The position numbers and the translations under genes are program-made. From positions 5,799,501 through 5,863,500 of the forward strand of contig OZ004583.1 of the NCBI GenBank assembly GCA_963924555.1: a stretch of DNA of 64,000 nt, in the 5' to 3' direction. This stretch comes from Crambe crambe. Its lineage: Eukaryota; Porifera; Demospongiae; Poecilosclerida; Crambeidae. The notes beneath the pieces are model-generated. The model had not been told where the DNA came from, did no database searches, and saw nothing but the letters and a program-made list of their open reading frames with translations. Shown here piece after piece: positions 1 to 64,000 of this stretch. The stretch's first letter is position 1; each line of letters starts with the position of its first letter.

Positions 1-1333
1 TTGAATTTCATGCAGTAGTTACTATAATGAGTTAATTTTGTGGTTTTGGGAAAATAGGGAGCTCAGTTTTATGTGACACTCCCAGGTAATTTTTGGACAC
101 TTTAGCTCACCATAACTCATGGTTACTAGTGGCTGTGGTCTTGAAATTTGGTGTACAGTCCTTACAGAACACATGACAGATGAAAATTGTACTCAAAATA
201 TATACATTTATAACCCTTCATACTTATTATGTCTTTAATACATGCCAAACACTACACAATGTACTAGAGCTAGAGGCTTTAGACCAAGCACTTTTGTGCT
301 CAAAGAAATCACCCAGGTCTACAGTAGTTTGCAGAACAGTTGTCATGCATAAGGCAGAGATAGGCAGTGGCTCTGGAGTAGCTAGTGGCTAAGAACAATA
401 GGGCTATGAAAACATTTTATTGTTCCCCAGCCACAAATACTTCAAAGCCACCACCTATCCCTGCCTGATGCATGACAACTGTTCTGCAAACTACTGTATG
501 TACACTGTGACTCAGTAGAACAAAAGGTTTGTGTCAACTGTGGTTTTAAGACCTCTGGCTTTGCAAGGAAAATCAGCTGTGTACATACCACTAAGTGGTG
601 GTCATTCACACTTGAATAGCTTCCAACTACATGTTGATACAGTTAATTCCCTCATACGTTGTGTTATAAATGTATATATATTATTTTGAGATATCAGTTT
701 AACAATTTTCCAAAATATTTTTGCTATCTCGGTCATGGTTGGACTTAGGGGTTTTTTTGAATAGACCATTGGAAAGCTCTTTTAAAAAGCTGCATTTTGG
801 TGGTAAAAAAAGGTTCTAGGGGCATGTATGAAGGCGGTATGAAGCCTAGAAGTTCGACGAAATATTTTCGAAATCACCAAAATTGTGGGTAAGAACTCCC
901 TTAACAAGCAAAACACTCTTTTTAAAAAATTATTCTCTTTAGGGGTTAATTATGCTAGCACAATTGGCTCAGGCCTAGTCAGTGAAAGTGGAGTCTTACT
1001 TCTGTTCAAGTACATGTGCTTGTAGAAACTGAATATGCACATAGTACCAAAGAAATAAAAATGGAAAATTTAAAATAGCTAATACAAAAGTCACATTAAT
1101 TTTACTAAAGTAGCTAGCTAATGTTCTGAAGTTCAACTTTTGGCAAACAAAATTTGTAGTTATAAGGACACTGTTACTATTAGAAGGTTCATGAGTTCTG
1201 GGCAAGTCAGCTTCCTCATCACACTATAATGAAAACAAAGGAAAGTACATGTAGATGAATAGTTATATTTGAAAGAGGGTGTGATACTGTGGCCAAAGTA
1301 GAAATTAAGAAGCCCCATAGTTATTAAACTCAC
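1..1333. other. Downstream flank of copy 1
   Basis: No gene is recognised. A MITE lies at 322-496. The part from about 975 to 1330 is homologous to 42610-42975 beyond the 3' end of copy 2, so the duplication includes the downstream flank. Confidence 0.5.
322..496. mobile_element. Tc1/mariner-like MITE (175 bp)
   Basis: Both ends carry the inverted repeat CAGTAGTTTGCAGAAC, continuing for about 40 bases, and TA dinucleotides flank it at 320-321 and 497-498. There is no coding content. The TA target fits the Tc1/mariner superfamily. Confidence 0.65.
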
Positions 1334-1396
1334 AAGATTTTGATGTTCCACTATGGAAGAGCTCAGAAGAATCAGATGAAGTAGTACCCTGCAGTG
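1334..1396 (-). CDS. Copy 1 Ser-rich 3' exon
   Basis: This 63-nt exon follows TTTTAG and ends at T|GTGAGT. It encodes SLQGTTSSDSSELFHSGTSK. The same exon, nearly base for base, is at 42977-43039. Splicing to the TATAG acceptor near 1227 would end the protein within two codons; another acceptor would lengthen it. The 3' end is unresolved. Confidence 0.5.
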
Positions 1397-4300
1397 CTAA
1401 AACAAGATACAGCTGCTGTCATGACTGTGTCATTAGGTAATAATTTATACTCACATTTTGATATTTTGTCAGCTGTTCCTTTCTGACCGATCTCCTCTAG
1501 AGCTTTTATCAAACTCTTCCAAGTGGGCTGACCGCTAGTTGCAAGGACATTGTCAGCTCCATTTAACCAGGCTTCCACTAATTCTTGACAGAGCAATTTC
1601 ATCTTCTTGAGATTTGGCCAGTACAATCCAAGAGCTCCACCAAGTAGCAGAAGTTGATTTTCAGTCAGGTCTCTCAAGCACATGGACACTTGATGGTGGT
1701 GAGTCATACCTGCAGGGTGAGTAGAGCAGTACAAAATATCTTGATAGCAGCTTTTCAATATAGCTAACTGGGCTATACAACTGGGGACACTTACCCAGAG
1801 CAGTATTCAAAATTGATGGTTGAACTTCTTGGATTGTTGAAACAGGCTCACTGCATTCTGAAAGGGTGAGAGTTCATAGCAGCCAAAATCATAAATTCGT
1901 AAGTTAATGATTTAAAAACATGTTCCTAGATTAGGGGATTTCCCTTTTTCGAAAGCAGTTACTGTCCCTTTACTGATAAACAGTAACTTCGCCCTGCTAC
2001 AGTAAGGATGAAATATTCTTATGGGAATTGAATGAGTTGTAGCTATCAGAGCTACCTAATGGAAAAAATATCTAGTTACATTCCAAGTATTTTATCCTTT
2101 TCAAAGAATATTTACGTAGTATTATCTGCATGTAATTTCACAATAAGTCTATATGCATGAATGTACAACACTTAACTGACATGCTGACCTTTCTTTGGTC
2201 TGAACCAGGATAAGCAATCCTCAGATAAAACACAGCTCTTGTGCTCACTTTCACAGTACATGATGTAGTCGTCATCCTCGTAGTCTGGATCTTGGACTTT
2301 GTGGGTAGAGGAACATGAATCACACTTGATACAGAAGTAATGTTGGGTCTTCAGACTGTCGTAGTGCAGATCTTTTACCGAAGATTTGATACTTTTATCG
2401 ACTATGTTGCGAATATCATTGCATAGATGGCTGATATGAACACGACGAGACTCGCAACAAGAGGGATGCAAAACAATTTCTAGAAATGAAGATGAAAATT
2501 TCAGAGTTATTCTGTCTTTAAAGCGACCAACACTGAAGGATACTTGGTCCCTGAAAATGGAGTCAGGAAGAAGTTCCCACTTAAGCTTGCTCTGGACTAT
2601 TTTTGAAAGTAAAGTGTTTATTAAAACACCAAATATCCCCTTTGGGCAGTGATTGCATTTGAACTCAATGTAGAGTGTGGGGATGTTAGAAACTGGTTCA
2701 GGTCTTTGTGATGCCTGGACATGGTTAAGGACACATGGGATGAAGTATCTTTTTTTTTCATTTTCCAATGAAGTGATTTGGGATATGATGCGGAGATGAA
2801 CAAGTAATTGCAAGAATGAATCTGGATCGATTCCATCTTCTGCTGTTATCACTTGCTTGAAAATTGAAGCTGAAATAATGCCCCTATGCTTAAAATCTGA
2901 AAGTTCTTGTCGGTAAAGTCGCTTAGAGGAAAATGTCTCAACAATGAGGTCTGTGACCTTATTGAAAAGCACTTGAGGTTCTCGTACGACGATATTATCC
3001 AAGCCTTTTACAGGAAAATACTTGATCCTTCCAATTCGGGTGTGAAGAAATCGCAATAGGTGCTTCACTTGGTCTTTACTGATGCCATACTGAGCAGCTA
3101 GAGACACACATTCATCAAAGGAAACAATGCTCTTCTTCATATTTTCGAAATCAAGGCTGAACAGCAAGTAGCTGATAGGATAGTCAATGGCAAACTCATC
3201 TCGACCAATTACTATTTCACTGACTCGTGATCGGATGCATTCAAAGTCCTCTTCACTCTTGCTGTAATTATCAACAGTGAACATCAAACTGTTGGATTGC
3301 TGATCTGCATACTGAACCAAGTGCTGGTATCCATGCTTACAAACTAGATCATTCAACTGTCGGTCTATCTCACTGATTTTCTCTTCAGCATTGGAACCAA
3401 GCAGATCCTTGTGTGTTCCTACTATGAAGACAAGAGGTTGGTGGGTCTTGACATCACTTTGGCCAGTTATATCCATGGCATCGACACTAGCAAGGCACTG
3501 CAGCAGAGCATCCTCTGTGCTGATGGAAGATACATACGAATTGATAACAGTTCTGTCTTTTTTCCGATATGATATCTTGAACTTGCTGCAGAGATCTTGA
3601 TCGATGCGAAAGAGGAAGAAGAATATGGATGGTCCAGATATCAGGAGAGGTACCATCTCTTGGAACTCCACTTGACCACCAGTATCAGTCAAGTAAATCG
3701 AAAAGGAGTTCTTTAAATACTTTTGAACTCTGTCGTAGCCATATTTACTTATTACCGATGAAATATTATGAATAAGTTTTGGTGGAGGCAAGAGTTGTCT
3801 CCTGGAGAGATCAGCTTTATCACTTGTTAGCATTTCTAAAGTGACAGAGCCACTGGTTTGACATGGAGTCGTAAAATGCGATACATGTGGAGATGTTACT
3901 GGTTGAAGTGGAACAGTGGATGGTGCAGGAGGAGGCACTGTTCTGGGTGTCATTGTTTTGGGTGTGATGGTTATGCTTTCCTTGTTCATTTGCCTCACAA
4001 CAGACACCTCAAACTCGGCTTCGGACCACTCCCCAGCCTTTAGTAGAACTGTAACTGATGCATGTGTGGCAGAAGAATCTTCTATTCCAACGTCCACTAT
4101 AATAACAGGCTCACAGACACCAGTGGAGGGAGAGAAGTCCTTTGGGACCTTGCGAACAAGGCGAGTGATTAACGAACTTTTTCCAGAACCAGGGGAGCCT
4201 AGAAAGATAGAATGGACTAATTTTCGTTCTATGTCTCCAGATTTGTTGATGGCTTCTTGTACCACATTAAGAAATTCCTTTTCATCTTGATCAGAATCTA

Positions 4301-7300
4301 CAAGTATAGCAAGAAACCATATCATTCATAATTATTGAGAAAAAACAACAACAAAGAAACAAAACAAAACAACAAACAAAAAACAAGAAGATGCACGTTA
4401 GAAAGCCATTCTCCAAATGTAGCGACAGCATGGAGAGATCATATTAGCTATGACACAGTGAGTCTACAGAATCTGATCTTTTTATTATCTTCTTCAAAGT
4501 TAAGGGGGGGGGGGGGGCCTATACCATTTTTAGGTGATCGGACATTTTGGTTCATAGCTCCTTCATACTACCCGCCATGACCTTGAAAATAGGCTCAAAA
4601 GAAAGCTTATTTCATACGCTTTCCAATGAGTATATTTTATACTACCATAGGACCCAACCATATAAGGTTACTGCTGATTAATCGATCAGCTCTCACTACA
4701 TAGGCAGCAGGAGCCTAGATTAGTTGTGTGCTGGAATGTCGGCCGGCCTGGTGTATGCAGTAATAATTTTTATCGCTAGCTGATTAGTGATTGGGTAAAG
4801 TGGGGTTCCACTTGAACCCCTACTTGGCCCGACATGTCACACCAAGAGTTAGGCATCTCTTGGTGGATGAGAAAGTTGGGAGGAGGGAGGGGAGAAAAGA
4901 ATATCTTTCCCTGATGGGTCTGGCTATCTAGCTGAGGCTGACTGCTGGATGACCACGTGTCGCTAGTATATAAACCATGGAGCATGCAGGATATCCTGCA
5001 GGTAGCCCCGCCTATCAATTAACTCCATTTGCTTAACTTTCATTTAAGTCAGACATGACCACGAAACAAGTTCACCACATATTTGTGGTGGACCTTTGAT
5101 ATTCACTTTATAGGCCTAGCTGCAGTACATGAACTTTTGAACTGAAACCCCCCAAAGAAAGAAAGAAAAAAAGTAAAACATTCACGTACTGTAGCTAGGC
5201 CCATGGAAGCTATAAAATGAATATCAAAGGTCCACCACCTGCTAGCAAACTTTTATCTGATGAATTATGTTCTTCAGGGTCAACAGTCTTTCTTCTTTTT
5301 TTCTGGTGACTTGATTTCAGGCTTCTTGATTGCAAGCAGCTTCTCCCACCTGAAAGTGAGCTGACATGGCAATTCTAATCCTCTAATTCTGCTCAAAAAA
5401 GTAAGGAAACAAGAAGGATGGAAATGGGATCAATCTTTGTTCTGTATATCCAGCCAACAATCCCTACATATACGTACATTACTACACTATAATCTGAAGC
5501 TACCCGACATATATGTAGGGATTGTTAGCTGGATATACAGAACAAAGATTGATCCCATTTCCATCCTTCTTGTTTCCTTACTTTTTTGAGCAGTGGTCAT
5601 CCCTACATCTTTTTTTCATTTCACGAAATGCTTTTTCCCTTACTTGTTCATATAATTACATGCTTCAAATAGTGAGGAGAATTATATGATTTCCTCCAAT
5701 GACAGTATTTAATTTGACAGTATCCGAAAGTGCGCAAAATAGTCATGCATGCCAGCTGCTAGATTTAGCATGACCATGAGTTCTCCAGTTGTGTGAGGAG
5801 CCATCATGTCTACAAAAGCGTATGGACTCCAATTCTTGGGAGTGCAAGAAGAGAGATTGATGTTGACAGCGATCCTTAATTATGCTGCGAAGAATTTCAG
5901 CCGCTTGTTCTCTCTTTCGTATTAGTGATGGATGGCTCGTTGGTTCGTTGCACTATCACAAGCACTTTATCAATGAGGGTTAATGGTACTCTATTAACCC
6001 AGGTTAATAGGCATGTGGAATGAGCATGTGCACAACTGAGAAGGCTCATGGTTGCACAATAGGAGTGATACTCAAGCAGTGGTCAGACTGAGAAGCAGAA
6101 GGCAAGTGTAGGATAGCAGAGCCGAAAAATTCACCCACCCGCCCACTTCCTGTGTACCCTAACAAGGCTCGGGTCTTGTTAGGACCAAGTGCTGGGCACA
6201 GCATGGGTATTCACCACCCAACATGTCTCATCCAAGGTGAACTTAAGCAGCATAAAACAGGATGGGGTGGGGCATGACCAAATAATTATAGCAACCACAT
6301 CAGTTGCTAAGGGGACAGGGACATTGAGCCCTGTGCCTAGCACAGGTCCCAATCCATATAGTTAGATTAGAAAAATGGTATACTATATCGTAGGCAAGTA
6401 ACATGATATATTTTACAAAATTATACACCCTCATCTGGATGTTTTGAAGGAGACGTGGACCATGTTCTACATTGAAATTATAAGAACAGTAAACTTGCTT
6501 CATGACAAGTTCAGATTTGTACCCTTGAGCCTGGTATCCAAGCAATAGAAATGCAAACATTTTCTCCCAATAAGTTGAAGTTGATTAGTGTGTTGACCTG
6601 CTTTGAAACATTAGTTAGCTTGTCCTTTAATCAACACTCTATCAGCTGTGTGGGTAGCATGATGCTTTCTTGATTTTTGACTTGTAGATTTAGAAATAAA
6701 TGCTTTGTTCAAGAGTTACAGTACCTTATGCTTACCTCTAAGACTGCTGCGATAAATTAAGGAAGGGAAATCTGTGTGTAACTACTAATGAAGTAAGCCA
6801 GTAGACTTCTAACTGACATGAGAGTGTGGCAAAGCTAAGAAGCAACTGTCTATACAGTGGCATAGGAAGACGATTTAGAGACCCCCAGGAAAGTTTAGGA
6901 TTTTAGGACCTTTCAGATTTAACCTGATTTTAGTCATAAGAAGTGAAAATATGAAGATGTAAATTAAGCTCTCAAATTACCAAGTTGGACTGGCCCTTAT
7001 GGGGTAGTAACTTGTTACCACATACACAATATTCACATACCATACAGCAGGATAATTTTGGTGGGGATAAAAATTCGGTAATTTCGTATCTATCGAAATT
7101 TTTTCTATTTCCCACTGTTTAGATGTTCGTACATTCAACCATGGCACTATACGTAGAGCTAGCTAGATTCCATCAATTAAGAAGTTGCCACGATCATGAA
7201 GAGGGCTATACCTGAAGAAATGAAGGCCAAAAATAGTGTGTAAGCCAAGTGAAAAAGAAAATTCAGCAGCTATGAAGCGAATTCCGTAGATATTGTTGTA

Positions 7301-10300
7301 CCGTACCAAATAAAAGACTACCATAATTCTTCATCTGTATTTATCCTTTGATGATTAACGAAATATTTTATCTCCGAAAATAACCCGCTGTACGGTACAA
7401 AATTCATAAAACTTTCTGTACATAATATGCACAGTAGCTATGTGAAACGTAATGAAACCATGCATGACTGTAATAGCAGCAACATTACCCCTTTAAGTTT
7501 CAATGATAGGCAGTTATTGGTGTGTGTAAGTCTCACCTTTGACATACTTGGTGGTCACATCCTCAGCAAGTGCATCGTAACCTGCACGCTTGAGCACCCT
7601 GGCCAATCTCTCCCAATCAATAACAGGGTTAAGACGCACCATGATCTCAGCTAAGGCTTTCTTTGGTGTAGTACTCCCACTGGACTCAATTCTTTCCATT
7701 AGACATAGATATCGTGCCACTTTCTCCCAATCGTCCACTTCCTCCAACACCTTGTTTATTCTCTCAATGCTGAAGTTGGAATCTGTCAATGATGAAATGA
7801 AGATGTACAGGTATAATTATTCCAACATGATTACTCAAAAACTAAGTGACTATCCCATGCATTGTAGAATGAGAATTAGAATAGTATTGTGCACATAGCT
7901 ACACATCATACATGAGTCAATAAATTTCCCCTACAGCATGTGCACACCTGTACTGATCATTCTGGCTATAGCTGTAATGGATCACTAAAAACAACTAACT
8001 CACCTCTAGTACAATAATCACAAGCTTTAATGGCCACATCGACTTCCTTAACTAAAACTTCTTCTCCATAGAGTGCAGATGTAGCAATCTCCTTCCAAGT
8101 AGGTTGCTCTCGATAGCTATTGATGTAACACATGGCAGCTACTTTCACTTGCTGCTCCTCACTGGGTATACAGGACTTAATACGATTCATTAGATCATAA
8201 AATAGTCTGTCCCAATCGGAATCTTCCACTCTGGATATGCTGGATATAATGTCCAATGGTGACTCCTTTGCACTCATCAGTACAGTCGTCAGGTTCTCAA
8301 CTGTCATTGTGGGGTCTGCAGGGGAAACTTGATTACAGCTAGAACTGAATGGAAATGATGACCTATGACACAATAGCTACTTTAATCACTTAAAGGGAAT
8401 TGTCTATGGAAGGGATAGTTTGTGTCATGAAACCATAGAGTCATTTTGGATTCCACTGTATCCCATATGAACCATACACTGCAATTTAGTTGCTATGGCA
8501 TGTACACATGCTATTGAGATCTTACAACTCTAACAAAGCATGGAAAGGGTTTTAATAGAGGGTACAAAGTTGAATTCAAGTGATCCATATACACTGTTTG
8601 AGAATAAGTGTGTTCTAATTGTATTGCAGCCATACAGCTAGCTGATGGGATGTAATAGTTGACAGAGTCAGTCACTATGAAATGGAAACAAGTTCCATCA
8701 GTTTACACTCAACACTTAATACAGTTCTTAAAATAGTCCAGCTATATGTACTATAATGGGAGGGGTTAAGTGAGAATCTGAGAATACAATCATCTAATGA
8801 ATCAATCTGCCTGAGCCAATTACAAAAACTCTGAGGAGTATGCCATGGGTAGAATCTTAATAAAGATATTAGCTAGCACACAGTCAGTCAATCAGTCTAA
8901 AGTTAGGAGAGGTATGTGTGTAATAGAATAGGGGATTTCCCCTAAATTACCTGTCACTGGCTCTGCAAAGTTTCTGATGCTGTCAGCATATTTGTGTTGA
9001 TTCATTGTATCCATTCTGCTTATGAGTTCTCTCCATGTAGTGATAGCTCTAGCAGTCAGGAATTCGTCCAAAGAGTAGTAGTAGTTTCCCTCATCCTCCA
9101 GAAGTACATATTTCTGCACATTCTCAACAGAGAAATCTGATCCTAAAAGAGAATAATAATATTACTTAGTCGGGATTCTAAGCATGCAATGTACGTATGC
9201 AGGGCCTAACTTTTTAAAACTCCAGGAACTATAATTCTAAGTGTCAGTTCTGATATTAGATAAGTATGAATGCTATTAATGCTACTATTATTATGCATAT
9301 GAGAAATTTTATAGGAATCCCATTCCTTAGGTTATATAGGCTAATGAGATTCTAGTGGTCACATGGTCATACCAAAAAGATATAGTCCACTTAGATTTCA
9401 CTTGGTAAGTCAAAAGACAACTCAAGAGTTTCTAAACTATAGCCAGCCACTCACATCAAGATCATTACATTCCTGGATCCTATATGGACCATGTCAACAC
9501 TACTAGAATTTCTTACACTGTTAGCTTACAAAGTATCAACAAGAAATGTATCTCTCACCATTAGGAAGGTATTTTGATGCCTGTTCAGCTGCAATCTCCT
9601 CCCCACAGTGAGACAGTGCTGTCACCACATTCCCCCAGGTCACATAGGGGCACACATGGACTAGGTGATGAACGAGGGCTCCTTTCTGATCGTGAGCAGA
9701 CTTGATCTGTGATATAGCATGGTCAGCGATCCCCATGTACTTTGATATGGTCTCCCAGTCCTCCACCTCCTTTAATATCTCACTTAACAACTCAGCAGTA
9801 AATGTTGGATCTGCTAAGAGGAAAAAGTAGTCTCAAGTGTATGCCCAGGAACAGTGATGACTACGTATGTCGTACTCATCACTTTATTTATATGTATCAT
9901 ATAGCACTAAATTTTCATGGTTTTGCAATAGAAGTGTGAACCTCTAATTATTTTTCAATACCACCAAATCTGCAAAAATTTACCCCTCGAAAAATTCCTG
10001 CAACATGGTAGCTTACTGTCCCCTGACCTTTTGAGAAGTTAGTCATGGCACTCTCAGCAGCCTTTATCTCTCCAACTTCATAGAGCAGTAGGGATAATAA
10101 CTTCCAAGAGGGACAACCATGACTGGTTATGTAAAGAGAGGCAGCAGCTCGTATCTTCTCCTCTCCACTTAGGGATGAGATGCGGGAGTGAACAGACGGA
10201 GGACAGCCACCAAAAGAATCCTTCTGTTCCTTCAGCACTGATGACACATCTCCCTCTGCTATCTGCATGAGTACTGCTGCTACATTCTCTACACTCAAGG

Positions 10301-13300
10301 TGGATTCTACAGGAGTAAACACAGCATGTTGCATGACATGGAACATAAAGTACAACCATGCAGGTTAGGTGCTATTCAGATGGCTGCATGTATGAATGAA
10401 TCACACTCATCAAGACTTAGTGAAGTCTGCATGTGCTCATGCAGTCATCCTTGTATGTCTCATGCAAACATTTCTCATAAGATAATGCATGGAGGTAAAG
10501 TATAGAGCTCATATTGTGTAGCATTTTATTTTAAAGGAGTAGAACTTTTTTGTGGATCTTAAAATATGAAAATGGAAATTAAAACAAATACTCAAATCTT
10601 CCTACCAGTGCCACCTGACTGGGTACTGATACTAATTGTCAGTACTGAATCTGCAGTTGATTAAGTTTTAAGTGACTGTTAATTGCTCAGCCTTGCCATT
10701 TTCATTCTGGGTGCACATTATTTAGAGTACTGTGCAGCAATTAGCTGGATTGATATTTGATACAAATGTAGGCATACATAGAGGCCGAGTTTTAAGTATG
10801 GTGAGCATAAATTGACTATAGTCAGAGCGACAAGAAAACCAGAACACACAAACACATATGTATGAATATAGCCTGCTGCATAAGGGGTAGGTGCCAAGAT
10901 TTGTTAAAATACTAGATGGTCAATCTGCAAAAGTTGTACAGTGGAACCTCCAATAAAGGACCCTCCAAGAAAAGGACAACCTCCCAACAAAGGATGCTCT
11001 TTTGGGCCCCTTTCCCATAGCATTAGTACATTTTTAACCTCCGAGAAAAGGATAACCTCTCTGCAAAAACAAAGTGGCTGATCCCAAAGTGTCCTTTACT
11101 CGGAGGTTCCACTGTAATGAAAATTGAGCTCCTCCATTACAAATTACTATGTAGTATCTATAGGTGGGCATTAATATAAGGGGTCATGATGGCAAAATAA
11201 AGTTATCTTGGCAATGGACTCTTCCAGATGATCATTACCCTGACATGCTTCAAACAATGTTCAAACTTATGCAACTTTCTCAGGACTTCAAGCTAAAGTC
11301 AGGTCACACACAGAGAGACCTGAACTCTGGGCTATAATAATATCAGCTAACAATACAGTCATGCATGATGATCATACCTTGTGGTGGCTCAGCAAACTTT
11401 CGTATGTTATCAGCAACACTCCCTTCTATTCTATCGAGAGCCCAAATAAGTCTCCTCCAGGAAGAAGGTGCTCCCTTTCCTGCTAGCCAGGCACTGAGAA
11501 CCAATTCAACACTAGATGCAGGAGCATCTTCCACTGATAACCATTGTTTCAAAAAATGTACTCGGACATCCTCTATCTCCAGTATTTGTGGGATGTACTT
11601 GGTGATGTTAGGTAGTGTCAACTGTGGGACTGCATGGGAACACAAAATAGTAGAACACATGATCACTACATGATCCAGTCAGAACATAATACCAGACAGT
11701 TCACCATTGCAGTGCATACCATGGTTAGTACATCACTGCTCACTAAACATAGGGATAGTACATTACTACACACTGTACTTCACTCCACACCATATAGGAA
11801 TAGTACTTCAGGATTTTATGTGGGGGGAGGAATTATAGGGAGGTTTGTGAGGTTATAGGGGGGCAGGAAGTCTTGATGTCACTATTATTTTAGACCTTGG
11901 TTACATGTAATTTGTGTATGTAATATTAGCAAGTTTAACTTTGATGTGTGTACACTGAAAGTATGTGCAACACATTTACATAGTTCTCTTGATACACACC
12001 CCTAAGGAAGATATGGGATCATAACTGCATGACAATGAGATGCTGAACAACCTGAACACTTTAGCTAATATCTGTCTTCTATTGTTGTTGGAATAGAAAG
12101 ACAGACCACAAATGAAGATAGAGAAAACTCACTTACTGAGAGAGAAAAACTTGATTAAACTTATTAATGAAAATAGCTAGTGATAGAACTAACAGATAAT
12201 GATTTAGAATAAGATGTATGGAATAAAAAGAAGACTAGTTGTGTGATTTTACAAGGGGGCAGCTGAGGGGAGAAACCCTCTTGAAAGAAACCAAGATCAT
12301 ATAGGGATAGTACATCACTGCACACCATATAGGGATAGTACATCACTGCACACCATATAGGGATAGTACATCACTGCACACCATATAGGGATAGTACATC
12401 ACTGCACACCATATAGGGATAGTACATCACTGCACACCATATAGGGATAGTACATCACTGCACACCATATAGGGATAGTACATCACTGCACACCATATAG
12501 GGATAGTACATCACTACACACCATATAGGGATAGTACATCACTACACACCATATAGGACATCACTACACACCATATAGGGATAGTACATCACTGCACACC
12601 ATATAGGGATAGTACATCACTACACACCATATAGGGATAGTACACCATATAGGGAGACTCTCAGCTCTTCCAATTATGAGCATTTCAGGTGACTCTTGCT
12701 TTATAACTTTTAGGGAAGTCATGAACATAATTGGTAAAAGGTAATGATACTTCAAAAAAATTAAGTGATAATTTTATGAACCACTTACTCTGATCAGGTG
12801 TCACCACTTGGAACACAGGAGAAGTAGAAGGAGAAGTAGGAGAATGAGGCTGAGGAGGATGAAGAGTGGAAGTATGGGAGGTCTCGGGTACCATATTTAG
12901 ATGGGGTGTGGTTAGTGGAGTGGTGTTTGGTGATGGTGATATCAGTGATGGAGTGACTGGAGGTCTTGGGACTGATAAAACCTACAAATAATTATGGTAA
13001 AACAGTAACTTGAATCTTCCTACTTGAAGACAAGTTCTTTCATGAAACATTTGTCAGCAGACAACAATTGAGTTATTGACTGACCTCTGATCTGAGGGGA
13101 AATGGTGGATTGAAAATAGGGAACCAGATTTCTTGGGTTATGTTGTGTGTCTATTATTATCTGGTGACCCTTGGGACTTGTCCTGGTTACAGGGGTGGCA
13201 AGTGACCCAAATTTCAGGTGTCCAGATTAGAGGGATATAGCACATATGCTCCAAAAACATTTGTAACATGAAATCAGGATCCAGTTATCAGGAGTATGAA

Positions 13301-16300
13301 AATACACGTGCTTAGTCATGGCCATCACATCCAGACTTATCTAACCACCATTGTCTCTTTGTAGTAGAGTGAACCTTTGCTACATGAATATGATCTGATT
13401 ACTGGGAGTGTGCAAGCAAATATAAGCAGAACTCTACTAGTTTAACACACACAAGCATATACGTAGGTGATCTGACATATACCATATGGCCGGAAATATT
13501 GAATTTGGTGGATTGCTCTCATTCAGGAAAAATTAAAACTTGGGTTAATTTAATTGGCAGAATGTGCATGCTCATTGGCACACGTTGAAAGCTGTGATAG
13601 GGGACATATCTACACAAGTATTTAGACACCGATTCTAGGACTAGCTCAGCTCCTAGATCGATCGATCTCGTGTTTTAGAATTCGTAATGTTGATGACCTT
13701 TACCATACCTATGTAAAAAAGACCTTACTCTATTGCGGAATTAATTTTGGCGATTGAGTCCAAACTGCCAAATTAAATTCTCCACCAACATTTCCAACCA
13801 TACGGTATATGGGTCATTCCATTTCAAATCAACGAAAGATAAAACGTGATCCCTCCAGATTTTTGTCAAATTTGGTGAGGTCAGAGTACTTATAAGAGTA
13901 TTGTAGCCACACCAAATTTCAGCTCCATCCATCAAGTATTCTTGTACTTGTGGTGGTTTGAAGTCACCATTTTGACGACATTTTGGGTAAATTAGGTTTA
14001 CTCTAATTCCTGCAACTTCAGTAATTTTTAACATGGAGATTTGGGTCTAGTACCATCTTGAAGCTCTTTTGATGCCCTTTCAGATGATGAATAAATATAG
14101 AACAATTGTGAAACTAATGGTGAGCTGTGACCTTTGACCTTTGTTATTTCAAAAAACGCTGCTTCAATTTCAAAAATTTTTTCAATTGTAACTTAATCTC
14201 ATGGACTTGTTTAACCTCCTTAAGTTTCAATTTGGGATTGCTTTGGGATCATGAGATATCGGCAAAAAGGTCCTTAAAATGGTGTCTTTTGTGTGATCTC
14301 TGATATCTAAAGACCTCGTGATAATATTTATCTCATTTTGAAGCTCTTTGAATGCTCTTTCAGGGATCCGGGAGTATCATGCAGTGTCATTTTGGAGATT
14401 AAGGGTTAATGTACATCATTTGACCTTTAACCTTTGCTGTATAGAAGCATAGCAACCTACTTTCTCACACTTGTTAGTTGCTCTTCAGTCCTTCAATAAA
14501 CAATTCAATCACCTAACTCTTGATTGCCAACAGCCACAACAATAATTGGTGATTTATTGTAAGTTTAAAGAATTGCATGTAGCTAATTACATAACAACAA
14601 GAAAGTACTTGATTTGCTGTAAGCTCTAGCTAAATGAAGCAATTAGAAATTAGGTAGAATGAATATCTGAGGCATAGAGGTAACAAAGGCCAAAATTTTT
14701 TTGTAAGTGTGGAATTCCAACAAAGGTCAAAGGTCACACATTGTACTTTAACCTTTTAGTTTTGAAATACTTGTGCAGGGTACCCCACCTATAAGAGCAT
14801 TCAAAGAGTTTCAAAATGATACAAAAGTCACATCTATAGCATGACTACCAACAAAGTTAGGGGTCTTTAAATATCAGAGATCATAGAAAAGACACCATTT
14901 TAAGGACATTTTCACCGATATCTCATGATCCCAAAGCAATCCCAAATTGAAACTTAGGGAAGTGAAACAAGTCCATGAGACTAAGTTACACTTGAAAATA
15001 TTTTGAAATTGAAGCAGCATTTTTTGATATAACAAAGGTCAAAGGGTCAGTCCGCCATAATTTACTTTCAGTTTCATAATTGCTTTTATATTTACCCATC
15101 ATCGGAAAGGGCGTCAAAAGAGCTTCAAGATGGTACTAGACTCAAATCTCCATGATAAAAATTACTGAAGTTGTAGGAAGTAAAATAAACCTAATTAAGA
15201 TGTCATCAAAATGATAACTTTCAAATTACCACAAGTCCAAGAATACTCGATGGATGGAGCTGAAATTTGGTATGGCTGCAATACTCTATAAGTACTCTGA
15301 CCTCACCAAATTTTACAAAAATCTGAAGGGGTCATGTTTTATCTTTCGTTGATTTGAAATGGAATGACCCTATTGTAACATTGTTTCTATGTAACAAGTT
15401 GGACATCAGTATCACTCACATCACTACCTGATTTTCATGCACAAAATTTTTTCTCATGCACAAAAAAAAAACAAAAACAAAACAAAACAAACAACAAACA
15501 AAAACAACACACCCTATCATTCCAGTGCTTATGCCGGCATTTCATGCAAAGTTCTAGCTATAACTGAAGGATGTGGTTACAAAGGGTATCACCTTGTCCA
15601 CAAGGTTGGTCTAAAGGTGAGAGACCAGGTGGGTGTGGCTGGCATGTAATGCCTATGGGCATAGATACTATAACCACTGGACATGGAAGTCTATTCCCTA
15701 TGAGCGCAAAAAATTTCTGCTAAATAAAAAGTGAAGTAGGGATAGCCATAAAATTTAGCCGCATTCCTATCACTCCTAGCCCTCCCAAATTTCAATAACC
15801 ACGCCCATATATATCGCCCAACTTAAAATCCCTACTCTTCACTCCCCCTTCAGCAACAAGTGAGTCAAGTAACCCCTTACCCGTACCCATCACCAAACTC
15901 AAGAATCACAGCAATGATATTATTACAAAACTACTATCAGAGGAGTAGCTACCATTGAGGCAACTGAGGCACTCGCCTCAGTGAAAATTTAGGAAATTAG
16001 TACATGATCAACAGAGAGGTTTGCAGTGCTGACCCTTCCTGACATCTTTATCACTTAAAGAATTGGCTACATACATCACTATAAATTATAGATTAACCAT
16101 ATCAATGTCTGAATCATGAATTATAGAAAATTCATCTATTTATGAGCTTATCAGTAGCTTTCACTCCACGCAGGGGTCCCCCTCCCACACCCTCCTCCTC
16201 GCCGTGGCCTTATGGCCACGCGATCCACTGTATCCCAATTTTGCCTCAGTGAAATAAAAAACCTGGCTACTCCCCTGACTATTCCTACTTCACTCCTAGG

Positions 16301-19300
16301 CCTCCTTAGGAGTGAAGTAGCATTCAATCAATACTGTTGAGCTAGTTAGCAGTGTCTGAACTACAGATATAGCCTAAATGAAGTAGGTAATGGTTGGCAG
16401 CACAGAGTGTGCATTATATGGAGTATAGGCTATATAGTACACAGCTGGAATCGTGCCTTTTTTCTGGAATAAAGCCTTTTTAGTTTTAACAAATAGCAAA
16501 AGGCACGCCTGGAAGTAGCGCTAGAGCAGATTGCAACAATTTCGATGTCATAGCTGCAGCCAGTAAGTCAGTACGCTGATCTGAAATTAATTATTATGAA
16601 GAAACTGAACAAAAGTCAATTTTAAATGTCGTTTTTTTTCGTATGTTAGCGCATGAACTTTAGATTTTTGAACATTCTTGTCTCTACTGTGTAGGTGCAA
16701 TAATTCACTGTAGCTTTCTGAGAACCTGTAGAGTAAGGGTAGAAGAGAAAGAAGAGTTTTTAGCTTATACCGTCCTATGGACTTTGACCTGCCATCCCTA
16801 CTTAAGTGCTAGCGCACTCTCTGATAGGAGGTAATATTGTGGGATATCACAATGCATGTTAGAATAATCGTAAGTGGAGCATATTTTACGAATGCCACCA
16901 AAATCACACATTGCGGTCAGGAGTTTCATTATTCAGACTCCATTGTGCTTTGAATTAAGAAACTTTAAGGGTCCAGATTATTCTTCAAAAGTTTTAGTAC
17001 ATGTCATTTACCAGGAGTGTGCACATGATTGGAAATATTGTTCAGTTGGAGAAATTGAAATGGGAAGGGGAGCAGTCAATCTCCACAAAACAAAGAAGGT
17101 CATAGAGAGATGACAAAACACATTTAAACTGCTCTAGTCAGCAAGAATCCAGTGAGTAGCTAGGTTAGAGGGATCTGTAACAAGTTTAAAGTCATGTGAC
17201 ATACATAGACAGTCAAGTCATTACAGCTTCATAAATGAGCAACATGATGTGGACAGTGTACATGTAATTATGTCCATCCTTTCAGTCTCTCATTCATAAC
17301 TTAAAGCTTTTCCATTACAACTTGATTTACTATGTATAAGGATCTCATCCTCCCCCCTCCCACCCCCTCATCCTGGATTGAAAATAGGTGTCTGTATGCA
17401 CAAATAGGCTGGAAATTCACTGCATTCCAATGACATTCTATTTACTTTCAAGTACTACTTACAGTTATCTGGTCACCCTTGGGACCTGTCCTGATTAGAG
17501 GGGTGGTCTCATTTTGTGGGTAGATTTGTGTTGGGACATTTACAAGTGACCTTATAGGGTGGTCTAATTTCCATGGTCCAGATTAGAGGGAGTTCACTCA
17601 TGCTACATGAACATGATCCAGTTTATTAGGAGTATGAAAATACATGTACTTACAAAGACTCAGTCATGGCCAACACAATGTATGGGACTTCAGAATGTTA
17701 CCTTATCTACATACATAACATAAGTCTTGTAGTAGTGTCAGGGCTCATGATGACATTGTCAAAAAAATAGAAAAATAGTCCAACAAAGCCGGACAAATGA
17801 AGAAATTGACTGTCCTGTGACTGACTGTTATTGTGAGCCCTGATATTATTAGTGTATGCTCCAAGAACCTTTGCTACATGAATATGATCTTTAGTCACAC
17901 ACAAACATACATGTAGGTGGTCTGATGTATACATCAATTTCAAAAGTATTGAAGTGGGTTATAACTTTCTTCCCTCCCTCCCGGACTTTTGTAAGTTTGT
18001 CTGATGGGGCTGGTCTCAGTTTACTAGTGAGAGACCAGGTAGGTGTGGTTGGCATCTGATGCCTGTGGGCATATACGTAACTACTGGACATGAAGTCTAT
18101 TCCCTATACATAGGTGGTGGAACAGGTCAGGCCAGTCAGACCCAGGGCTGACCAATATTTTGAGAAAAATAAGTTAATTAACGTTAATTTATTTTGTTAA
18201 ATTCAGTGGCCATCAATCAATGATAAAAGAAAGTGTCTAATGATGTTTGAATAGGACAAATTGTACTTAGGGGATTTAATTTCAGGCCTAATCAATCGAA
18301 CCTTGCTTCCAAAACCTCTGCTAGAGGAGCTAATTATTGTGGAATGCATTTTAGAATTAAAAATTAGTATTCACTTAAATTTACACACATATGTCACTAA
18401 AATCACACACTGGTAAGCAATTGTACTTGTAAGAGAAGGGGAGCAGCCAATCTCCACAAAATAAAGAAGGTCATAGAGAGGTGACACATTAAAACTGCAT
18501 AATGTGTATAGACCAAAGAGCTAAATTCCTAATTAGAGCACACCAATATTTTAAAAGGGGGGGCTAAGGAACCCAATATTCAAGTCATATGATTCTTATA
18601 CTCCCTAAGATGTGTTCAATTTTGGAACGCATTAACCATAATATATGGCAATAATATTATTACAAAACTACTATTCCTACTTCACTCTAGCCTCGTACCC
18701 AGGCCTTATTATCGAAATAAGGGCCTGGTATCCACTGTTTGCGCATGCGCGACCCCAGCATCTATGAATATCATTATAATGTGCCGATGACGATGTAGAG
18801 TGGGCGGTACTAATTAGATGACTCGATCTTTGCCGCAGGAACGACTCTGTAGCAAAGTTCTCCTTGGAAGCAGACTTTAAAGAGATGATTATGGAGGGTT
18901 CACACACTTCTTTCTCAGTCCTCTGACCTGATCCTCCATCCGGACCAAGAACTGTGCTTCTCTTCCCAGCTAGCTACTACTTTTTCTTATTACGAATCTC
19001 GCGCGGCCAGACCTTACTGAGACTAATAGAAGTTCTGGTGGTCCACTACAAACGGCAGAACTTGGCTCTTTCCAGTCGGCAGTCAGACGTACAAATACTT
19101 CGTTTTTTTAAACAGACCTAATGGGCCAGGCTCTGTTCCTCTCTACATAAGGCAAGCCCGACGTCTCCAAGGGAAGCAACGGCGTCAGAAAAACAAGTAA
19201 CTATGGTTTGTAGCCGACCTTATCGGTAGCTGAAGCTGGAGAAGCACCTTCCATTGTTCTAACTAATTACTAGCAGTCGTCATAGAAACAAGGCCCCGCC

Positions 19301-20848
19301 CAATTATTGTGACGTTTACGTATCCTAAAATTTCCGAAAGTGCACAAATTCATGGAAAAGCGTGAAAAACCAGCACATGCGCAAACAGTGGATACCAGGC
19401 CCTTATTTTAATAAGGCCTGGGGACGAGGCTAACTTCACTCCTAAGGAGGCCTAGGAGTGAAGTAAGAATAGTAGTTTTGTAATATTATTGCCGTGATTC
19501 TTGAGGGTACGGGTAAGGGGTTACTAGACTCACTTATTGCTGAAGGGGGAGTGAAGAATAGGGATTTAAGTGGCATGGTTATTGAAATTAGGACACCATT
19601 GTCTTTTTCCCCACTTCCATATACATGGTCACACTGAGAAGCTTATCAATCCCACAAGTATGCAGTTGGTCATATTGGTCAGATTGAAGTGGGTAGAACA
19701 TGAAATCAGGGCTATAGCTGCAGAGACCATAGTCTCGACCCAGCCCCCACCCGGAAAGGAGAGGGGTCTGGTGACTATGGGCATAAATCTTGGTTTTGCT
19801 GACTCAGCTACGTGCACAGCGAATGTCAAGCCCTGCCCCCACACCTGCAAGCTCGCTAGCTAGCTAGAGGACCAGGTGACTGGAAGCTGATTTGTGGACT
19901 AGTTGCAGTGCTAGTGGCAAGCAGGGTAAGCTTCGATCCATGGTACTGGCAAACTAGCTATCCATCGATCCCACTAAATTGAATCATGTGACAGTTAGTG
20001 CTATTCTGATTGGTTTACTCAATCTTAATACTGCTGAATTAGCAAAACCAAGATTTATGCCCATAGTCACCAGACCCCCTCCTTTCCGGGTGGGGGCTGG
20101 GCAGAGACTACAGAGACCATTATGGATGACCAGTGAAGAGGGGTGTGTGACCTACCTGAGGTGGGTGTGGTTGGTGTGAAGGATGCATGTGAGCCATAGG
20201 AGGAGGAGGTTGTAATGAAGGATCGAGTGTCGGAGGAAAACCAGAAGGAGTAAGAAGTCCTGGAGGAGGGTCTGGAAGGATAAAGAGTAAATAAAAGAGG
20301 TTATCTCTATGATAATAATAATATTTGTGTCCTTATTAAGCAAAAAAAAAAAAAAAAAAAAAAGTATTATCCACAGCCTCCTCTCATAAGTACACCCAAT
20401 TGCTACCCCTAGACTCCTTCAGGGAGACCAGTGGAAGTGAGGGTTCCTGATGATGTGACTGGAAGGTTGTAAGGCATAATTATATGGGATGACAATATCA
20501 CAATTATTCATTTAATAAGGTGGCAGTACAACTTTTATTGTTGTCATAGTAATAAAACAATCCCTATACTTTGTTTAGATACATTTTGCTAGGCCAGGCA
20601 AAGTTGATTCCTTGTTTCTCATCAGACAATTTCAGTGAGGAAGGGCGGGAGGTCATTATTTCTCACCAGACACTTTCTTAACTTTCAGTGAGTGAGGGAG
20701 GGAGGTCACAAATTGAGCCCAATAAAGGCTGTATTTTGTGGGGGTGTGGCTCCTTTAGTGAGGGAGGTGTCCAGAAATACATTTTGTTAGGTCTCACCTT
20801 CAAGCTTCGGTTTTTTAGTACAAGGTAGGTCTTCACTCGCATCAGTTT
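1334..20848 (-). CDS. Copy 1 gene: death-fold repeat / Roc-COR GTPase protein (multi-exon)
   Basis: A spliced host gene can be followed on the minus strand through thirteen exons, all with GT-AG borders and matching phases: 20798-20848, 20156-20271, 12789-12981, 11378-11629, 10028-10306, 9559-9810, 8951-9142, 8004-8315, 7537-7782, 2189-4297, 1795-1857, 1455-1709 and 1334-1396. The product would have a Pro/Ser/Thr-rich N-terminus, six death-fold-like modules, a Roc-COR GTPase and a C-terminal death domain. Roc-COR plus death-domain proteins are known as signalling scaffolds and sensors; an immune or cell-death role here is inferred. The true start codon and the last exon are not resolved: after 1334 a splice to about 1220 would stop almost at once. 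The gene is paralogous to the one at 42977-62133. No signal peptide or membrane segment is apparent. Confidence 0.75.
1455..1709 (-). CDS. Copy 1 C-terminal death-domain exon
   Basis: This 255-nt exon encodes a death domain: MTHHHQVSMCLRDLTENQLL, then LGLYWPNLKKMKLLCQELVE and GQPTWKSLIKALEEIGQKGT. The PTWKSLIKALEEIG core is the usual helix 5-6 signature. The exon ends at a T|GTGAGT donor. It places a death domain after the GTPase as well as before it. Only a few residues differ from 43108-43362. Confidence 0.75.
1795..1857 (-). CDS. Copy 1 small linker exon
   Basis: This 63-nt exon has a TTTCAG acceptor and a G|GTAAGT donor, phase 1-1. It encodes CSEPVSTIQEVQPSILNTAL. It joins the GTPase exon in frame to the C-terminal death-domain exon. 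The paralogue is 43439-43501. Confidence 0.65.
2189..4297 (-). CDS. Copy 1 Roc-COR GTPase exon
   Basis: One 2109-nt exon (703 codons, phase 1-1) encodes a Roc-type small GTPase and a COR-like region. The P-loop GSPGSGKSS is at residues 34-42 of the exon, the switch II motif DTGGQ at about 205-209, and the base-recognition motif THKD at about 295-298. An unusual Thr/Pro-rich insert (about 109-145) separates the P-loop from DTGGQ. From about residue 370 a winged-helix COR-like stretch follows (KHLLRFLHTRIGRIKYF, VVREPQVLFNKVTDLI). The last 170 residues end in a cysteine-rich module with CIKCDSC and MYCESEHKSC, perhaps zinc binding. Roc-COR proteins bind GTP and often dimerise through COR. The G domain is almost unchanged in copy 2 but the C-terminus is not. 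Confidence 0.85.
4298..7536. other. Copy 1 intron between DD6 and GTPase exons
   Basis: No exon was recognised in this 3.2-kb stretch. It has a run of 14 G at 4504-4517 and a foldback MITE at 5389-5593. From about 5640 it is alignable, with gaps, to 49920-51320 in copy 2. Confidence 0.5.
5389..5593. mobile_element. Palindromic foldback MITE (205 bp)
   Basis: Two arms of about 85 bases, beginning CTGCTCAAAAAAGTAAGG, are nearly perfect inverted copies around a short spacer. The ends resemble Tc1/mariner-type MITEs, but no clear target duplication is seen. A decayed relative lies at about 41800-41940. Confidence 0.7.
7537..7782 (-). CDS. Copy 1 death-fold exon DD6
   Basis: This 246-nt phase 1-1 exon encodes a death domain: SIERINKVLEEVDDWEKVAR, a middle helix with AEIMVRLNPVIDWERL, and RVLKRAGYDALAEDVTTKYV. 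The paired DW motifs fit helices 2 and 5 of the fold. It is the last module before the GTPase exon, and the split codon joins in frame to that exon. Paralogues lie at 51426-51677 and, broken, at 41021-41276. Confidence 0.8.
8004..8315 (-). CDS. Copy 1 death-fold exon DD5
   Basis: This 312-nt phase 1-1 exon encodes DPTMTVENLTTVLMSAKE, a variable middle, then CIPSEEQQVKVAAMCYIN and EQPTWKEIATSALYGEE, ending at DYCTR. Compared with its paralogue 51899-52201 it has about 25 amino-acid replacements and a three-residue indel, although the introns on both sides are almost unchanged. It is the clearest example of exon-limited divergence in the window. Confidence 0.7.
8951..9142 (-). CDS. Copy 1 short death-fold-like exon DD4
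   Basis: This 192-nt phase 1-1 exon encodes only 64 residues, shorter than a full death domain (about 80-90). It has a start like its neighbours (GSDFSVENVQKY) and the C-terminal half ITTWRELISRM followed by YADSIRNFAEPVT. The middle region is shortened and hypervariable between the copies. It may be a degenerate module acting as a spacer. Confidence 0.65.
9559..9810 (-). CDS. Copy 1 death-fold exon DD3
   Basis: This 252-nt phase 1-1 exon encodes a compact death domain: LLSEILKEVEDWETISKYMG, then a helix ending HHLVHVCPYVTWGN, then VVTALSHCGEEIAAEQASKY. The EVEDWE motif matches helix 2 of classical death domains. This is the best conserved module of the array, with about five base differences from 53451-53702. 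It may therefore carry a more constrained contact. Confidence 0.8.
10028..10306 (-). CDS. Copy 1 death-fold exon DD2
   Basis: This 279-nt phase 1-1 exon encodes ESTLSVENVAAVLMQI and, after a variable loop, CPSWKLLSLLLYEVGEIKAAE, the second half of a death-like fold. The CPSW motif aligns with the SW or TW of the neighbouring modules. The first half (after VLMQI, up to SVHSRI) is where it differs from the paralogue 53921-54196. The 3' border is an AAAAG|GTCAGG donor. Confidence 0.7.
10939..11114. mobile_element. Tc1/mariner-like MITE in copy 1 intron
   Basis: This 176-bp element has CAGTGGAACCTCC ends and TA on both sides. The same insertion is present at 54838-55013, so it predates the gene duplication. 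Confidence 0.7.
11378..11629 (-). CDS. Copy 1 death-fold exon DD1
   Basis: A single 252-nt phase 1-1 exon encodes 84 residues with the death-domain pattern: LTLPNITKYIPQILEIED, a central helix ending LVLSAWLAGKGAPSSW, then RRLIWALDRIEG and ADNIRKFAEPPQ. The SW-RRLI-AL core is typical of invertebrate death domains. Death-fold domains act by homotypic protein binding. Its paralogue 55277-55558 is ten residues longer and diverges strongly, although the flanking introns are nearly identical. Confidence 0.75.
12298..12655. repeat. 28-bp minisatellite
   Basis: About twelve tandem units of 28 bp (CATATAGGGATAGTACATCA plus CTGCACAC) are near identical, with two shortened units. Seed-like single units lie at about 11725-11810 and 55655-55740. 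Copy 2 has only part of one unit at about 56215-56232, so the array grew in copy 1. Confidence 0.9.
12789..12981 (-). CDS. Copy 1 Pro/Ser/Thr-rich linker exon
   Basis: This 193-nt exon has a TTTGTAG acceptor and an A|GTAAGT donor, phase 0 in and 1 out. It encodes an unstructured linker beginning VLSVPRPPVTPSLISP and ending VVTPDQ. Its paralogue at 57443-57674 is longer because of a serine-proline repeat expansion. It sits directly before the death-fold array and probably forms a flexible tether. Confidence 0.65.
13479..13808. mobile_element. MITE with ACCATATGG-type ends, copy 1
   Basis: Its ends, CCATATGGCCGGAAAT and (inverted) CCGTATGGTTGGAAAT, mark a 330-bp non-coding element. The same insertion, about 90 bp longer, is at 58013-58434 in copy 2. 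Confidence 0.55.
13811..15370. mobile_element. Large foldback element (1.56 kb)
   Basis: Two arms of roughly 560-580 bp run inward from GGGTCATTCCATTTCAAATC and are inverted copies with scattered differences, around a spacer of about 400 bp. TAT flanks both ends, which may be a short target duplication. It sits beside the end of the MITE 13479-13808 and has no counterpart at 58434 in copy 2, so it arrived after the gene duplication. No complete gene is seen. Confidence 0.75.
15690..16330. repeat. Dispersed repeat cluster with CCTACTTCACT ends
   Basis: The sequence around 15830-15935 recurs inverted at about 19475-19565 and partly at 42200-42345. Palindromes of the type CCTCCTTAGGAGTGAAGTAG mark the family. 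Nested inside is a second repeat (about 15953-16277, ends like GGAGTAGC) that shares a CCCTCCCACACCC core with 26830-26940. No genes were seen. Confidence 0.5.
16446..16830. repeat. Dispersed repeat, also at 30.0-30.9 kb
   Basis: Bases 16446-16640 match 30015-30213 in inverted orientation, and 16690-16830 match 30745-30880 in direct orientation. This suggests a mobile element whose internal part has been inverted in one copy. Confidence 0.5.
16870..18660. repeat. Shuffled intron repeat modules, copy 1
   Basis: No exon is seen. The modules (one with GGTGTGGTTGGCATCTGATG, another with GGGGAGCAGCCAATCTCCAC) recur at 58.45-58.98, 59.5-60.08, 60.83-61.38 and 62.4-63.1 kb. At about 17145-17170 the remains of the proline-rich exon known from copy 2 can be seen. 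Confidence 0.5.
18688..19432. mobile_element. TAGCCTCG element 1 (745 bp, 9-bp TSD)
   Basis: The ends are TAGCCTCGTACCCAGGCC and its inverted form. They are flanked by the perfect 9-bp duplication ACTTCACTC (18679-18687 and 19433-19441). Each end also folds on itself: CCAGGCCTTATT pairs with AATAAGGGCCTGG. The 9-bp duplication suggests a Mutator-like superfamily. No transposase was recognised. Confidence 0.75.
19442..20155. other. Intron sequence with no recognised gene
   Basis: An inverted repeat pair is visible: a segment with GACTCAGCTACG near 19800 and the CCAAGATTTATGCCCATAGT segment near 20050 mirror each other around 19.75-20.10 kb, another small foldback. Nothing coding is seen. Confidence 0.4.
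20156..20271 (-). CDS. Copy 1 proline-rich exon
   Basis: This 116-nt exon has a TTCCAG acceptor and a CAG|GTAGGT donor. It encodes a proline-rich linker (PPPGLLTPSGF, then LQPPPPMAHMHP) with phase 1 in and phase 0 out. The outgoing phase fits the exon at 12789-12981 directly. The intron between them is over 7 kb and is loaded with mobile elements. Confidence 0.55.
20798..20848 (-). CDS. Copy 1 small N-terminal exon
   Basis: This 51-nt exon lies between a TTTAG acceptor and an AAG|GTGAGA donor. It encodes TDASEDLPCTKKPKLE in phase 1-1. The last base joins with the next exon (20156-20271) to give an aspartate codon and keep the frame open. The KKPK stretch is basic, but a nuclear signal cannot be claimed from this alone. 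Confidence 0.5.
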
Positions 20849-20961
20849 CTAAATCAGGAATAATTTTCAAAATTTAAAAAAAAGCCTACAAAATGAAAAT
20901 AATAATTATAGTGTGCACACATAGAATTGAGTGCTTTTGTAGCTCCCCTTGATAGTATCAC

Positions 20962-21106
20962 TCCAGCATAGTGGAGGTTCTACTGCTCTTCTTCCTATTT
21001 CAGCCTTTTTATTTGACGAAAATCTAGTGTATGGCCCTCTGGTGGTAGATCCCTGCTTCAAAACGGCAGACACTTTTGAGTTTGCTGCTTCAATAGAAGA
21101 GGACAA
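20962..21106 (-). CDS. Possible upstream exon with transposase-associated helical module
   Basis: The minus strand encodes a basic segment containing TTRGPYTRFSSNKKAEIGRR. From memory this resembles a module at the N-terminus of multicopy pogo/CENP-B-like transposase relatives in sponges and cnidarians. A GT at 20960-20961 would give a phase-1 donor compatible with the exon at 20798-20848. No ATG in this frame is obvious, and the sequence after the module is unlike the family. It may be a first exon borrowed from a transposase or an unrelated relic beside the gene. Confidence 0.3.
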
Positions 21107-21245
21107 ACTGTCTGTGACATTGTACCACTAGGATCTAGATTTGTAGGTTGCTTTGAAGGATTTTTAAAGCTAAAATAACGACAGGGAGTCATGACAGCTG
21201 CACTGTACTACAGTTTACGCATTGCACATGCGTGTACATAGACAC

Positions 21246-21933
21246 TAGTCTGGCGTAGCCGACCCTTTACCTCCTTTTTCTTGGGGGCGGGGGGAGGGAA
21301 AGGGTCTGGTGTAGTCCCTATATTGAACTTGTGCAGGTGCAATTTTGAGATCGTCATGTTACGTCATCACGCGCCCTTTGAGCGCGCACGTGTAAGTTTG
21401 CGCATGAGGAGGTTGAAGATGGCCGGCTTCAACGAGTTCTGTAGCTCATCAGAAGAAAGACAGAAGTAAGCAGCCCGTACTCCTTTTTGTGATAAATCTG
21501 CTACCTATAGGACTAGCTACAATGTAGTAGGCATAGCTATATCTGCTGAATAGAGTGGTCCTTGGCTGGAAAGAGTCCATCAAATAAAAACGGAAGGTAC
21601 TGAAAATATAGGCTCTTTCCAAAGCCTGTTGGCAGAACAGCAAAGACATCCCTTTGGCTCAGTACGCCCACCACAATCTTGAGTTGTTCAGGCTTGACGG
21701 ATGGACATCCTAGCTGCTCAAATACAGGGATTGAAGACACGAAGGCTCCTAGCTAGCTAGCTAGAAACAAGTGCAGGCAACGAGATTTTCGCGCTTGGAA
21801 TGCAAATACTGTAATCTGATTGAAGCGCAACTATAGCTGCGCTGACACAAGTTCAATATAGGGACTACACCAGACCCTTTCCCTCCCCCCGCCCCCAAGA
21901 AAAAGGAGGTAAAGGGTCGGCTACGCCAGACTA
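21246..21933. mobile_element. TIR element carrying a RecQ fragment (688 bp)
   Basis: Perfect or nearly perfect 88-bp inverted repeats begin TAGTCTGGCGTAGCCGACCC at 21246 and end at 21933. Flanks CATAGACAC and CATGGACAC agree at eight of nine bases, a 9-bp target duplication. The TAG...CTA ends and duplication length match the three TAGCCTCG elements. A helicase fragment lies inside on the minus strand. Confidence 0.75.
21537..21740 (-). pseudogene. RecQ-like helicase N-terminal fragment
   Basis: The open stretch reads LGCPSVKPEQLKIVVGVLSQ followed by DVFAVLPTGFGKSLYFQYLP. This matches the Q-motif-like region and motif I (TGFGKS Walker A) of RecQ-type ATP-dependent helicases. The DEAH motif and the rest of the helicase are absent, so it cannot be a working helicase alone. 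It lies wholly inside the 688-bp element and was probably captured by it or left over from a larger relative. Confidence 0.7.
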
Positions 21934-22112
21934 CATGGACACATGGCTACTTAGGCAAAATTATTCGAGGGCATAATTTTCGTTTTTTGAGCAAATCCAC
22001 GAAAATCTCAAAAATATAGCCCTATATGGTTGATTCACTGTGTATAGTTAACTAATAAAGGGGATGAGGCTATGTGATCTCTCCGACCATCCATTACTGT
22101 TCCATTCATAGC

Positions 22113-22436
22113 CTATGGAGTATTGTAGTTACAAACTACATTCCACAACCAGCTAATACCTTTATCAGCTCCTCTCATAGTCTTGGGTCCAGGGTTCAAT
22201 TCTATATCCCCAGAGAGCAGCAGGATACCTATGAGGAACAATATTGGCCTGCTGGAGTGGGACTTTCTCACTACCCTCCTCAAAAGTCTAGTCTTCCTCA
22301 AGCATTTACTCAAGAGGTGCTTGACAGCTGTACGATCATAATTAACTTGGCACTCCCCCACATCACACCATTGTCGCAGCAGAGACACAATCAAAGCAAA
22401 CCGAAAGAATAATACGCTACCAGCACAAGATGACAT
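22113..22436 (-). pseudogene. LINE-like ORF fragment with 2A-like motif
   Basis: A 107-codon frame has basic stretches (KCLRKTRLLRRVVRKSHSS), a hydrophobic run (ILFLIGILLL) and then SGDIELNPGP at 22185-22211. D-x-E-x-NPGP is the 2A ribosome-skipping consensus. Such motifs are known near the N-terminus of CR1/L2-type non-LTR retrotransposon proteins. No endonuclease or reverse transcriptase follows, so this is a 5' fragment. Confidence 0.6.
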
Positions 22437-23510
22437 GTCTGCCGAGCTCGAGCTCGTTTATTAACGTTCCGCCCCCCTTTCCTTGTTGCACGTGATGAGG
22501 TCTCAGGATCCGGATATATATATGCGCTTAACTGCGCACGTGCAGAATCTGAGCATGCGCAAAAATGGCGGGAATTTAAAAATAAAAAGGTGTGCTGGTT
22601 ACTCTCCACTTATGGCTATGATGACTTCTGAAAACTTTTTATATGAAATTTCAACAACTTCTTCACCCTCCTCTTGATAAATAATACCTTACTAGACCTT
22701 TTTAAAATAAATACTCAGTGCATGAAATCAGGGCTGATAAAAATACTAATTGCGGTCAAAAACCATTTCTCCTCTTCAGTATAAGACATGCATTGACTCA
22801 ATAGATGTTCATGGTATATATTATCTTATATCAAAAATCAAACTTGTTCCAACAAAGCGTGTGCATGCATGATCAAACACAATTTCTGACTTCTTTGCTG
22901 CCATACTGTGTTAATATACATCAGCTGTTCACCAAAATAGTTGAGTCTGTAGAAACATATCACATGAATCTAGGCTCAGGAAAGATCAAATGTTGTAGTA
23001 CTCTTTCCATGGGGGGAAATGTCTTCTTGGGGTCTTGCAATGAAATGACACTATTGGAAGTAATTTTGTGAAAAAAGTAGGAATTTGCATCACATTAAAT
23101 ACACAAGAAAATTCTCAGAACAAAACAAAATTTGCAGGCAGGAATGATACATCTTAGCACTATCAATTCACAAAAAATCAAATTCCTAATTCATGGAGAA
23201 ATGAAATTTGACCACTCTCTCCACTGGTACTTTCAGCCTGTACACTTGGACTAGGTGCACTCTCAGCTTCAGGAAGTCTAATGATACTACAACTAGCTAC
23301 TTCATAAGCATGCATCATTACCTTCTTGGATAAGCCTTCCATATGCTTGAATATCTTTCGATGCACGTTTATCATCTTTTGTAGAATAGAGCCTTAACTC
23401 ACACAAAAACAGCTGCCATTCTTTATGGTAATTTATGCTGAGTTTGCAGTAATTTTCCGGATACTGTTTGTATTCTCAGAAAATTAACATTGTATTACGG
23501 CAATGGACTT
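22437..23510. other. No recognised gene
   Basis: This kilobase was read on both strands. Only short frames without family resemblance were found. It separates the LINE-like fragment from the GTCCCC element. Confidence 0.4.
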
Positions 23511-23711
23511 CCGGTGTCGCAGTGAATTTTGTCCCCCCCCCCTTAATAGTGTCCCCGGCCCCGGACAATATTCACTAGCGAATAATGTCCCCCCGGACAA
23601 TTTTCACCAGTGAATAATGTCCCCTTCGGTGAATAATGTCCCCCTGTCTCACGGAAGATCGATAACGACTATAGTCTTGCATGTGCACGCGTGCAACACT
23701 CTTCGGTCGAG

Positions 23712-23790
23712 ATGGAGGACTATGATCAGGTCTACGAGTTTTTATTTCTGGAAGAGAATACTGAGAAGGAAAGCCAATGCACACTTCAAG
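23712..23790 (+). CDS. First exon of element-encoded gene (unknown)
   Basis: An ATG opens MEDYDQVYEFLFLEENTEKE, and the exon ends at CAAG|GTACGT, a strong donor, in phase 1. The family is not recognised. It lies just inside the left subterminal repeats, where a transposon gene would start. Confidence 0.45.
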
Positions 23791-23849
23791 GTACGTATAG
23801 CTAGCTATAGCTAGTTGCTAACTATGACTCTCTACTAATAATTTATAAG

Positions 23850-23965
23850 CAAAAGAGGTCTTCTGTTTCATTCCAAATCTGGAAGAAATGAGTGGAGATA
23901 AGTTCCAAGAAGTGTTAAGGAAAGGAGAGGATACTCAGAGCTATAGTCATGGCCATCTGTTGAAG
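23850..23965 (+). CDS. Second exon of element-encoded gene (unknown)
   Basis: After an ATAAG acceptor the frame continues from the previous exon as KEVFCFIPNLEEMSGDKFQE and ends at AAG|GTTCAT. It is open throughout and acidic. The function is unknown. Later exons could not be followed confidently. Confidence 0.4.
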
Positions 23966-25466
23966 GTTCATTTTATTATAGCAGCCTTAGAGCTAACCTG
24001 CATAGCTTAACTTGAACATGATGGACTAGCTAATTGTAGTCATAGCTAATAACAAGCTAGCTATTTTTGCTGTAGCTAGTGTGCAAGTGTTCTATCTTAA
24101 TTGTTATTATTGGTAGCTACATGTAGTTTGTGTGCAAGATTTTTCCTGTAGCTAGCTACCAATTCTGATGGGATAATAGCTAAGGTCAAAAAAAAAAAAC
24201 AACTGGCATACTGATTATTTTTTCTGTCTCTGCATGATCGTAGATGTTTTCATACACAATGGATATCTTACTGCCTGAAGTTTTACTTTGTGAGATGTTT
24301 AAAGTTGAAAGGAGTGAGGTAGCTATATAGCTAGCTAGTATAACAATAATCGAAGTTGTAGCTATGCTTACTTTAAAAAGAAACAAATAACAAACAAAAA
24401 AAAAACAGGCTAAGAACTTTTATGTACAGCAGCCCAAGGGTTCAGAATCATGATTTGCAGGATACCACTGAAGGGTTAGGTTAGTAATATTGTGTAATCT
24501 TCTGAATTTATATAGAGTCTACATTTGGTCTGGAAAGCTTGAAATTATATATGGAAGTGAAGAAGAAAGTTGAATGTTGTGTAGTTGGTAGCTATGCATT
24601 ATATCCAAATTCAGGAGGGGGGGGGGGGGGGGGGGGGGGAGTCACTGAAGTGCAAAAAGTAAAACATATTCGTAGACTCACAATGAAGCCAAAACCAGTA
24701 TACTATGCATAATACTAATGATGTTATTTTCCCCCCTCTCCAGATGAAACCAAATCATTAAAATGTCTCTAGCTGCTTGAGATGCTAGGAGGTGGACACA
24801 AGATTGGCATGCAAAAGCTACAGGGGAAACAAGGTAATAATCATCTTGGGGTATAAAATATATCTTTACATGCATTCTCATATTGACCTGACATAAGAAG
24901 ATGAACAGAAGTGCCAAGGAGTACAGAGAACACAACGACACTGGATAAAAGAGTTTAGTTTATATGCATCTGATCATTTTATTTGCTGGAGAATGGCTAA
25001 CAGATGCTGTCATTAACTGTGCCCAAATTCTAGTACCCTCATATTGGTGGATTTCAGGAGACATCTCTTGGTGAAGTACTAAATTGAAAGGGGAGAATTC
25101 ATACAGATTCCGAAAATCATTGGATCACTATTTCGAACATTGGTTGCACACTTAATCACATCAATGTGTTTAATAGTATCCCTCATTTGCATGCATGTAT
25201 CATCAAGAGCTAAGGAACAAATTTGTGCTCTGATGCTTGGGAGCTCACTCTGAACTTTCCTAATGTTCAATTTCAGAAAGGAGGTAGTGATTGTTATTTA
25301 TTCCATTTGCAGCCATCTCTTTGCACTGGATTCCGATTCGATCAAGCTGACCTACAGTACAATCAAACTCTTCACATTAATTGCATTGAAAAGAAATAGC
25401 TATAGCACTCAATTTCCCTGCATATTTTAAAAAAAGTCAAAAGTCAAATTACCAGCAGAAATACTT

Positions 25467-25594
25467 AATTGTCTCTGCAGACAGCCAGAAGGAGGAAGTA
25501 TGGTACAATGTGATAAATGGTTTCACAATCAATGAATGAATGTGTCAAACTATATACCAATAGTGTGAAGTGGCTCTGCCCAAAATGCAAGTAA
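25467..25594 (+). pseudogene. Broken PHD-finger exon of the element gene
   Basis: NCLCRQPEGGSMVQCDKWFH is followed by a stop and an ATGA-repeat insertion, after which another frame ends VKWLCPKCK and stop. C-x-C, C-D, WFH and WLCPKC are hallmark residues of a PHD zinc finger, with one cysteine pair damaged. PHD fingers occur at the C-terminus of several eukaryotic transposases. Confidence 0.6.
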
Positions 25595-26091
25595 CAATCA
25601 CAGCTGTCATGGATACTCTATATAATGTTCCAATTATCATGAATCAATCAGCTTATACTTATAGTTGAGCGCTCATGGTAGTGCATTATAGCATGAAGGG
25701 ACCCAACCATACTTAGCTACATGCCTTAGAAAAAATAGCTGAACTATGGGATCCAGGAACTAATTATTTTTGAGGGGAGACAAAATATACTGCGTTGAAA
25801 AATGTCCCAGGGGGACATTATTCACCGGTGAAAATTGTCCGGGGGGACATTATTCACCGGTGATTTTTGTCCGGGGGACATTTCATAGGGGGGACTAAAT
25901 ATACTATGACACCGGTGCACTGGCGATTCGACTGTGAACTCAAGTTAGTATGAAGAGCAGCTCAAGAGCTAATTCTTCACTGATTTCAGGGTAGATGGTC
26001 TTGAGCTGTACAATACAAAATTTAGCTAGAAATTGAACTGTCAGAGCCCAGTTTAAAAAGAAGGCTGTGAATGCCAATCATGGGCACAGTT

Positions 26092-26325
26092 AAAATACTA
26101 TGGAGTGACAATAGTGTCAAAAAGATTTTTAGATATGAACAGTACCAATTGTTTTGCAAACTGTGTGGTTTATGCTGTGTCAGCACAATCGTTCTACAAA
26201 TTGATCTGCAGCTTATAATTGTACTGCAATTTGCAATGCTGTGTCAGCACAATCGTTCTACAAATTGATCTGCAGCTTGTAATTGTGCAATTTGTAATTT
26301 GCGATCTAACATTATTGGAACCAAA
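26092..26325 (+). repeat. Left copy of long-range inverted repeat
   Basis: It begins AAATACTATGGAGTGACAAT and includes two units of CTGTGTCAGCACAATCGTTC. The inverted counterpart at 39928-40149 is about 90% alike by eye over its outer half. Confidence 0.7.
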
Positions 26326-28161
26326 AATCGGAACTAAGGGTTAACAATACTATAGTGGATTTGCACGTAGCGATACCTTACCCGACATCCGTTTATACCC
26401 AAGGTCTTCACGGAAATAAACTACAACGTTAGAGATAATATAGATACTCCGTACTACTGTATTATCTATGTATTATCTATGGTTAGATCAAGGTATTTTA
26501 ATGAATGCCGGTAATGAGAGCTGAAGTGCATTGAGGGTCAACGGGTCCAAGCCTGGCCACCGGTATACCAGAGAGGGATTATAAAGAAACAAAACAACAA
26601 CAACAACAACAAAAAAAAAAAACACCCTAATAAACGAAACAAGAGTGGAGAACCATAAAAGATTAAGTTAAGGGGCCTACATAGGCATAAGAACCAGGGG
26701 ACTGAGGGGGCTATAGCCCCCCCCCCCCCCCCCCCCCCCCTAGCTAATCAGTATAGTTAGCTATACAATACTTTGGAAATATTAATTTTTATGATGGTGC
26801 AAATCAAAAATCTAGCCTCAAAGAAGTAGTTAAGATTTTGCTTCATGCTCCACGTGGGAGGGGGTACATCCCCCTCCCACACCCCCCTCGCCGTGGTCTA
26901 ACAGCCATGCAGTCCACTGCAAAGTTCAAAATCTAGCCCCCCCCCCCCCCCCCCCCCCCCAAAGTGAAATTGCTTCCTATGCCTATGGCCCTGGGGTTAG
27001 CCGTAAATGGACAGACCATACATGTGCGGCTTGATTTGAAATGAGTTAGAAAGGCAGGATGAAATAGAAGATGCCCTAAGTCTTCTAATAATGATACCAA
27101 AGATGTTAAAGACTTTCAAGAGGATCCCCATCAATTTGGTAGCTGGTCTACAAGACTACAACCTGGAAACTAAGCAAGTTTGCACTTGTGCAATTTGCAC
27201 TAGTAAACGTCCAATCAATTCCTTGTACTTGCGGTGACATTGCAATTCGTGAGTTCAATAGTCATAAAGGCAGTCACTACAAACACTTTCTTGTTGAGGC
27301 CTACTGTAAGCTACAAGCATTGACATCTTCAGTATCATTGTATATAAGCTTATACTTGTGATAGTTTATGTCATCTGCATTGCTTAGAGTATTTCGAATG
27401 AGGAGTACCAGTATAATATAACTGCCTTGTGGGATGCCTGAAATCACAGCTAACAGGAATCAAGCACAAGATATAAAGATGCAAGATCATGCAACACCAC
27501 TTGAAATAAGGCATCAATAATAACAGTCTCCTGGAATTCAATGTAGCTAATGTGATAAAAGGAGAGTGCATCTTCTTGAAGAAGCACTGCATGTGTATAA
27601 CTTCTCAGTGAACATTCAGTATCATAAATTATATATTCTATGGCTTATTAAGTTACAGCAGTGTATAAATTCTTTGTACTAATTCTACATATAGCTAAGT
27701 CAGCTGCATGGTACTCGCTAGATATGATTCTATCCAATGAATAAATTTCTCTTAGACATTGGACTTCATGATCACAAATGGGTGGTAGTCACTTCTGGAA
27801 GTATTACTCTACTTTGGTCATCACTGTTGGGAATAGGTTCACCCCATGCAGTCCACACCATAACTAGTCTATACACAAAGAGGATTAATAAAGTATAATA
27901 TAGCAGCTGCAAATGCTGAAGAATAACACCTGTTGATAACAGTGACATGAACAGGTTGTCATATATAAAAGTGTAGGGTGCTAGCTACTTTCATAGGATG
28001 TTACATTGATAAATAGCTAGTAGCTTTAATTCCAAGTTTCTTCTCACTACAAGACTAGTTAGCACCTGGTACTACAAGTGATGATCCTGCAGTAGCTATG
28101 ATGTTATTCTTCAGCATCTATTGTGAAAGCATAGATGATAGAAGCACAAGTTCTTTCTATA
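26326..28161. other. Repeat-rich stretch, no gene recognised
   Basis: Two runs of 24 C (26717-26740, 26937-26960) lie within a repeat whose ends (near 26690 and 26990) mirror each other around GGCATAAG and CTATGCC; its core is shared with 16.15-16.23 kb. The rest holds only short unconvincing frames. Confidence 0.5.
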
Positions 28162-28845
28162 TTAATAGCATGTAGCTAGTCCTTGAGGGTGCATATGCAT
28201 AGGTTGCTCGCTCACATAATCATTGGGTTGGATTCCATACATTTCATCTGCTACTCTGTTCGATGAATTGTAGTTAGCCAACATCCCTTGCATCCACAGC
28301 TGTAGTGGAGAGAGTCCATTTGCAGAACTCATTGGATGGTGGTTCCAACCATCCACAAATGTAGCTAGTGTAGAATTGATGTAAGGAAGATAAATGAAGT
28401 GTAAGCACCAGAGGTGTACTGAATCATTGGTAGTCAGCATTCCAGTATCCTCTAGATGATAAAACAAGTGGTAGAAAAGAGAAATGCAGCCTGTAAAGAG
28501 GTCTCTCCAAAACCGTTCTATTCTTTGATTGTGGACACTACGCCCACTGATAATGCTACCTCGTCCAACTCCCCTCAGTGGATGACTAAGCATGAAGTAA
28601 CCAACTTCATAGTTTTCCCCACCTCTATCACATCTAACCCTGATGGCAATCCAAAAGAGTCTACAGCTTGGATAAACAGTGATAACACTGTGTCAGCTCT
28701 ATTATTATTTGAGCAGTGACAATAGAGGGGTAGCCTTGAATAGCAGCATGTATTACCAGGTTCCATCTACAACAAAATAAAATAGCTAATGTATAAACAG
28801 CAAAATACAGGTAGCTAACCAATGAGCACCTGCATGCATGTGCCA

Positions 28846-28910
<65 letters not shown>

Positions 28911-29823
28911 AAGCTACATGTATAGCTACCGGATTAATTTATGATTTCCATCGATATGCCATAACATATTGGGCCCAGGAACAGAATATCTTCTTCTTTG
29001 TATGGTATGAATCCATCTACTCATCACACCAACTGGATCTATCCTCCTAAGGGAATCTCTGATCCTGCTCTCTTGTAACCTATGACCCATGGCAGCAAGG
29101 TGTCCTTTGAGTAAATGGTAACCACAATTTGGATAGTGACGTTGTAAATCTGAAACAATCCTATCCAATTGTTCATCATCAATTGTACTATAGGTGCTCC
29201 TGATGGTTATACCAAATTCCATCATGCAACGTCTCACTGTACTTATGGAAGTTTGAAGTAATTGTGCCACTTGAGGAACAGAAAAACGATTGCCAATCAG
29301 GTATTCCAGCACATTATGGGGAATACAAATAATGTGCACCATATGCACTGGGGGCTGTATCTATAATATCCGCAATGTTATTCAATGTATGGACAACTAA
29401 CTCAATTAGAGGAACAATTCCTGGAATGCTGTCCACTAAGGTTACAAGGATATGTTGCACACGCTCTGCACCAACGATAAGAGATTCTATTCCATCTAAA
29501 CTAGGTGAGCCATCCTCTAATACTCTCGAGAAATTTCCAATGAGAAGTCTAACCTGTTCACTCAAGATCTCCATCACGAAATGCCCTGCGTGTCTAGAAT
29601 TTTGCGGTACAATTTCACGCATGCGCAATTGCAGTGTGTATCTACAAAAAAAAAAACAAAAAAAAACAAAAACTGCAGAGGAGCTGTAAAGCGAATAGAT
29701 CGGCTTGCCATCTCCGTTCTCCACCATGGCGTTTTCTAATGACGAGAGCAGAAGCAGCGAAGGAAATCTTAGCGAACAATTATAACGTTGCTTTGCTGCT
29801 CTTAACCAGATTGCCAACGCCAT
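28162..29823 (-). pseudogene. Integrase-core (rve-type) gene relic
   Basis: Several minus-strand segments belong to one integrase-core family. An N-terminal region lies at about 29360-29600, and a helix-turn-helix plus the first catalytic segment at 28926-29348 (FSVPQVAQLLQTSISTVRR, then LWHIDGNHKLIR at a GT donor). A middle segment follows at about 28575-28790, and the C-terminal catalytic part with GRSVHNQRIERFWRDLF at 28162-28593. The family occurs as intron-bearing multicopy genes in animals; its parent element type is uncertain. The copy looks eroded, with at least a couple of breaks. A CT microsatellite interrupts it in an apparent intron. Confidence 0.6.
28849..28905. repeat. (CT)n microsatellite
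   Basis: An uninterrupted run of about 28 CT units lies in an apparent intron of the integrase relic. Confidence 0.95.
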
Positions 29824-30914
29824 TTCTTCACCTAGTAGTGTACAGTCTGGTGGTATTTTGCTGCGCTGAGGGTTAGCACTTACTAGTGCCTTTCATTCTT
29901 ATAAGTGGCCACACCAAAAAAGGGGGGGGGGGGTGCATGTGCCTGAAATGCCCCCTCCTAGATCCACAGTAGTGTTCAAAAATCTAAAATTCATTCACTA
30001 ATATAAGAAAAAAAACGATATCAAAAATTGACTTTAGTTCAGTTTCTTCATAATAATTAATTTAAGATCAGCATACTGACTTACTGGCTGCAGCTATGAC
30101 ATTGGTATCGTTGCGATCTGCTCTAGTGCTACTTCCAGGCATGCCTTTTGCTATTTGTTCCAACTAAAAAGGCTTTATTCCAGAAAAAAGGCACGATTCC
30201 AGCTGTGTAGTAAATGATCAAAGATCGGACACCATGTATTATAGATACGCTATATCTCAGGAACGACAGCATGGAGAACCAAGTTTAAACTACCAAAATG
30301 GAGTACAAACCTTCCTTATTCCGTCACCAAAAAATTGTTCTAGTACCTATTGTTATTTCAAAGCAATAGCTAGAAATGTAGCTTCACTCACACCCATCTA
30401 TATCTGGATGAAAAGTTCTATTTATGGACACCCATAAAAAAGACTTTTGAAGTCAAAGCAATAAGTTACTAAGCAATTTTCCCGAAGGGGTACACTGCTC
30501 TGGAATACCCTTGAATTATAACGGTGTAATTCTTCCAACAATGACCTGGGTGTGGCTAATTCAGAGGTCGATTTTTAATGCGTCCGGGTGCGCACATGCG
30601 TACTGATGTCAGCGGGGGAAAGTGAGTTTATAGCAGGCTTGGTTAGGTTATGGGTACTCGTTTAGACTATCAAGTTCCAAGTTTATCAGTAGCATTTACT
30701 GATCTCACTACTTTGACTGCAGCAGATTATGTACTTTGATCAGTGGTGTAAGTGTAATGCTTCACTGTAGCCTTCTGAGAACCTGTAGAGTAAGGGTAGA
30801 AGAGAAAGAAGAGTTTTTAGTTGATACAGTCATATGAACTTTGACCTGCCATCCCTACTTAGAGAGCGCACTCTCTGATATATATATATTTATACTGGAG
30901 TATTTTTGATGCAG
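29824..30914. repeat. Repeat-bearing stretch before the HECT-like fragment
   Basis: It contains the second copies of the dispersed repeat seen at 16446-16830: inverted at 30015-30213 and direct at 30745-30880. A run of G lies near 29925. No gene was recognised. Confidence 0.45.
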
Positions 30915-31203
30915 ATGTCTACACGAGATTACATAGTGCAACAGGTCATGTTAAATGAAGTGATATGTGTAAGAAAGGCAGCTCTAGATGATCTCCTTGA
31001 TGGGCTCTGCGTCTTGAGATTCAATGAACTATTCCAGAACTTCCCTGATGTTTTCGAACCACTATTCATTACTTCAGCTGCAACAAAATTTGAAATTTAT
31101 CCACAGGTACTTTTGGAAATGTTGAAACCTGAGTGCTCATCACAAGAGGATGAAACTACTTGCCAGCATTTGAAGACTTACATCTCTTCACTAGACTTAC
31201 AAG
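30915..31203 (+). CDS. G2E3/HECT-like exon fragment
   Basis: An exon between a TGATGCAG acceptor and a CAAG|GTACAT donor is open for 96 codons. It contains CVRKAALDDLLDGLCVLRF, NELFQNFPDVFEPLF and YPQVLLEMLKPE. From memory this resembles the region before the HECT C-lobe in G2/M-phase-specific E3 ubiquitin ligase-like proteins, which are multicopy in many animals. No catalytic cysteine segment was found downstream, where a MITE follows, so it may be a fragment. Confidence 0.45.
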
Positions 31204-31549
31204 GTACATTTATGAGTAACATTCTATCAGAAATATGCTACACTTAATTCATAGGGGGAGGAAGGTCATCTATTTGGGCTAGGGCTGAGTGTAATGCAGG
31301 GATCTTAGATTGAATCTGGTGCATTGTATGAGGTCCTAGGGTGTATTATGGTGATGTCTCAATTCCCACTGAATAATTATTAGGCTTGTTACACACCTGT
31401 ATCTAGCTAGGTAAGTTCATCAAAAACTTAATAGGAACATGGGGGGGGGGGGGGGGGGGGGGGGGCTCAGCCCACACCTTCTGCCACCATGTGGAGGTTT
31501 ATTGAGTGTTCTCGTTGTCTGCCAAGGAGTAAATGCATGAGGTTATAGG

Positions 31550-31997
31550 CAGTGGCGTATCTAGCGAGGTGCTCAGGGTGCTCGAGCACCCCCCTCAGCT
31601 GCTAGCTAGCTTTTTCAGTAGGCTCGCTTCTATAGTTATCTATCCTAAAGCTGATCATCTAGCAAGCAGTTTAATATTACACTCACAGAAAGAGCAGCAT
31701 TGGGTCAGAGTTCAATAATCACATCGGTGAGGCGCATGCGCCCGGCACGTTTTTACCCTAAATAATGCACATCTCGATCTAAAATTTCTGTGCTTCTTTA
31801 TTCAGCCTGCACCTCACTTCTGATCCTGTACGCTGGTAAAGTAGGGTAGCTAATACTTAGGCCATCATCTGGGTATAATAAAGAGGATGTGGTTAATCAA
31901 AAGTGGGCGTGGTTCGCAAAAATTTCGCGCGCGCTTACGCGCGCATTCTCTATCTAGCACGCGCACCCTCCTAGCTCAAATTCTAGATACGCCACTG
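31550..31997. mobile_element. MITE with CAGTGGCGTATCTAG ends (448 bp)
   Basis: Fifteen-base perfect inverted ends are flanked by ATAGG on both sides (31545-31549, 31998-32002). It has no coding capacity. CAGTGGCG ends occur in hAT-like and other families; the five-base duplication leaves the superfamily open. Confidence 0.75.
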
Positions 31998-32626
31998 ATA
32001 GGTGACGTCCCCATACAGTTCTTGAGGGAATGTGTATGTTCCTCCCACTCTTATGATCCATAATTAAATTAATCCAGGTTGCGAGAAGTTTCTCTATTTC
32101 ATCACTGGCTCCAAGAGCATTCCACCTATGGGCTTCAGCCATCCCAATATCAAAGTGACATTTTCATCTTCTGCAATTCAAGCTTCAACCTGTTTTCATT
32201 TATTACAGCTGCCTCATTTTGAATCTTACTCATTTTTTTGTTCCTGCCTTGATGCAGCTATCAGCGATGACTTTAATGCTTTAAAATGTTTTATATAATT
32301 ATTATATTATATTGGGTGTGTATTGGGCAAGGAAAAGGGTCATCAATTTATAAATGCAACTAATTTTTGTTGGTGCTCTTCCCACCAGGCATGCAGATCT
32401 ACTGCAGTCTCCCCTCGATTGAGGCATCTTTGACACTATTAGGTTCCTTGTCAGCTATTTGATGGTCAAACATAGATTCAGGGTTGTCGTATGCATTATA
32501 CTGCAGGGATGCTTGTGTGGGATCCAATGGGGACTACTATTGAACCACGTCCAAAGATGATCTGTGACTCCCGTTGGCCATGACTTGATTAATAACATGA
32601 GCTTGAGGTCAATGGTTTCTTTAAGT
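31998..32626. other. Short unidentified frame and LTR-element flank
   Basis: The minus strand at about 32005-32142 is open with MAEAHRWNALGASDEIEKLL. It looks protein-like (balanced composition) but was not recognised, and it is cut by the MITE at 31997. The rest up to the LTR holds nothing clear. Confidence 0.3.
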
Positions 32627-32851
32627 TGTAATGACCCTACTTCATGACCCTACTTCATATTATTGTTATTGTATCATTTATTGCACATGCTCAGTATTGT
32701 ATCATATTGCACATGCTCCGTAACTAGTAGTTACATAACAGTGTCCCTTTTCATAATAAAACGAGTAAGACCTTATTTTCTGAGTCTCTCGGAACGTCTT
32801 CATTTACAGCTAGTTCTACCTTTTCACACGTCCGAAGACCCAGACGTGACA
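32627..32851 (+). repeat. Left LTR
   Basis: This 225-bp terminal repeat contains an AATAAA at 32755-32760 that could serve as a polyadenylation signal. It carries a tandem ATGACCCTACTTC near its start. Confidence 0.9.
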
Positions 32852-32887
32852 ATTGGCGACCCTTGCCAGGACTGAGCTGTTAATTAA

Positions 32888-35800
32888 TTGATGTCAATTC
32901 GAGAACTGAAGTCGTTGGACACTAATAACTGCATACAAACTAGAACCCGTTCTGGTAAGATAACTGAAGTAGCTATGTTTGAAGAGGAAACCTCGCTTCA
33001 TGCTACGGACTCGGAGCTGGAAGCTCTGGAAGCTCAGTTAGTCAGCGTTCGGGAAGAGCTACGGGAAAAAGACGAGGTGACAAGACTCCGAGTTGTGGCC
33101 GAGAACGCCGTATCTGAGGCAGCAAAAGCTCGAGAAGAGACTGCTATGCTGTTCACTAAAGTCGAAAAGATGGAACAGGAACTAGAGAGCTCTCATATGC
33201 GAGTAGAACTTACCTTACTTCGTGCGTTGGAGAATCTTCGTGGTGAGCACCAACGTACGTGGGAGAGGTTACTAGGAAGGATAACAGTTTTAGAAGAGAA
33301 AGAATGCAGTTGGAGATCGGGAGCCATGGAAATCGACGGAAGTGAGTCGCCCAAGGCTGTTACTGACTCTACCGTGCATGCGCAAGATATTGACTCTACC
33401 GAGCATGCGCAAACTCTATCCACTGGAGCTACGATTTCTCCAGGGTTCTTGCCTGCTCTAACAGATGGTTCAGAATTGACTCTGACTGTACCTTTGATTG
33501 GTGATCATCCCACACTTGCTGGAAGTTCTACCTCATTACCTACTTCTACAACGATGTCTTCTACTCCTACTGTCATCGATACACTTACGGTGACCTCTGT
33601 CCCTACGATTACCACAGATACTGCTGTGATGCCGAATGTGGTAAGTACTTCAAAAGTTTCAGTTACAGGACCGACCTCAGTTTCTGGATCTACTCCTTCC
33701 TTTTCTGGTTCCGGAGAAATAGTTGAAGCCTCCGAGAGAACTGGAAGTTTTCCTGGACTAAGAATTCCTACTGCATCAAGTGTAGATGGTGCTGTTCTAG
33801 AGACTTTTACTCATTTGCTGAAAGCACAAACTGATGTTATGGTTGCTCAAGCCAAGGCCGCAGCTCTTCAGAATCTACCTCGCCTGCCAAAGTACACTGG
33901 AGAAGATGGTGACACTGCTAATGGTAGCTTTGACAGATGGATCGAGAGTTTCAGAGAGAGAGCCAAGTTTGCTGATTGGTCTGCCAGTGATCAGTTGTAT
34001 CAGTTGAAATTGCATTTAGACAAGACCGCTCTAGATGTGTTCCGTATGCTACCTGCTTCTGACATTGAGAATGTGGAGAGTGCTATCGAGGCACTGAGGA
34101 AGAGGTTTAAACCTCGTGACATTGAGGAGCTCCGGGGACTGGAGTTCCACCACAAGATCCAAGGGAGTGATACCATTGAACAGTTGGGTATCAGCATCCA
34201 GCAATTGGGACGCAAAGCATTCCCAGGCATTACAGGTAAAGATTTTGATCGATTAATCAAAGGTCGATTCTATCAAGCTCTATTGGTGAAATGGCAGAGA
34301 AAGCTAGGTTCACCCAAACCTGAAGAGACTTTTCATGATCTGTTCGCCCGTGCAAGAATGTTGGAAGAGTGTGAGAAACAATTTGCAGCTTCGGCTAATG
34401 TTCGCTCATCAGAAAATCAGAAGAAACTTTTCAATGATCGTGTGAGGAAGCCACCCAATTACAAGCCGAAAGAAACCCTTGGTGCTAGGATTCAAGAGAA
34501 ACCAGTTGATTTAGAGTCCAGTCAACCACGAGAGCGCCGGTGTTTTCTCTGTAAGAAAGTTGGACATATGCGTAGAGAGTGTCCACTAAAGACTGAAGCT
34601 CCTGGCCGTTCACAAGCATCCAGCACGAGTGTAGTTGAAGTAGCTGAATCTGTGACCAGACCTGAGGACCTGACTGAAAGTCAGCTAGAGCAGTTGTTGG
34701 CAAGCAGACGGCTTAACCAGGAAAAGATTGCACTACACGTTACTAGTCAAGCAAACACCATAACCGGTGAAGGTGAAGCTCAGACTGTTGGTTCTTTACT
34801 GCACTTGGATTTGTGTATTGAGGGTGTGCCTATCAAAGCAATGGTCGATACTGGAGCTCAATCAACTATCATCTCTCGTTCAACTCTTCACTCAGTTGTT
34901 CATCATTTGCAGCAGCAAGGACGGGAGGAACCTCAGCTGGAGCTACCGACAGCTCGTCTGTATGGAAAGGATGGAAAAGAAGGAGGTATGGAGTTGAAAA
35001 TCACTGCTCAAGTCACACTCACTTTCAATGTGGATGATCGTTCCGTGAGTATTCCTGTGTTTGTACAGCCTGATAGTGCACAGGCCTGCCTTTTGGGTAT
35101 GAATGCTATTCCCCTGCTAGGAATCAGTGTTGTACGTAGTAATGGAGATGTAATGCTATCTTCCCTTCCTGCCGAGTCTGATACGGCCAAAGTCAACTTA
35201 GTTGAGGCTGTTACCTTGCCATCGCAAAGGGGTCGAATTTTGAAAGCCAAAGTGATGTGCTCCGCAAAAGATCTGCTCTTTGAACCAGATCATGAGATTT
35301 TAGCACCTTTAGGTGTCAACGCAGCCGAGTCGCTGATAACCACTTGTGGAAATGGAGAGGTCTGGATTCCAATCGAGAATCATCAGGGTGTGACCGTTAG
35401 ACTTGAAGCTGGTACACCATTGGGTACAGTCAGACCTGCTGATATTAATTATTCTGCAAACACCAGTGAGACTTCTACTACAGAATGTTTACCCACCAGT
35501 TCTAACTCCCCTGTGAAAACTATCAGACAAACTCCTGAACGCATAAAGCAACTGATGAGTCAGCTCAACCTGTCCCTCGAGAGCCTATCACCTATGGAAG
35601 TACTCAAGCTGAAGGCACTGATTGAAGAATTTTCAGATGTTTTTGCTTTGAATGATTCTGAGTTAGGGTGCACTGATGTCCTGAAACACAGCATTGATGT
35701 TGGAGGTCATAGTCCTATAAAGCAGCAGCCCTATCGAACTCCGATGGTACGGCGCGAAAAGATGGCAGAAATGATCACCAAGATGCAGGAGCAAGGAGTA

Positions 35801-38440
35801 GTGCAACCATCATCAAGTCCATGGGCAAGCCCTGTGGTGTTGGTTCCCAAGAAGGATGGTACTTTGAGATTTTGTATTGATTACCGCCGACTCAATGCAG
35901 TTACCCGAAAAGATGTATACCCCTTACCAAGAGTTGATGACATCTTTGATGCGCTGGGAGAAGTGAAGTATTTCTCTACTTTAGACTTAGCCTCTGGCTA
36001 CTGGCAAGTTGAGCTTGATGATGATGCCCGTCAGAAGAGTGCATTCACCACTCACAAAGGCTTATTCGAATTCATTCGTATGCCGTTTGGCTTGTGCAAT
36101 GCACCTGCTACTTTTCAACGAATCATGCAGAGAGTTCTCTCTGGACTGGAAGGACGAAGCTGTTTTGTTTATCTTGACGATATCCTTGTGGTATCTAAGA
36201 CCTTTGAAGAACATTTACATCATCTACGTGGAGTATTCCTCAGAATACGTGCATCTTTTCTTCGTCTCAAGCCGAAAAAATGTGGCCTCTTACGACCTGA
36301 AGTGCCTTTTCTTGGTCATGTAATATCAGCTAAAAGTGTTCAACCAGATCCTGGAAAGACGGAAAAGGTGAAGTCATACCCTCAACCTGTTGATGTTTCT
36401 GGTATTCGCAGATTCCTTGGACTTGCATCGTATTATCGACGATTCGTGCCCAACTTTGCATCAATTGCTGCCCCCTTACATGCACTCACAAAAAAAAACG
36501 TACCATTTCAGTGGACACATAAATGTCAACAAGCTTTTAGCCAGCTGAAACGATTGCTGACTACTACCCCTGTGCTAGCTTATCCAAAATTTGGCCCTGA
36601 ACGTTCATTCATATTGGAAACTGATGCTAGTACTGTTGGTTTGGGAGCAATATTGTCCCAGACTCAGAATGATGGAACCATTCATCCCATTGCTTATGCT
36701 TCTCGAGCTGTTGATAAGCATGAGAAGAACTACTGCATCTCTGAACTGGAAACTCTTGGACTCGTTTGGGCTGTCCGTCACTTTCGACCATACTTGCTTG
36801 GTCATCCTTGTACAGTGTACACAGATCATGCTGCCTGTCTGTCCATACTCAACACAGCTAAGCCATCTGGGAAGCTTGCACGCTGGGCCCTCACCATCCA
36901 GGAGATGGATCTCACTATTAAGCACAAAGCAGGCAAGAAAAATACTAATGCCGATGCTCTTTCTCGCTGTCCTGTTGATGAAAATCTCAACTCAACTGTT
37001 GCGGAAACAACAGCAGTTCTTTCTGATCTGGAAGAAGTACAGAGAGATCAGCTGGAAGATCTTGATTTGGCTACAATGATGATGTACTTACAAGATGGTA
37101 CCTTACCAGAAGAAGAAAAGCAAGCTCGAAAAATTGTGATTGAGAGCAAGCAATTCGAGTTGGTGGAAGGAGTTCTATACCATGAAAATTCTGCTTTCCC
37201 TGATCGGTGGTGTATAGTAGCACCAAAGAAACTTCGCCCCTCAGTGATGAATGAAGGCCATCAAGGTCCATTTGCAGGGCATCTTTCAGGGAAGAAAGTC
37301 TATGACAGACTTAGACGATATATCTGGTGGAGGGGTATGAAGAACGATATCACTACTTTTTGCAAGGCTTGTTTAGTCTGTGCATCTCGTAAAGGTACCC
37401 GTAAGACGTTTCGACCACCCCTGTGTCCCATACCTGTTGGTGGCCCATTCCATCGGGTTGCAGTGGATGTCCTACAACTTCCGCTCACAGCTCAAGGCAA
37501 CAGCTATGTTGTGGTGTTCATGGATTACCTCACAAAGTGGCCTGAAGCCTTTGCAATTCCTAACCAAAAAGCAGAAACTATTGCTAAGTTATTTATTGAG
37601 CAGATCATATGTAGACATGGAATCCCTGAAGAATTGCTATCTGATCGTGGGACTAATTTTCTTTCCTCATTAATCCAGGAGATCTGTCGACTCCTAGATG
37701 TGAAAAAAATAAACACATCCGGATATCATCCCCAGACTGATGGACTGGTGGAAAAATTCAATTCCACTTTGATCAACATGATAGCTAAATCCTGTGATGT
37801 CAGAGATCAAGATTGGGATATCTACTTACCCTATCTACTATTTGCCTACCGAGTGTCAGCTCAGGAATCCACAAGAGAATCACCTTTCTTTCTCATGTAT
37901 GGTCGGGATGCTCGTATACCTACTGATTCTGTCCTATACCATGTCCGGAGTCCTTATGCTATTGATGTGGAGGATTACAAAGAAGAGCTACTATCTGGAT
38001 TGACATTAGCTTGGAAGTTAGCTAGAGATAATATTCAGAAGGCTCAGGAAACTCAAAAACAAAACTATGATCGAAAGTGTACTAAAGATGTGAATCTGAA
38101 AGCTGGTGACAGAGTGATGGTATTCATGCCTGCTGAGTCACAAGGTAAAAACTGGAAGCTAAGTAGACCATTTCATGGACCCTATCGTGTATTACAAGTC
38201 ACTCCAACTAATGCTGAAGTACGATTAATTGATCGTCCTAAAGATGAACCAATTTTTGTGGCTCTTGACAGGATTCGATTGTGCTATCCAGAGCAGGGTG
38301 ATGACAGCTGGAGTGGACATAAGAAGCATCGTAAGCGTCAGCCTAAAAAGCCCTCTCTTATTTGTGATCAAGATGTTGATGTGAATTCATCATCCAAATC
38401 TTACAGTGGTCCGATTACTCGCTCAAGGAACAAACTTTGA
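32888..38440 (+). CDS. Gag-Pol polyprotein of the Ty3/Gypsy element
   Basis: A single 1850-codon frame runs in the order Gag, protease, reverse transcriptase, RNase H, integrase. Gag starts with an Arg/Glu-rich coiled-coil-like segment (about 50-130), then a Ser/Thr-rich stretch, and carries one zinc knuckle (CFLCKKVGHMRREC, about 550-563). The protease motif DTGAQS is at about 652. Reverse transcriptase has FCIDYRRLNA and YLDDILVV (about 1094). RNase H begins near ETDAS (about 1243). Integrase has an HHCC finger (about 1457-1499), a D-D-E core with SDRGTNF, and a C-terminal tail. Integrase after RNase H is the Ty3/Gypsy order. Gag and Pol share one frame, so no frameshift is needed. Confidence 0.92.
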   Translation: MMSIRELKSLDTNNCIQTRTRSGKITEVAMFEEETSLHATDSELEALEAQLVSVREELREKDEVTRLRVVAENAVSEAAKAREETAMLFTKVEKMEQELESSHMRVELTLLRALENLRGEHQRTWERLLGRITVLEEKECSWRSGAMEIDGSESPKAVTDSTVHAQDIDSTEHAQTLSTGATISPGFLPALTDGSELTLTVPLIGDHPTLAGSSTSLPTSTTMSSTPTVIDTLTVTSVPTITTDTAVMPNVVSTSKVSVTGPTSVSGSTPSFSGSGEIVEASERTGSFPGLRIPTASSVDGAVLETFTHLLKAQTDVMVAQAKAAALQNLPRLPKYTGEDGDTANGSFDRWIESFRERAKFADWSASDQLYQLKLHLDKTALDVFRMLPASDIENVESAIEALRKRFKPRDIEELRGLEFHHKIQGSDTIEQLGISIQQLGRKAFPGITGKDFDRLIKGRFYQALLVKWQRKLGSPKPEETFHDLFARARMLEECEKQFAASANVRSSENQKKLFNDRVRKPPNYKPKETLGARIQEKPVDLESSQPRERRCFLCKKVGHMRRECPLKTEAPGRSQASSTSVVEVAESVTRPEDLTESQLEQLLASRRLNQEKIALHVTSQANTITGEGEAQTVGSLLHLDLCIEGVPIKAMVDTGAQSTIISRSTLHSVVHHLQQQGREEPQLELPTARLYGKDGKEGGMELKITAQVTLTFNVDDRSVSIPVFVQPDSAQACLLGMNAIPLLGISVVRSNGDVMLSSLPAESDTAKVNLVEAVTLPSQRGRILKAKVMCSAKDLLFEPDHEILAPLGVNAAESLITTCGNGEVWIPIENHQGVTVRLEAGTPLGTVRPADINYSANTSETSTTECLPTSSNSPVKTIRQTPERIKQLMSQLNLSLESLSPMEVLKLKALIEEFSDVFALNDSELGCTDVLKHSIDVGGHSPIKQQPYRTPMVRREKMAEMITKMQEQGVVQPSSSPWASPVVLVPKKDGTLRFCIDYRRLNAVTRKDVYPLPRVDDIFDALGEVKYFSTLDLASGYWQVELDDDARQKSAFTTHKGLFEFIRMPFGLCNAPATFQRIMQRVLSGLEGRSCFVYLDDILVVSKTFEEHLHHLRGVFLRIRASFLRLKPKKCGLLRPEVPFLGHVISAKSVQPDPGKTEKVKSYPQPVDVSGIRRFLGLASYYRRFVPNFASIAAPLHALTKKNVPFQWTHKCQQAFSQLKRLLTTTPVLAYPKFGPERSFILETDASTVGLGAILSQTQNDGTIHPIAYASRAVDKHEKNYCISELETLGLVWAVRHFRPYLLGHPCTVYTDHAACLSILNTAKPSGKLARWALTIQEMDLTIKHKAGKKNTNADALSRCPVDENLNSTVAETTAVLSDLEEVQRDQLEDLDLATMMMYLQDGTLPEEEKQARKIVIESKQFELVEGVLYHENSAFPDRWCIVAPKKLRPSVMNEGHQGPFAGHLSGKKVYDRLRRYIWWRGMKNDITTFCKACLVCASRKGTRKTFRPPLCPIPVGGPFHRVAVDVLQLPLTAQGNSYVVVFMDYLTKWPEAFAIPNQKAETIAKLFIEQIICRHGIPEELLSDRGTNFLSSLIQEICRLLDVKKINTSGYHPQTDGLVEKFNSTLINMIAKSCDVRDQDWDIYLPYLLFAYRVSAQESTRESPFFLMYGRDARIPTDSVLYHVRSPYAIDVEDYKEELLSGLTLAWKLARDNIQKAQETQKQNYDRKCTKDVNLKAGDRVMVFMPAESQGKNWKLSRPFHGPYRVLQVTPTNAEVRLIDRPKDEPIFVALDRIRLCYPEQGDDSWSGHKKHRKRQPKKPSLICDQDVDVNSSSKSYSGPITRSRNKL

Positions 38441-38546
38441 ACTGTATTTCAAGGAACAGTGACTATTAAAATATTTTATGTATCACCTCATATTAGCTCT
38501 TATTGTATAGATGTCGAGGACGACTTCTCAACTAAGTGAGGGGAAA

Positions 38547-38771
38547 TGTAATGACCCTACTTCATGACCCTACTTCATATTATTGTTATTGTATCATTTA
38601 TTGCACATGCTCAGTATTGTATCATATTGCACATGCTCCGTAACTAGTAGTTACATAACAGTGTCCCTTTTCATAATAAAACGAGTAAGACCTTATTTTC
38701 TGAGTCTCTCGGAACGTCTTCATTTACAGCTAGTTCTACCTTTTCACACGTCCGAAGACCCAGACGTGACA
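38547..38771 (+). repeat. Right LTR
   Basis: This repeat is indistinguishable by eye from the left LTR and follows the purine tract at about 38536-38546. Confidence 0.9.
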
Positions 38772-39927
38772 AAGTCAATACTTCATCAATTGAGTCAAAA
38801 AGCTGATACACGACCAGTTTATGATTGCTAATGCGGGGACCTATACCTATAAAGTACTTTATTGAACACATTTAGAGAGAATACATGGGAATTCTGACAT
38901 ACCTGGTGTGTAATAATTTTGTTCTATTCATCTGGGTGGACAAGCAGGTAGCATACATTGTATGCATAGGTAGAGGTCCACCAACTTGCCATCATCCCAT
39001 TTGCACCACCCTGGGTACACCTATTGTACCTGGCTGGTCCAGCACTGCTTAACTAGCAAAGCTAGCCAGGTGGAGAACAAACAGGAGCCAGGGGATCACA
39101 TCACTTAATCTGACTAAACCAGCCCAGGTAAGAAAAAGATTCACAAGACACCCCAGTATATCAATATCCAAGCTGGAGACCCATACATGCAGTAAGCTAG
39201 TCCAGAGAAGGGGGTAGATCCTGAGTGACTATATATACAAAGCAGACTACAAAGTTGTGACTAATCTCTCTCCACCTCTTACCACTTAAAACTCCAAGAT
39301 ATTCTCTTCCTGGTTAAAATTAATGTCTCAAATTGCTCCATTTCCCTTAAGCCTCCAAGATAGCTATTCTCTTCCTGGTTAAAATTAATGTCTCAAATTG
39401 CTCCATTTCCCTTAAGCAACACATCTTCCTCTACCAGATCCAGCTCTTCCAATAATTTAGGCTGTAGCAGCTGTCAGAATGAGTCTATCTAGGAGAAAAT
39501 CAACCTCTGAAATGCCATCCCACTAAACCAAGCTTCAATGCACCCCCCTGCTTTCCCATTTCATTCCCCTCCTCCATCTCATCCTATACTCCAATCTCTC
39601 CCCACAACTCCAAAATTATTTTCTTTCTTTTATCTTTAGGTCAGCATCCACATAGTAACTTATGGCTGTTCCAACATTTTTGTTTCAGTCTATCCAGCTG
39701 CTTTCTCACCTTTAATCTGTGTAAAGGTCCTTGTTTCTTTAAATTAACTTGATATGAATTACCAAGTGTGTGTTACAGGCGAAACTTTCTAGCTACCTAA
39801 CTATTCCACACTAACAACAACACACTAACAAAGTTGGCTGATAAATTTAGGTAAGGTGAGCAGTATCCTATATCCTACCTTTATCAGTACTTACAATTAT
39901 GACAGAGCCCATTCCAGAACTGAAATA
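38772..39927. other. No gene; one tandem repeat
   Basis: A unit of about 60 bp (with TATTCTCTTCCTGGTTAAAA) is repeated twice in direct order at about 39297-39417. No coding region was recognised. Confidence 0.5.
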
Positions 39928-40149
39928 ATTAGTTCTAATATTGTTCCAGTAAACTACAGCCTGCAGATCAATTACAAGTTCCAGATCAATTTGTAGAACG
40001 ATTGTGCTGACACAGCATAAACCACACAGTTTGCAGATCAATTTGTAGAACGATTGTGCTGACACAGCATAAACCACACGGTTTGCAAAACAATTGGTAT
40101 TGTTCATATCTAAAAATCTTTTTGACACTATTGTCACTCCATAAAATAC
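39928..40149 (-). repeat. Right copy of long-range inverted repeat
   Basis: It is inverted relative to 26092-26325 and also has two CTGTGTCAGCACAATCGTTC units. It abuts the relic microexon at 40153. Together the pair brackets about 14 kb containing the integrase relic and the LTR element. Confidence 0.7.
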
Positions 40150-40152
40150 TAC

Positions 40153-40185
40153 CTTTAAACAAACTCACACAATTCTTCATCCTCC
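40153..40185 (-). pseudogene. Relic of the 39-nt microexon
   Basis: The sequence matches 43693-43731 but is six bases shorter and lacks the CAG acceptor. It lies next to the right inverted repeat at 39928-40149 and belongs with the broken third gene copy. Confidence 0.45.
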
Positions 40186-41020
40186 AAAAATATATATACA
40201 ATTGATCAATTAATATTACAGCTTTGAAAAGGATAAAGGAGTGTAACCAGCAGCTAGCTATCTTGCCAAATAAAATTTTGTGAGTAGTGTAAATCTTTTT
40301 CACTGTTATAACTACATACGTACAGCATATATAGCTCTACACTATATACACCTTTTGGTAGGAACCATGCAGATTGTCTTCCATGTCTCATGACAGTCAT
40401 GTCTTCAAATGTTCTAAATCAGTAATTTGATTGCTATTTTTGTATACAAAAGACCCATTTATTTCTTCTCCCCTTCCTTCCAGGAAAGGTCTGACTGACT
40501 ACCAGTAAACTTACAGAGTGATGCTGCAGCATCCTGAGATTGAGGCAGATCATATGAAGGTGTAGCGGATGTTCAGTAGCTGGGCAGGAATCCAGAGTCT
40601 GTATTCAATGTGTATAACTACTTACTCCACATGCTCCATACTAGAAAAAGGTGAACAAGCTACTCATTCAACAGGTTTCCTCGGCATTTCTTGTTTCGTT
40701 TATATCAACAGGAATTGACTAGCTACATTCGGCAAGACTAGATCTTTGAGGGCGTGTACTTTTGTTTCTCAACTAGCTATGGGCATGCATGCGCCAATGG
40801 CAGGAGTTTAAAATATTTTTTTCTATTTCAGTGATAACAATAAAGTATATAGTTACTTTAAATTCTAAACTTTAGCTGCAGGTGGTTGATCAGCTCTGGG
40901 GAGGTCACACATCATGCTGTAACAAGAATGGAATTATGACATCTGGGAAGTTTCCATAGGTAGCTATGCTCATTGAGCATGGTTTGGTCAACAATTAAAG
41001 TGTTGTATGTAGTCTCTCAT

Positions 41021-41276
41021 CTTTCATATACTTGGTGGTCACATCCTCAGCAAGTGCATGGTAACCTGCATCACTGAGTGCCCTGGCATATCCATCCCAA
41101 TCAAGAGCAGGGTTAAGGCACACCATGATCTCAGCCAGGGCCTGCTTAGGTGCAGTTCTCACTCGACTTGATTCTGTCTATTAGTGATTCAGGAAGAGAG
41201 AGAAATAGTGTAACTTGATCCCAATCTTCCACTTCCTCTAACACCTTGCTTATTCTCTCAATGCTGAAGTTAGAAT
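41021..41276 (-). pseudogene. Third, broken copy of death-fold exon DD6
   Basis: The minus strand reads as DD6 (SIERISKVLEEVEDWDQVT, then after a break QALAEIMVCLNPALDWDGYA and DAGYHALAEDVTTKY). It is 256 nt long, one base off a multiple of three, with a frameshift near the SSE codons. The donor GT has become AT (GAAAG|ATGAGA). The downstream flank to about 41460 also resembles the 7800-7990 intron. It is a host-gene duplicate that has lost its GTPase exon and most other parts. Confidence 0.75.
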
Positions 41277-42976
41277 CTGTCAATGATGAATATGAAGATT
41301 ACTCTCATCCTCTCATCTATTCGTACATACAGGTTTAGTTTTAGTAAAGTGAGCACTGTATTAATAGTGGGGGAATATAGTATTTTGCACATAGCTACAT
41401 GAGCTGCACTGCTATGCATGCCTATTGTAATGGATCACTAACAACGCACGGTCAATCTAGCAGCCGACCCTTTACCTCCAAAAACCAGGCTTCTCTAGTA
41501 TACTAGCATGAAATAACTTTTAAAACCAACGACTTTAAAATCTCATTAATTTTCTAGCACTGAAGCAGTTTTCGTTCCAGTTACACTTCAAAATAGTCCT
41601 ATCAACAACAACTTCACTCATTTGGCCAAGCAAAGGAAGCTAGCTGGTTTTACATAAAATGTGCCATGTGTTATTTTCAAATTGAATCATGTTTGCCCCC
41701 GAGAAACAACTAATCTATTCGGCATGAGGGAAAAAAACTTCAAAAAAAAAAAAAGAAGTAGGAACGAGCCAAAAAATTAAGCAGGTGGGGATAAGGAAGG
41801 AAGTGGGATATGTCTTTGTTCTGTATATCCAGCCAACATAATATGTATATATGTTACTGCACTATATCTGAAACTACACCCATAGCTTATGGCTTAAGTA
41901 TGTAGGGATTGTTGGCTGGATATACAGAACAAAAGATTGACCTTGAGCAACTAAGTTACTGTTTCTCTGGTACTATCCAGTGTAATTCATAATGGCTGCT
42001 GTGAAAAAATGAGCAGCTATGATAAGCTAGCCTAAGAATTCAGATGAGTTCAATGTTCCATTTCCAAATGGAATCTCTTTAATTCTTGCCTCCTCCCTGC
42101 ATGATGTAACATTATAATCTTTAACATTAGCTATAATCTTTAGCTTGATAGCTAGGTAGACAGTTGGGGGCGGGGCAGTGCAAAGAAGAATAATTACTTT
42201 GTCCAGTATGCTCTCACTTGTTGCTGAAAGGGGAGTGAAGAGTAGGGATTGGGTGATATAGGCGTGGTTGTTGAAATTAGGAGGGCTAAGAGTGATAGGA
42301 ATGCAGGTGAATTCTATGGCTATCCCTACTTCACTTTTTAGTTATATAGAAGAAATTTTTTGCGCTCAATTATACGATTTTTAGCTAGCAGCTGCAATTG
42401 TTGATATGAGGAGATTAAGATTACACTCCTATACATGCACATGTAGCTGGACATTCTTTTTATGGTTAATCCACTGGCATGGGTGTGTGTGATTGCCACA
42501 TCATGTCCAGGCAATTGGAAGTTTTGGGGAGGAAGCTCCCCTCCCCCCGTAGATAGAACCCTGAAAGGTTGCTGTTGCATCATTCATGAAGAGCTGAGCT
42601 TGAGGCAGATACAATCACTGTGTCAGTGAAAGTGGAGTCTTACTTCTGTTCAAGTACATGTAGTTGTAGAAACTGAATATGCGCATAGTGCCAAAGAAAT
42701 GATAATATACAAAAGTCACATTAATTTTAATGAAGTAGCTATAGCAGTTGGTGGGTTATTATCTGAAGTTCAACTTTTGAAGCTTCAAGCAAAAAGGAAA
42801 TTTGCATGAGGAAACTATTACTTGAGGAGGTTCACAAATTCTGGGCAAGTCAGCTTCCTCATCACACTATAATGAAAACAAAGGAAAGTACATGTAGATG
42901 AATAGTTATATTTGAAAGAGGGTGTGATACTGTGGCCAAAGTAGAAATTAAGAAGCCCCATAGTTATTAAACTCAC
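41277..42976. other. Region between broken copy 3 and copy 2
   Basis: Up to about 41460 it resembles the intron after DD6. At about 41800-41940 lies a decayed palindromic relative of the MITE at 5389-5593, and at 42200-42345 a fragment of the CCTACTTCACT repeat. From 42610 it matches the downstream flank of copy 1. Confidence 0.5.
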
Positions 42977-43039
42977 AAGATTTTGATGTTCCACTATGGA
43001 AGAGCTCAGAAGAATCAGATGAAGTAGTACCCTGCAGTG
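42977..43039 (-). CDS. Copy 2 Ser-rich 3' exon
   Basis: This is the same 63-nt exon as 1334-1396, with the same borders. The following sequence diverges from copy 1, so the 3' end is again unresolved. Confidence 0.5.
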
Positions 43040-46000
43040 CTAAAACAAGATACAGTATATAACAGTTGCTGTCATGACTGTGTCATTAGGTAATAATTTA
43101 TACTCACATTTTGATATTTTGTCAGCTGTTCCTTTCTGATCGATCTCGTCTAGAGCTTTTATCAAACTCTTCCAAGTGGGCTGACCACTAGTTGCAAGGA
43201 CATTGTCAGCTCCATTTAACCAGGCTTCCACTAATTCTTGACAGAGCAATTTCATCTTCTTGAGATTTGGCCAGTACAATCCAAGAGCTCCACCAAGTAG
43301 CAGAAGTTGATTTTCAGTCAGGTCTCTCAAGCACATGGACACTTGATGGTGGTGAGTCATAGCTGCAGGGTGAGTAGAGCAGCATATCTTGATAGCAGCT
43401 TTTCAATATAACTGGGCTATAGAACTGGGGACACTTACCCAGAGGAGTATTCAAAATTGATGATTGAACTTCTTGGGTTGCTGAAACAGGCTCAGTGTAT
43501 TCTGAAAAAGGATGAGAGTTTCATAGCAAGCCAAAATTATACACTCATAAGAAAAACATGCACAGAAAGATTTAGGGGATTCCCCTTTTTCGAAAGGGGT
43601 TACTGTCAGTAACTTCCCTCCCCTCCGTTACAGAAAGGATGAAAAAAATTGAATGAGGTATAAGCTATCTATGGATATTGTAAAAATAATACCTTTAAAC
43701 AAATCACTTTTTCCACACAATTCTTCATCCTCTGAAAATATACATAAATATTACTTTTATTCTTTGAAAAGGATAGAATATTCGGATTATAGCGTAAGCT
43801 GCCAATTATCGACCATACTTTGTACCTCGCACCATATCTCCCTCACTGATGGTCGTCAAAGTCTCAAACAACAACCATAGGAAAGATAATTTCATCCTCT
43901 ATAATGTCATATAAATTATTTTTCTCACAATTGGATAGAAATTTTGCTATGCTGAATCTACTACGTCAAGTGTGAAATCATTTATCGACCACCGACACCA
44001 ATTTTCGACCACCCGTTGAAAATCATAATATCAATCATCGTCTGTTCCATTCTTTCTTTCAGTTTTGCTCCACTACATGTTAGGGCCCTTAAAAAGATAC
44101 TTTTATACTATTCTATGCTATAAAATACATCATCATAACAAATTTTATAAAAAATGAACGAAGCATTTCTACCATAAACTGCTTCACAATTTAACAGTGG
44201 AATGGAACTGCTGCAGAAGCTCTCCTTTTTGTTGGATTCTGGTGATACTTTTCGGAGACAGTCTTCATTGGTCTGTGTTTCATATTCCTACAGAATCCAG
44301 TCATAATCTATCCATACATCCTCACTAAACAAGCACCAAATTCGACTAAGTCAATAGCTTTCGTACCTTTTAAGCGATCTTCTGGAGCCATGGCGATAGG
44401 TAACATGAGCTAGTAACTTACTTTCATACTGCAGTTGATAAATACGTGCTGTTGAAGTCCTGTTTTCTCTCTAGAGCTTGTAAGTTTTCCCCATATTTTT
44501 CAATGCAGCCATTTTCTAAAACTCCGTTTAAGTTTGTTTACTACCGTAGACTTTCTGTATACTATGTAGTCGATAATTGGTGCTGCCACGGTCGATAATA
44601 GGTGCTGGTCGATAATTGGCGGCTTACGCTAACTAGCCCCCCCCCCCCCCCAAAAAAAAAAAAAAAAATCATTTTACTATACATACATACATACATACAG
44701 CATAGCCCTACACTATACATACCCTTTGGTTGGAACCAGACTAGATTGTCTTCAGATAAAATACAGATCTCGTGCTTTTTACTGCAGTACATGAAGTAGT
44801 CTGCTTGCACCCAGCCTTGATATTTGACACAATGATTCAATGAACACAGTTCACACTTACAACAAAAGTAATGTTGGGTCTTGGCATTGTCATAGTGAAG
44901 ATCCTTTACTGAAGAATGGATGCTCTTCTCGATAACTTTACGAACATCGTTACATAGATAACTGATGTGAGCGTATTTTGATTTGTGTCCAGATGGATGT
45001 AGAATTACTTGCAAATGGGATGCAAAGAATTTAAGAGTCACTCGATCTTCATAGCAACCGACACGGAACGATACTTGGTCCCTGAATATGAAATCTGGAA
45101 GAAGTTCCCATTTGAGACAGCTTTTGAGAGAAGTAGTGAGCAAGGTGTTTATTAAAACACCGAATATCCCCTTAGGACTATGATTACATTCAAACTCAAT
45201 GTAAAGTGTGGGGATACTGGATACTCTGTCAGGAGTTTGTGACGCCTGGACATGGTTAAGGACACATGGGATGAAATACCGGTCTTCTTTATCTCTTGAT
45301 GTGGTGATTTGTGATATGATGCGGAGATGCATCAGTAATTGCAAGAACGAATTTGGATCGATGCCATCTTCTGCTGTTATCACTTTCTTGAAAACTGAAG
45401 CTGAAATGATGCCCCTATGCTTAAAATCAGAGAGCTCTTGTCGATAAAGCCGTTTAGAGGAAAATGTCTCCACTATGAGGTCCGTAACCTTATTGAAAAG
45501 CACTTGAGGTTCTCGTACGACGATGTTATGCAAGCCTTTCACAGGAAAATACTTGATCCTTCCAATTCGGGTGTGAAGAAATCGCAATAGGTGCTTCACT
45601 TGGTCTTTACTGATGCCATACTGAGCAGCTAGAGACACACATTCATCAAAAGAAACAATGCTCTTCTTCATATTTTCCAAATCAAGGCTGAACAGCAAGT
45701 AGCTGATTGGATAGTTAATGGCAAACTCATCTCGACCAATTACTATTTCACTGACTCGTGATCGGATGCGTTCAAAGTCCTCTTCACTCTTGCTGTAATT
45801 ATCAACAGTGAACATCAACCTGTTGGATTGCTGATCTGCATACTGAACCAAGTGCTGGTATCCATGCTTAGAAACTAGATCATTCAACTGTCGGTCAATC
45901 TCACTGATTTTCTCTTCAGCATTGGAACCAAGCAGATCCTTGTGTGTGCCTACTATGAAGACAAGAGGTTGGTGGGTCTTGACATCACTTTGGCCAGTTA

Positions 46001-49000
46001 TATCCATGGCATCGACACTAGCAAGGCACTGCAGCAGAGCATCCTCTGTGCTGATGGAAGATACATAAGAATTGATAACTGTTCTGTCTTTTTTTCGATA
46101 CGATATCTTGAACTTGCTGTGGAGATCTTGATCGATGCGAAAGAGGAAGAAGAATATGGACGGTCCAGATATCAGGAGAGGCACCATCTCTTGAAACTCC
46201 ACTTGACCACCAGTATCAGTCAAGTAAATCGAAAAGGAGTTCTTTAAATACCTTTGAACTCTGCTGTAGCCATATTTACTTATTACCGATGAAATATTAT
46301 GAATAAGTTTTGGTGGAGGCAAGAGTTGTCTCCTGGAGAGATCAGCTTTATCACTTGTTAGCATTTCTGAAGTGACGGAGCCACTGGTTTGACATGGAGT
46401 CGTAGAATGCGATGATACATGTGGTTGAAGTGGAACAGTGGATGGTGTAGGAGGAGGCATTGTTCTGGGTGTCATTGTTTTGGGTGTGATTGTTATGCTT
46501 TCCTTGTTCATTTGCCTCACAACAGACACCTCAAACTCGGCTTCGGACCACTCCCCAGCCTGTAGTAAAACTGTAACTGACGCATGTGTGGCAGAAGAAT
46601 CTTCTATTCCAACATCCACTATAACGACAGGCTCACAGACACCAGTGGAGGGAGAGAAGTCCTTTGGGACTTTGCGAACAAGGCGAGTGATTAGTGAACT
46701 TTTTCCAGAACCAGGAGAGCCTAGAAAGACGGAATGGACTAATTTTCGTTTTATGTCTCCAGATTTGTTGATGGCTTCTTGTACCACTTCAAGAAATTCT
46801 TTTTCATCTACTTCATCTTGATCAGAATCTACAAGTATTATGTAATGTGATAACATACGTTATGTTGATTAGGAAATTTTGTTGTTAAAAAATTTCGTAC
46901 TGCTCATGATCTATGAAATTAAAAATCAATTATTATTTATAATGAATAGCTGAAATAGGAAAATATGCTAGCCAGTATGGTGGAGGTGCATTTTTCAAGG
47001 GAGCTCAAGCTGAAAGTGAGTGTGTCTATGGTTCACTCTGTCATGAAGGATTAGAAAGAAAAGAGCAGTCGAGAATGAAGGTAAAGGGAAAGTCTTGCCG
47101 TGGATCTTCTTGGAGAACATTTGGACAGCAATGTTCAGTTATATTGAAGAAGGTCAGGTAGGGAGTATCAGCTAGGATTGCAATGGCAGCTTGGCATGGA
47201 ATTTTATAACAAAAACATATTATTGGAGGAGTTCGGAGGTCACATATCTCTATCTCAACATTGACAGTCACTCCTTAAATTTGGTTCCAGCTAATGGACC
47301 TATCAGTCAACAAACCAACCAGCTAAAGAATTTCACAGGGGTAAGTTCCAGCAGCTGGATCCCTGACAATGAAACAATGAAATTATCAACACCCCATGGG
47401 GTTAGAGAAGGCTATGAAAATAGTTAGTGCAGAAGTTCTTTTTGCTTCAAGAAGCAGCTGCTAAAACACCATGTGATGAATGTTGAAATACACACTAGCT
47501 CATGTGCTCTAACTTGCACTGATAATACATATTGTGTATATGAGAATTAATATCAGCTGACCAGAGGCCAACTAACAAAATATTTCAGCTTGAAAATAAT
47601 TATTTCCTAACTATTCAATTCAATTTTGACTGGAGCAGTAGCTAGTTTCTGAAGATGAGGACAATATTCCACTGACACAGGTAGAAATTGCCAGTCTTCC
47701 AAATGTTACTAATGTACAATTTCAAGCAAGATGTTGTAAGTTGTTAGAGCTTGTTAAAGTTTACAAGCTACATACAAAATGTACATGAAGCCTAATTTTC
47801 AAACCAAATTTGAGATCTTGATAATATGCTTCAAATAGGGCAGGGAGAAAAAGCGGAATGGCGGAAATGGCGGAAATGGATGTAAAGCCTTAAGGGACTA
47901 ACTGACTGGTATATTGGTATTGATAAAGGGTTAGGAAATTCGAAGGTGTTAATCTGAGCATGCCCAGAAGAGAACATAGAAGCACAGGGCAGGGAGAAAA
48001 AGCAGAATTTCCGCCATTTCTGCCATTCTCCTGCCCTTCTTGTCATGGGACCAGTAGGTCCTGTGACCTGATTGATTGGGGTGGTGATTAGGTTGGATAT
48101 GTCTGACTTTGAAGATTCTGTTTGAAGTTTGCCTTTGGGGAAGAAGGCTGTTTCCTATTGATAGTTGTGTCCCAATGGATTTCATCCAAGTTGTGACTAT
48201 GGAAGTAAGAGGAGGCCAAGTCAGCTGCTTCTAGTGCAGTTTTAGTCTCTCTCTCTCTCTCTAACGAAGGCCTGTGCTCTAAACGGGAGCAGTTGTAGTA
48301 GCTTTTCTGTTACTATTTGACTTCTCACCTCCTGGATAGTGGGCCCAGGTGTGAATAGAGTTATCTTCTTGGTGAGGGTATTCACTGTTTCCCTCCAAGT
48401 GGAGCCAGATAGCTTCTGCTGATGCGCATTATTAAGAATTAGCCGGCTGTCATGACTGTGCTGTCAAGCTTTGGTAGTTAGTGGATAAAGCAGCATAAGA
48501 CTCTAGAAGACAAAGGCACTAGGCAGAGAGCTCAAAACTTCTACAATCCACTTAGATAAGCCTAGCGCCTCTATATGACAAAAGGCTGTAGAAAACAATC
48601 TAGCTTGATTAATTGGAGCATGCGCATTATGCACGCGCACAGCGCTACTATTTCGGGACACGTACGTACCATACGTACGCCTGAGGCATTTTGGAGTGTA
48701 GACCTAGATATAAGCAAGAAAGCAAGTATTCCTATAGCTTTTAGAGCTGATAGGCTCTAATTCATTTGTACTGAAAGACTAGATCACTATTTTCTTGCAT
48801 GTGAATGACGTGGGAAAAAGTGTTCAATTCTTCTTTCTGCATGTGGACCCTAAACATACTGCAGTCTTATAGAGGCACCTGCTACACTGAATGTGACAAG
48901 CTATCAAGCTAGTCAAGAGCACTCCATCAGCAATAGTGAAGCAATTCCAGTTCTACAGTTTGTTGTTGTTGTTGTTGTTATTGTTTTGTTGTTATTGTTG

Positions 49001-52000
49001 TTTTTTTGGGGGGTTGTGTTTTTTTCTCGGTAGCTACAGGTTTAGTCCTGAAATTCTAGCTAAAATATGGTAGCCAATATGGTGGAGGTGCAGCTGCTCA
49101 ACATTTTTCAAGGGAGTCCAAGCAGAAAGTGACCAAGTCAACTGACTGCATTGAAGGATTGAAAAGTGAAGGTAATGTGAAAGTCTTGCCACAGGAACAT
49201 TTGTACCATAGAATCCAGTTATATTTGAAGAAGGTTAGAGAGGAAGGAGGAGCTCTATCAGTTAGGATTGCAATGGCAGCTGGGCATGGAATTTTACAAC
49301 AAAACCAAATTAGAGGAGTTTGGAAGGAAACCATCAATTTTTGATAACATCTAATTTCAGATACGATTATCTCATGAATGAGGAACAGTGACAAGCTGAA
49401 TATTTGTAGTAGTAGAACCAATTAAGATATGTAAATGGGAAGCTGACAATAATCCTTCTTCATACAACAATCGCTAAAAGCGAAGTTAAAAACAACAACA
49501 ACATGGGCTCCAGTTTAGCTAGAATTCAAGGGTCAGAGTTTTAGCTCCTGGTTTGTTCACACTGGCTGTTAGAAAACAGCTGCTAAACTCGGTCAATTTT
49601 TTGGCTGAAGTGTATTAGGAGGAAGAAAATATTTCCCACAGGCGTAATACATGTAGCAAAAAAAAAAAAAAAGTTTTCTAAATATTCAATTCAATTTTGA
49701 CTGGAGCAGTAGCTAGTTTCTGGAGATGAGGACAATATTCCACTGACACAGGTAGAAATTGCCAGTCTGCCAAATGTTACTAAATGTACAATTTCAAGCA
49801 AGATGTTATAAGTTGTTAGAGCTTGTTAAAGTTTACAAGCTACATACAAAATGTACATGAAGCCTAATTTTCAAACCAAATTGAGATCTTGATAATATGG
49901 TTCAAATATGTTACCATATAGCTGGAAATATTGATGGGAATTATATACGATTTCCTCATAAAAATACCAATGACAGTATTTAATTTGACGGAAGAGCACA
50001 AAATAAATAATGCACGTGCGTTGCACATGTGTGCTGTGTACAGCTAGCTATCATCATTTAGCATGGATGCTTTAGAGTTCTCTAGTTGCGTGAAGGGTCA
50101 TCACGTCTAAGAAACCGTATGGACTCCAGTTCTTGGGGGAAAATTAGAGTGTAGAAGAGCTATCCTTATGCTGTTGCTGTTCTTAAGACGGCTGCAATTG
50201 TTGGACACATCCCTTGAAGGATTTCAGCCGCTTGTTCTCTCTTTCTTTGCAGTGATGGCTTTGCAGGTTCAAGGCACTACTGCTCTAATTTACCCCAGGG
50301 AAGGTCTATCAGTGTGACTTTCTCTCCAGCAAGCACACGTCTTTATCAGGCAGGACTGGATTCTCTTTCTTCAGTAGAATACACTTCAGCAAAGACATAC
50401 AGTATGACAGCTGCATGTAGTGGTGTGCAATAAATGGCATGCAATATGTGCATGCGTACGTATTGCGCGAAGTTAATTAAACCATGTGACTTTTTGACGG
50501 TTTTATTTTTGGTGATATGATACTTAAACCACCAAAGCGTCAAATTAAAATCTTTGTATACATTTCTGGCCACACAGTAGCAACCACATCAGTTGCAGCA
50601 AAGCACTCGAGCCCCATGCCCAGCACAGGTGTGTAGAGGGCCAGGGGTATAAAATATCGTAGGCAAGATAATAACAATCATACACCCTCATCTGGATGTT
50701 TTGAAGGAGATCTAGACCATGATCTAAATTAAACAGTACTTCCTTCATAACAAGTTCCAACTTTTCAGATTCATACCATTGAGCCTGTATCCAAGCAATA
50801 GAAATGCAAATACCTTCTCTGAAGTTGATTAGTGTGTTGACCTGCTTTGAAACATTAGTTAGTGTGTCTATTTGCTTGTCCTTTAATCAACACTCTATCA
50901 GCTGTGTGGGTAGCATGATGCTTTCTTGATTTTTGACTTGTAGATTTAGAAATAAATGCTTTGTTCAAGAGTTATGGTATTTATGCTTACCTCAAAGACT
51001 GCTGCGATAACTTAAGGAAGGGAAATCTACTAATGAAGCAAGCCAGTAGACTTCTAACCGACATGAGAGTGTGGCAAAGCTAAGAAGCAACTTTCTATAC
51101 AGTGGCATAGGAAGATGATTTAAAGACTTCCTAGGAAAATTTTGATTTAACCTGATTCAGACCTCAGAAGCGCAAAATAAGAGAATGAAAATTAAGCTCT
51201 CAAATCACCAAGCTGGATTGGCCCTTATGGGGTAGCTATGTTTGCTAACTTGTTACCACATACACAATATTCACATACTTACAGATTCAAAATTCATAAA
51301 ACTTTCTGTACATAATATGCACAGTATGTGAAACGTAATGAAACCATGCATGACTGTAATAGCAGCAACATTACCCCTTTAAGTTTCAATGCTAATAGGC
51401 AGTTATTGGTGTGTGTAAGTCTCACCTTTCACATACTTGGTGGTCACATCCTCAGCAAGTGCATGGTAACCTGCACACTTGAGCGCCCTGGCCAATCTCT
51501 CCCAATCAATAACAGGGTTAAGACGCACCATGGTCTCAGCTAAGGCTTGCTTTGGTGTAGTACTCTCACTAGACTTGATTCTTTCCATTAGCGATATAGA
51601 TAGATATCGTGCCACTTTCTCCCAATCTTCCACTTCCTCCAACACCTTGTTTATTCTCTCAATGCTGAAGTTGGAATCTGTCAATGATGAAATGAAGATG
51701 TACAGGTATAATTATTCCAACATGATTACTCAAAAACTAAGTGACTATCCCATGCATTGTAGAATGAGAATTAGAATAGTATTGTGCACATAGCTACACA
51801 TCATACATGAGTCAATAAATTTCCCCTACAGCATGTGCACACCTGTACTGACCATTCTGGCTATAGCTGTAATGGATCACTAAAAACAACTAACTCACCT
51901 CTAGTACAATAATCACAAGCTTGAATGGCCACATCTACTTCCTTAACTACAACTTCTTTTCCATAGAGTGCAGCTGCAGCAATTGCCTTCCAAGTAGGTT

Positions 52001-55000
52001 GCTCTTGATGGCTACTGATGTAACACATGGCAGCTGCTTTCACTTGCTGCTCCACACTGGGTATACAGTAATTAATATGCTTCATTGGATAATAGAATGG
52101 TATGAAGTCATCGGAATCTTTCACGTTGGATATAATGTCCAATGGTGACTTCTTTGCACTCATCAGTACAGTCGTCAGGTTCTCAACTGTCATTGTGGGG
52201 TCTGCAGGGGAAACTTGATTACAGCTAGAACTGAATGGAAATAATGACCTATGACACAATAGCTACTTTAATCACTTAAAGGGAATTGTCTATGGAAGGG
52301 ATAGTTTGTCTCATGAAACCATAGAGTCATTTTGGATTCCACTGTATCCCATATGAACCATACACTGCAATTTAGTTGCTATGGCATGTACACATGCTAT
52401 TGAGATCTTACAACTCTAACAAAGCATGGAAAGGGTTTTAATAGAGTGTACAAAGTTGAATTCAAGTGATCCATATACACTGTTTGAGAATAAGTGTGTT
52501 CTAATTGTATTGTAGCCATACAGCTAGCTGATGGGATGTAATAGTTGACAGAGTCAGTCACTATGAAATGGAAACAAGTTCCATCAGTTTACACTCAACA
52601 CTTAATACAGTTCTTAAAATAGTCCAGCTATATGTACTATAATGGGAGGGGTTAAGTGAGAATCTGAGAATACAATCATCTAATGAATCAATCTGACTGA
52701 GCCAATTACAAAAACTCTGAGGAGTATGCCATGGGTAGAATCTTAATAAAGATATTAGCTAGCACACAGTCAGTCAATTAGTCTAAAGTTAGGAGAGGTA
52801 TGTGTGTGATGGAATAGGGGATTTCCGCTAAATTACCTGTCACTGGCTCTGCAAAGTTTCTGATGCTGTCAGCATATTTGTATTGCATATCCATATCCAT
52901 GCTGCTTATGAGTTGTCTCCATGTAGTGATAGCTTTAGCAGTCAGGAATTCTTCCAAAGAGTAGTAGTCCCCCCAAGGTACAAATGATGTATATGATGTA
53001 TATTTCTGCACATTCTCAACAGAGAAATCTGATCCTAAAAGAGAATAATAATATTACTTAGTCGGGATTCTAAGCATGCAATGTACGTATGCAGGGCCTA
53101 ACTATTTAAAACTCCAGGAACTATAATTCTAAGTGTCAGTTCTGATATTAGATAAGTATGAATGCTATTAATGCTACTATTATTATGCATATGAGAAATT
53201 TTATAGGAATCCCATTCCTTAGGTTATATAGGCTAATGAGATTCTAGTGGTCACATGGTCATACCAAAAAGATATAGTCCACTTAGATTTCACTTGGTAA
53301 GTCAAAAGACAACTCAAGAGTTTCTAAACTATAGCCAGCCACTCACATCAAGATCATTACATTCCTGGATCCTATATGGATCATGTCAATACTACTAGAA
53401 TTTCTTACACTGTTAGCTTACAAAGTATCAACAAGAAATGTATCTCTCACCATTAGGAAGGTACTTTGATGCCTGTTCAGCTGCAATCTGCTCCCCACAG
53501 TGAGACAGTGCTGTCACCACATTCCCCCAGGTCACATAGGGGCACACATGGACTAGGTGATGAACGAGGGCTCCTTTCTGATCGTGAGCAGACTTGATCT
53601 GTGATATAGTATGGTCAACGATCCCCATGTACTTTGATATGGTCTCCCAGTCCTCCACTTCCTTTAATATCTCACTTAACAACTCAGCAGTAAATGTTGG
53701 ATCTGCTAAGAGGAAAAAGTAGTCTCAAGTGTATGCCCAGGAACAGTGATGACTACGTATGTCGTACTCATCACTTTATTTATATGTATCATATAGCACT
53801 AAATTTTCATGGCTTTGCAATAGAAGTGTGAACCTCTAATTATTTTGCAATACCACCAAATCTGCAAAAAAATTACCCCATGAAAAATTCCTGCAATATG
53901 GTAGCTTACTGTCCCCTGACCTTTTGAGAAGTTAGTCATGGCACTCTCAGCAGCCTTCATCTCTCCAACTTCATAGAGCAGTAGGGATAATAACTTCCAA
54001 GAGGGACAACCATGACTGGTTATGTAAAGAGAGGCAGCAGCTCGTATCTTCTCCTCTCCACTTAGGGATGAGATGCGGGAGCAAACAGACGGAGGACAGC
54101 CACCAATAGATTTCCTCTGTTTATCCAGTACAGATGACAAATCTCCCTCTATCTGCATGAGTACTGCTGCTACATTCTCTACACTCAAGGTGGATTCTAC
54201 AGGAGTAAACACAGCATGTTGCATGACATGGATCATAAAGTACAACCATGCAGGTTAGGTGCTATTCAGATGGCTGCATGTATGAATGAATCACACTCAT
54301 CAAGACTTAGTGAAGTCTGCATATGCTCATGCAGTCATCCTTGTATGTCTCATGCAAACATTTCTCATAAGATAATGCATGGAGGTAAAGTATAGAGCTC
54401 ATAAAGTTCATATTGTGTAGCATTTTATTTTCAAGGAGTAGAACTTTTTTGTGGATCTTAAAATATGAAAATGGAAATTAAAACAAATACTCAAATCTTC
54501 CTACCAGTGCCACCTGACTGGGTACTGATACTAATTGTCAGTACTGAATCTGCAGTTGATTAAGTTTTAAGTGACTGTTAATTGCTCAGCCTTGCCATTT
54601 TCATTCTGGGTGCACATTATTTAGAGTACTGTGCAGCAATTAGCTGGATTGATATTTGATACAAATGTAGGCATACATAGAGGCCGAGTTTTAAGTATGG
54701 TGAGCATAAATTGACTATAGTCAGAGCGGCAAGAAAACCAGAACACACAAACACATATGTATGAATATAGCCTGCTGCATAAGGGGTAGGTGCCAAGATT
54801 TGTTAAAATACTAGATGGTCAATCTGCAAAAGTTGTACAGTGGAACCTCCAATAAAGGACCCTCCAAGAAAAGGACAACCTCCCAACAAAGGATGCTCTT
54901 TTGGGCCCCTTTCCCATAGCATTAGTACATTTTTAACCTCTGAGAAAAGGATAACCTCTCTGCAAAAACAAAGTGGCTGATCCCAAAGTGTCCTTTACTC

Positions 55001-58000
55001 GGAGGTTCCACTGTAATGAAAATTGAGCTTCTCCATTACAAATTACTATGTAGTATCTATAGGTGGGCATTAATATAAGGGGTCATGATGGCAAAATAAA
55101 GTTATCTTGGCAATGGATTCTTCCAGATGATCATCACCCTGACATGCTTCAAACAATGTTCAAATTTATGCAACTTTCTCATGACTTCAAGCTAAAGTCA
55201 GGTCACACACAGAGAGACCTGAACTCTGGGCTATAATAATATCAGCTAACAATACAGTCATGCATGATGATCATACCTTGTGGTGGCTCAGCAAACTTTC
55301 TGATGTTATCAGCAACTCTCTGTGGTCCTTCATACTGTGGTCCTTCATAACGATACTCATCTTCTATTACATCGAGAGCCCAAATAAGTCTCCTCCATGA
55401 AGAAGGTGCTCCCTTTCCTGCTAGCCAGGAACCGATAACCTCTTCAACACTAGATGCAGGAGCATCCTTCACTGTTAATCGTTCTTCCAAATAATATGCT
55501 TTGACCTCCAGTATTTGTGGGATGTACTTGGTGATGTTAGGTAGTGTCAACTGTGGGACTGCATGGGAACACAAAATAGTAGAACACATGATCACTACAT
55601 GTGCCAGTCAGAACATAATACCAGACAGTTCATCATTGCAGTGCATACCATGGTTAGTACATCACTGCTCACTAAACATAGGGATAGTACATTACTACAC
55701 ACTGTACTTCACTCCACACCATATAGGAATAGTACTTCAGGATTTTATGTGGGGGGAGGAATTATAGGGAGGTTTGTGAGGTTATAGGGGGGCAGGAAGT
55801 CTTGATGTCACTATTATTTTAGACCTTGGTTACATGTGATTTGTGTATGTAATATTAGCAAGTTTAACTTTGATGTGTGTACACTGAAAGTATGTGCAAC
55901 ACATTTACATAATTCTCTTGATACACACCCCTAAGGAAGATATGGGATCATAACTGCATGACAATGAGATGCTGAAGAACATGAACACTTTAGCTAATAT
56001 CAGTCTTCAATTGTTGTTGGAATAGAAAGACAGACCACAGATGAAGATAGAGAAAACTCATTTACTGGGAAAAAAATCTTGATTGAATAATGATTTAGAA
56101 TAAGATGTATGAATGTATGGAATAAAAACATGATTGATTTTTTTAAGGGGGCAGCTGAGGGGAGGCAAATGCCCACTCCTGTCCCCTCCTGAAAGAAACC
56201 AAAGATCATTACACATCACTGCACACCATATACCGCAAATTTTTGTGTAAAATATCTTCACGTTTTATTTTTCGATATGTTGTTTTTTTTGAGTTACCCG
56301 TGAATTATCCAGCTGGAGAAAAATGGTGGCAAGTGCACAGAGTTCCAGATCACTTACTGTGTTCGTGGCTATATGTACTGTGATGTATGGGATGCCAGTC
56401 TAGATGAAACGCTAGAGTGTGAGAGGGAGCCAACTAATGAAAAGGACAGGTATGCGGTGGTAGTGAAGAAATCAGGAACGATTGTAGGACGTGCCAAAAA
56501 GAATATCTCGAACTAGCCTCGTACCCAGGCCCACTTTTTTCGCGGGGTGGTGGAAAAGCGAAGGGCCTGGTGTAAGTTGCATGCGCATGCGGTCCATCCC
56601 CCCATTTAGGGGGGATTCGCTATACTTTCAGGCACGTCCGTTACACAAATCGTAATAAACATTACATCATCGTAATTTTGAGAGCTGAGTCAGCAGCTAG
56701 CTCTAGACTTCTGTCTTTCTGCACTAGATTCAACTCACCTCACTCCCAGAAGCGTTCTGTGCAAGCTGTTTATGAAAGAATGTGTCGCTACCAACTGGTT
56801 AGACGAGAAGAGTCGCTGCTATCAAAGTATCATGTCTTACCTTTTGTTTTTGACCATAAGCTTGGCTTGAGAGGGATAGTGCTGTTCTTATTGTGTCTCA
56901 TTGATGTGGATAAGGTCTAGAGCCAGATCTAGCTAGCTAGCTAGCTTTAAGCTGCACTGATTGAATGCGCACATGCTACATACGTTTTTATGATTACATC
57001 ATTCATCATCATGAAATTTTACGTATTATTTCGTATCTAATTGAGCGCATGCGCATGCAACTTATACCAGGCCCTTCGCTTTTCCACCGCCCCGCGAAAA
57101 AAGCAGGCCTGGGTACGAGGCTAGTCTCCAACTAACTAACTCTGCCTCTACTTCATCATTCGCTTGAGCAATAGTCCTGGGAAGGAACAGCATCAGACAA
57201 AGATCCCTTGGGATCTGGAAGACCATCCTTCTGCTTCAAATACTTGAGGAGAGACATGACTGCAATGCAACTAGTATGCAATGTGTTTCCTACCGCTCAA
57301 TGTTTTAATAATTCGTTGTAGAAAATATTTCACGTGTTTCATTTCAGGTGACTCTTAAATAACAAAGCTTTAGAACTTTTTGAACATAATTGGTAAAAGA
57401 TAATGAATTAAGTGATAATTTTATATGTTATCAACCACTTACTCTGATCAGGATGGACTGGTGTCAATACAGGAAGAGAAAGAGGAGAAGGAGAAGGAGA
57501 AGGAGAAGAAGAAGGAGAAGGAGAAGAAGAAGGAGAAGGAGAATAAGGAGGAGGAGGAGGAAGGGTGGAAGTGTGGGAGGTCTCAGGTGCCATATTTAGA
57601 TGGGATGTGGTTAGTGGAGTGGTGTTTGGTGACATCAGTGATGGAGTGACTGGAGGTCTTGGGGCTGATAAAACCTACAAATAATTATGGTAAAACAGAA
57701 ACTTGAATCTTAGAACTTGAAGACAAGTTCTTTCATCAAACATCAAAACCTTATAGTTTGTCAGCAGAAAATAATTGAGTTATTGACTGACCTCTGATCT
57801 GAGGGGAAATGGTCAACTTAGTCCTGGATGGAACCAGGTTTCTTGGGTTTATGTTCTGTGTTTATTACTATCTGGTGACCCTTAGGACTTGTCCTGGTTA
57901 CAGGGGTGGCAAGTGACCCAAATTTCAGGGATCCAGAGGGATATAGCACATATGCTCCAAAAACATTTGTAACATGAAATCAGGATCCAGTTATCAGGAG

Positions 58001-61000
58001 GTGGTCTGACATATACTGTATGGCCGGAAATATTGAATTTGGTGGATTTAGGAAAAATTAAAACTTTGGTGGGTTTAATATCAAATTGGCAGAATGTGCA
58101 TGCTCATTGGCACACGTGCGAGCTTGCTTACGTGGACGCATATTATATCGAGCATGCATATGTAAGCGCAAGCTGCTCAATCGATCGATGGTGTCTGAAT
58201 TCTCTGTTGAAAGCCGTGTTAGGGGACATCATATCTACACAAGTATTTGGACACTGATTCTAGGATTAGCTCAGCTCCTAGATCAATCAACCTCGTGTTT
58301 TCCAATTCGTAATGTTGATGACCTTTACCATACCTATGTAAAAAAGACCTTACTCTATTGCGGAATTAATTTTGGCGATTGAGTCCAAACTGCCAAATTA
58401 AATTATCTGCCAATATTTCCAACCATACGGCATATCAATTTCCATATATTCAAGTGGGTAGCATGTGGAAGTGGTTATAAAGGGTATAACTCTATACCCC
58501 CTGGACTATTGTAAGTTTGTCTGACGGGGCCTGGTCTCAGTTTACTAGTGAGAGACCAGGTAGATGTGGTTGGCATCTGATGCCTGTGGGCATATAACCA
58601 CTGGACATGAAGTCTATTCCCTATAGAAACTAATACTGTGGAAGCATCACAATGCATGTTAGAATTAGTATTCACTTAAATTTACGTACGTATGCCACAA
58701 AAATCACACACTGGTCAGGAGTTTCACTACTCCAACTCCATTGTACTTTTAAAAAGAAGGGGAGCAGCCAATCTCCACAAGACAAAGGTCATAGAGAGGT
58801 GATGACAAAACACATTTAAACTGCTCTGGCCAGCATAATTATTCAGAATCCAATGAGTAGCAGATGAAAATTCCTAATTAGAGCACACCAAAAGGGGGCT
58901 AGGGACTCTATATTCAAGTCTTATAATCCCTAAGATGTATTCAATTTCACATAACCGATACCTTGCTTGAGTTATGTAAATTCAAGTAATTTCATTCCCT
59001 ATTGCATGGCCGTGTCAGTTGTCAATTTTGCTATGGGGACAGTAAATCTTTGAGCATGCATAACTCATGAATGTAGTTACCATGCTTTGAATATTGAACC
59101 CCCCAGTTTGGAACCCATGAAACTCCATGAAAACTCGTATAAAAATCTAGTCTCGGCACTGGAGTACCGAAGGCAACTATGGTCATGGTATGTACATCTT
59201 ATTAGTAGCACGTGCAATGATGCACGATGACACGTAGCAAGTGCATGCATTAGGTGATTTAGCTCTAGAGCTAGCTCTATAAGGACTACGCAGTAACTCT
59301 ACACCGTGATGAGAGTGCTGATCGATGCTTCTTGGCCATCAAATCAAGTCCATGATGACATGCAGACAACTGAAAGACAGCAATGAACAAAAACAACAGA
59401 GAGAATCCAGTACACATACTTCAATCACCTTACTGCAATAAGCCATGTTGCCCTTAAGACTTCTGGCTTTGCAAGGCAAAGGTACACCAGAAATGTCTGG
59501 TACAGTTGATATTGGGACATTTACAAGTGACCTTATAGGGTGGTCTAATTTCTGTGGTCCAGATTAGAGGGAGTTCACTCATGCTACAAAAACCTTTGTA
59601 ACATGAACATGATCCAGTTTATTAGGAGTATGAAAATACATGTACTTACAAAGACTCAGTCATGGCCAACACAATGTATGGGACTTCAGAATGTTACCTT
59701 ATCTACATCTAAGCATACATAGCATAAAATTAAGTCTTTGTAGTAGTGTCAGGGCTACATTATCAAAAAAAAAATTAAAAATAGTCCAACAAAGCCGGAA
59801 AAATGAAGAAATTGACCAGATAATGTCCTGTGACTGACTATTATTGTGAGCCCTGATATTATTAGTGTATGCGCCAAGAACCTTTGCTACATGAATATGA
59901 TCTGATTACTGGGAGTGTGCAAGCAAATATAAGCAGAACTCTACTAGCACACAAGCATATACGTAGGTGATCTGCAGTATGCAGTTGGTGTTAATTATAT
60001 TGAAGTGGGTAGCATATGGAAGTGGTTAGAACTTTATACCCCCCTCCCTCCCTCCTGGACTTTTGTAAGTTTGTCTGATGGGGCTAGCCTCGTCCCCAGG
60101 CCTTCCTCTCTGGTATGGTATAGTCTCTCACGAAGAAAAGGTAAAGTATCCCACGGGAGGAAAAGAAAAAGAAAAAGAAGAGAATAAGAGAGAGGAAGGC
60201 CTGGTAAAACTTATCACGTGAGGGTAGAAAGGAGGTAGAAAGGACTTAATTGGAGCGTGGGCAATGTCGACGTAAATGCTCAGCACTGCCCATGCTACAC
60301 GTCCGCACGATCACAGTATCATATGTCCTGTCCGGTCAACTACTACACAGTCGGATCCATCTCATGGCAGAGATAGATAGATAGGGCCGAGGCTAAGCCT
60401 AGAGAATGCAATTCCTGCTACAGTCCAGTCCTGATAGAGCTTTACTACAGCCAGTTAGTGCAGATATTGTCTAACCATAGGTTACATACTCACTATAGCG
60501 TAGCTAGCAACTTCCAGAGCAGAATCACTGAGCTAAACTGACCTTCAAGAGTGATTTTCAACAGATCTACTTCCCGCGCCATGCGCGCCTAGTTCTAATT
60601 CGTGGGTGATTTTTGACGTCACCATATATTGTCACGGTGCGGTTTGCACTACGCCCACTAGCAATTGATTTGCTTGTATCCTCACGTGATAAGTTTTACC
60701 AGGCCTTCCTCTCTCTTATTTTGTCTTCTTCTTCTTCCTCTTTTCCTCCCGTGCGATACTTTACCTTTTCTTCGTGAGAGACTATACCAGTGAGAGAGGA
60801 AGGCCTGGGAACGAGGCTATGATGGGGCCTGGTCTCAGTTTAGAGACCAGGTAGGTGTGGTTGGCACCTGATGCGCCTGTGGGCATATAAGTACTGGTCT
60901 ATTCCCTATAGGAGCTAATACTGCAGGTGTATCATAATGCATGTTAGAATTAAATTTATGTATGTATGTCCATAAAAATCACACACTGCATGGTAAGGAG

Positions 61001-62133
61001 TTTCACTACTCCAACTCCATTGTACTTTTAAAGAGAAGGGGAGCAGCCAATCTCCACAAAACAAAGAACCAAGGTCATAGAGAGATGATAACACAACACT
61101 TTTAAACTGCTCCAGCCAGCATAATTATTCAGAATCCATATGAAATTCCTAATTAGAGCACACTAGGGACTCTATATTCAAGTCTTATACTCCCTAAGAT
61201 GTGTTCAATTTGGAACATAACCAATACCTTGCTTGAGTTATGCAAATTCAAATAATTCCATTCCCTATATTACATGGCTGGGTCGGTTGTCAATTTTGCT
61301 ATGGGCCGCATAACTCATGAATGTAGTCACCTATTAGTGATATTATCATTATGGCTACTGTTATGGTTTGAATATTGAACCCCCTAGACCCATTACAACA
61401 CTACTAGTTTGGAACCCATGAAAACTCCATGAAAACTCACATGAAAATCTAGGGTTTTTACTAGACGTTTCGTGTGTTGTATACCAAAATCAGGGTTTAT
61501 TCCAAGGGGGCGAGGGGGACTTCTGCCCCCTGAACGATGGCTTGCCCCCCTAGTGAGATTATTATAGAATTCCACATACACGTTTGTTTGCAGTTGCCCC
61601 TCCTTAATTTTTTTCACTAGCATTTGACCCCCTCAAGCAAAATACTGAATTAAACCCTGAAAATGTTAACATTTCATAACACGAGTGTATGTGAAAAAGG
61701 AATGAAAAGGCAATGAATTACCAATGAAAAAAATCTTTTTTCATATGGATTTGCAATAATTTTGCATATGTTCCATTGTGGTGAGTGAAGTGAGTCCCAC
61801 GCTAGGAAGACATTTCTACTATCATTAGATTTCTTTGTGTGACAACCTCTAGATTACCTCTTTTCTGATGGAAGGTGGTGGATTGGTCCACTGCGGGTAG
61901 TGCTGGAAGAAAGAAGAGTCAATTGCAGAGGAAAAAGAAGTGGGCGTGGGTCTCACTAATTGGGTGGATGGAGTCTGCTGTGAGGGTGGGTGGGAGTAAG
62001 TGGGAGGAGTTGGGCCCTGAGGGTGTGGTGGAAGGGACGGGTGTTGAGTGGAGAATGAGGAAGGTGGTGAGGTGAGTAGGGAGGAGTGTGAAGGAGGCAT
62101 ACGTCCAGTGAAGTGAGTAGGTCGGAGGGAGAT
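42977..62133 (-). CDS. Copy 2 gene: death-fold repeat / Roc-COR GTPase protein (multi-exon)
   Basis: This is a tandem paralogue of copy 1 in the same orientation. Exons followed, with GT-AG borders and phases kept: 61858-62133, 57443-57674, 55277-55558, 53921-54196, 53451-53702, 52837-53034, 51899-52201, 51426-51677, 44723-46828, 43693-43731, 43439-43501, 43108-43362 and 42977-43039. All thirteen are open. It differs from copy 1 by an extra proline-rich exon, a 39-nt microexon after the GTPase, a longer linker and many replacements in the death-fold exons. The N-terminal exons probably lie past the right edge of the window. Both copies appear intact, so both may be expressed. Confidence 0.75.
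43108..43362 (-). CDS. Copy 2 C-terminal death-domain exon
   Basis: This 255-nt exon is nearly identical to 1455-1709 and encodes the death domain with LGLYWPNLKKMKLLCQELVE and PTWKSLIKALDEIDQKGT. The split codon at its start gives Ala where copy 1 has Gly. Confidence 0.75.
43439..43501 (-). CDS. Copy 2 small linker exon
   Basis: This 63-nt phase 1-1 exon encodes YTEPVSATQEVQSSILNTPL. It is homologous to 1795-1857 with several replacements. It bridges the GTPase and the C-terminal death domain. Confidence 0.65.
43693..43731 (-). CDS. Copy 2 39-nt microexon
   Basis: A TTTTCAG acceptor and an AAAG|GTATTA donor enclose 39 nt that encode DEELCGKSDLFK in phase 1-1. Including or skipping it would keep the frame between the GTPase exon and 43439-43501, so it could be an optional cassette. 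It has no counterpart in copy 1. A relic without its acceptor lies at 40153-40185. Confidence 0.45.
43791..44630. mobile_element. TIR element with TCGACC repeats (840 bp)
   Basis: The ends AGCGTAAGCTGCCAATTATC and, inverted, AGCGTAAGCCGCCAATTATC define the element. TATCGACC or TTCGACC motifs recur near both ends. It lies in the copy 2 intron between microexon and GTPase exon and is absent from copy 1. On the minus strand ATG at 44391 opens MAPEDRLK and meets a GTACGA donor at 44366, possibly the first exon of a lost transposase gene. Confidence 0.6.
44723..46828 (-). CDS. Copy 2 Roc-COR GTPase exon
   Basis: This 2106-nt exon (702 codons, phase 1-1) is the paralogue of 2189-4297. The P-loop GSPGSGKSS, the DTGGQ switch and the THKD motif are all present. 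The first 500 or so residues match copy 1 with few changes. It has an extra VDE near the start and a four-residue loss in the Thr/Pro-rich insert. The last 170 residues differ strongly, including the cysteine module (CCKCELCS and MYCSKKHEIC), although the cysteines are largely kept. The donor is G|GTATGT at the WFQPK end. Confidence 0.85.
46829..51425. other. Copy 2 intron between DD6 and GTPase exons
   Basis: This 4.6-kb intron contains a tandem duplication of about 2.1 kb (46.95-47.85 and 49.06-49.92 kb match in the same order) holding transposase-like remains. From 49920 to 51320 it aligns with the copy 1 intron. A short direct repeat (GGGCAGGGAGAAAAAGC) occurs at about 47838 and 47987. 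Confidence 0.55.
49129..49344 (+). pseudogene. Pogo/CENP-B-type transposase fragment
   Basis: The plus strand encodes HLYHRIQLYLKKVREEGGAL and SVRIAMAAGHGILQ. From memory this resembles the segment between the DNA-binding region and the DDE domain in pogo-like multicopy proteins. A more decayed second copy lies at about 46990-47230. Neither has a DDE core nearby. Confidence 0.4.
51426..51677 (-). CDS. Copy 2 death-fold exon DD6
   Basis: This 252-nt phase 1-1 exon is the paralogue of 7537-7782, two codons longer (RYLSISLMERIKSS). It keeps SIERINKVLEEVEDWEKVAR and ALKCAGYHALAEDVTTKY. It joins in frame to the GTPase exon at 46828, across an intron of 4.6 kb. Confidence 0.8.
51899..52201 (-). 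CDS. Copy 2 death-fold exon DD5
   Basis: This 303-nt phase 1-1 exon is the paralogue of 8004-8315. Changes cluster in the middle helix (DSDDFIPFYYPMKHINYC here) and around EQPTWKAIAAAALYGKEV. The exon is open and its splice sites are intact, so the divergence is not decay. Confidence 0.7.
52837..53034 (-). CDS. Copy 2 short death-fold-like exon DD4
   Basis: This 198-nt phase 1-1 exon is the paralogue of 8951-9142. It keeps the ITTWRQLISSM and YADSIRNFAEPVT parts, but the residues after VENVQKYTS are wholly different from copy 1 and two codons longer. Like its partner it is too short for a full death domain. Confidence 0.65.
53451..53702 (-). CDS. Copy 2 death-fold exon DD3
   Basis: This 252-nt phase 1-1 exon is the paralogue of 9559-9810 and nearly identical to it. 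It encodes ILKEVEDWETISKYMG and VVTALSHCGEQIAAEQASKY. The few replacements (for example DHTI for DHAI) are conservative. Confidence 0.8.
53921..54196 (-). CDS. Copy 2 death-fold exon DD2
   Basis: This 276-nt phase 1-1 exon is the paralogue of 10028-10306. The region after VLMQIEGDLSSVLDKQRKS is replaced relative to copy 1, and one codon is missing. The second half (CPSWKLLSLLLYEVGE) is unchanged. Confidence 0.7.
54838..55013. mobile_element. Tc1/mariner-like MITE in copy 2 intron
   Basis: This is the orthologous insertion to 10939-11114, with the same length and the same TA borders. Only a few bases differ. Confidence 0.7.
55277..55558 (-). CDS. Copy 2 death-fold exon DD1
   Basis: This 282-nt phase 1-1 exon is the paralogue of 11378-11629. 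It keeps LTLPNITKYIPQILE, GKGAPSSWRRLIWALD and ADNIRKFAEPPQ, but the connecting segments differ. It has a direct YEGPQ-YEGPQ duplication after the ALDVIEDEYR segment, about ten residues longer than copy 1. The introns on both sides match copy 1 closely. Confidence 0.75.
56343..56516 (+). pseudogene. HIRAN-like domain fragment
   Basis: The frame reads YCVRGYMYCDVWDASLDETL followed by ECEREPTNEKDRYAVVV and GTIVGRAKKNIS. The EREP-N-x-x-DRYAV and VG pattern fits HIRAN-type domains found in multicopy, transposon-linked proteins. It is interrupted by the insertion of TAGCCTCG element 2. No start or partner domain was found. Confidence 0.5.
56514..57123. mobile_element. TAGCCTCG element 2 (610 bp)
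   Basis: The ends TAGCCTCGTACCCAGGCC match element 1. The flanks ATCTCGAAC and GTCTCCAAC agree at seven of nine bases. A subterminal palindrome of GGCCTGG-type arms is present, with a long CCACCCCGCGAAAA-like stretch. It inserted into the HIRAN-like fragment. Confidence 0.7.
57443..57674 (-). CDS. Copy 2 Pro/Ser/Thr-rich linker exon with SP repeat expansion
   Basis: This 232-nt exon, phase 0 in and 1 out, is homologous to 12789-12981. It carries a purine-rich tract on the plus strand (GAGAAG-type units, 57478-57560) that encodes SPSPSSS repeats. The expansion adds 13 codons in frame. Repeat slippage is the likely cause. Confidence 0.65.
58013..58434. mobile_element. MITE with ACCATATGG-type ends, copy 2
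   Basis: This is the counterpart of 13479-13808. An extra internal stretch of about 90 bp suggests a deletion in copy 1. Confidence 0.55.
60085..60819. mobile_element. TAGCCTCG element 3 (735 bp, perfect 9-bp TSD)
   Basis: The ends are TAGCCTCGTCCCCAGGCC and its inverted form, flanked by TGATGGGGC at 60076-60084 and 60820-60828. The same site without an insertion is visible at about 18001 and, with one change, at about 58521. CCAGGCCTTCCTCTC arms fold back within the left end. Confidence 0.8.
61491..61659. mobile_element. Small MITE with CAGGGTTTA ends
   Basis: The 169-bp segment begins CAGGGTTTATTCC and ends with the inverted GAATTAAACCCTG. It is non-coding. hAT-like ends are possible; the target duplication is unclear. 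Confidence 0.5.
61858..62133 (-). CDS. Copy 2 proline-rich exon, absent from copy 1
   Basis: This 276-nt exon has a TTACAG acceptor and a GAG|GTAATC donor, phase 0-0. It encodes a Pro/Ser/Thr-rich chain with MPPSHSSLLTSPPSSFSTQ and QHYPQWTNPPPSIRKE. Its outgoing phase fits the linker exon 57443-57674. At the matching place in copy 1 (about 17145-17170) only the acceptor and roughly 25 bases of exon remain. Confidence 0.55.
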
Positions 62134-64000
62134 CTGTAACAAGTTTAAAGTCATGTGACATACATAGACAGTATGTCACATGCTACCCCCCCCCCCCTGC
62201 TACTATGAAATTTTAGGCTCTTACCAGGTTCCCATTTGATTAAGGGTGAAAGTAGTGGTCATTTCAATTACTTTGGAATGGAATATTCTAATGGCCCATA
62301 TTTTGCATGCAATTATTATTATGAGGTTACATTAGCTTTTCATCTGCTTTGCAAGGCAAAGGTGTTGCTGTTGTACACCAGAAATGTCCGGTACAGTTGA
62401 TTTAGTAAAACTTGCAAAAGAGTTTGTAGCCAATGGACTCTGGTTACATGTAGGATGCTAAAAAATAGTTTTTACTGGTCCCATTTTAGTATGCAACTAT
62501 TTTGAGGTTAAGTAACCGTTACATTGCACTGGGGGTAGCATCATGAAGGTATGGATGGAAATAAAAGTATGGAGATTGGATGGAAGTTTAAGGATCTCAT
62601 CCTCCCAGGCTGGAAATCCAAATTTATTCTATTACTTTCAAGTACTACTTACAGTTATCTGGCCACCCTTGGGACCTGTCCAGATTAGAGGGGTGGTCTC
62701 ATTTTGTGGGTAGATTTGTGTTGGAAATAGCTACTTAAATATTGGGACATTTACAAGTGACCTTATAGGGTGGTCTAATTTCCGTGGTCCAGATTAGAGG
62801 GAGTTCACTCATGCTACAAAAACCTTTGTAACATGAACATGATGAGTATGAAAATACATGTACTTACAAAGACTCAGTCATGGCCAACACGATGTATGGG
62901 ACTTCAGAATGTTACCTTATCTATATCTAAGCATACATAGCATAGAATTACCACCATTGTCTGTCTTTAAGTCATCGTTTTTGCTACATGAATATGATCT
63001 GATTACTGGGAGTGTGTCAAGCAAATGCAAATATGAGCAGAACTCTACCATTTAAAAGTTTAGTCACACACAGTCATAAGGTGGTCTGACATAATAAATG
63101 ACTACCTCATTTCCATACACTGAGAAGCTTATCAATCCCACAGGTATGCAGTTGGTCATATTGGTCAGATTGAAGTGGGTAGAACATGAAATCAGGCTTT
63201 GCACATTAAAAGCCTATTATGTGCTTTTCAAATCTCCCTGTTATGCTCCAGATTATGCTCCCACACTTCACTTAATTTATAACACAATAACAAAATCACA
63301 ATAATAATAAAAAACATATTTAGTGCCTCATTGTAATCCTTTAAAGGTCAAAGGTGCTTATTCAACCAACAAGTTGGACATTATTATCACTCACATCACT
63401 AGCTGATTTTCATGCACAAATTTTTCCTCATGCACACAAAAACAACAAAAACAACAAACAAAACAACAAATACCCTATCATTCCAGCATTATGCTTAATG
63501 CTTCAGCATACCTATTATGCTCAAGTTATGTCGACATATTGTGCAAAGTTCTAGCTATAACTGCAGGATGTGGTTATAAAGGGTATCACCTTGTCCACAA
63601 GGTTGGTTTAAAGGGATCTGGTAGTGAGAGACCAGGTGGGTGTGGCTGGCGCCTATGAGCATAGATACTACTAGGGCAATGTACAACATTTGAGTAGCAG
63701 CGAGCAAGCGAGCAAGTATTCCTATAGGCTGTCTGATAGCTATTCATTTGTGTTTTCAACTCCTTAGAAGATTTTGATATGAGTTTTATATGTAAGTGGC
63801 AAGCAGCTGCATACATGAAAAACTGTAATGCTTACCTCAAAGCACCTAGTGCTTACAAGCCGCTTAGATAAGCCTCCCAGCCTGCTACTGTAGAAATGTT
63901 GAGCTGATAGTTCATTTGTGCTTTGCTATTGAGTTATGTGTAAGTGGCAGGCAGCTGCCATGCATAGAAAGCTAAGTACTTACCACAAAGCACTTATAGT

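What the first reader, a model, noticed from the sequence alone, without database searches (positions are those of the whole stretch)
7537..11629. Death-fold exons diverge far faster than their introns between the two gene copies
Comparing 7.5-11.6 kb with 51.4-55.6 kb by eye, the introns are almost identical: about 3 changes over about 390 bp at 9.15-9.54 kb, and about 9 over 635 bp at 8.32-8.95 kb. DD5 has about 25 amino-acid replacements and a 3-residue indel in 100 residues, and DD1, DD2 and DD4 are similar. DD3 is conserved. Frames and splice sites stay intact. This is the opposite of normal constraint and suggests diversifying selection, or sequence exchange limited to exons, as in immune recognition genes.
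Basis: seen in the sequence. Interest (0 to 1): 0.88.

Follow-up and report, generated by a model that had tools for sequence, protein, structure and literature searches.

The report
Hypervariable death-domain GTPase gene cluster
In an unnamed animal-like genome, a cluster of related signalling genes keeps its non-coding introns almost identical between copies while small surface patches of the encoded protein differ strongly, a pattern expected of genes that recognise variable targets.

Summary
Confirmed, and stronger than reported. The two window copies belong to a cluster of which I compared 20 copies. In five exons replacement sites differ about 5 times more than introns; E3 is conserved. 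Clearest case: one recent pair (L010/L011) has introns 7/2685, Roc-COR exon 4/2217, E3, E5, E6 0/798, but E1 26/240. Codon models find diversifying selection in E1, E2, E4, E5, E6 and not in Roc-COR. Silent sites of the variable exons also exceed introns (3x), so selection on point mutations alone is not enough; variable segments are mosaic between copies. The array's introns are about 9 times less diverged than Roc-COR silent sites, so the array is homogenised by exchange while surface patches stay different. Against: simple Nei-Gojobori dN/dS is only about 1, and recombination can inflate the codon models. Only E6 (and its homologue E3) is supported as a death domain; E5 gave no fold match. 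Closest processes: fungal het-d/het-e and brown-algal ROCO genes. A role in immunity or self/non-self recognition is inferred; the host is unidentified.

The parts
11378..11629 (-). W1 exon E1 (DD1), hypervariable
   Evidence: (borders)
10028..10306 (-). W1 exon E2 (DD2), variable in its first half
9559..9810 (-). W1 exon E3 (DD3), conserved, weak Pfam Death match
8951..9142 (-). W1 exon E4 (DD4), hypervariable
8004..8315 (-). W1 exon E5 (DD5), hypervariable, helical, fold not assigned
7537..7782 (-). W1 exon E6 (DD6), hypervariable death domain
2175..4325 (-). W1 frame holding the Roc-COR GTPase exon, purifying selection
1375..1806 (-). W1 frame downstream of Roc-COR, conserved in W2, no Pfam Death match
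55277..55558 (-). W2 exon E1
53921..54196 (-). W2 exon E2
53451..53702 (-). W2 exon E3
52837..53034 (-). W2 exon E4
51899..52201 (-). W2 exon E5
51426..51677 (-). W2 exon E6
44565..46859 (-). W2 frame holding the Roc-COR exon
43043..43402 (-). W2 frame downstream of Roc-COR
7398..12331 (.). island of near-identical introns shared with 51288-56232; edge about 140 bp beyond E6

Best explanation
A cluster of Roc-COR GTPase genes whose upstream six-exon helical / death-domain array is the variable, recognition-type part. Shown: (a) replacement sites in E1, E2, E4, E5, E6 differ several-fold more than introns; (b) Roc-COR of the same genes is under purifying selection; (c) the array's introns are far less diverged than Roc-COR silent sites, so the array has been homogenised between copies; (d) variable segments of exon and sub-exon size are shared between copies in conflicting combinations. 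Inferred: gene conversion between copies spreads the array backbone and moves short variable tracts, and diversifying selection keeps new combinations at surface residues while removing change elsewhere. Further inferred: these surfaces bind a variable partner (pathogen molecule, non-self allele or another array), and Roc-COR switching turns binding into a death-domain signal, inside the cell.
For: Replacement .084, exon silent .053, intron .017 in 11 copies. L010/L011: introns 7/2685, Roc-COR 4/2217, E3, E5, E6 0/798, E1 26/240. Site models: 2dlnL 50-130 in five exons; Roc-COR at most 3.6, omega .23-.36. Roc-COR silent divergence 8.6 times array-intron divergence. Mosaic: L009 equals W1 at E4 (0/189) but L015 at E6 (0/249); W2 matches L021 at E5 and E6 (2/300, 2/249) but not at E4 (39/186). 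PHI P .001-.006 in five exons with a 30-base window. Silent divergence falls with distance from hypervariable codons. E6 model pLDDT 95, best fold matches death domains.
Against: Nei-Gojobori pN/pS is .76-1.35, not clearly above 1. PHI is not significant for E2 and E6 with a 60-base window, nor for introns. No whole donor tract was found for L010 or L011 E1, and 10 of 37 changes have a private state. Conserved E3 also passes the nominal M2a cut (8.0). No RNA, population or functional data; 5' exons not found; host unidentified.
Confidence: 0.62

Rival explanations
1. Ordinary recent duplication followed only by positive selection on point mutations, without sequence exchange.
For: Strong site-model signal in exons only; private sites 3-7 per copy and exon.
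Against: Exon silent sites exceed introns 3.15 times (1.94-4.76); Roc-COR silent divergence is far above array introns; relatives change between exons.
Confidence: 0.1
2. A targeted diversification process acts on the exons themselves (local hypermutation or templated copying), in the germline or in somatic cells, with selection second.
For: 46% of exon differences are in runs of two or more bases against 15% in introns; sites with three or more states 25% against 4%; exon silent sites raised; L010/L011 E1.
Against: Exon singletons show no single mutator signature by eye; 27 of 37 L010/L011 changes have both states in other copies; silent divergence more than 10 codons from hypervariable codons (.019) is near the intron level.
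Confidence: 0.1
3. Same evolution, other function: the varied surfaces are private assembly codes that keep each paralogue's death-domain signalling separate, rather than receptors for foreign or non-self molecules.
For: In E6 the selected sites lie on helix 56-65, at the end of helix 18-24 and in helix 39-49, surfaces I recall (no call) as death-domain assembly interfaces.
Against: No interaction data; insulation does not obviously favour reshuffling between copies.
Confidence: 0.1
4. Assembly artefact or haplotypes with errors, or decaying pseudogenes under no constraint.
For: Some copies or exons are broken: L025, L026, L018 E4, L017 E1.
Against: 108 of 118 exon instances are open with AG/GT borders; changes are concentrated in exons and indels between open exons are multiples of three (broken exons left out beforehand); copies lie at separate places, in both orientations, with flanks that differ between subfamilies; Roc-COR is constrained.
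Confidence: 0.03

Closest known systems
Fungal het-d/het-e (NWD family) allorecognition genes, Podospora anserina (PMC1805685; abstract seen)
   Same: Gene family under concerted evolution between members, with repeat units exchanged and a few surface residues under diversifying selection.
   Different: There the variable part is a WD-repeat domain; here it is an exon-encoded helical/death-domain array on a Roc-COR protein. Function in allorecognition is known there, not here.
Brown-algal ROCO genes (PMC11378527; abstract, section 11 and first part of section 13 seen)
   Same: ROCO genes proposed as immune receptors, with symmetric-phase exons for the variable domain and positively selected surface sites.
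   Different: Theirs are LRR exons of 72 bp shuffled in number within genes; here six distinct exons stay in fixed order and exchange is between genes, at the same exon.
RPP8 plant NLR family (PMC6771003; abstract seen)
   Same: Gene conversion between paralogues combined with balancing selection creates diversity.
   Different: Different proteins; three loci, shown with population data.
Snake small serum protein genes (PMC6609765; passages seen)
   Same: Coding sequence evolving fast against low intron divergence (for one pair KA/KS 1.74 with intron KN .065).
   Different: Small extracellular proteins; no conversion island described in the passages seen.
Animal death-domain / TRADD-N expansions including the sponge Amphimedon (PMC8195603; passages seen)
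   Same: Lineage-specific expansions of proteins with N-terminal death-like units in sessile marine animals.
   Different: No Roc-COR array and no intron/exon contrast in the passages seen.

Membership tests
ROCO (Roc-COR GTPases) | COR domain | tested here: met
   PF16095 COR-A 38.8 bits (W1) and 42.1 (W2), cut-off 35.3
ROCO (Roc-COR GTPases) | Roc GTPase domain directly before COR | tested here: inconclusive
   PF08477 Roc 20.2 and 20.8 bits, below its cut-off 27; match at the P-loop
Death domain (E6) | Sequence profile match | tested here: met
   18 of 18 members of alignment A1 (15 E6, 3 E3) match PF00531 at E up to 0.1, best 1.2e-6; W1's own E6 17.2 bits is below the cut-off 22.6
Death domain (E6) | Six-helix death fold | tested here: met
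   AlphaFold2 pLDDT 95, six helices; best Foldseek matches p75NTR and FADD death domains, probability .97-.92, TM about .65, but E-values only .31 and worse
Death domain (E5) | Six-helix death fold | tested here: inconclusive
   pLDDT 68.6, six helices; none of the 39 listed Foldseek matches is a death domain
NLR receptors | NACHT domain and LRR | tested here: not met
   No NACHT or LRR family among Pfam hits of the ten frames scanned; the 5' end of the gene was not found
Brown-algal-type ROCO receptors | Variable LRR exons | tested here: not met
   Array exons give no LRR hit
het-d/het-e-like diversification (as a process) | Concerted evolution between members plus diversifying selection at few surface residues | tested here: met
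   surface position only for E6
Allorecognition / immune receptor | Allelic polymorphism and non-self or pathogen dependent response | not testable with these tools

The most novel reading that the evidence does not exclude
An animal recognition system in which a death-domain array, normally a constant signalling part, is itself the hypervariable recognition surface, joined to a Roc-COR GTPase and diversified by exon-restricted exchange or copying among about twenty clustered genes; possibly the basis of self/non-self recognition in this animal.
Probability: 0.35. Interest if true: 0.92.

Novelty: new variant of a known kind. Interest (0 to 1): 0.74.

Why it matters
Recognition genes of early-branching animals are poorly known, and death domains are usually treated as constant signalling parts. 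A gene cluster in which death-domain and related helical exons vary like receptor surfaces, with introns as a built-in control, makes the origin of such diversity directly testable: sequencing six short exons and their introns in several individuals would separate point mutation, conversion and targeted diversification.

Tried and rejected
Plain recent duplication as the reason for similar introns: rejected, since Roc-COR silent divergence is far higher. Nei-Gojobori dN/dS as main statistic: reported but not relied on, because multi-base codon changes raise its silent count. Constraint on introns as the cause: not directly excluded; in the more divergent copies L025/L026 introns I2, I4 and I5 are much shorter than in the others. 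Intron I3 was left out of the 11-copy intron average because insertions in some copies disturb its alignment (all-pair p .074). Rows dropped before counts: L025 and L026 from the rate counts; exons not open (L017 E1, L026 E1, L025/L026 E2, L025 E3, L018/L025/L026 E4, L025/L026 E5); no E1 was found in L024 and L025. The 11-copy set is 11 of 18 core copies, chosen for standard intron lengths. Two neighbouring genes of the C3 ROCO cluster were checked for the same array: in the 9.9 kb fetched for each, exon proteins gave only weak matches (best E .03), and the one scanned by Pfam has ankyrin repeats and ZU5 instead. The host was not identified; that it is an animal, perhaps a sponge, is inference. 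Literature: eight searches listed no title on a hypervariable death-domain Roc-COR family, but several had more papers than were listed (15 of 742; 10 of 204; 15 of 93; 20 of 53; 10 of 30; 15 of 20); a ninth, on intron/exon contrast, found one unrelated paper. Subscription papers are mostly not in the library.
Full report
What is there. The window lies in a 9.5-Mb contig of a 143-Mb genome in 119 contigs. The gene runs on the minus strand: six exons E1-E6 (11629 down to 7537), all phase 1-1 with AG/GT borders, then a Roc-COR frame (2175-4325; COR-A above its Pfam cut-off, Roc below) and a further conserved frame near 1.4-1.8 kb. The array looks like a doubled three-domain unit: E1 resembles E4, E2 resembles E5, E3 resembles E6. 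The second copy (E1-E6 at 51426-55558, Roc-COR at 44565-46859) has the same plan. A DNA search of the genome gave 29 matches at 20 places, and I examined all 20 copies (2 in the window, 18 loci): 17 within 5.77-6.36 Mb of the same contig, in both orientations, and three at 4.57-4.98 Mb. Of 118 exon instances found in them, 108 are open with AG/GT borders. A Roc-COR protein search gave 66 matches in the genome, a lower bound, with another cluster on C3. Gene models rest on open frames, splice borders and conservation between copies; there is no RNA evidence, and the 5' exons were not found.

W1/W2 introns: 10/1071, 6/217, 3/416, 9/635, 1/221; replacement codons 17/80, 8/91, 3/83, 15/60, 24/100, 9/81. 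I then used counts that do not depend on mutation paths: second codon positions (p2, always replacement) and fourfold sites in codons with the same first two bases (p4, silent). In 11 copies with standard introns (of 18 core copies): p2 .084 (CI .066-.101), p4 .053 (.034-.074), introns I1, I2, I4, I5 .017 (.014-.020); E3 p2 .007, p4 0. Over 136 overlapping pairs (introns I4, I5; exons E4-E6) p2 exceeds intron in 134, p2 exceeds p4 in 129, p4 exceeds intron in 127. Over eight non-overlapping pairs: 206/2810, 55/1049 and 115/7827, Fisher P .012 (p2 over p4), 7e-13 (p4 over intron), 5e-47 (p2 over intron). Against this, Nei-Gojobori ratios for the five variable exons are .76-1.35, and for E1 only 16% of 55 pairs have pN above pS; a plain dN/dS table would look near neutral.

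Selection. The same code on five Roc-COR blocks gives 3.6, 0.8, 0.0, 0.1, 0.1 and overall omega .23-.36. Recombination breaks the one-tree assumption and can inflate the test; E3 also passes the nominal cut. Roc-COR, itself patchy in silent divergence, is a partial control. In E6 the sites above .95 are Y24, C26, K41, E57, R61, R65, D69; 57, 61 and 65 lie four apart on helix 56-65 of a confident model (pLDDT 95). Hypervariable columns are rich in H, D, Y, R, E, N and poor in L, I, A, P, M, V, as for exposed surface.

Homogenisation and exchange. In the same 11-copy set Roc-COR silent divergence is .145 (copies with a held Roc-COR exon) and array introns .017; over 91 pairs of 14 genes Roc-COR p4 exceeds array introns in 90 and Roc-COR p2 is below p4 in 90. 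So the array, not the gene, is young: a homogenised island that in W1/W2 ends about 140 bp beyond E6. Over all 153 pairs the median end of homology after E6 is 138 bp, though pairs within a subfamily extend over 1-2 kb. Inside it, relatives change from exon to exon. L009 matches W1 in E1, E2, E4 (1/249, 1/276, 0/189) but differs from W1 by 19/243 in E6, where it equals L015 (0/249). W2 matches L021 in E5 and E6 (2/300, 2/249) but not in E1, E4 or Roc-COR (33/252, 39/186, 211/2121). PHI tests with a 30-base window reject no recombination in the five variable exons (P .001-.006), not in E3 (P .91); with a 60-base window E2 (P .09) and E6 (P .05) no longer do, and introns have too few sites or are not significant. 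Copies read as mosaics of about 7-14 short shared segments per exon, 49-73% of the number in shuffled columns, plus 3-7 private sites.

The clearest pair. L010 and L011 lie 168 kb apart with introns 7/2685, Roc-COR 4/2217 and E3, E5, E6 0/798, yet E1 26/240 with an indel, E2 7/270 and E4 4/195. The E1 changes (14 replacement and 3 silent codons) begin about 50 bp inside the exon, while the 1049 aligned bases of intron I1 differ at one base and one indel. Of 37 exon changes, 27 have both states in other copies and 10 have a private state. Part of L011's tract matches L012 over 22 variable columns. This fits replacement of short tracts inside the exon better than scattered mutation, but no whole-tract donor was found among the copies held.

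Silent sites. Exon p4 is 3.15 times intron divergence (1.94-4.76) and falls with distance from hypervariable codons.096 at them.053 at 1-2.035 at 3-5.059 at 6-10 (out of order).019 beyond 10 codons; rank test P .002 and split at 10 codons P .03, but split at 5 codons P .12. So blocks, not only replacement sites, are older or more often replaced than introns. Runs of two or more differing bases (46% against 15% of differences) and sites with three or more states (25% against 4%) agree, but do not separate exchange from local hypermutation; singletons show no single mutator signature by eye.

What it is. A ROCO-family gene by its COR domain. The array contains a death domain at E6 (profile, model and fold match; Foldseek E-values are weak, best .31, although the best-ranked natural proteins are death domains) and by homology at E3. 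E5 has a weaker six-helix model without a death-fold match; E1, E2 and E4 are open. So 'death-fold exons' is right for part of the array. Two neighbouring genes of the C3 cluster lack this array in the stretches fetched; the one scanned carries ankyrin repeats and ZU5.

How it most likely works. Gene conversion among the copies keeps the array backbone alike and moves short variable tracts; selection favours new surfaces facing a variable partner; Roc-COR is conserved as the switch. The evolutionary part is largely shown, the molecular part inferred. The closest process in print that I saw is fungal het-d/het-e (PMC1805685, abstract) and the closest gene family brown-algal ROCO genes (PMC11378527, abstract and sections). 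That this is an immune or self/non-self receptor is a good guess, not a result.

Noticed in passing
window 32627-38772 (+): Two 226-bp direct repeats, 100% identical (32627-32852 and 38547-38772), flank a 1850-residue open frame (32888-38437): looks like a very young LTR-type element. Observed only.
   Followed up: no
window 41022-41274 (-): A frame-broken E6-like exon outside both gene copies; similar broken E6-like pieces occur elsewhere in the cluster (near C5 6.016, 6.091, 6.255 and 6.310 Mb), possible relics of older copies.
   Followed up: partly
L047, L048 (G000:C3, near 7.71-7.73 Mb): Second ROCO cluster: L047 has ankyrin repeats, ZU5 and Roc-COR in consecutive frames, a different upstream part joined to the same kind of Roc-COR.
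   Followed up: partly
window 12298-12647: Minisatellite of units of about 28 bp just upstream of the array, near the other edge of the homogenised island.
   Followed up: no
L019 exon E6: In-frame 36-bp insertion that looks like a local duplication of neighbouring codons inside the variable part.
   Followed up: no
window 2175-4325 against 44565-46859: Roc-COR itself is patchy: fourfold differences 24/210 in the first 500 codons but 24/49 in codons 500-700, suggesting an older recombination breakpoint.
   Followed up: no
window 28165-29892 (-): Open frames that look by eye like transposon integrase parts; no search run.
   Followed up: no
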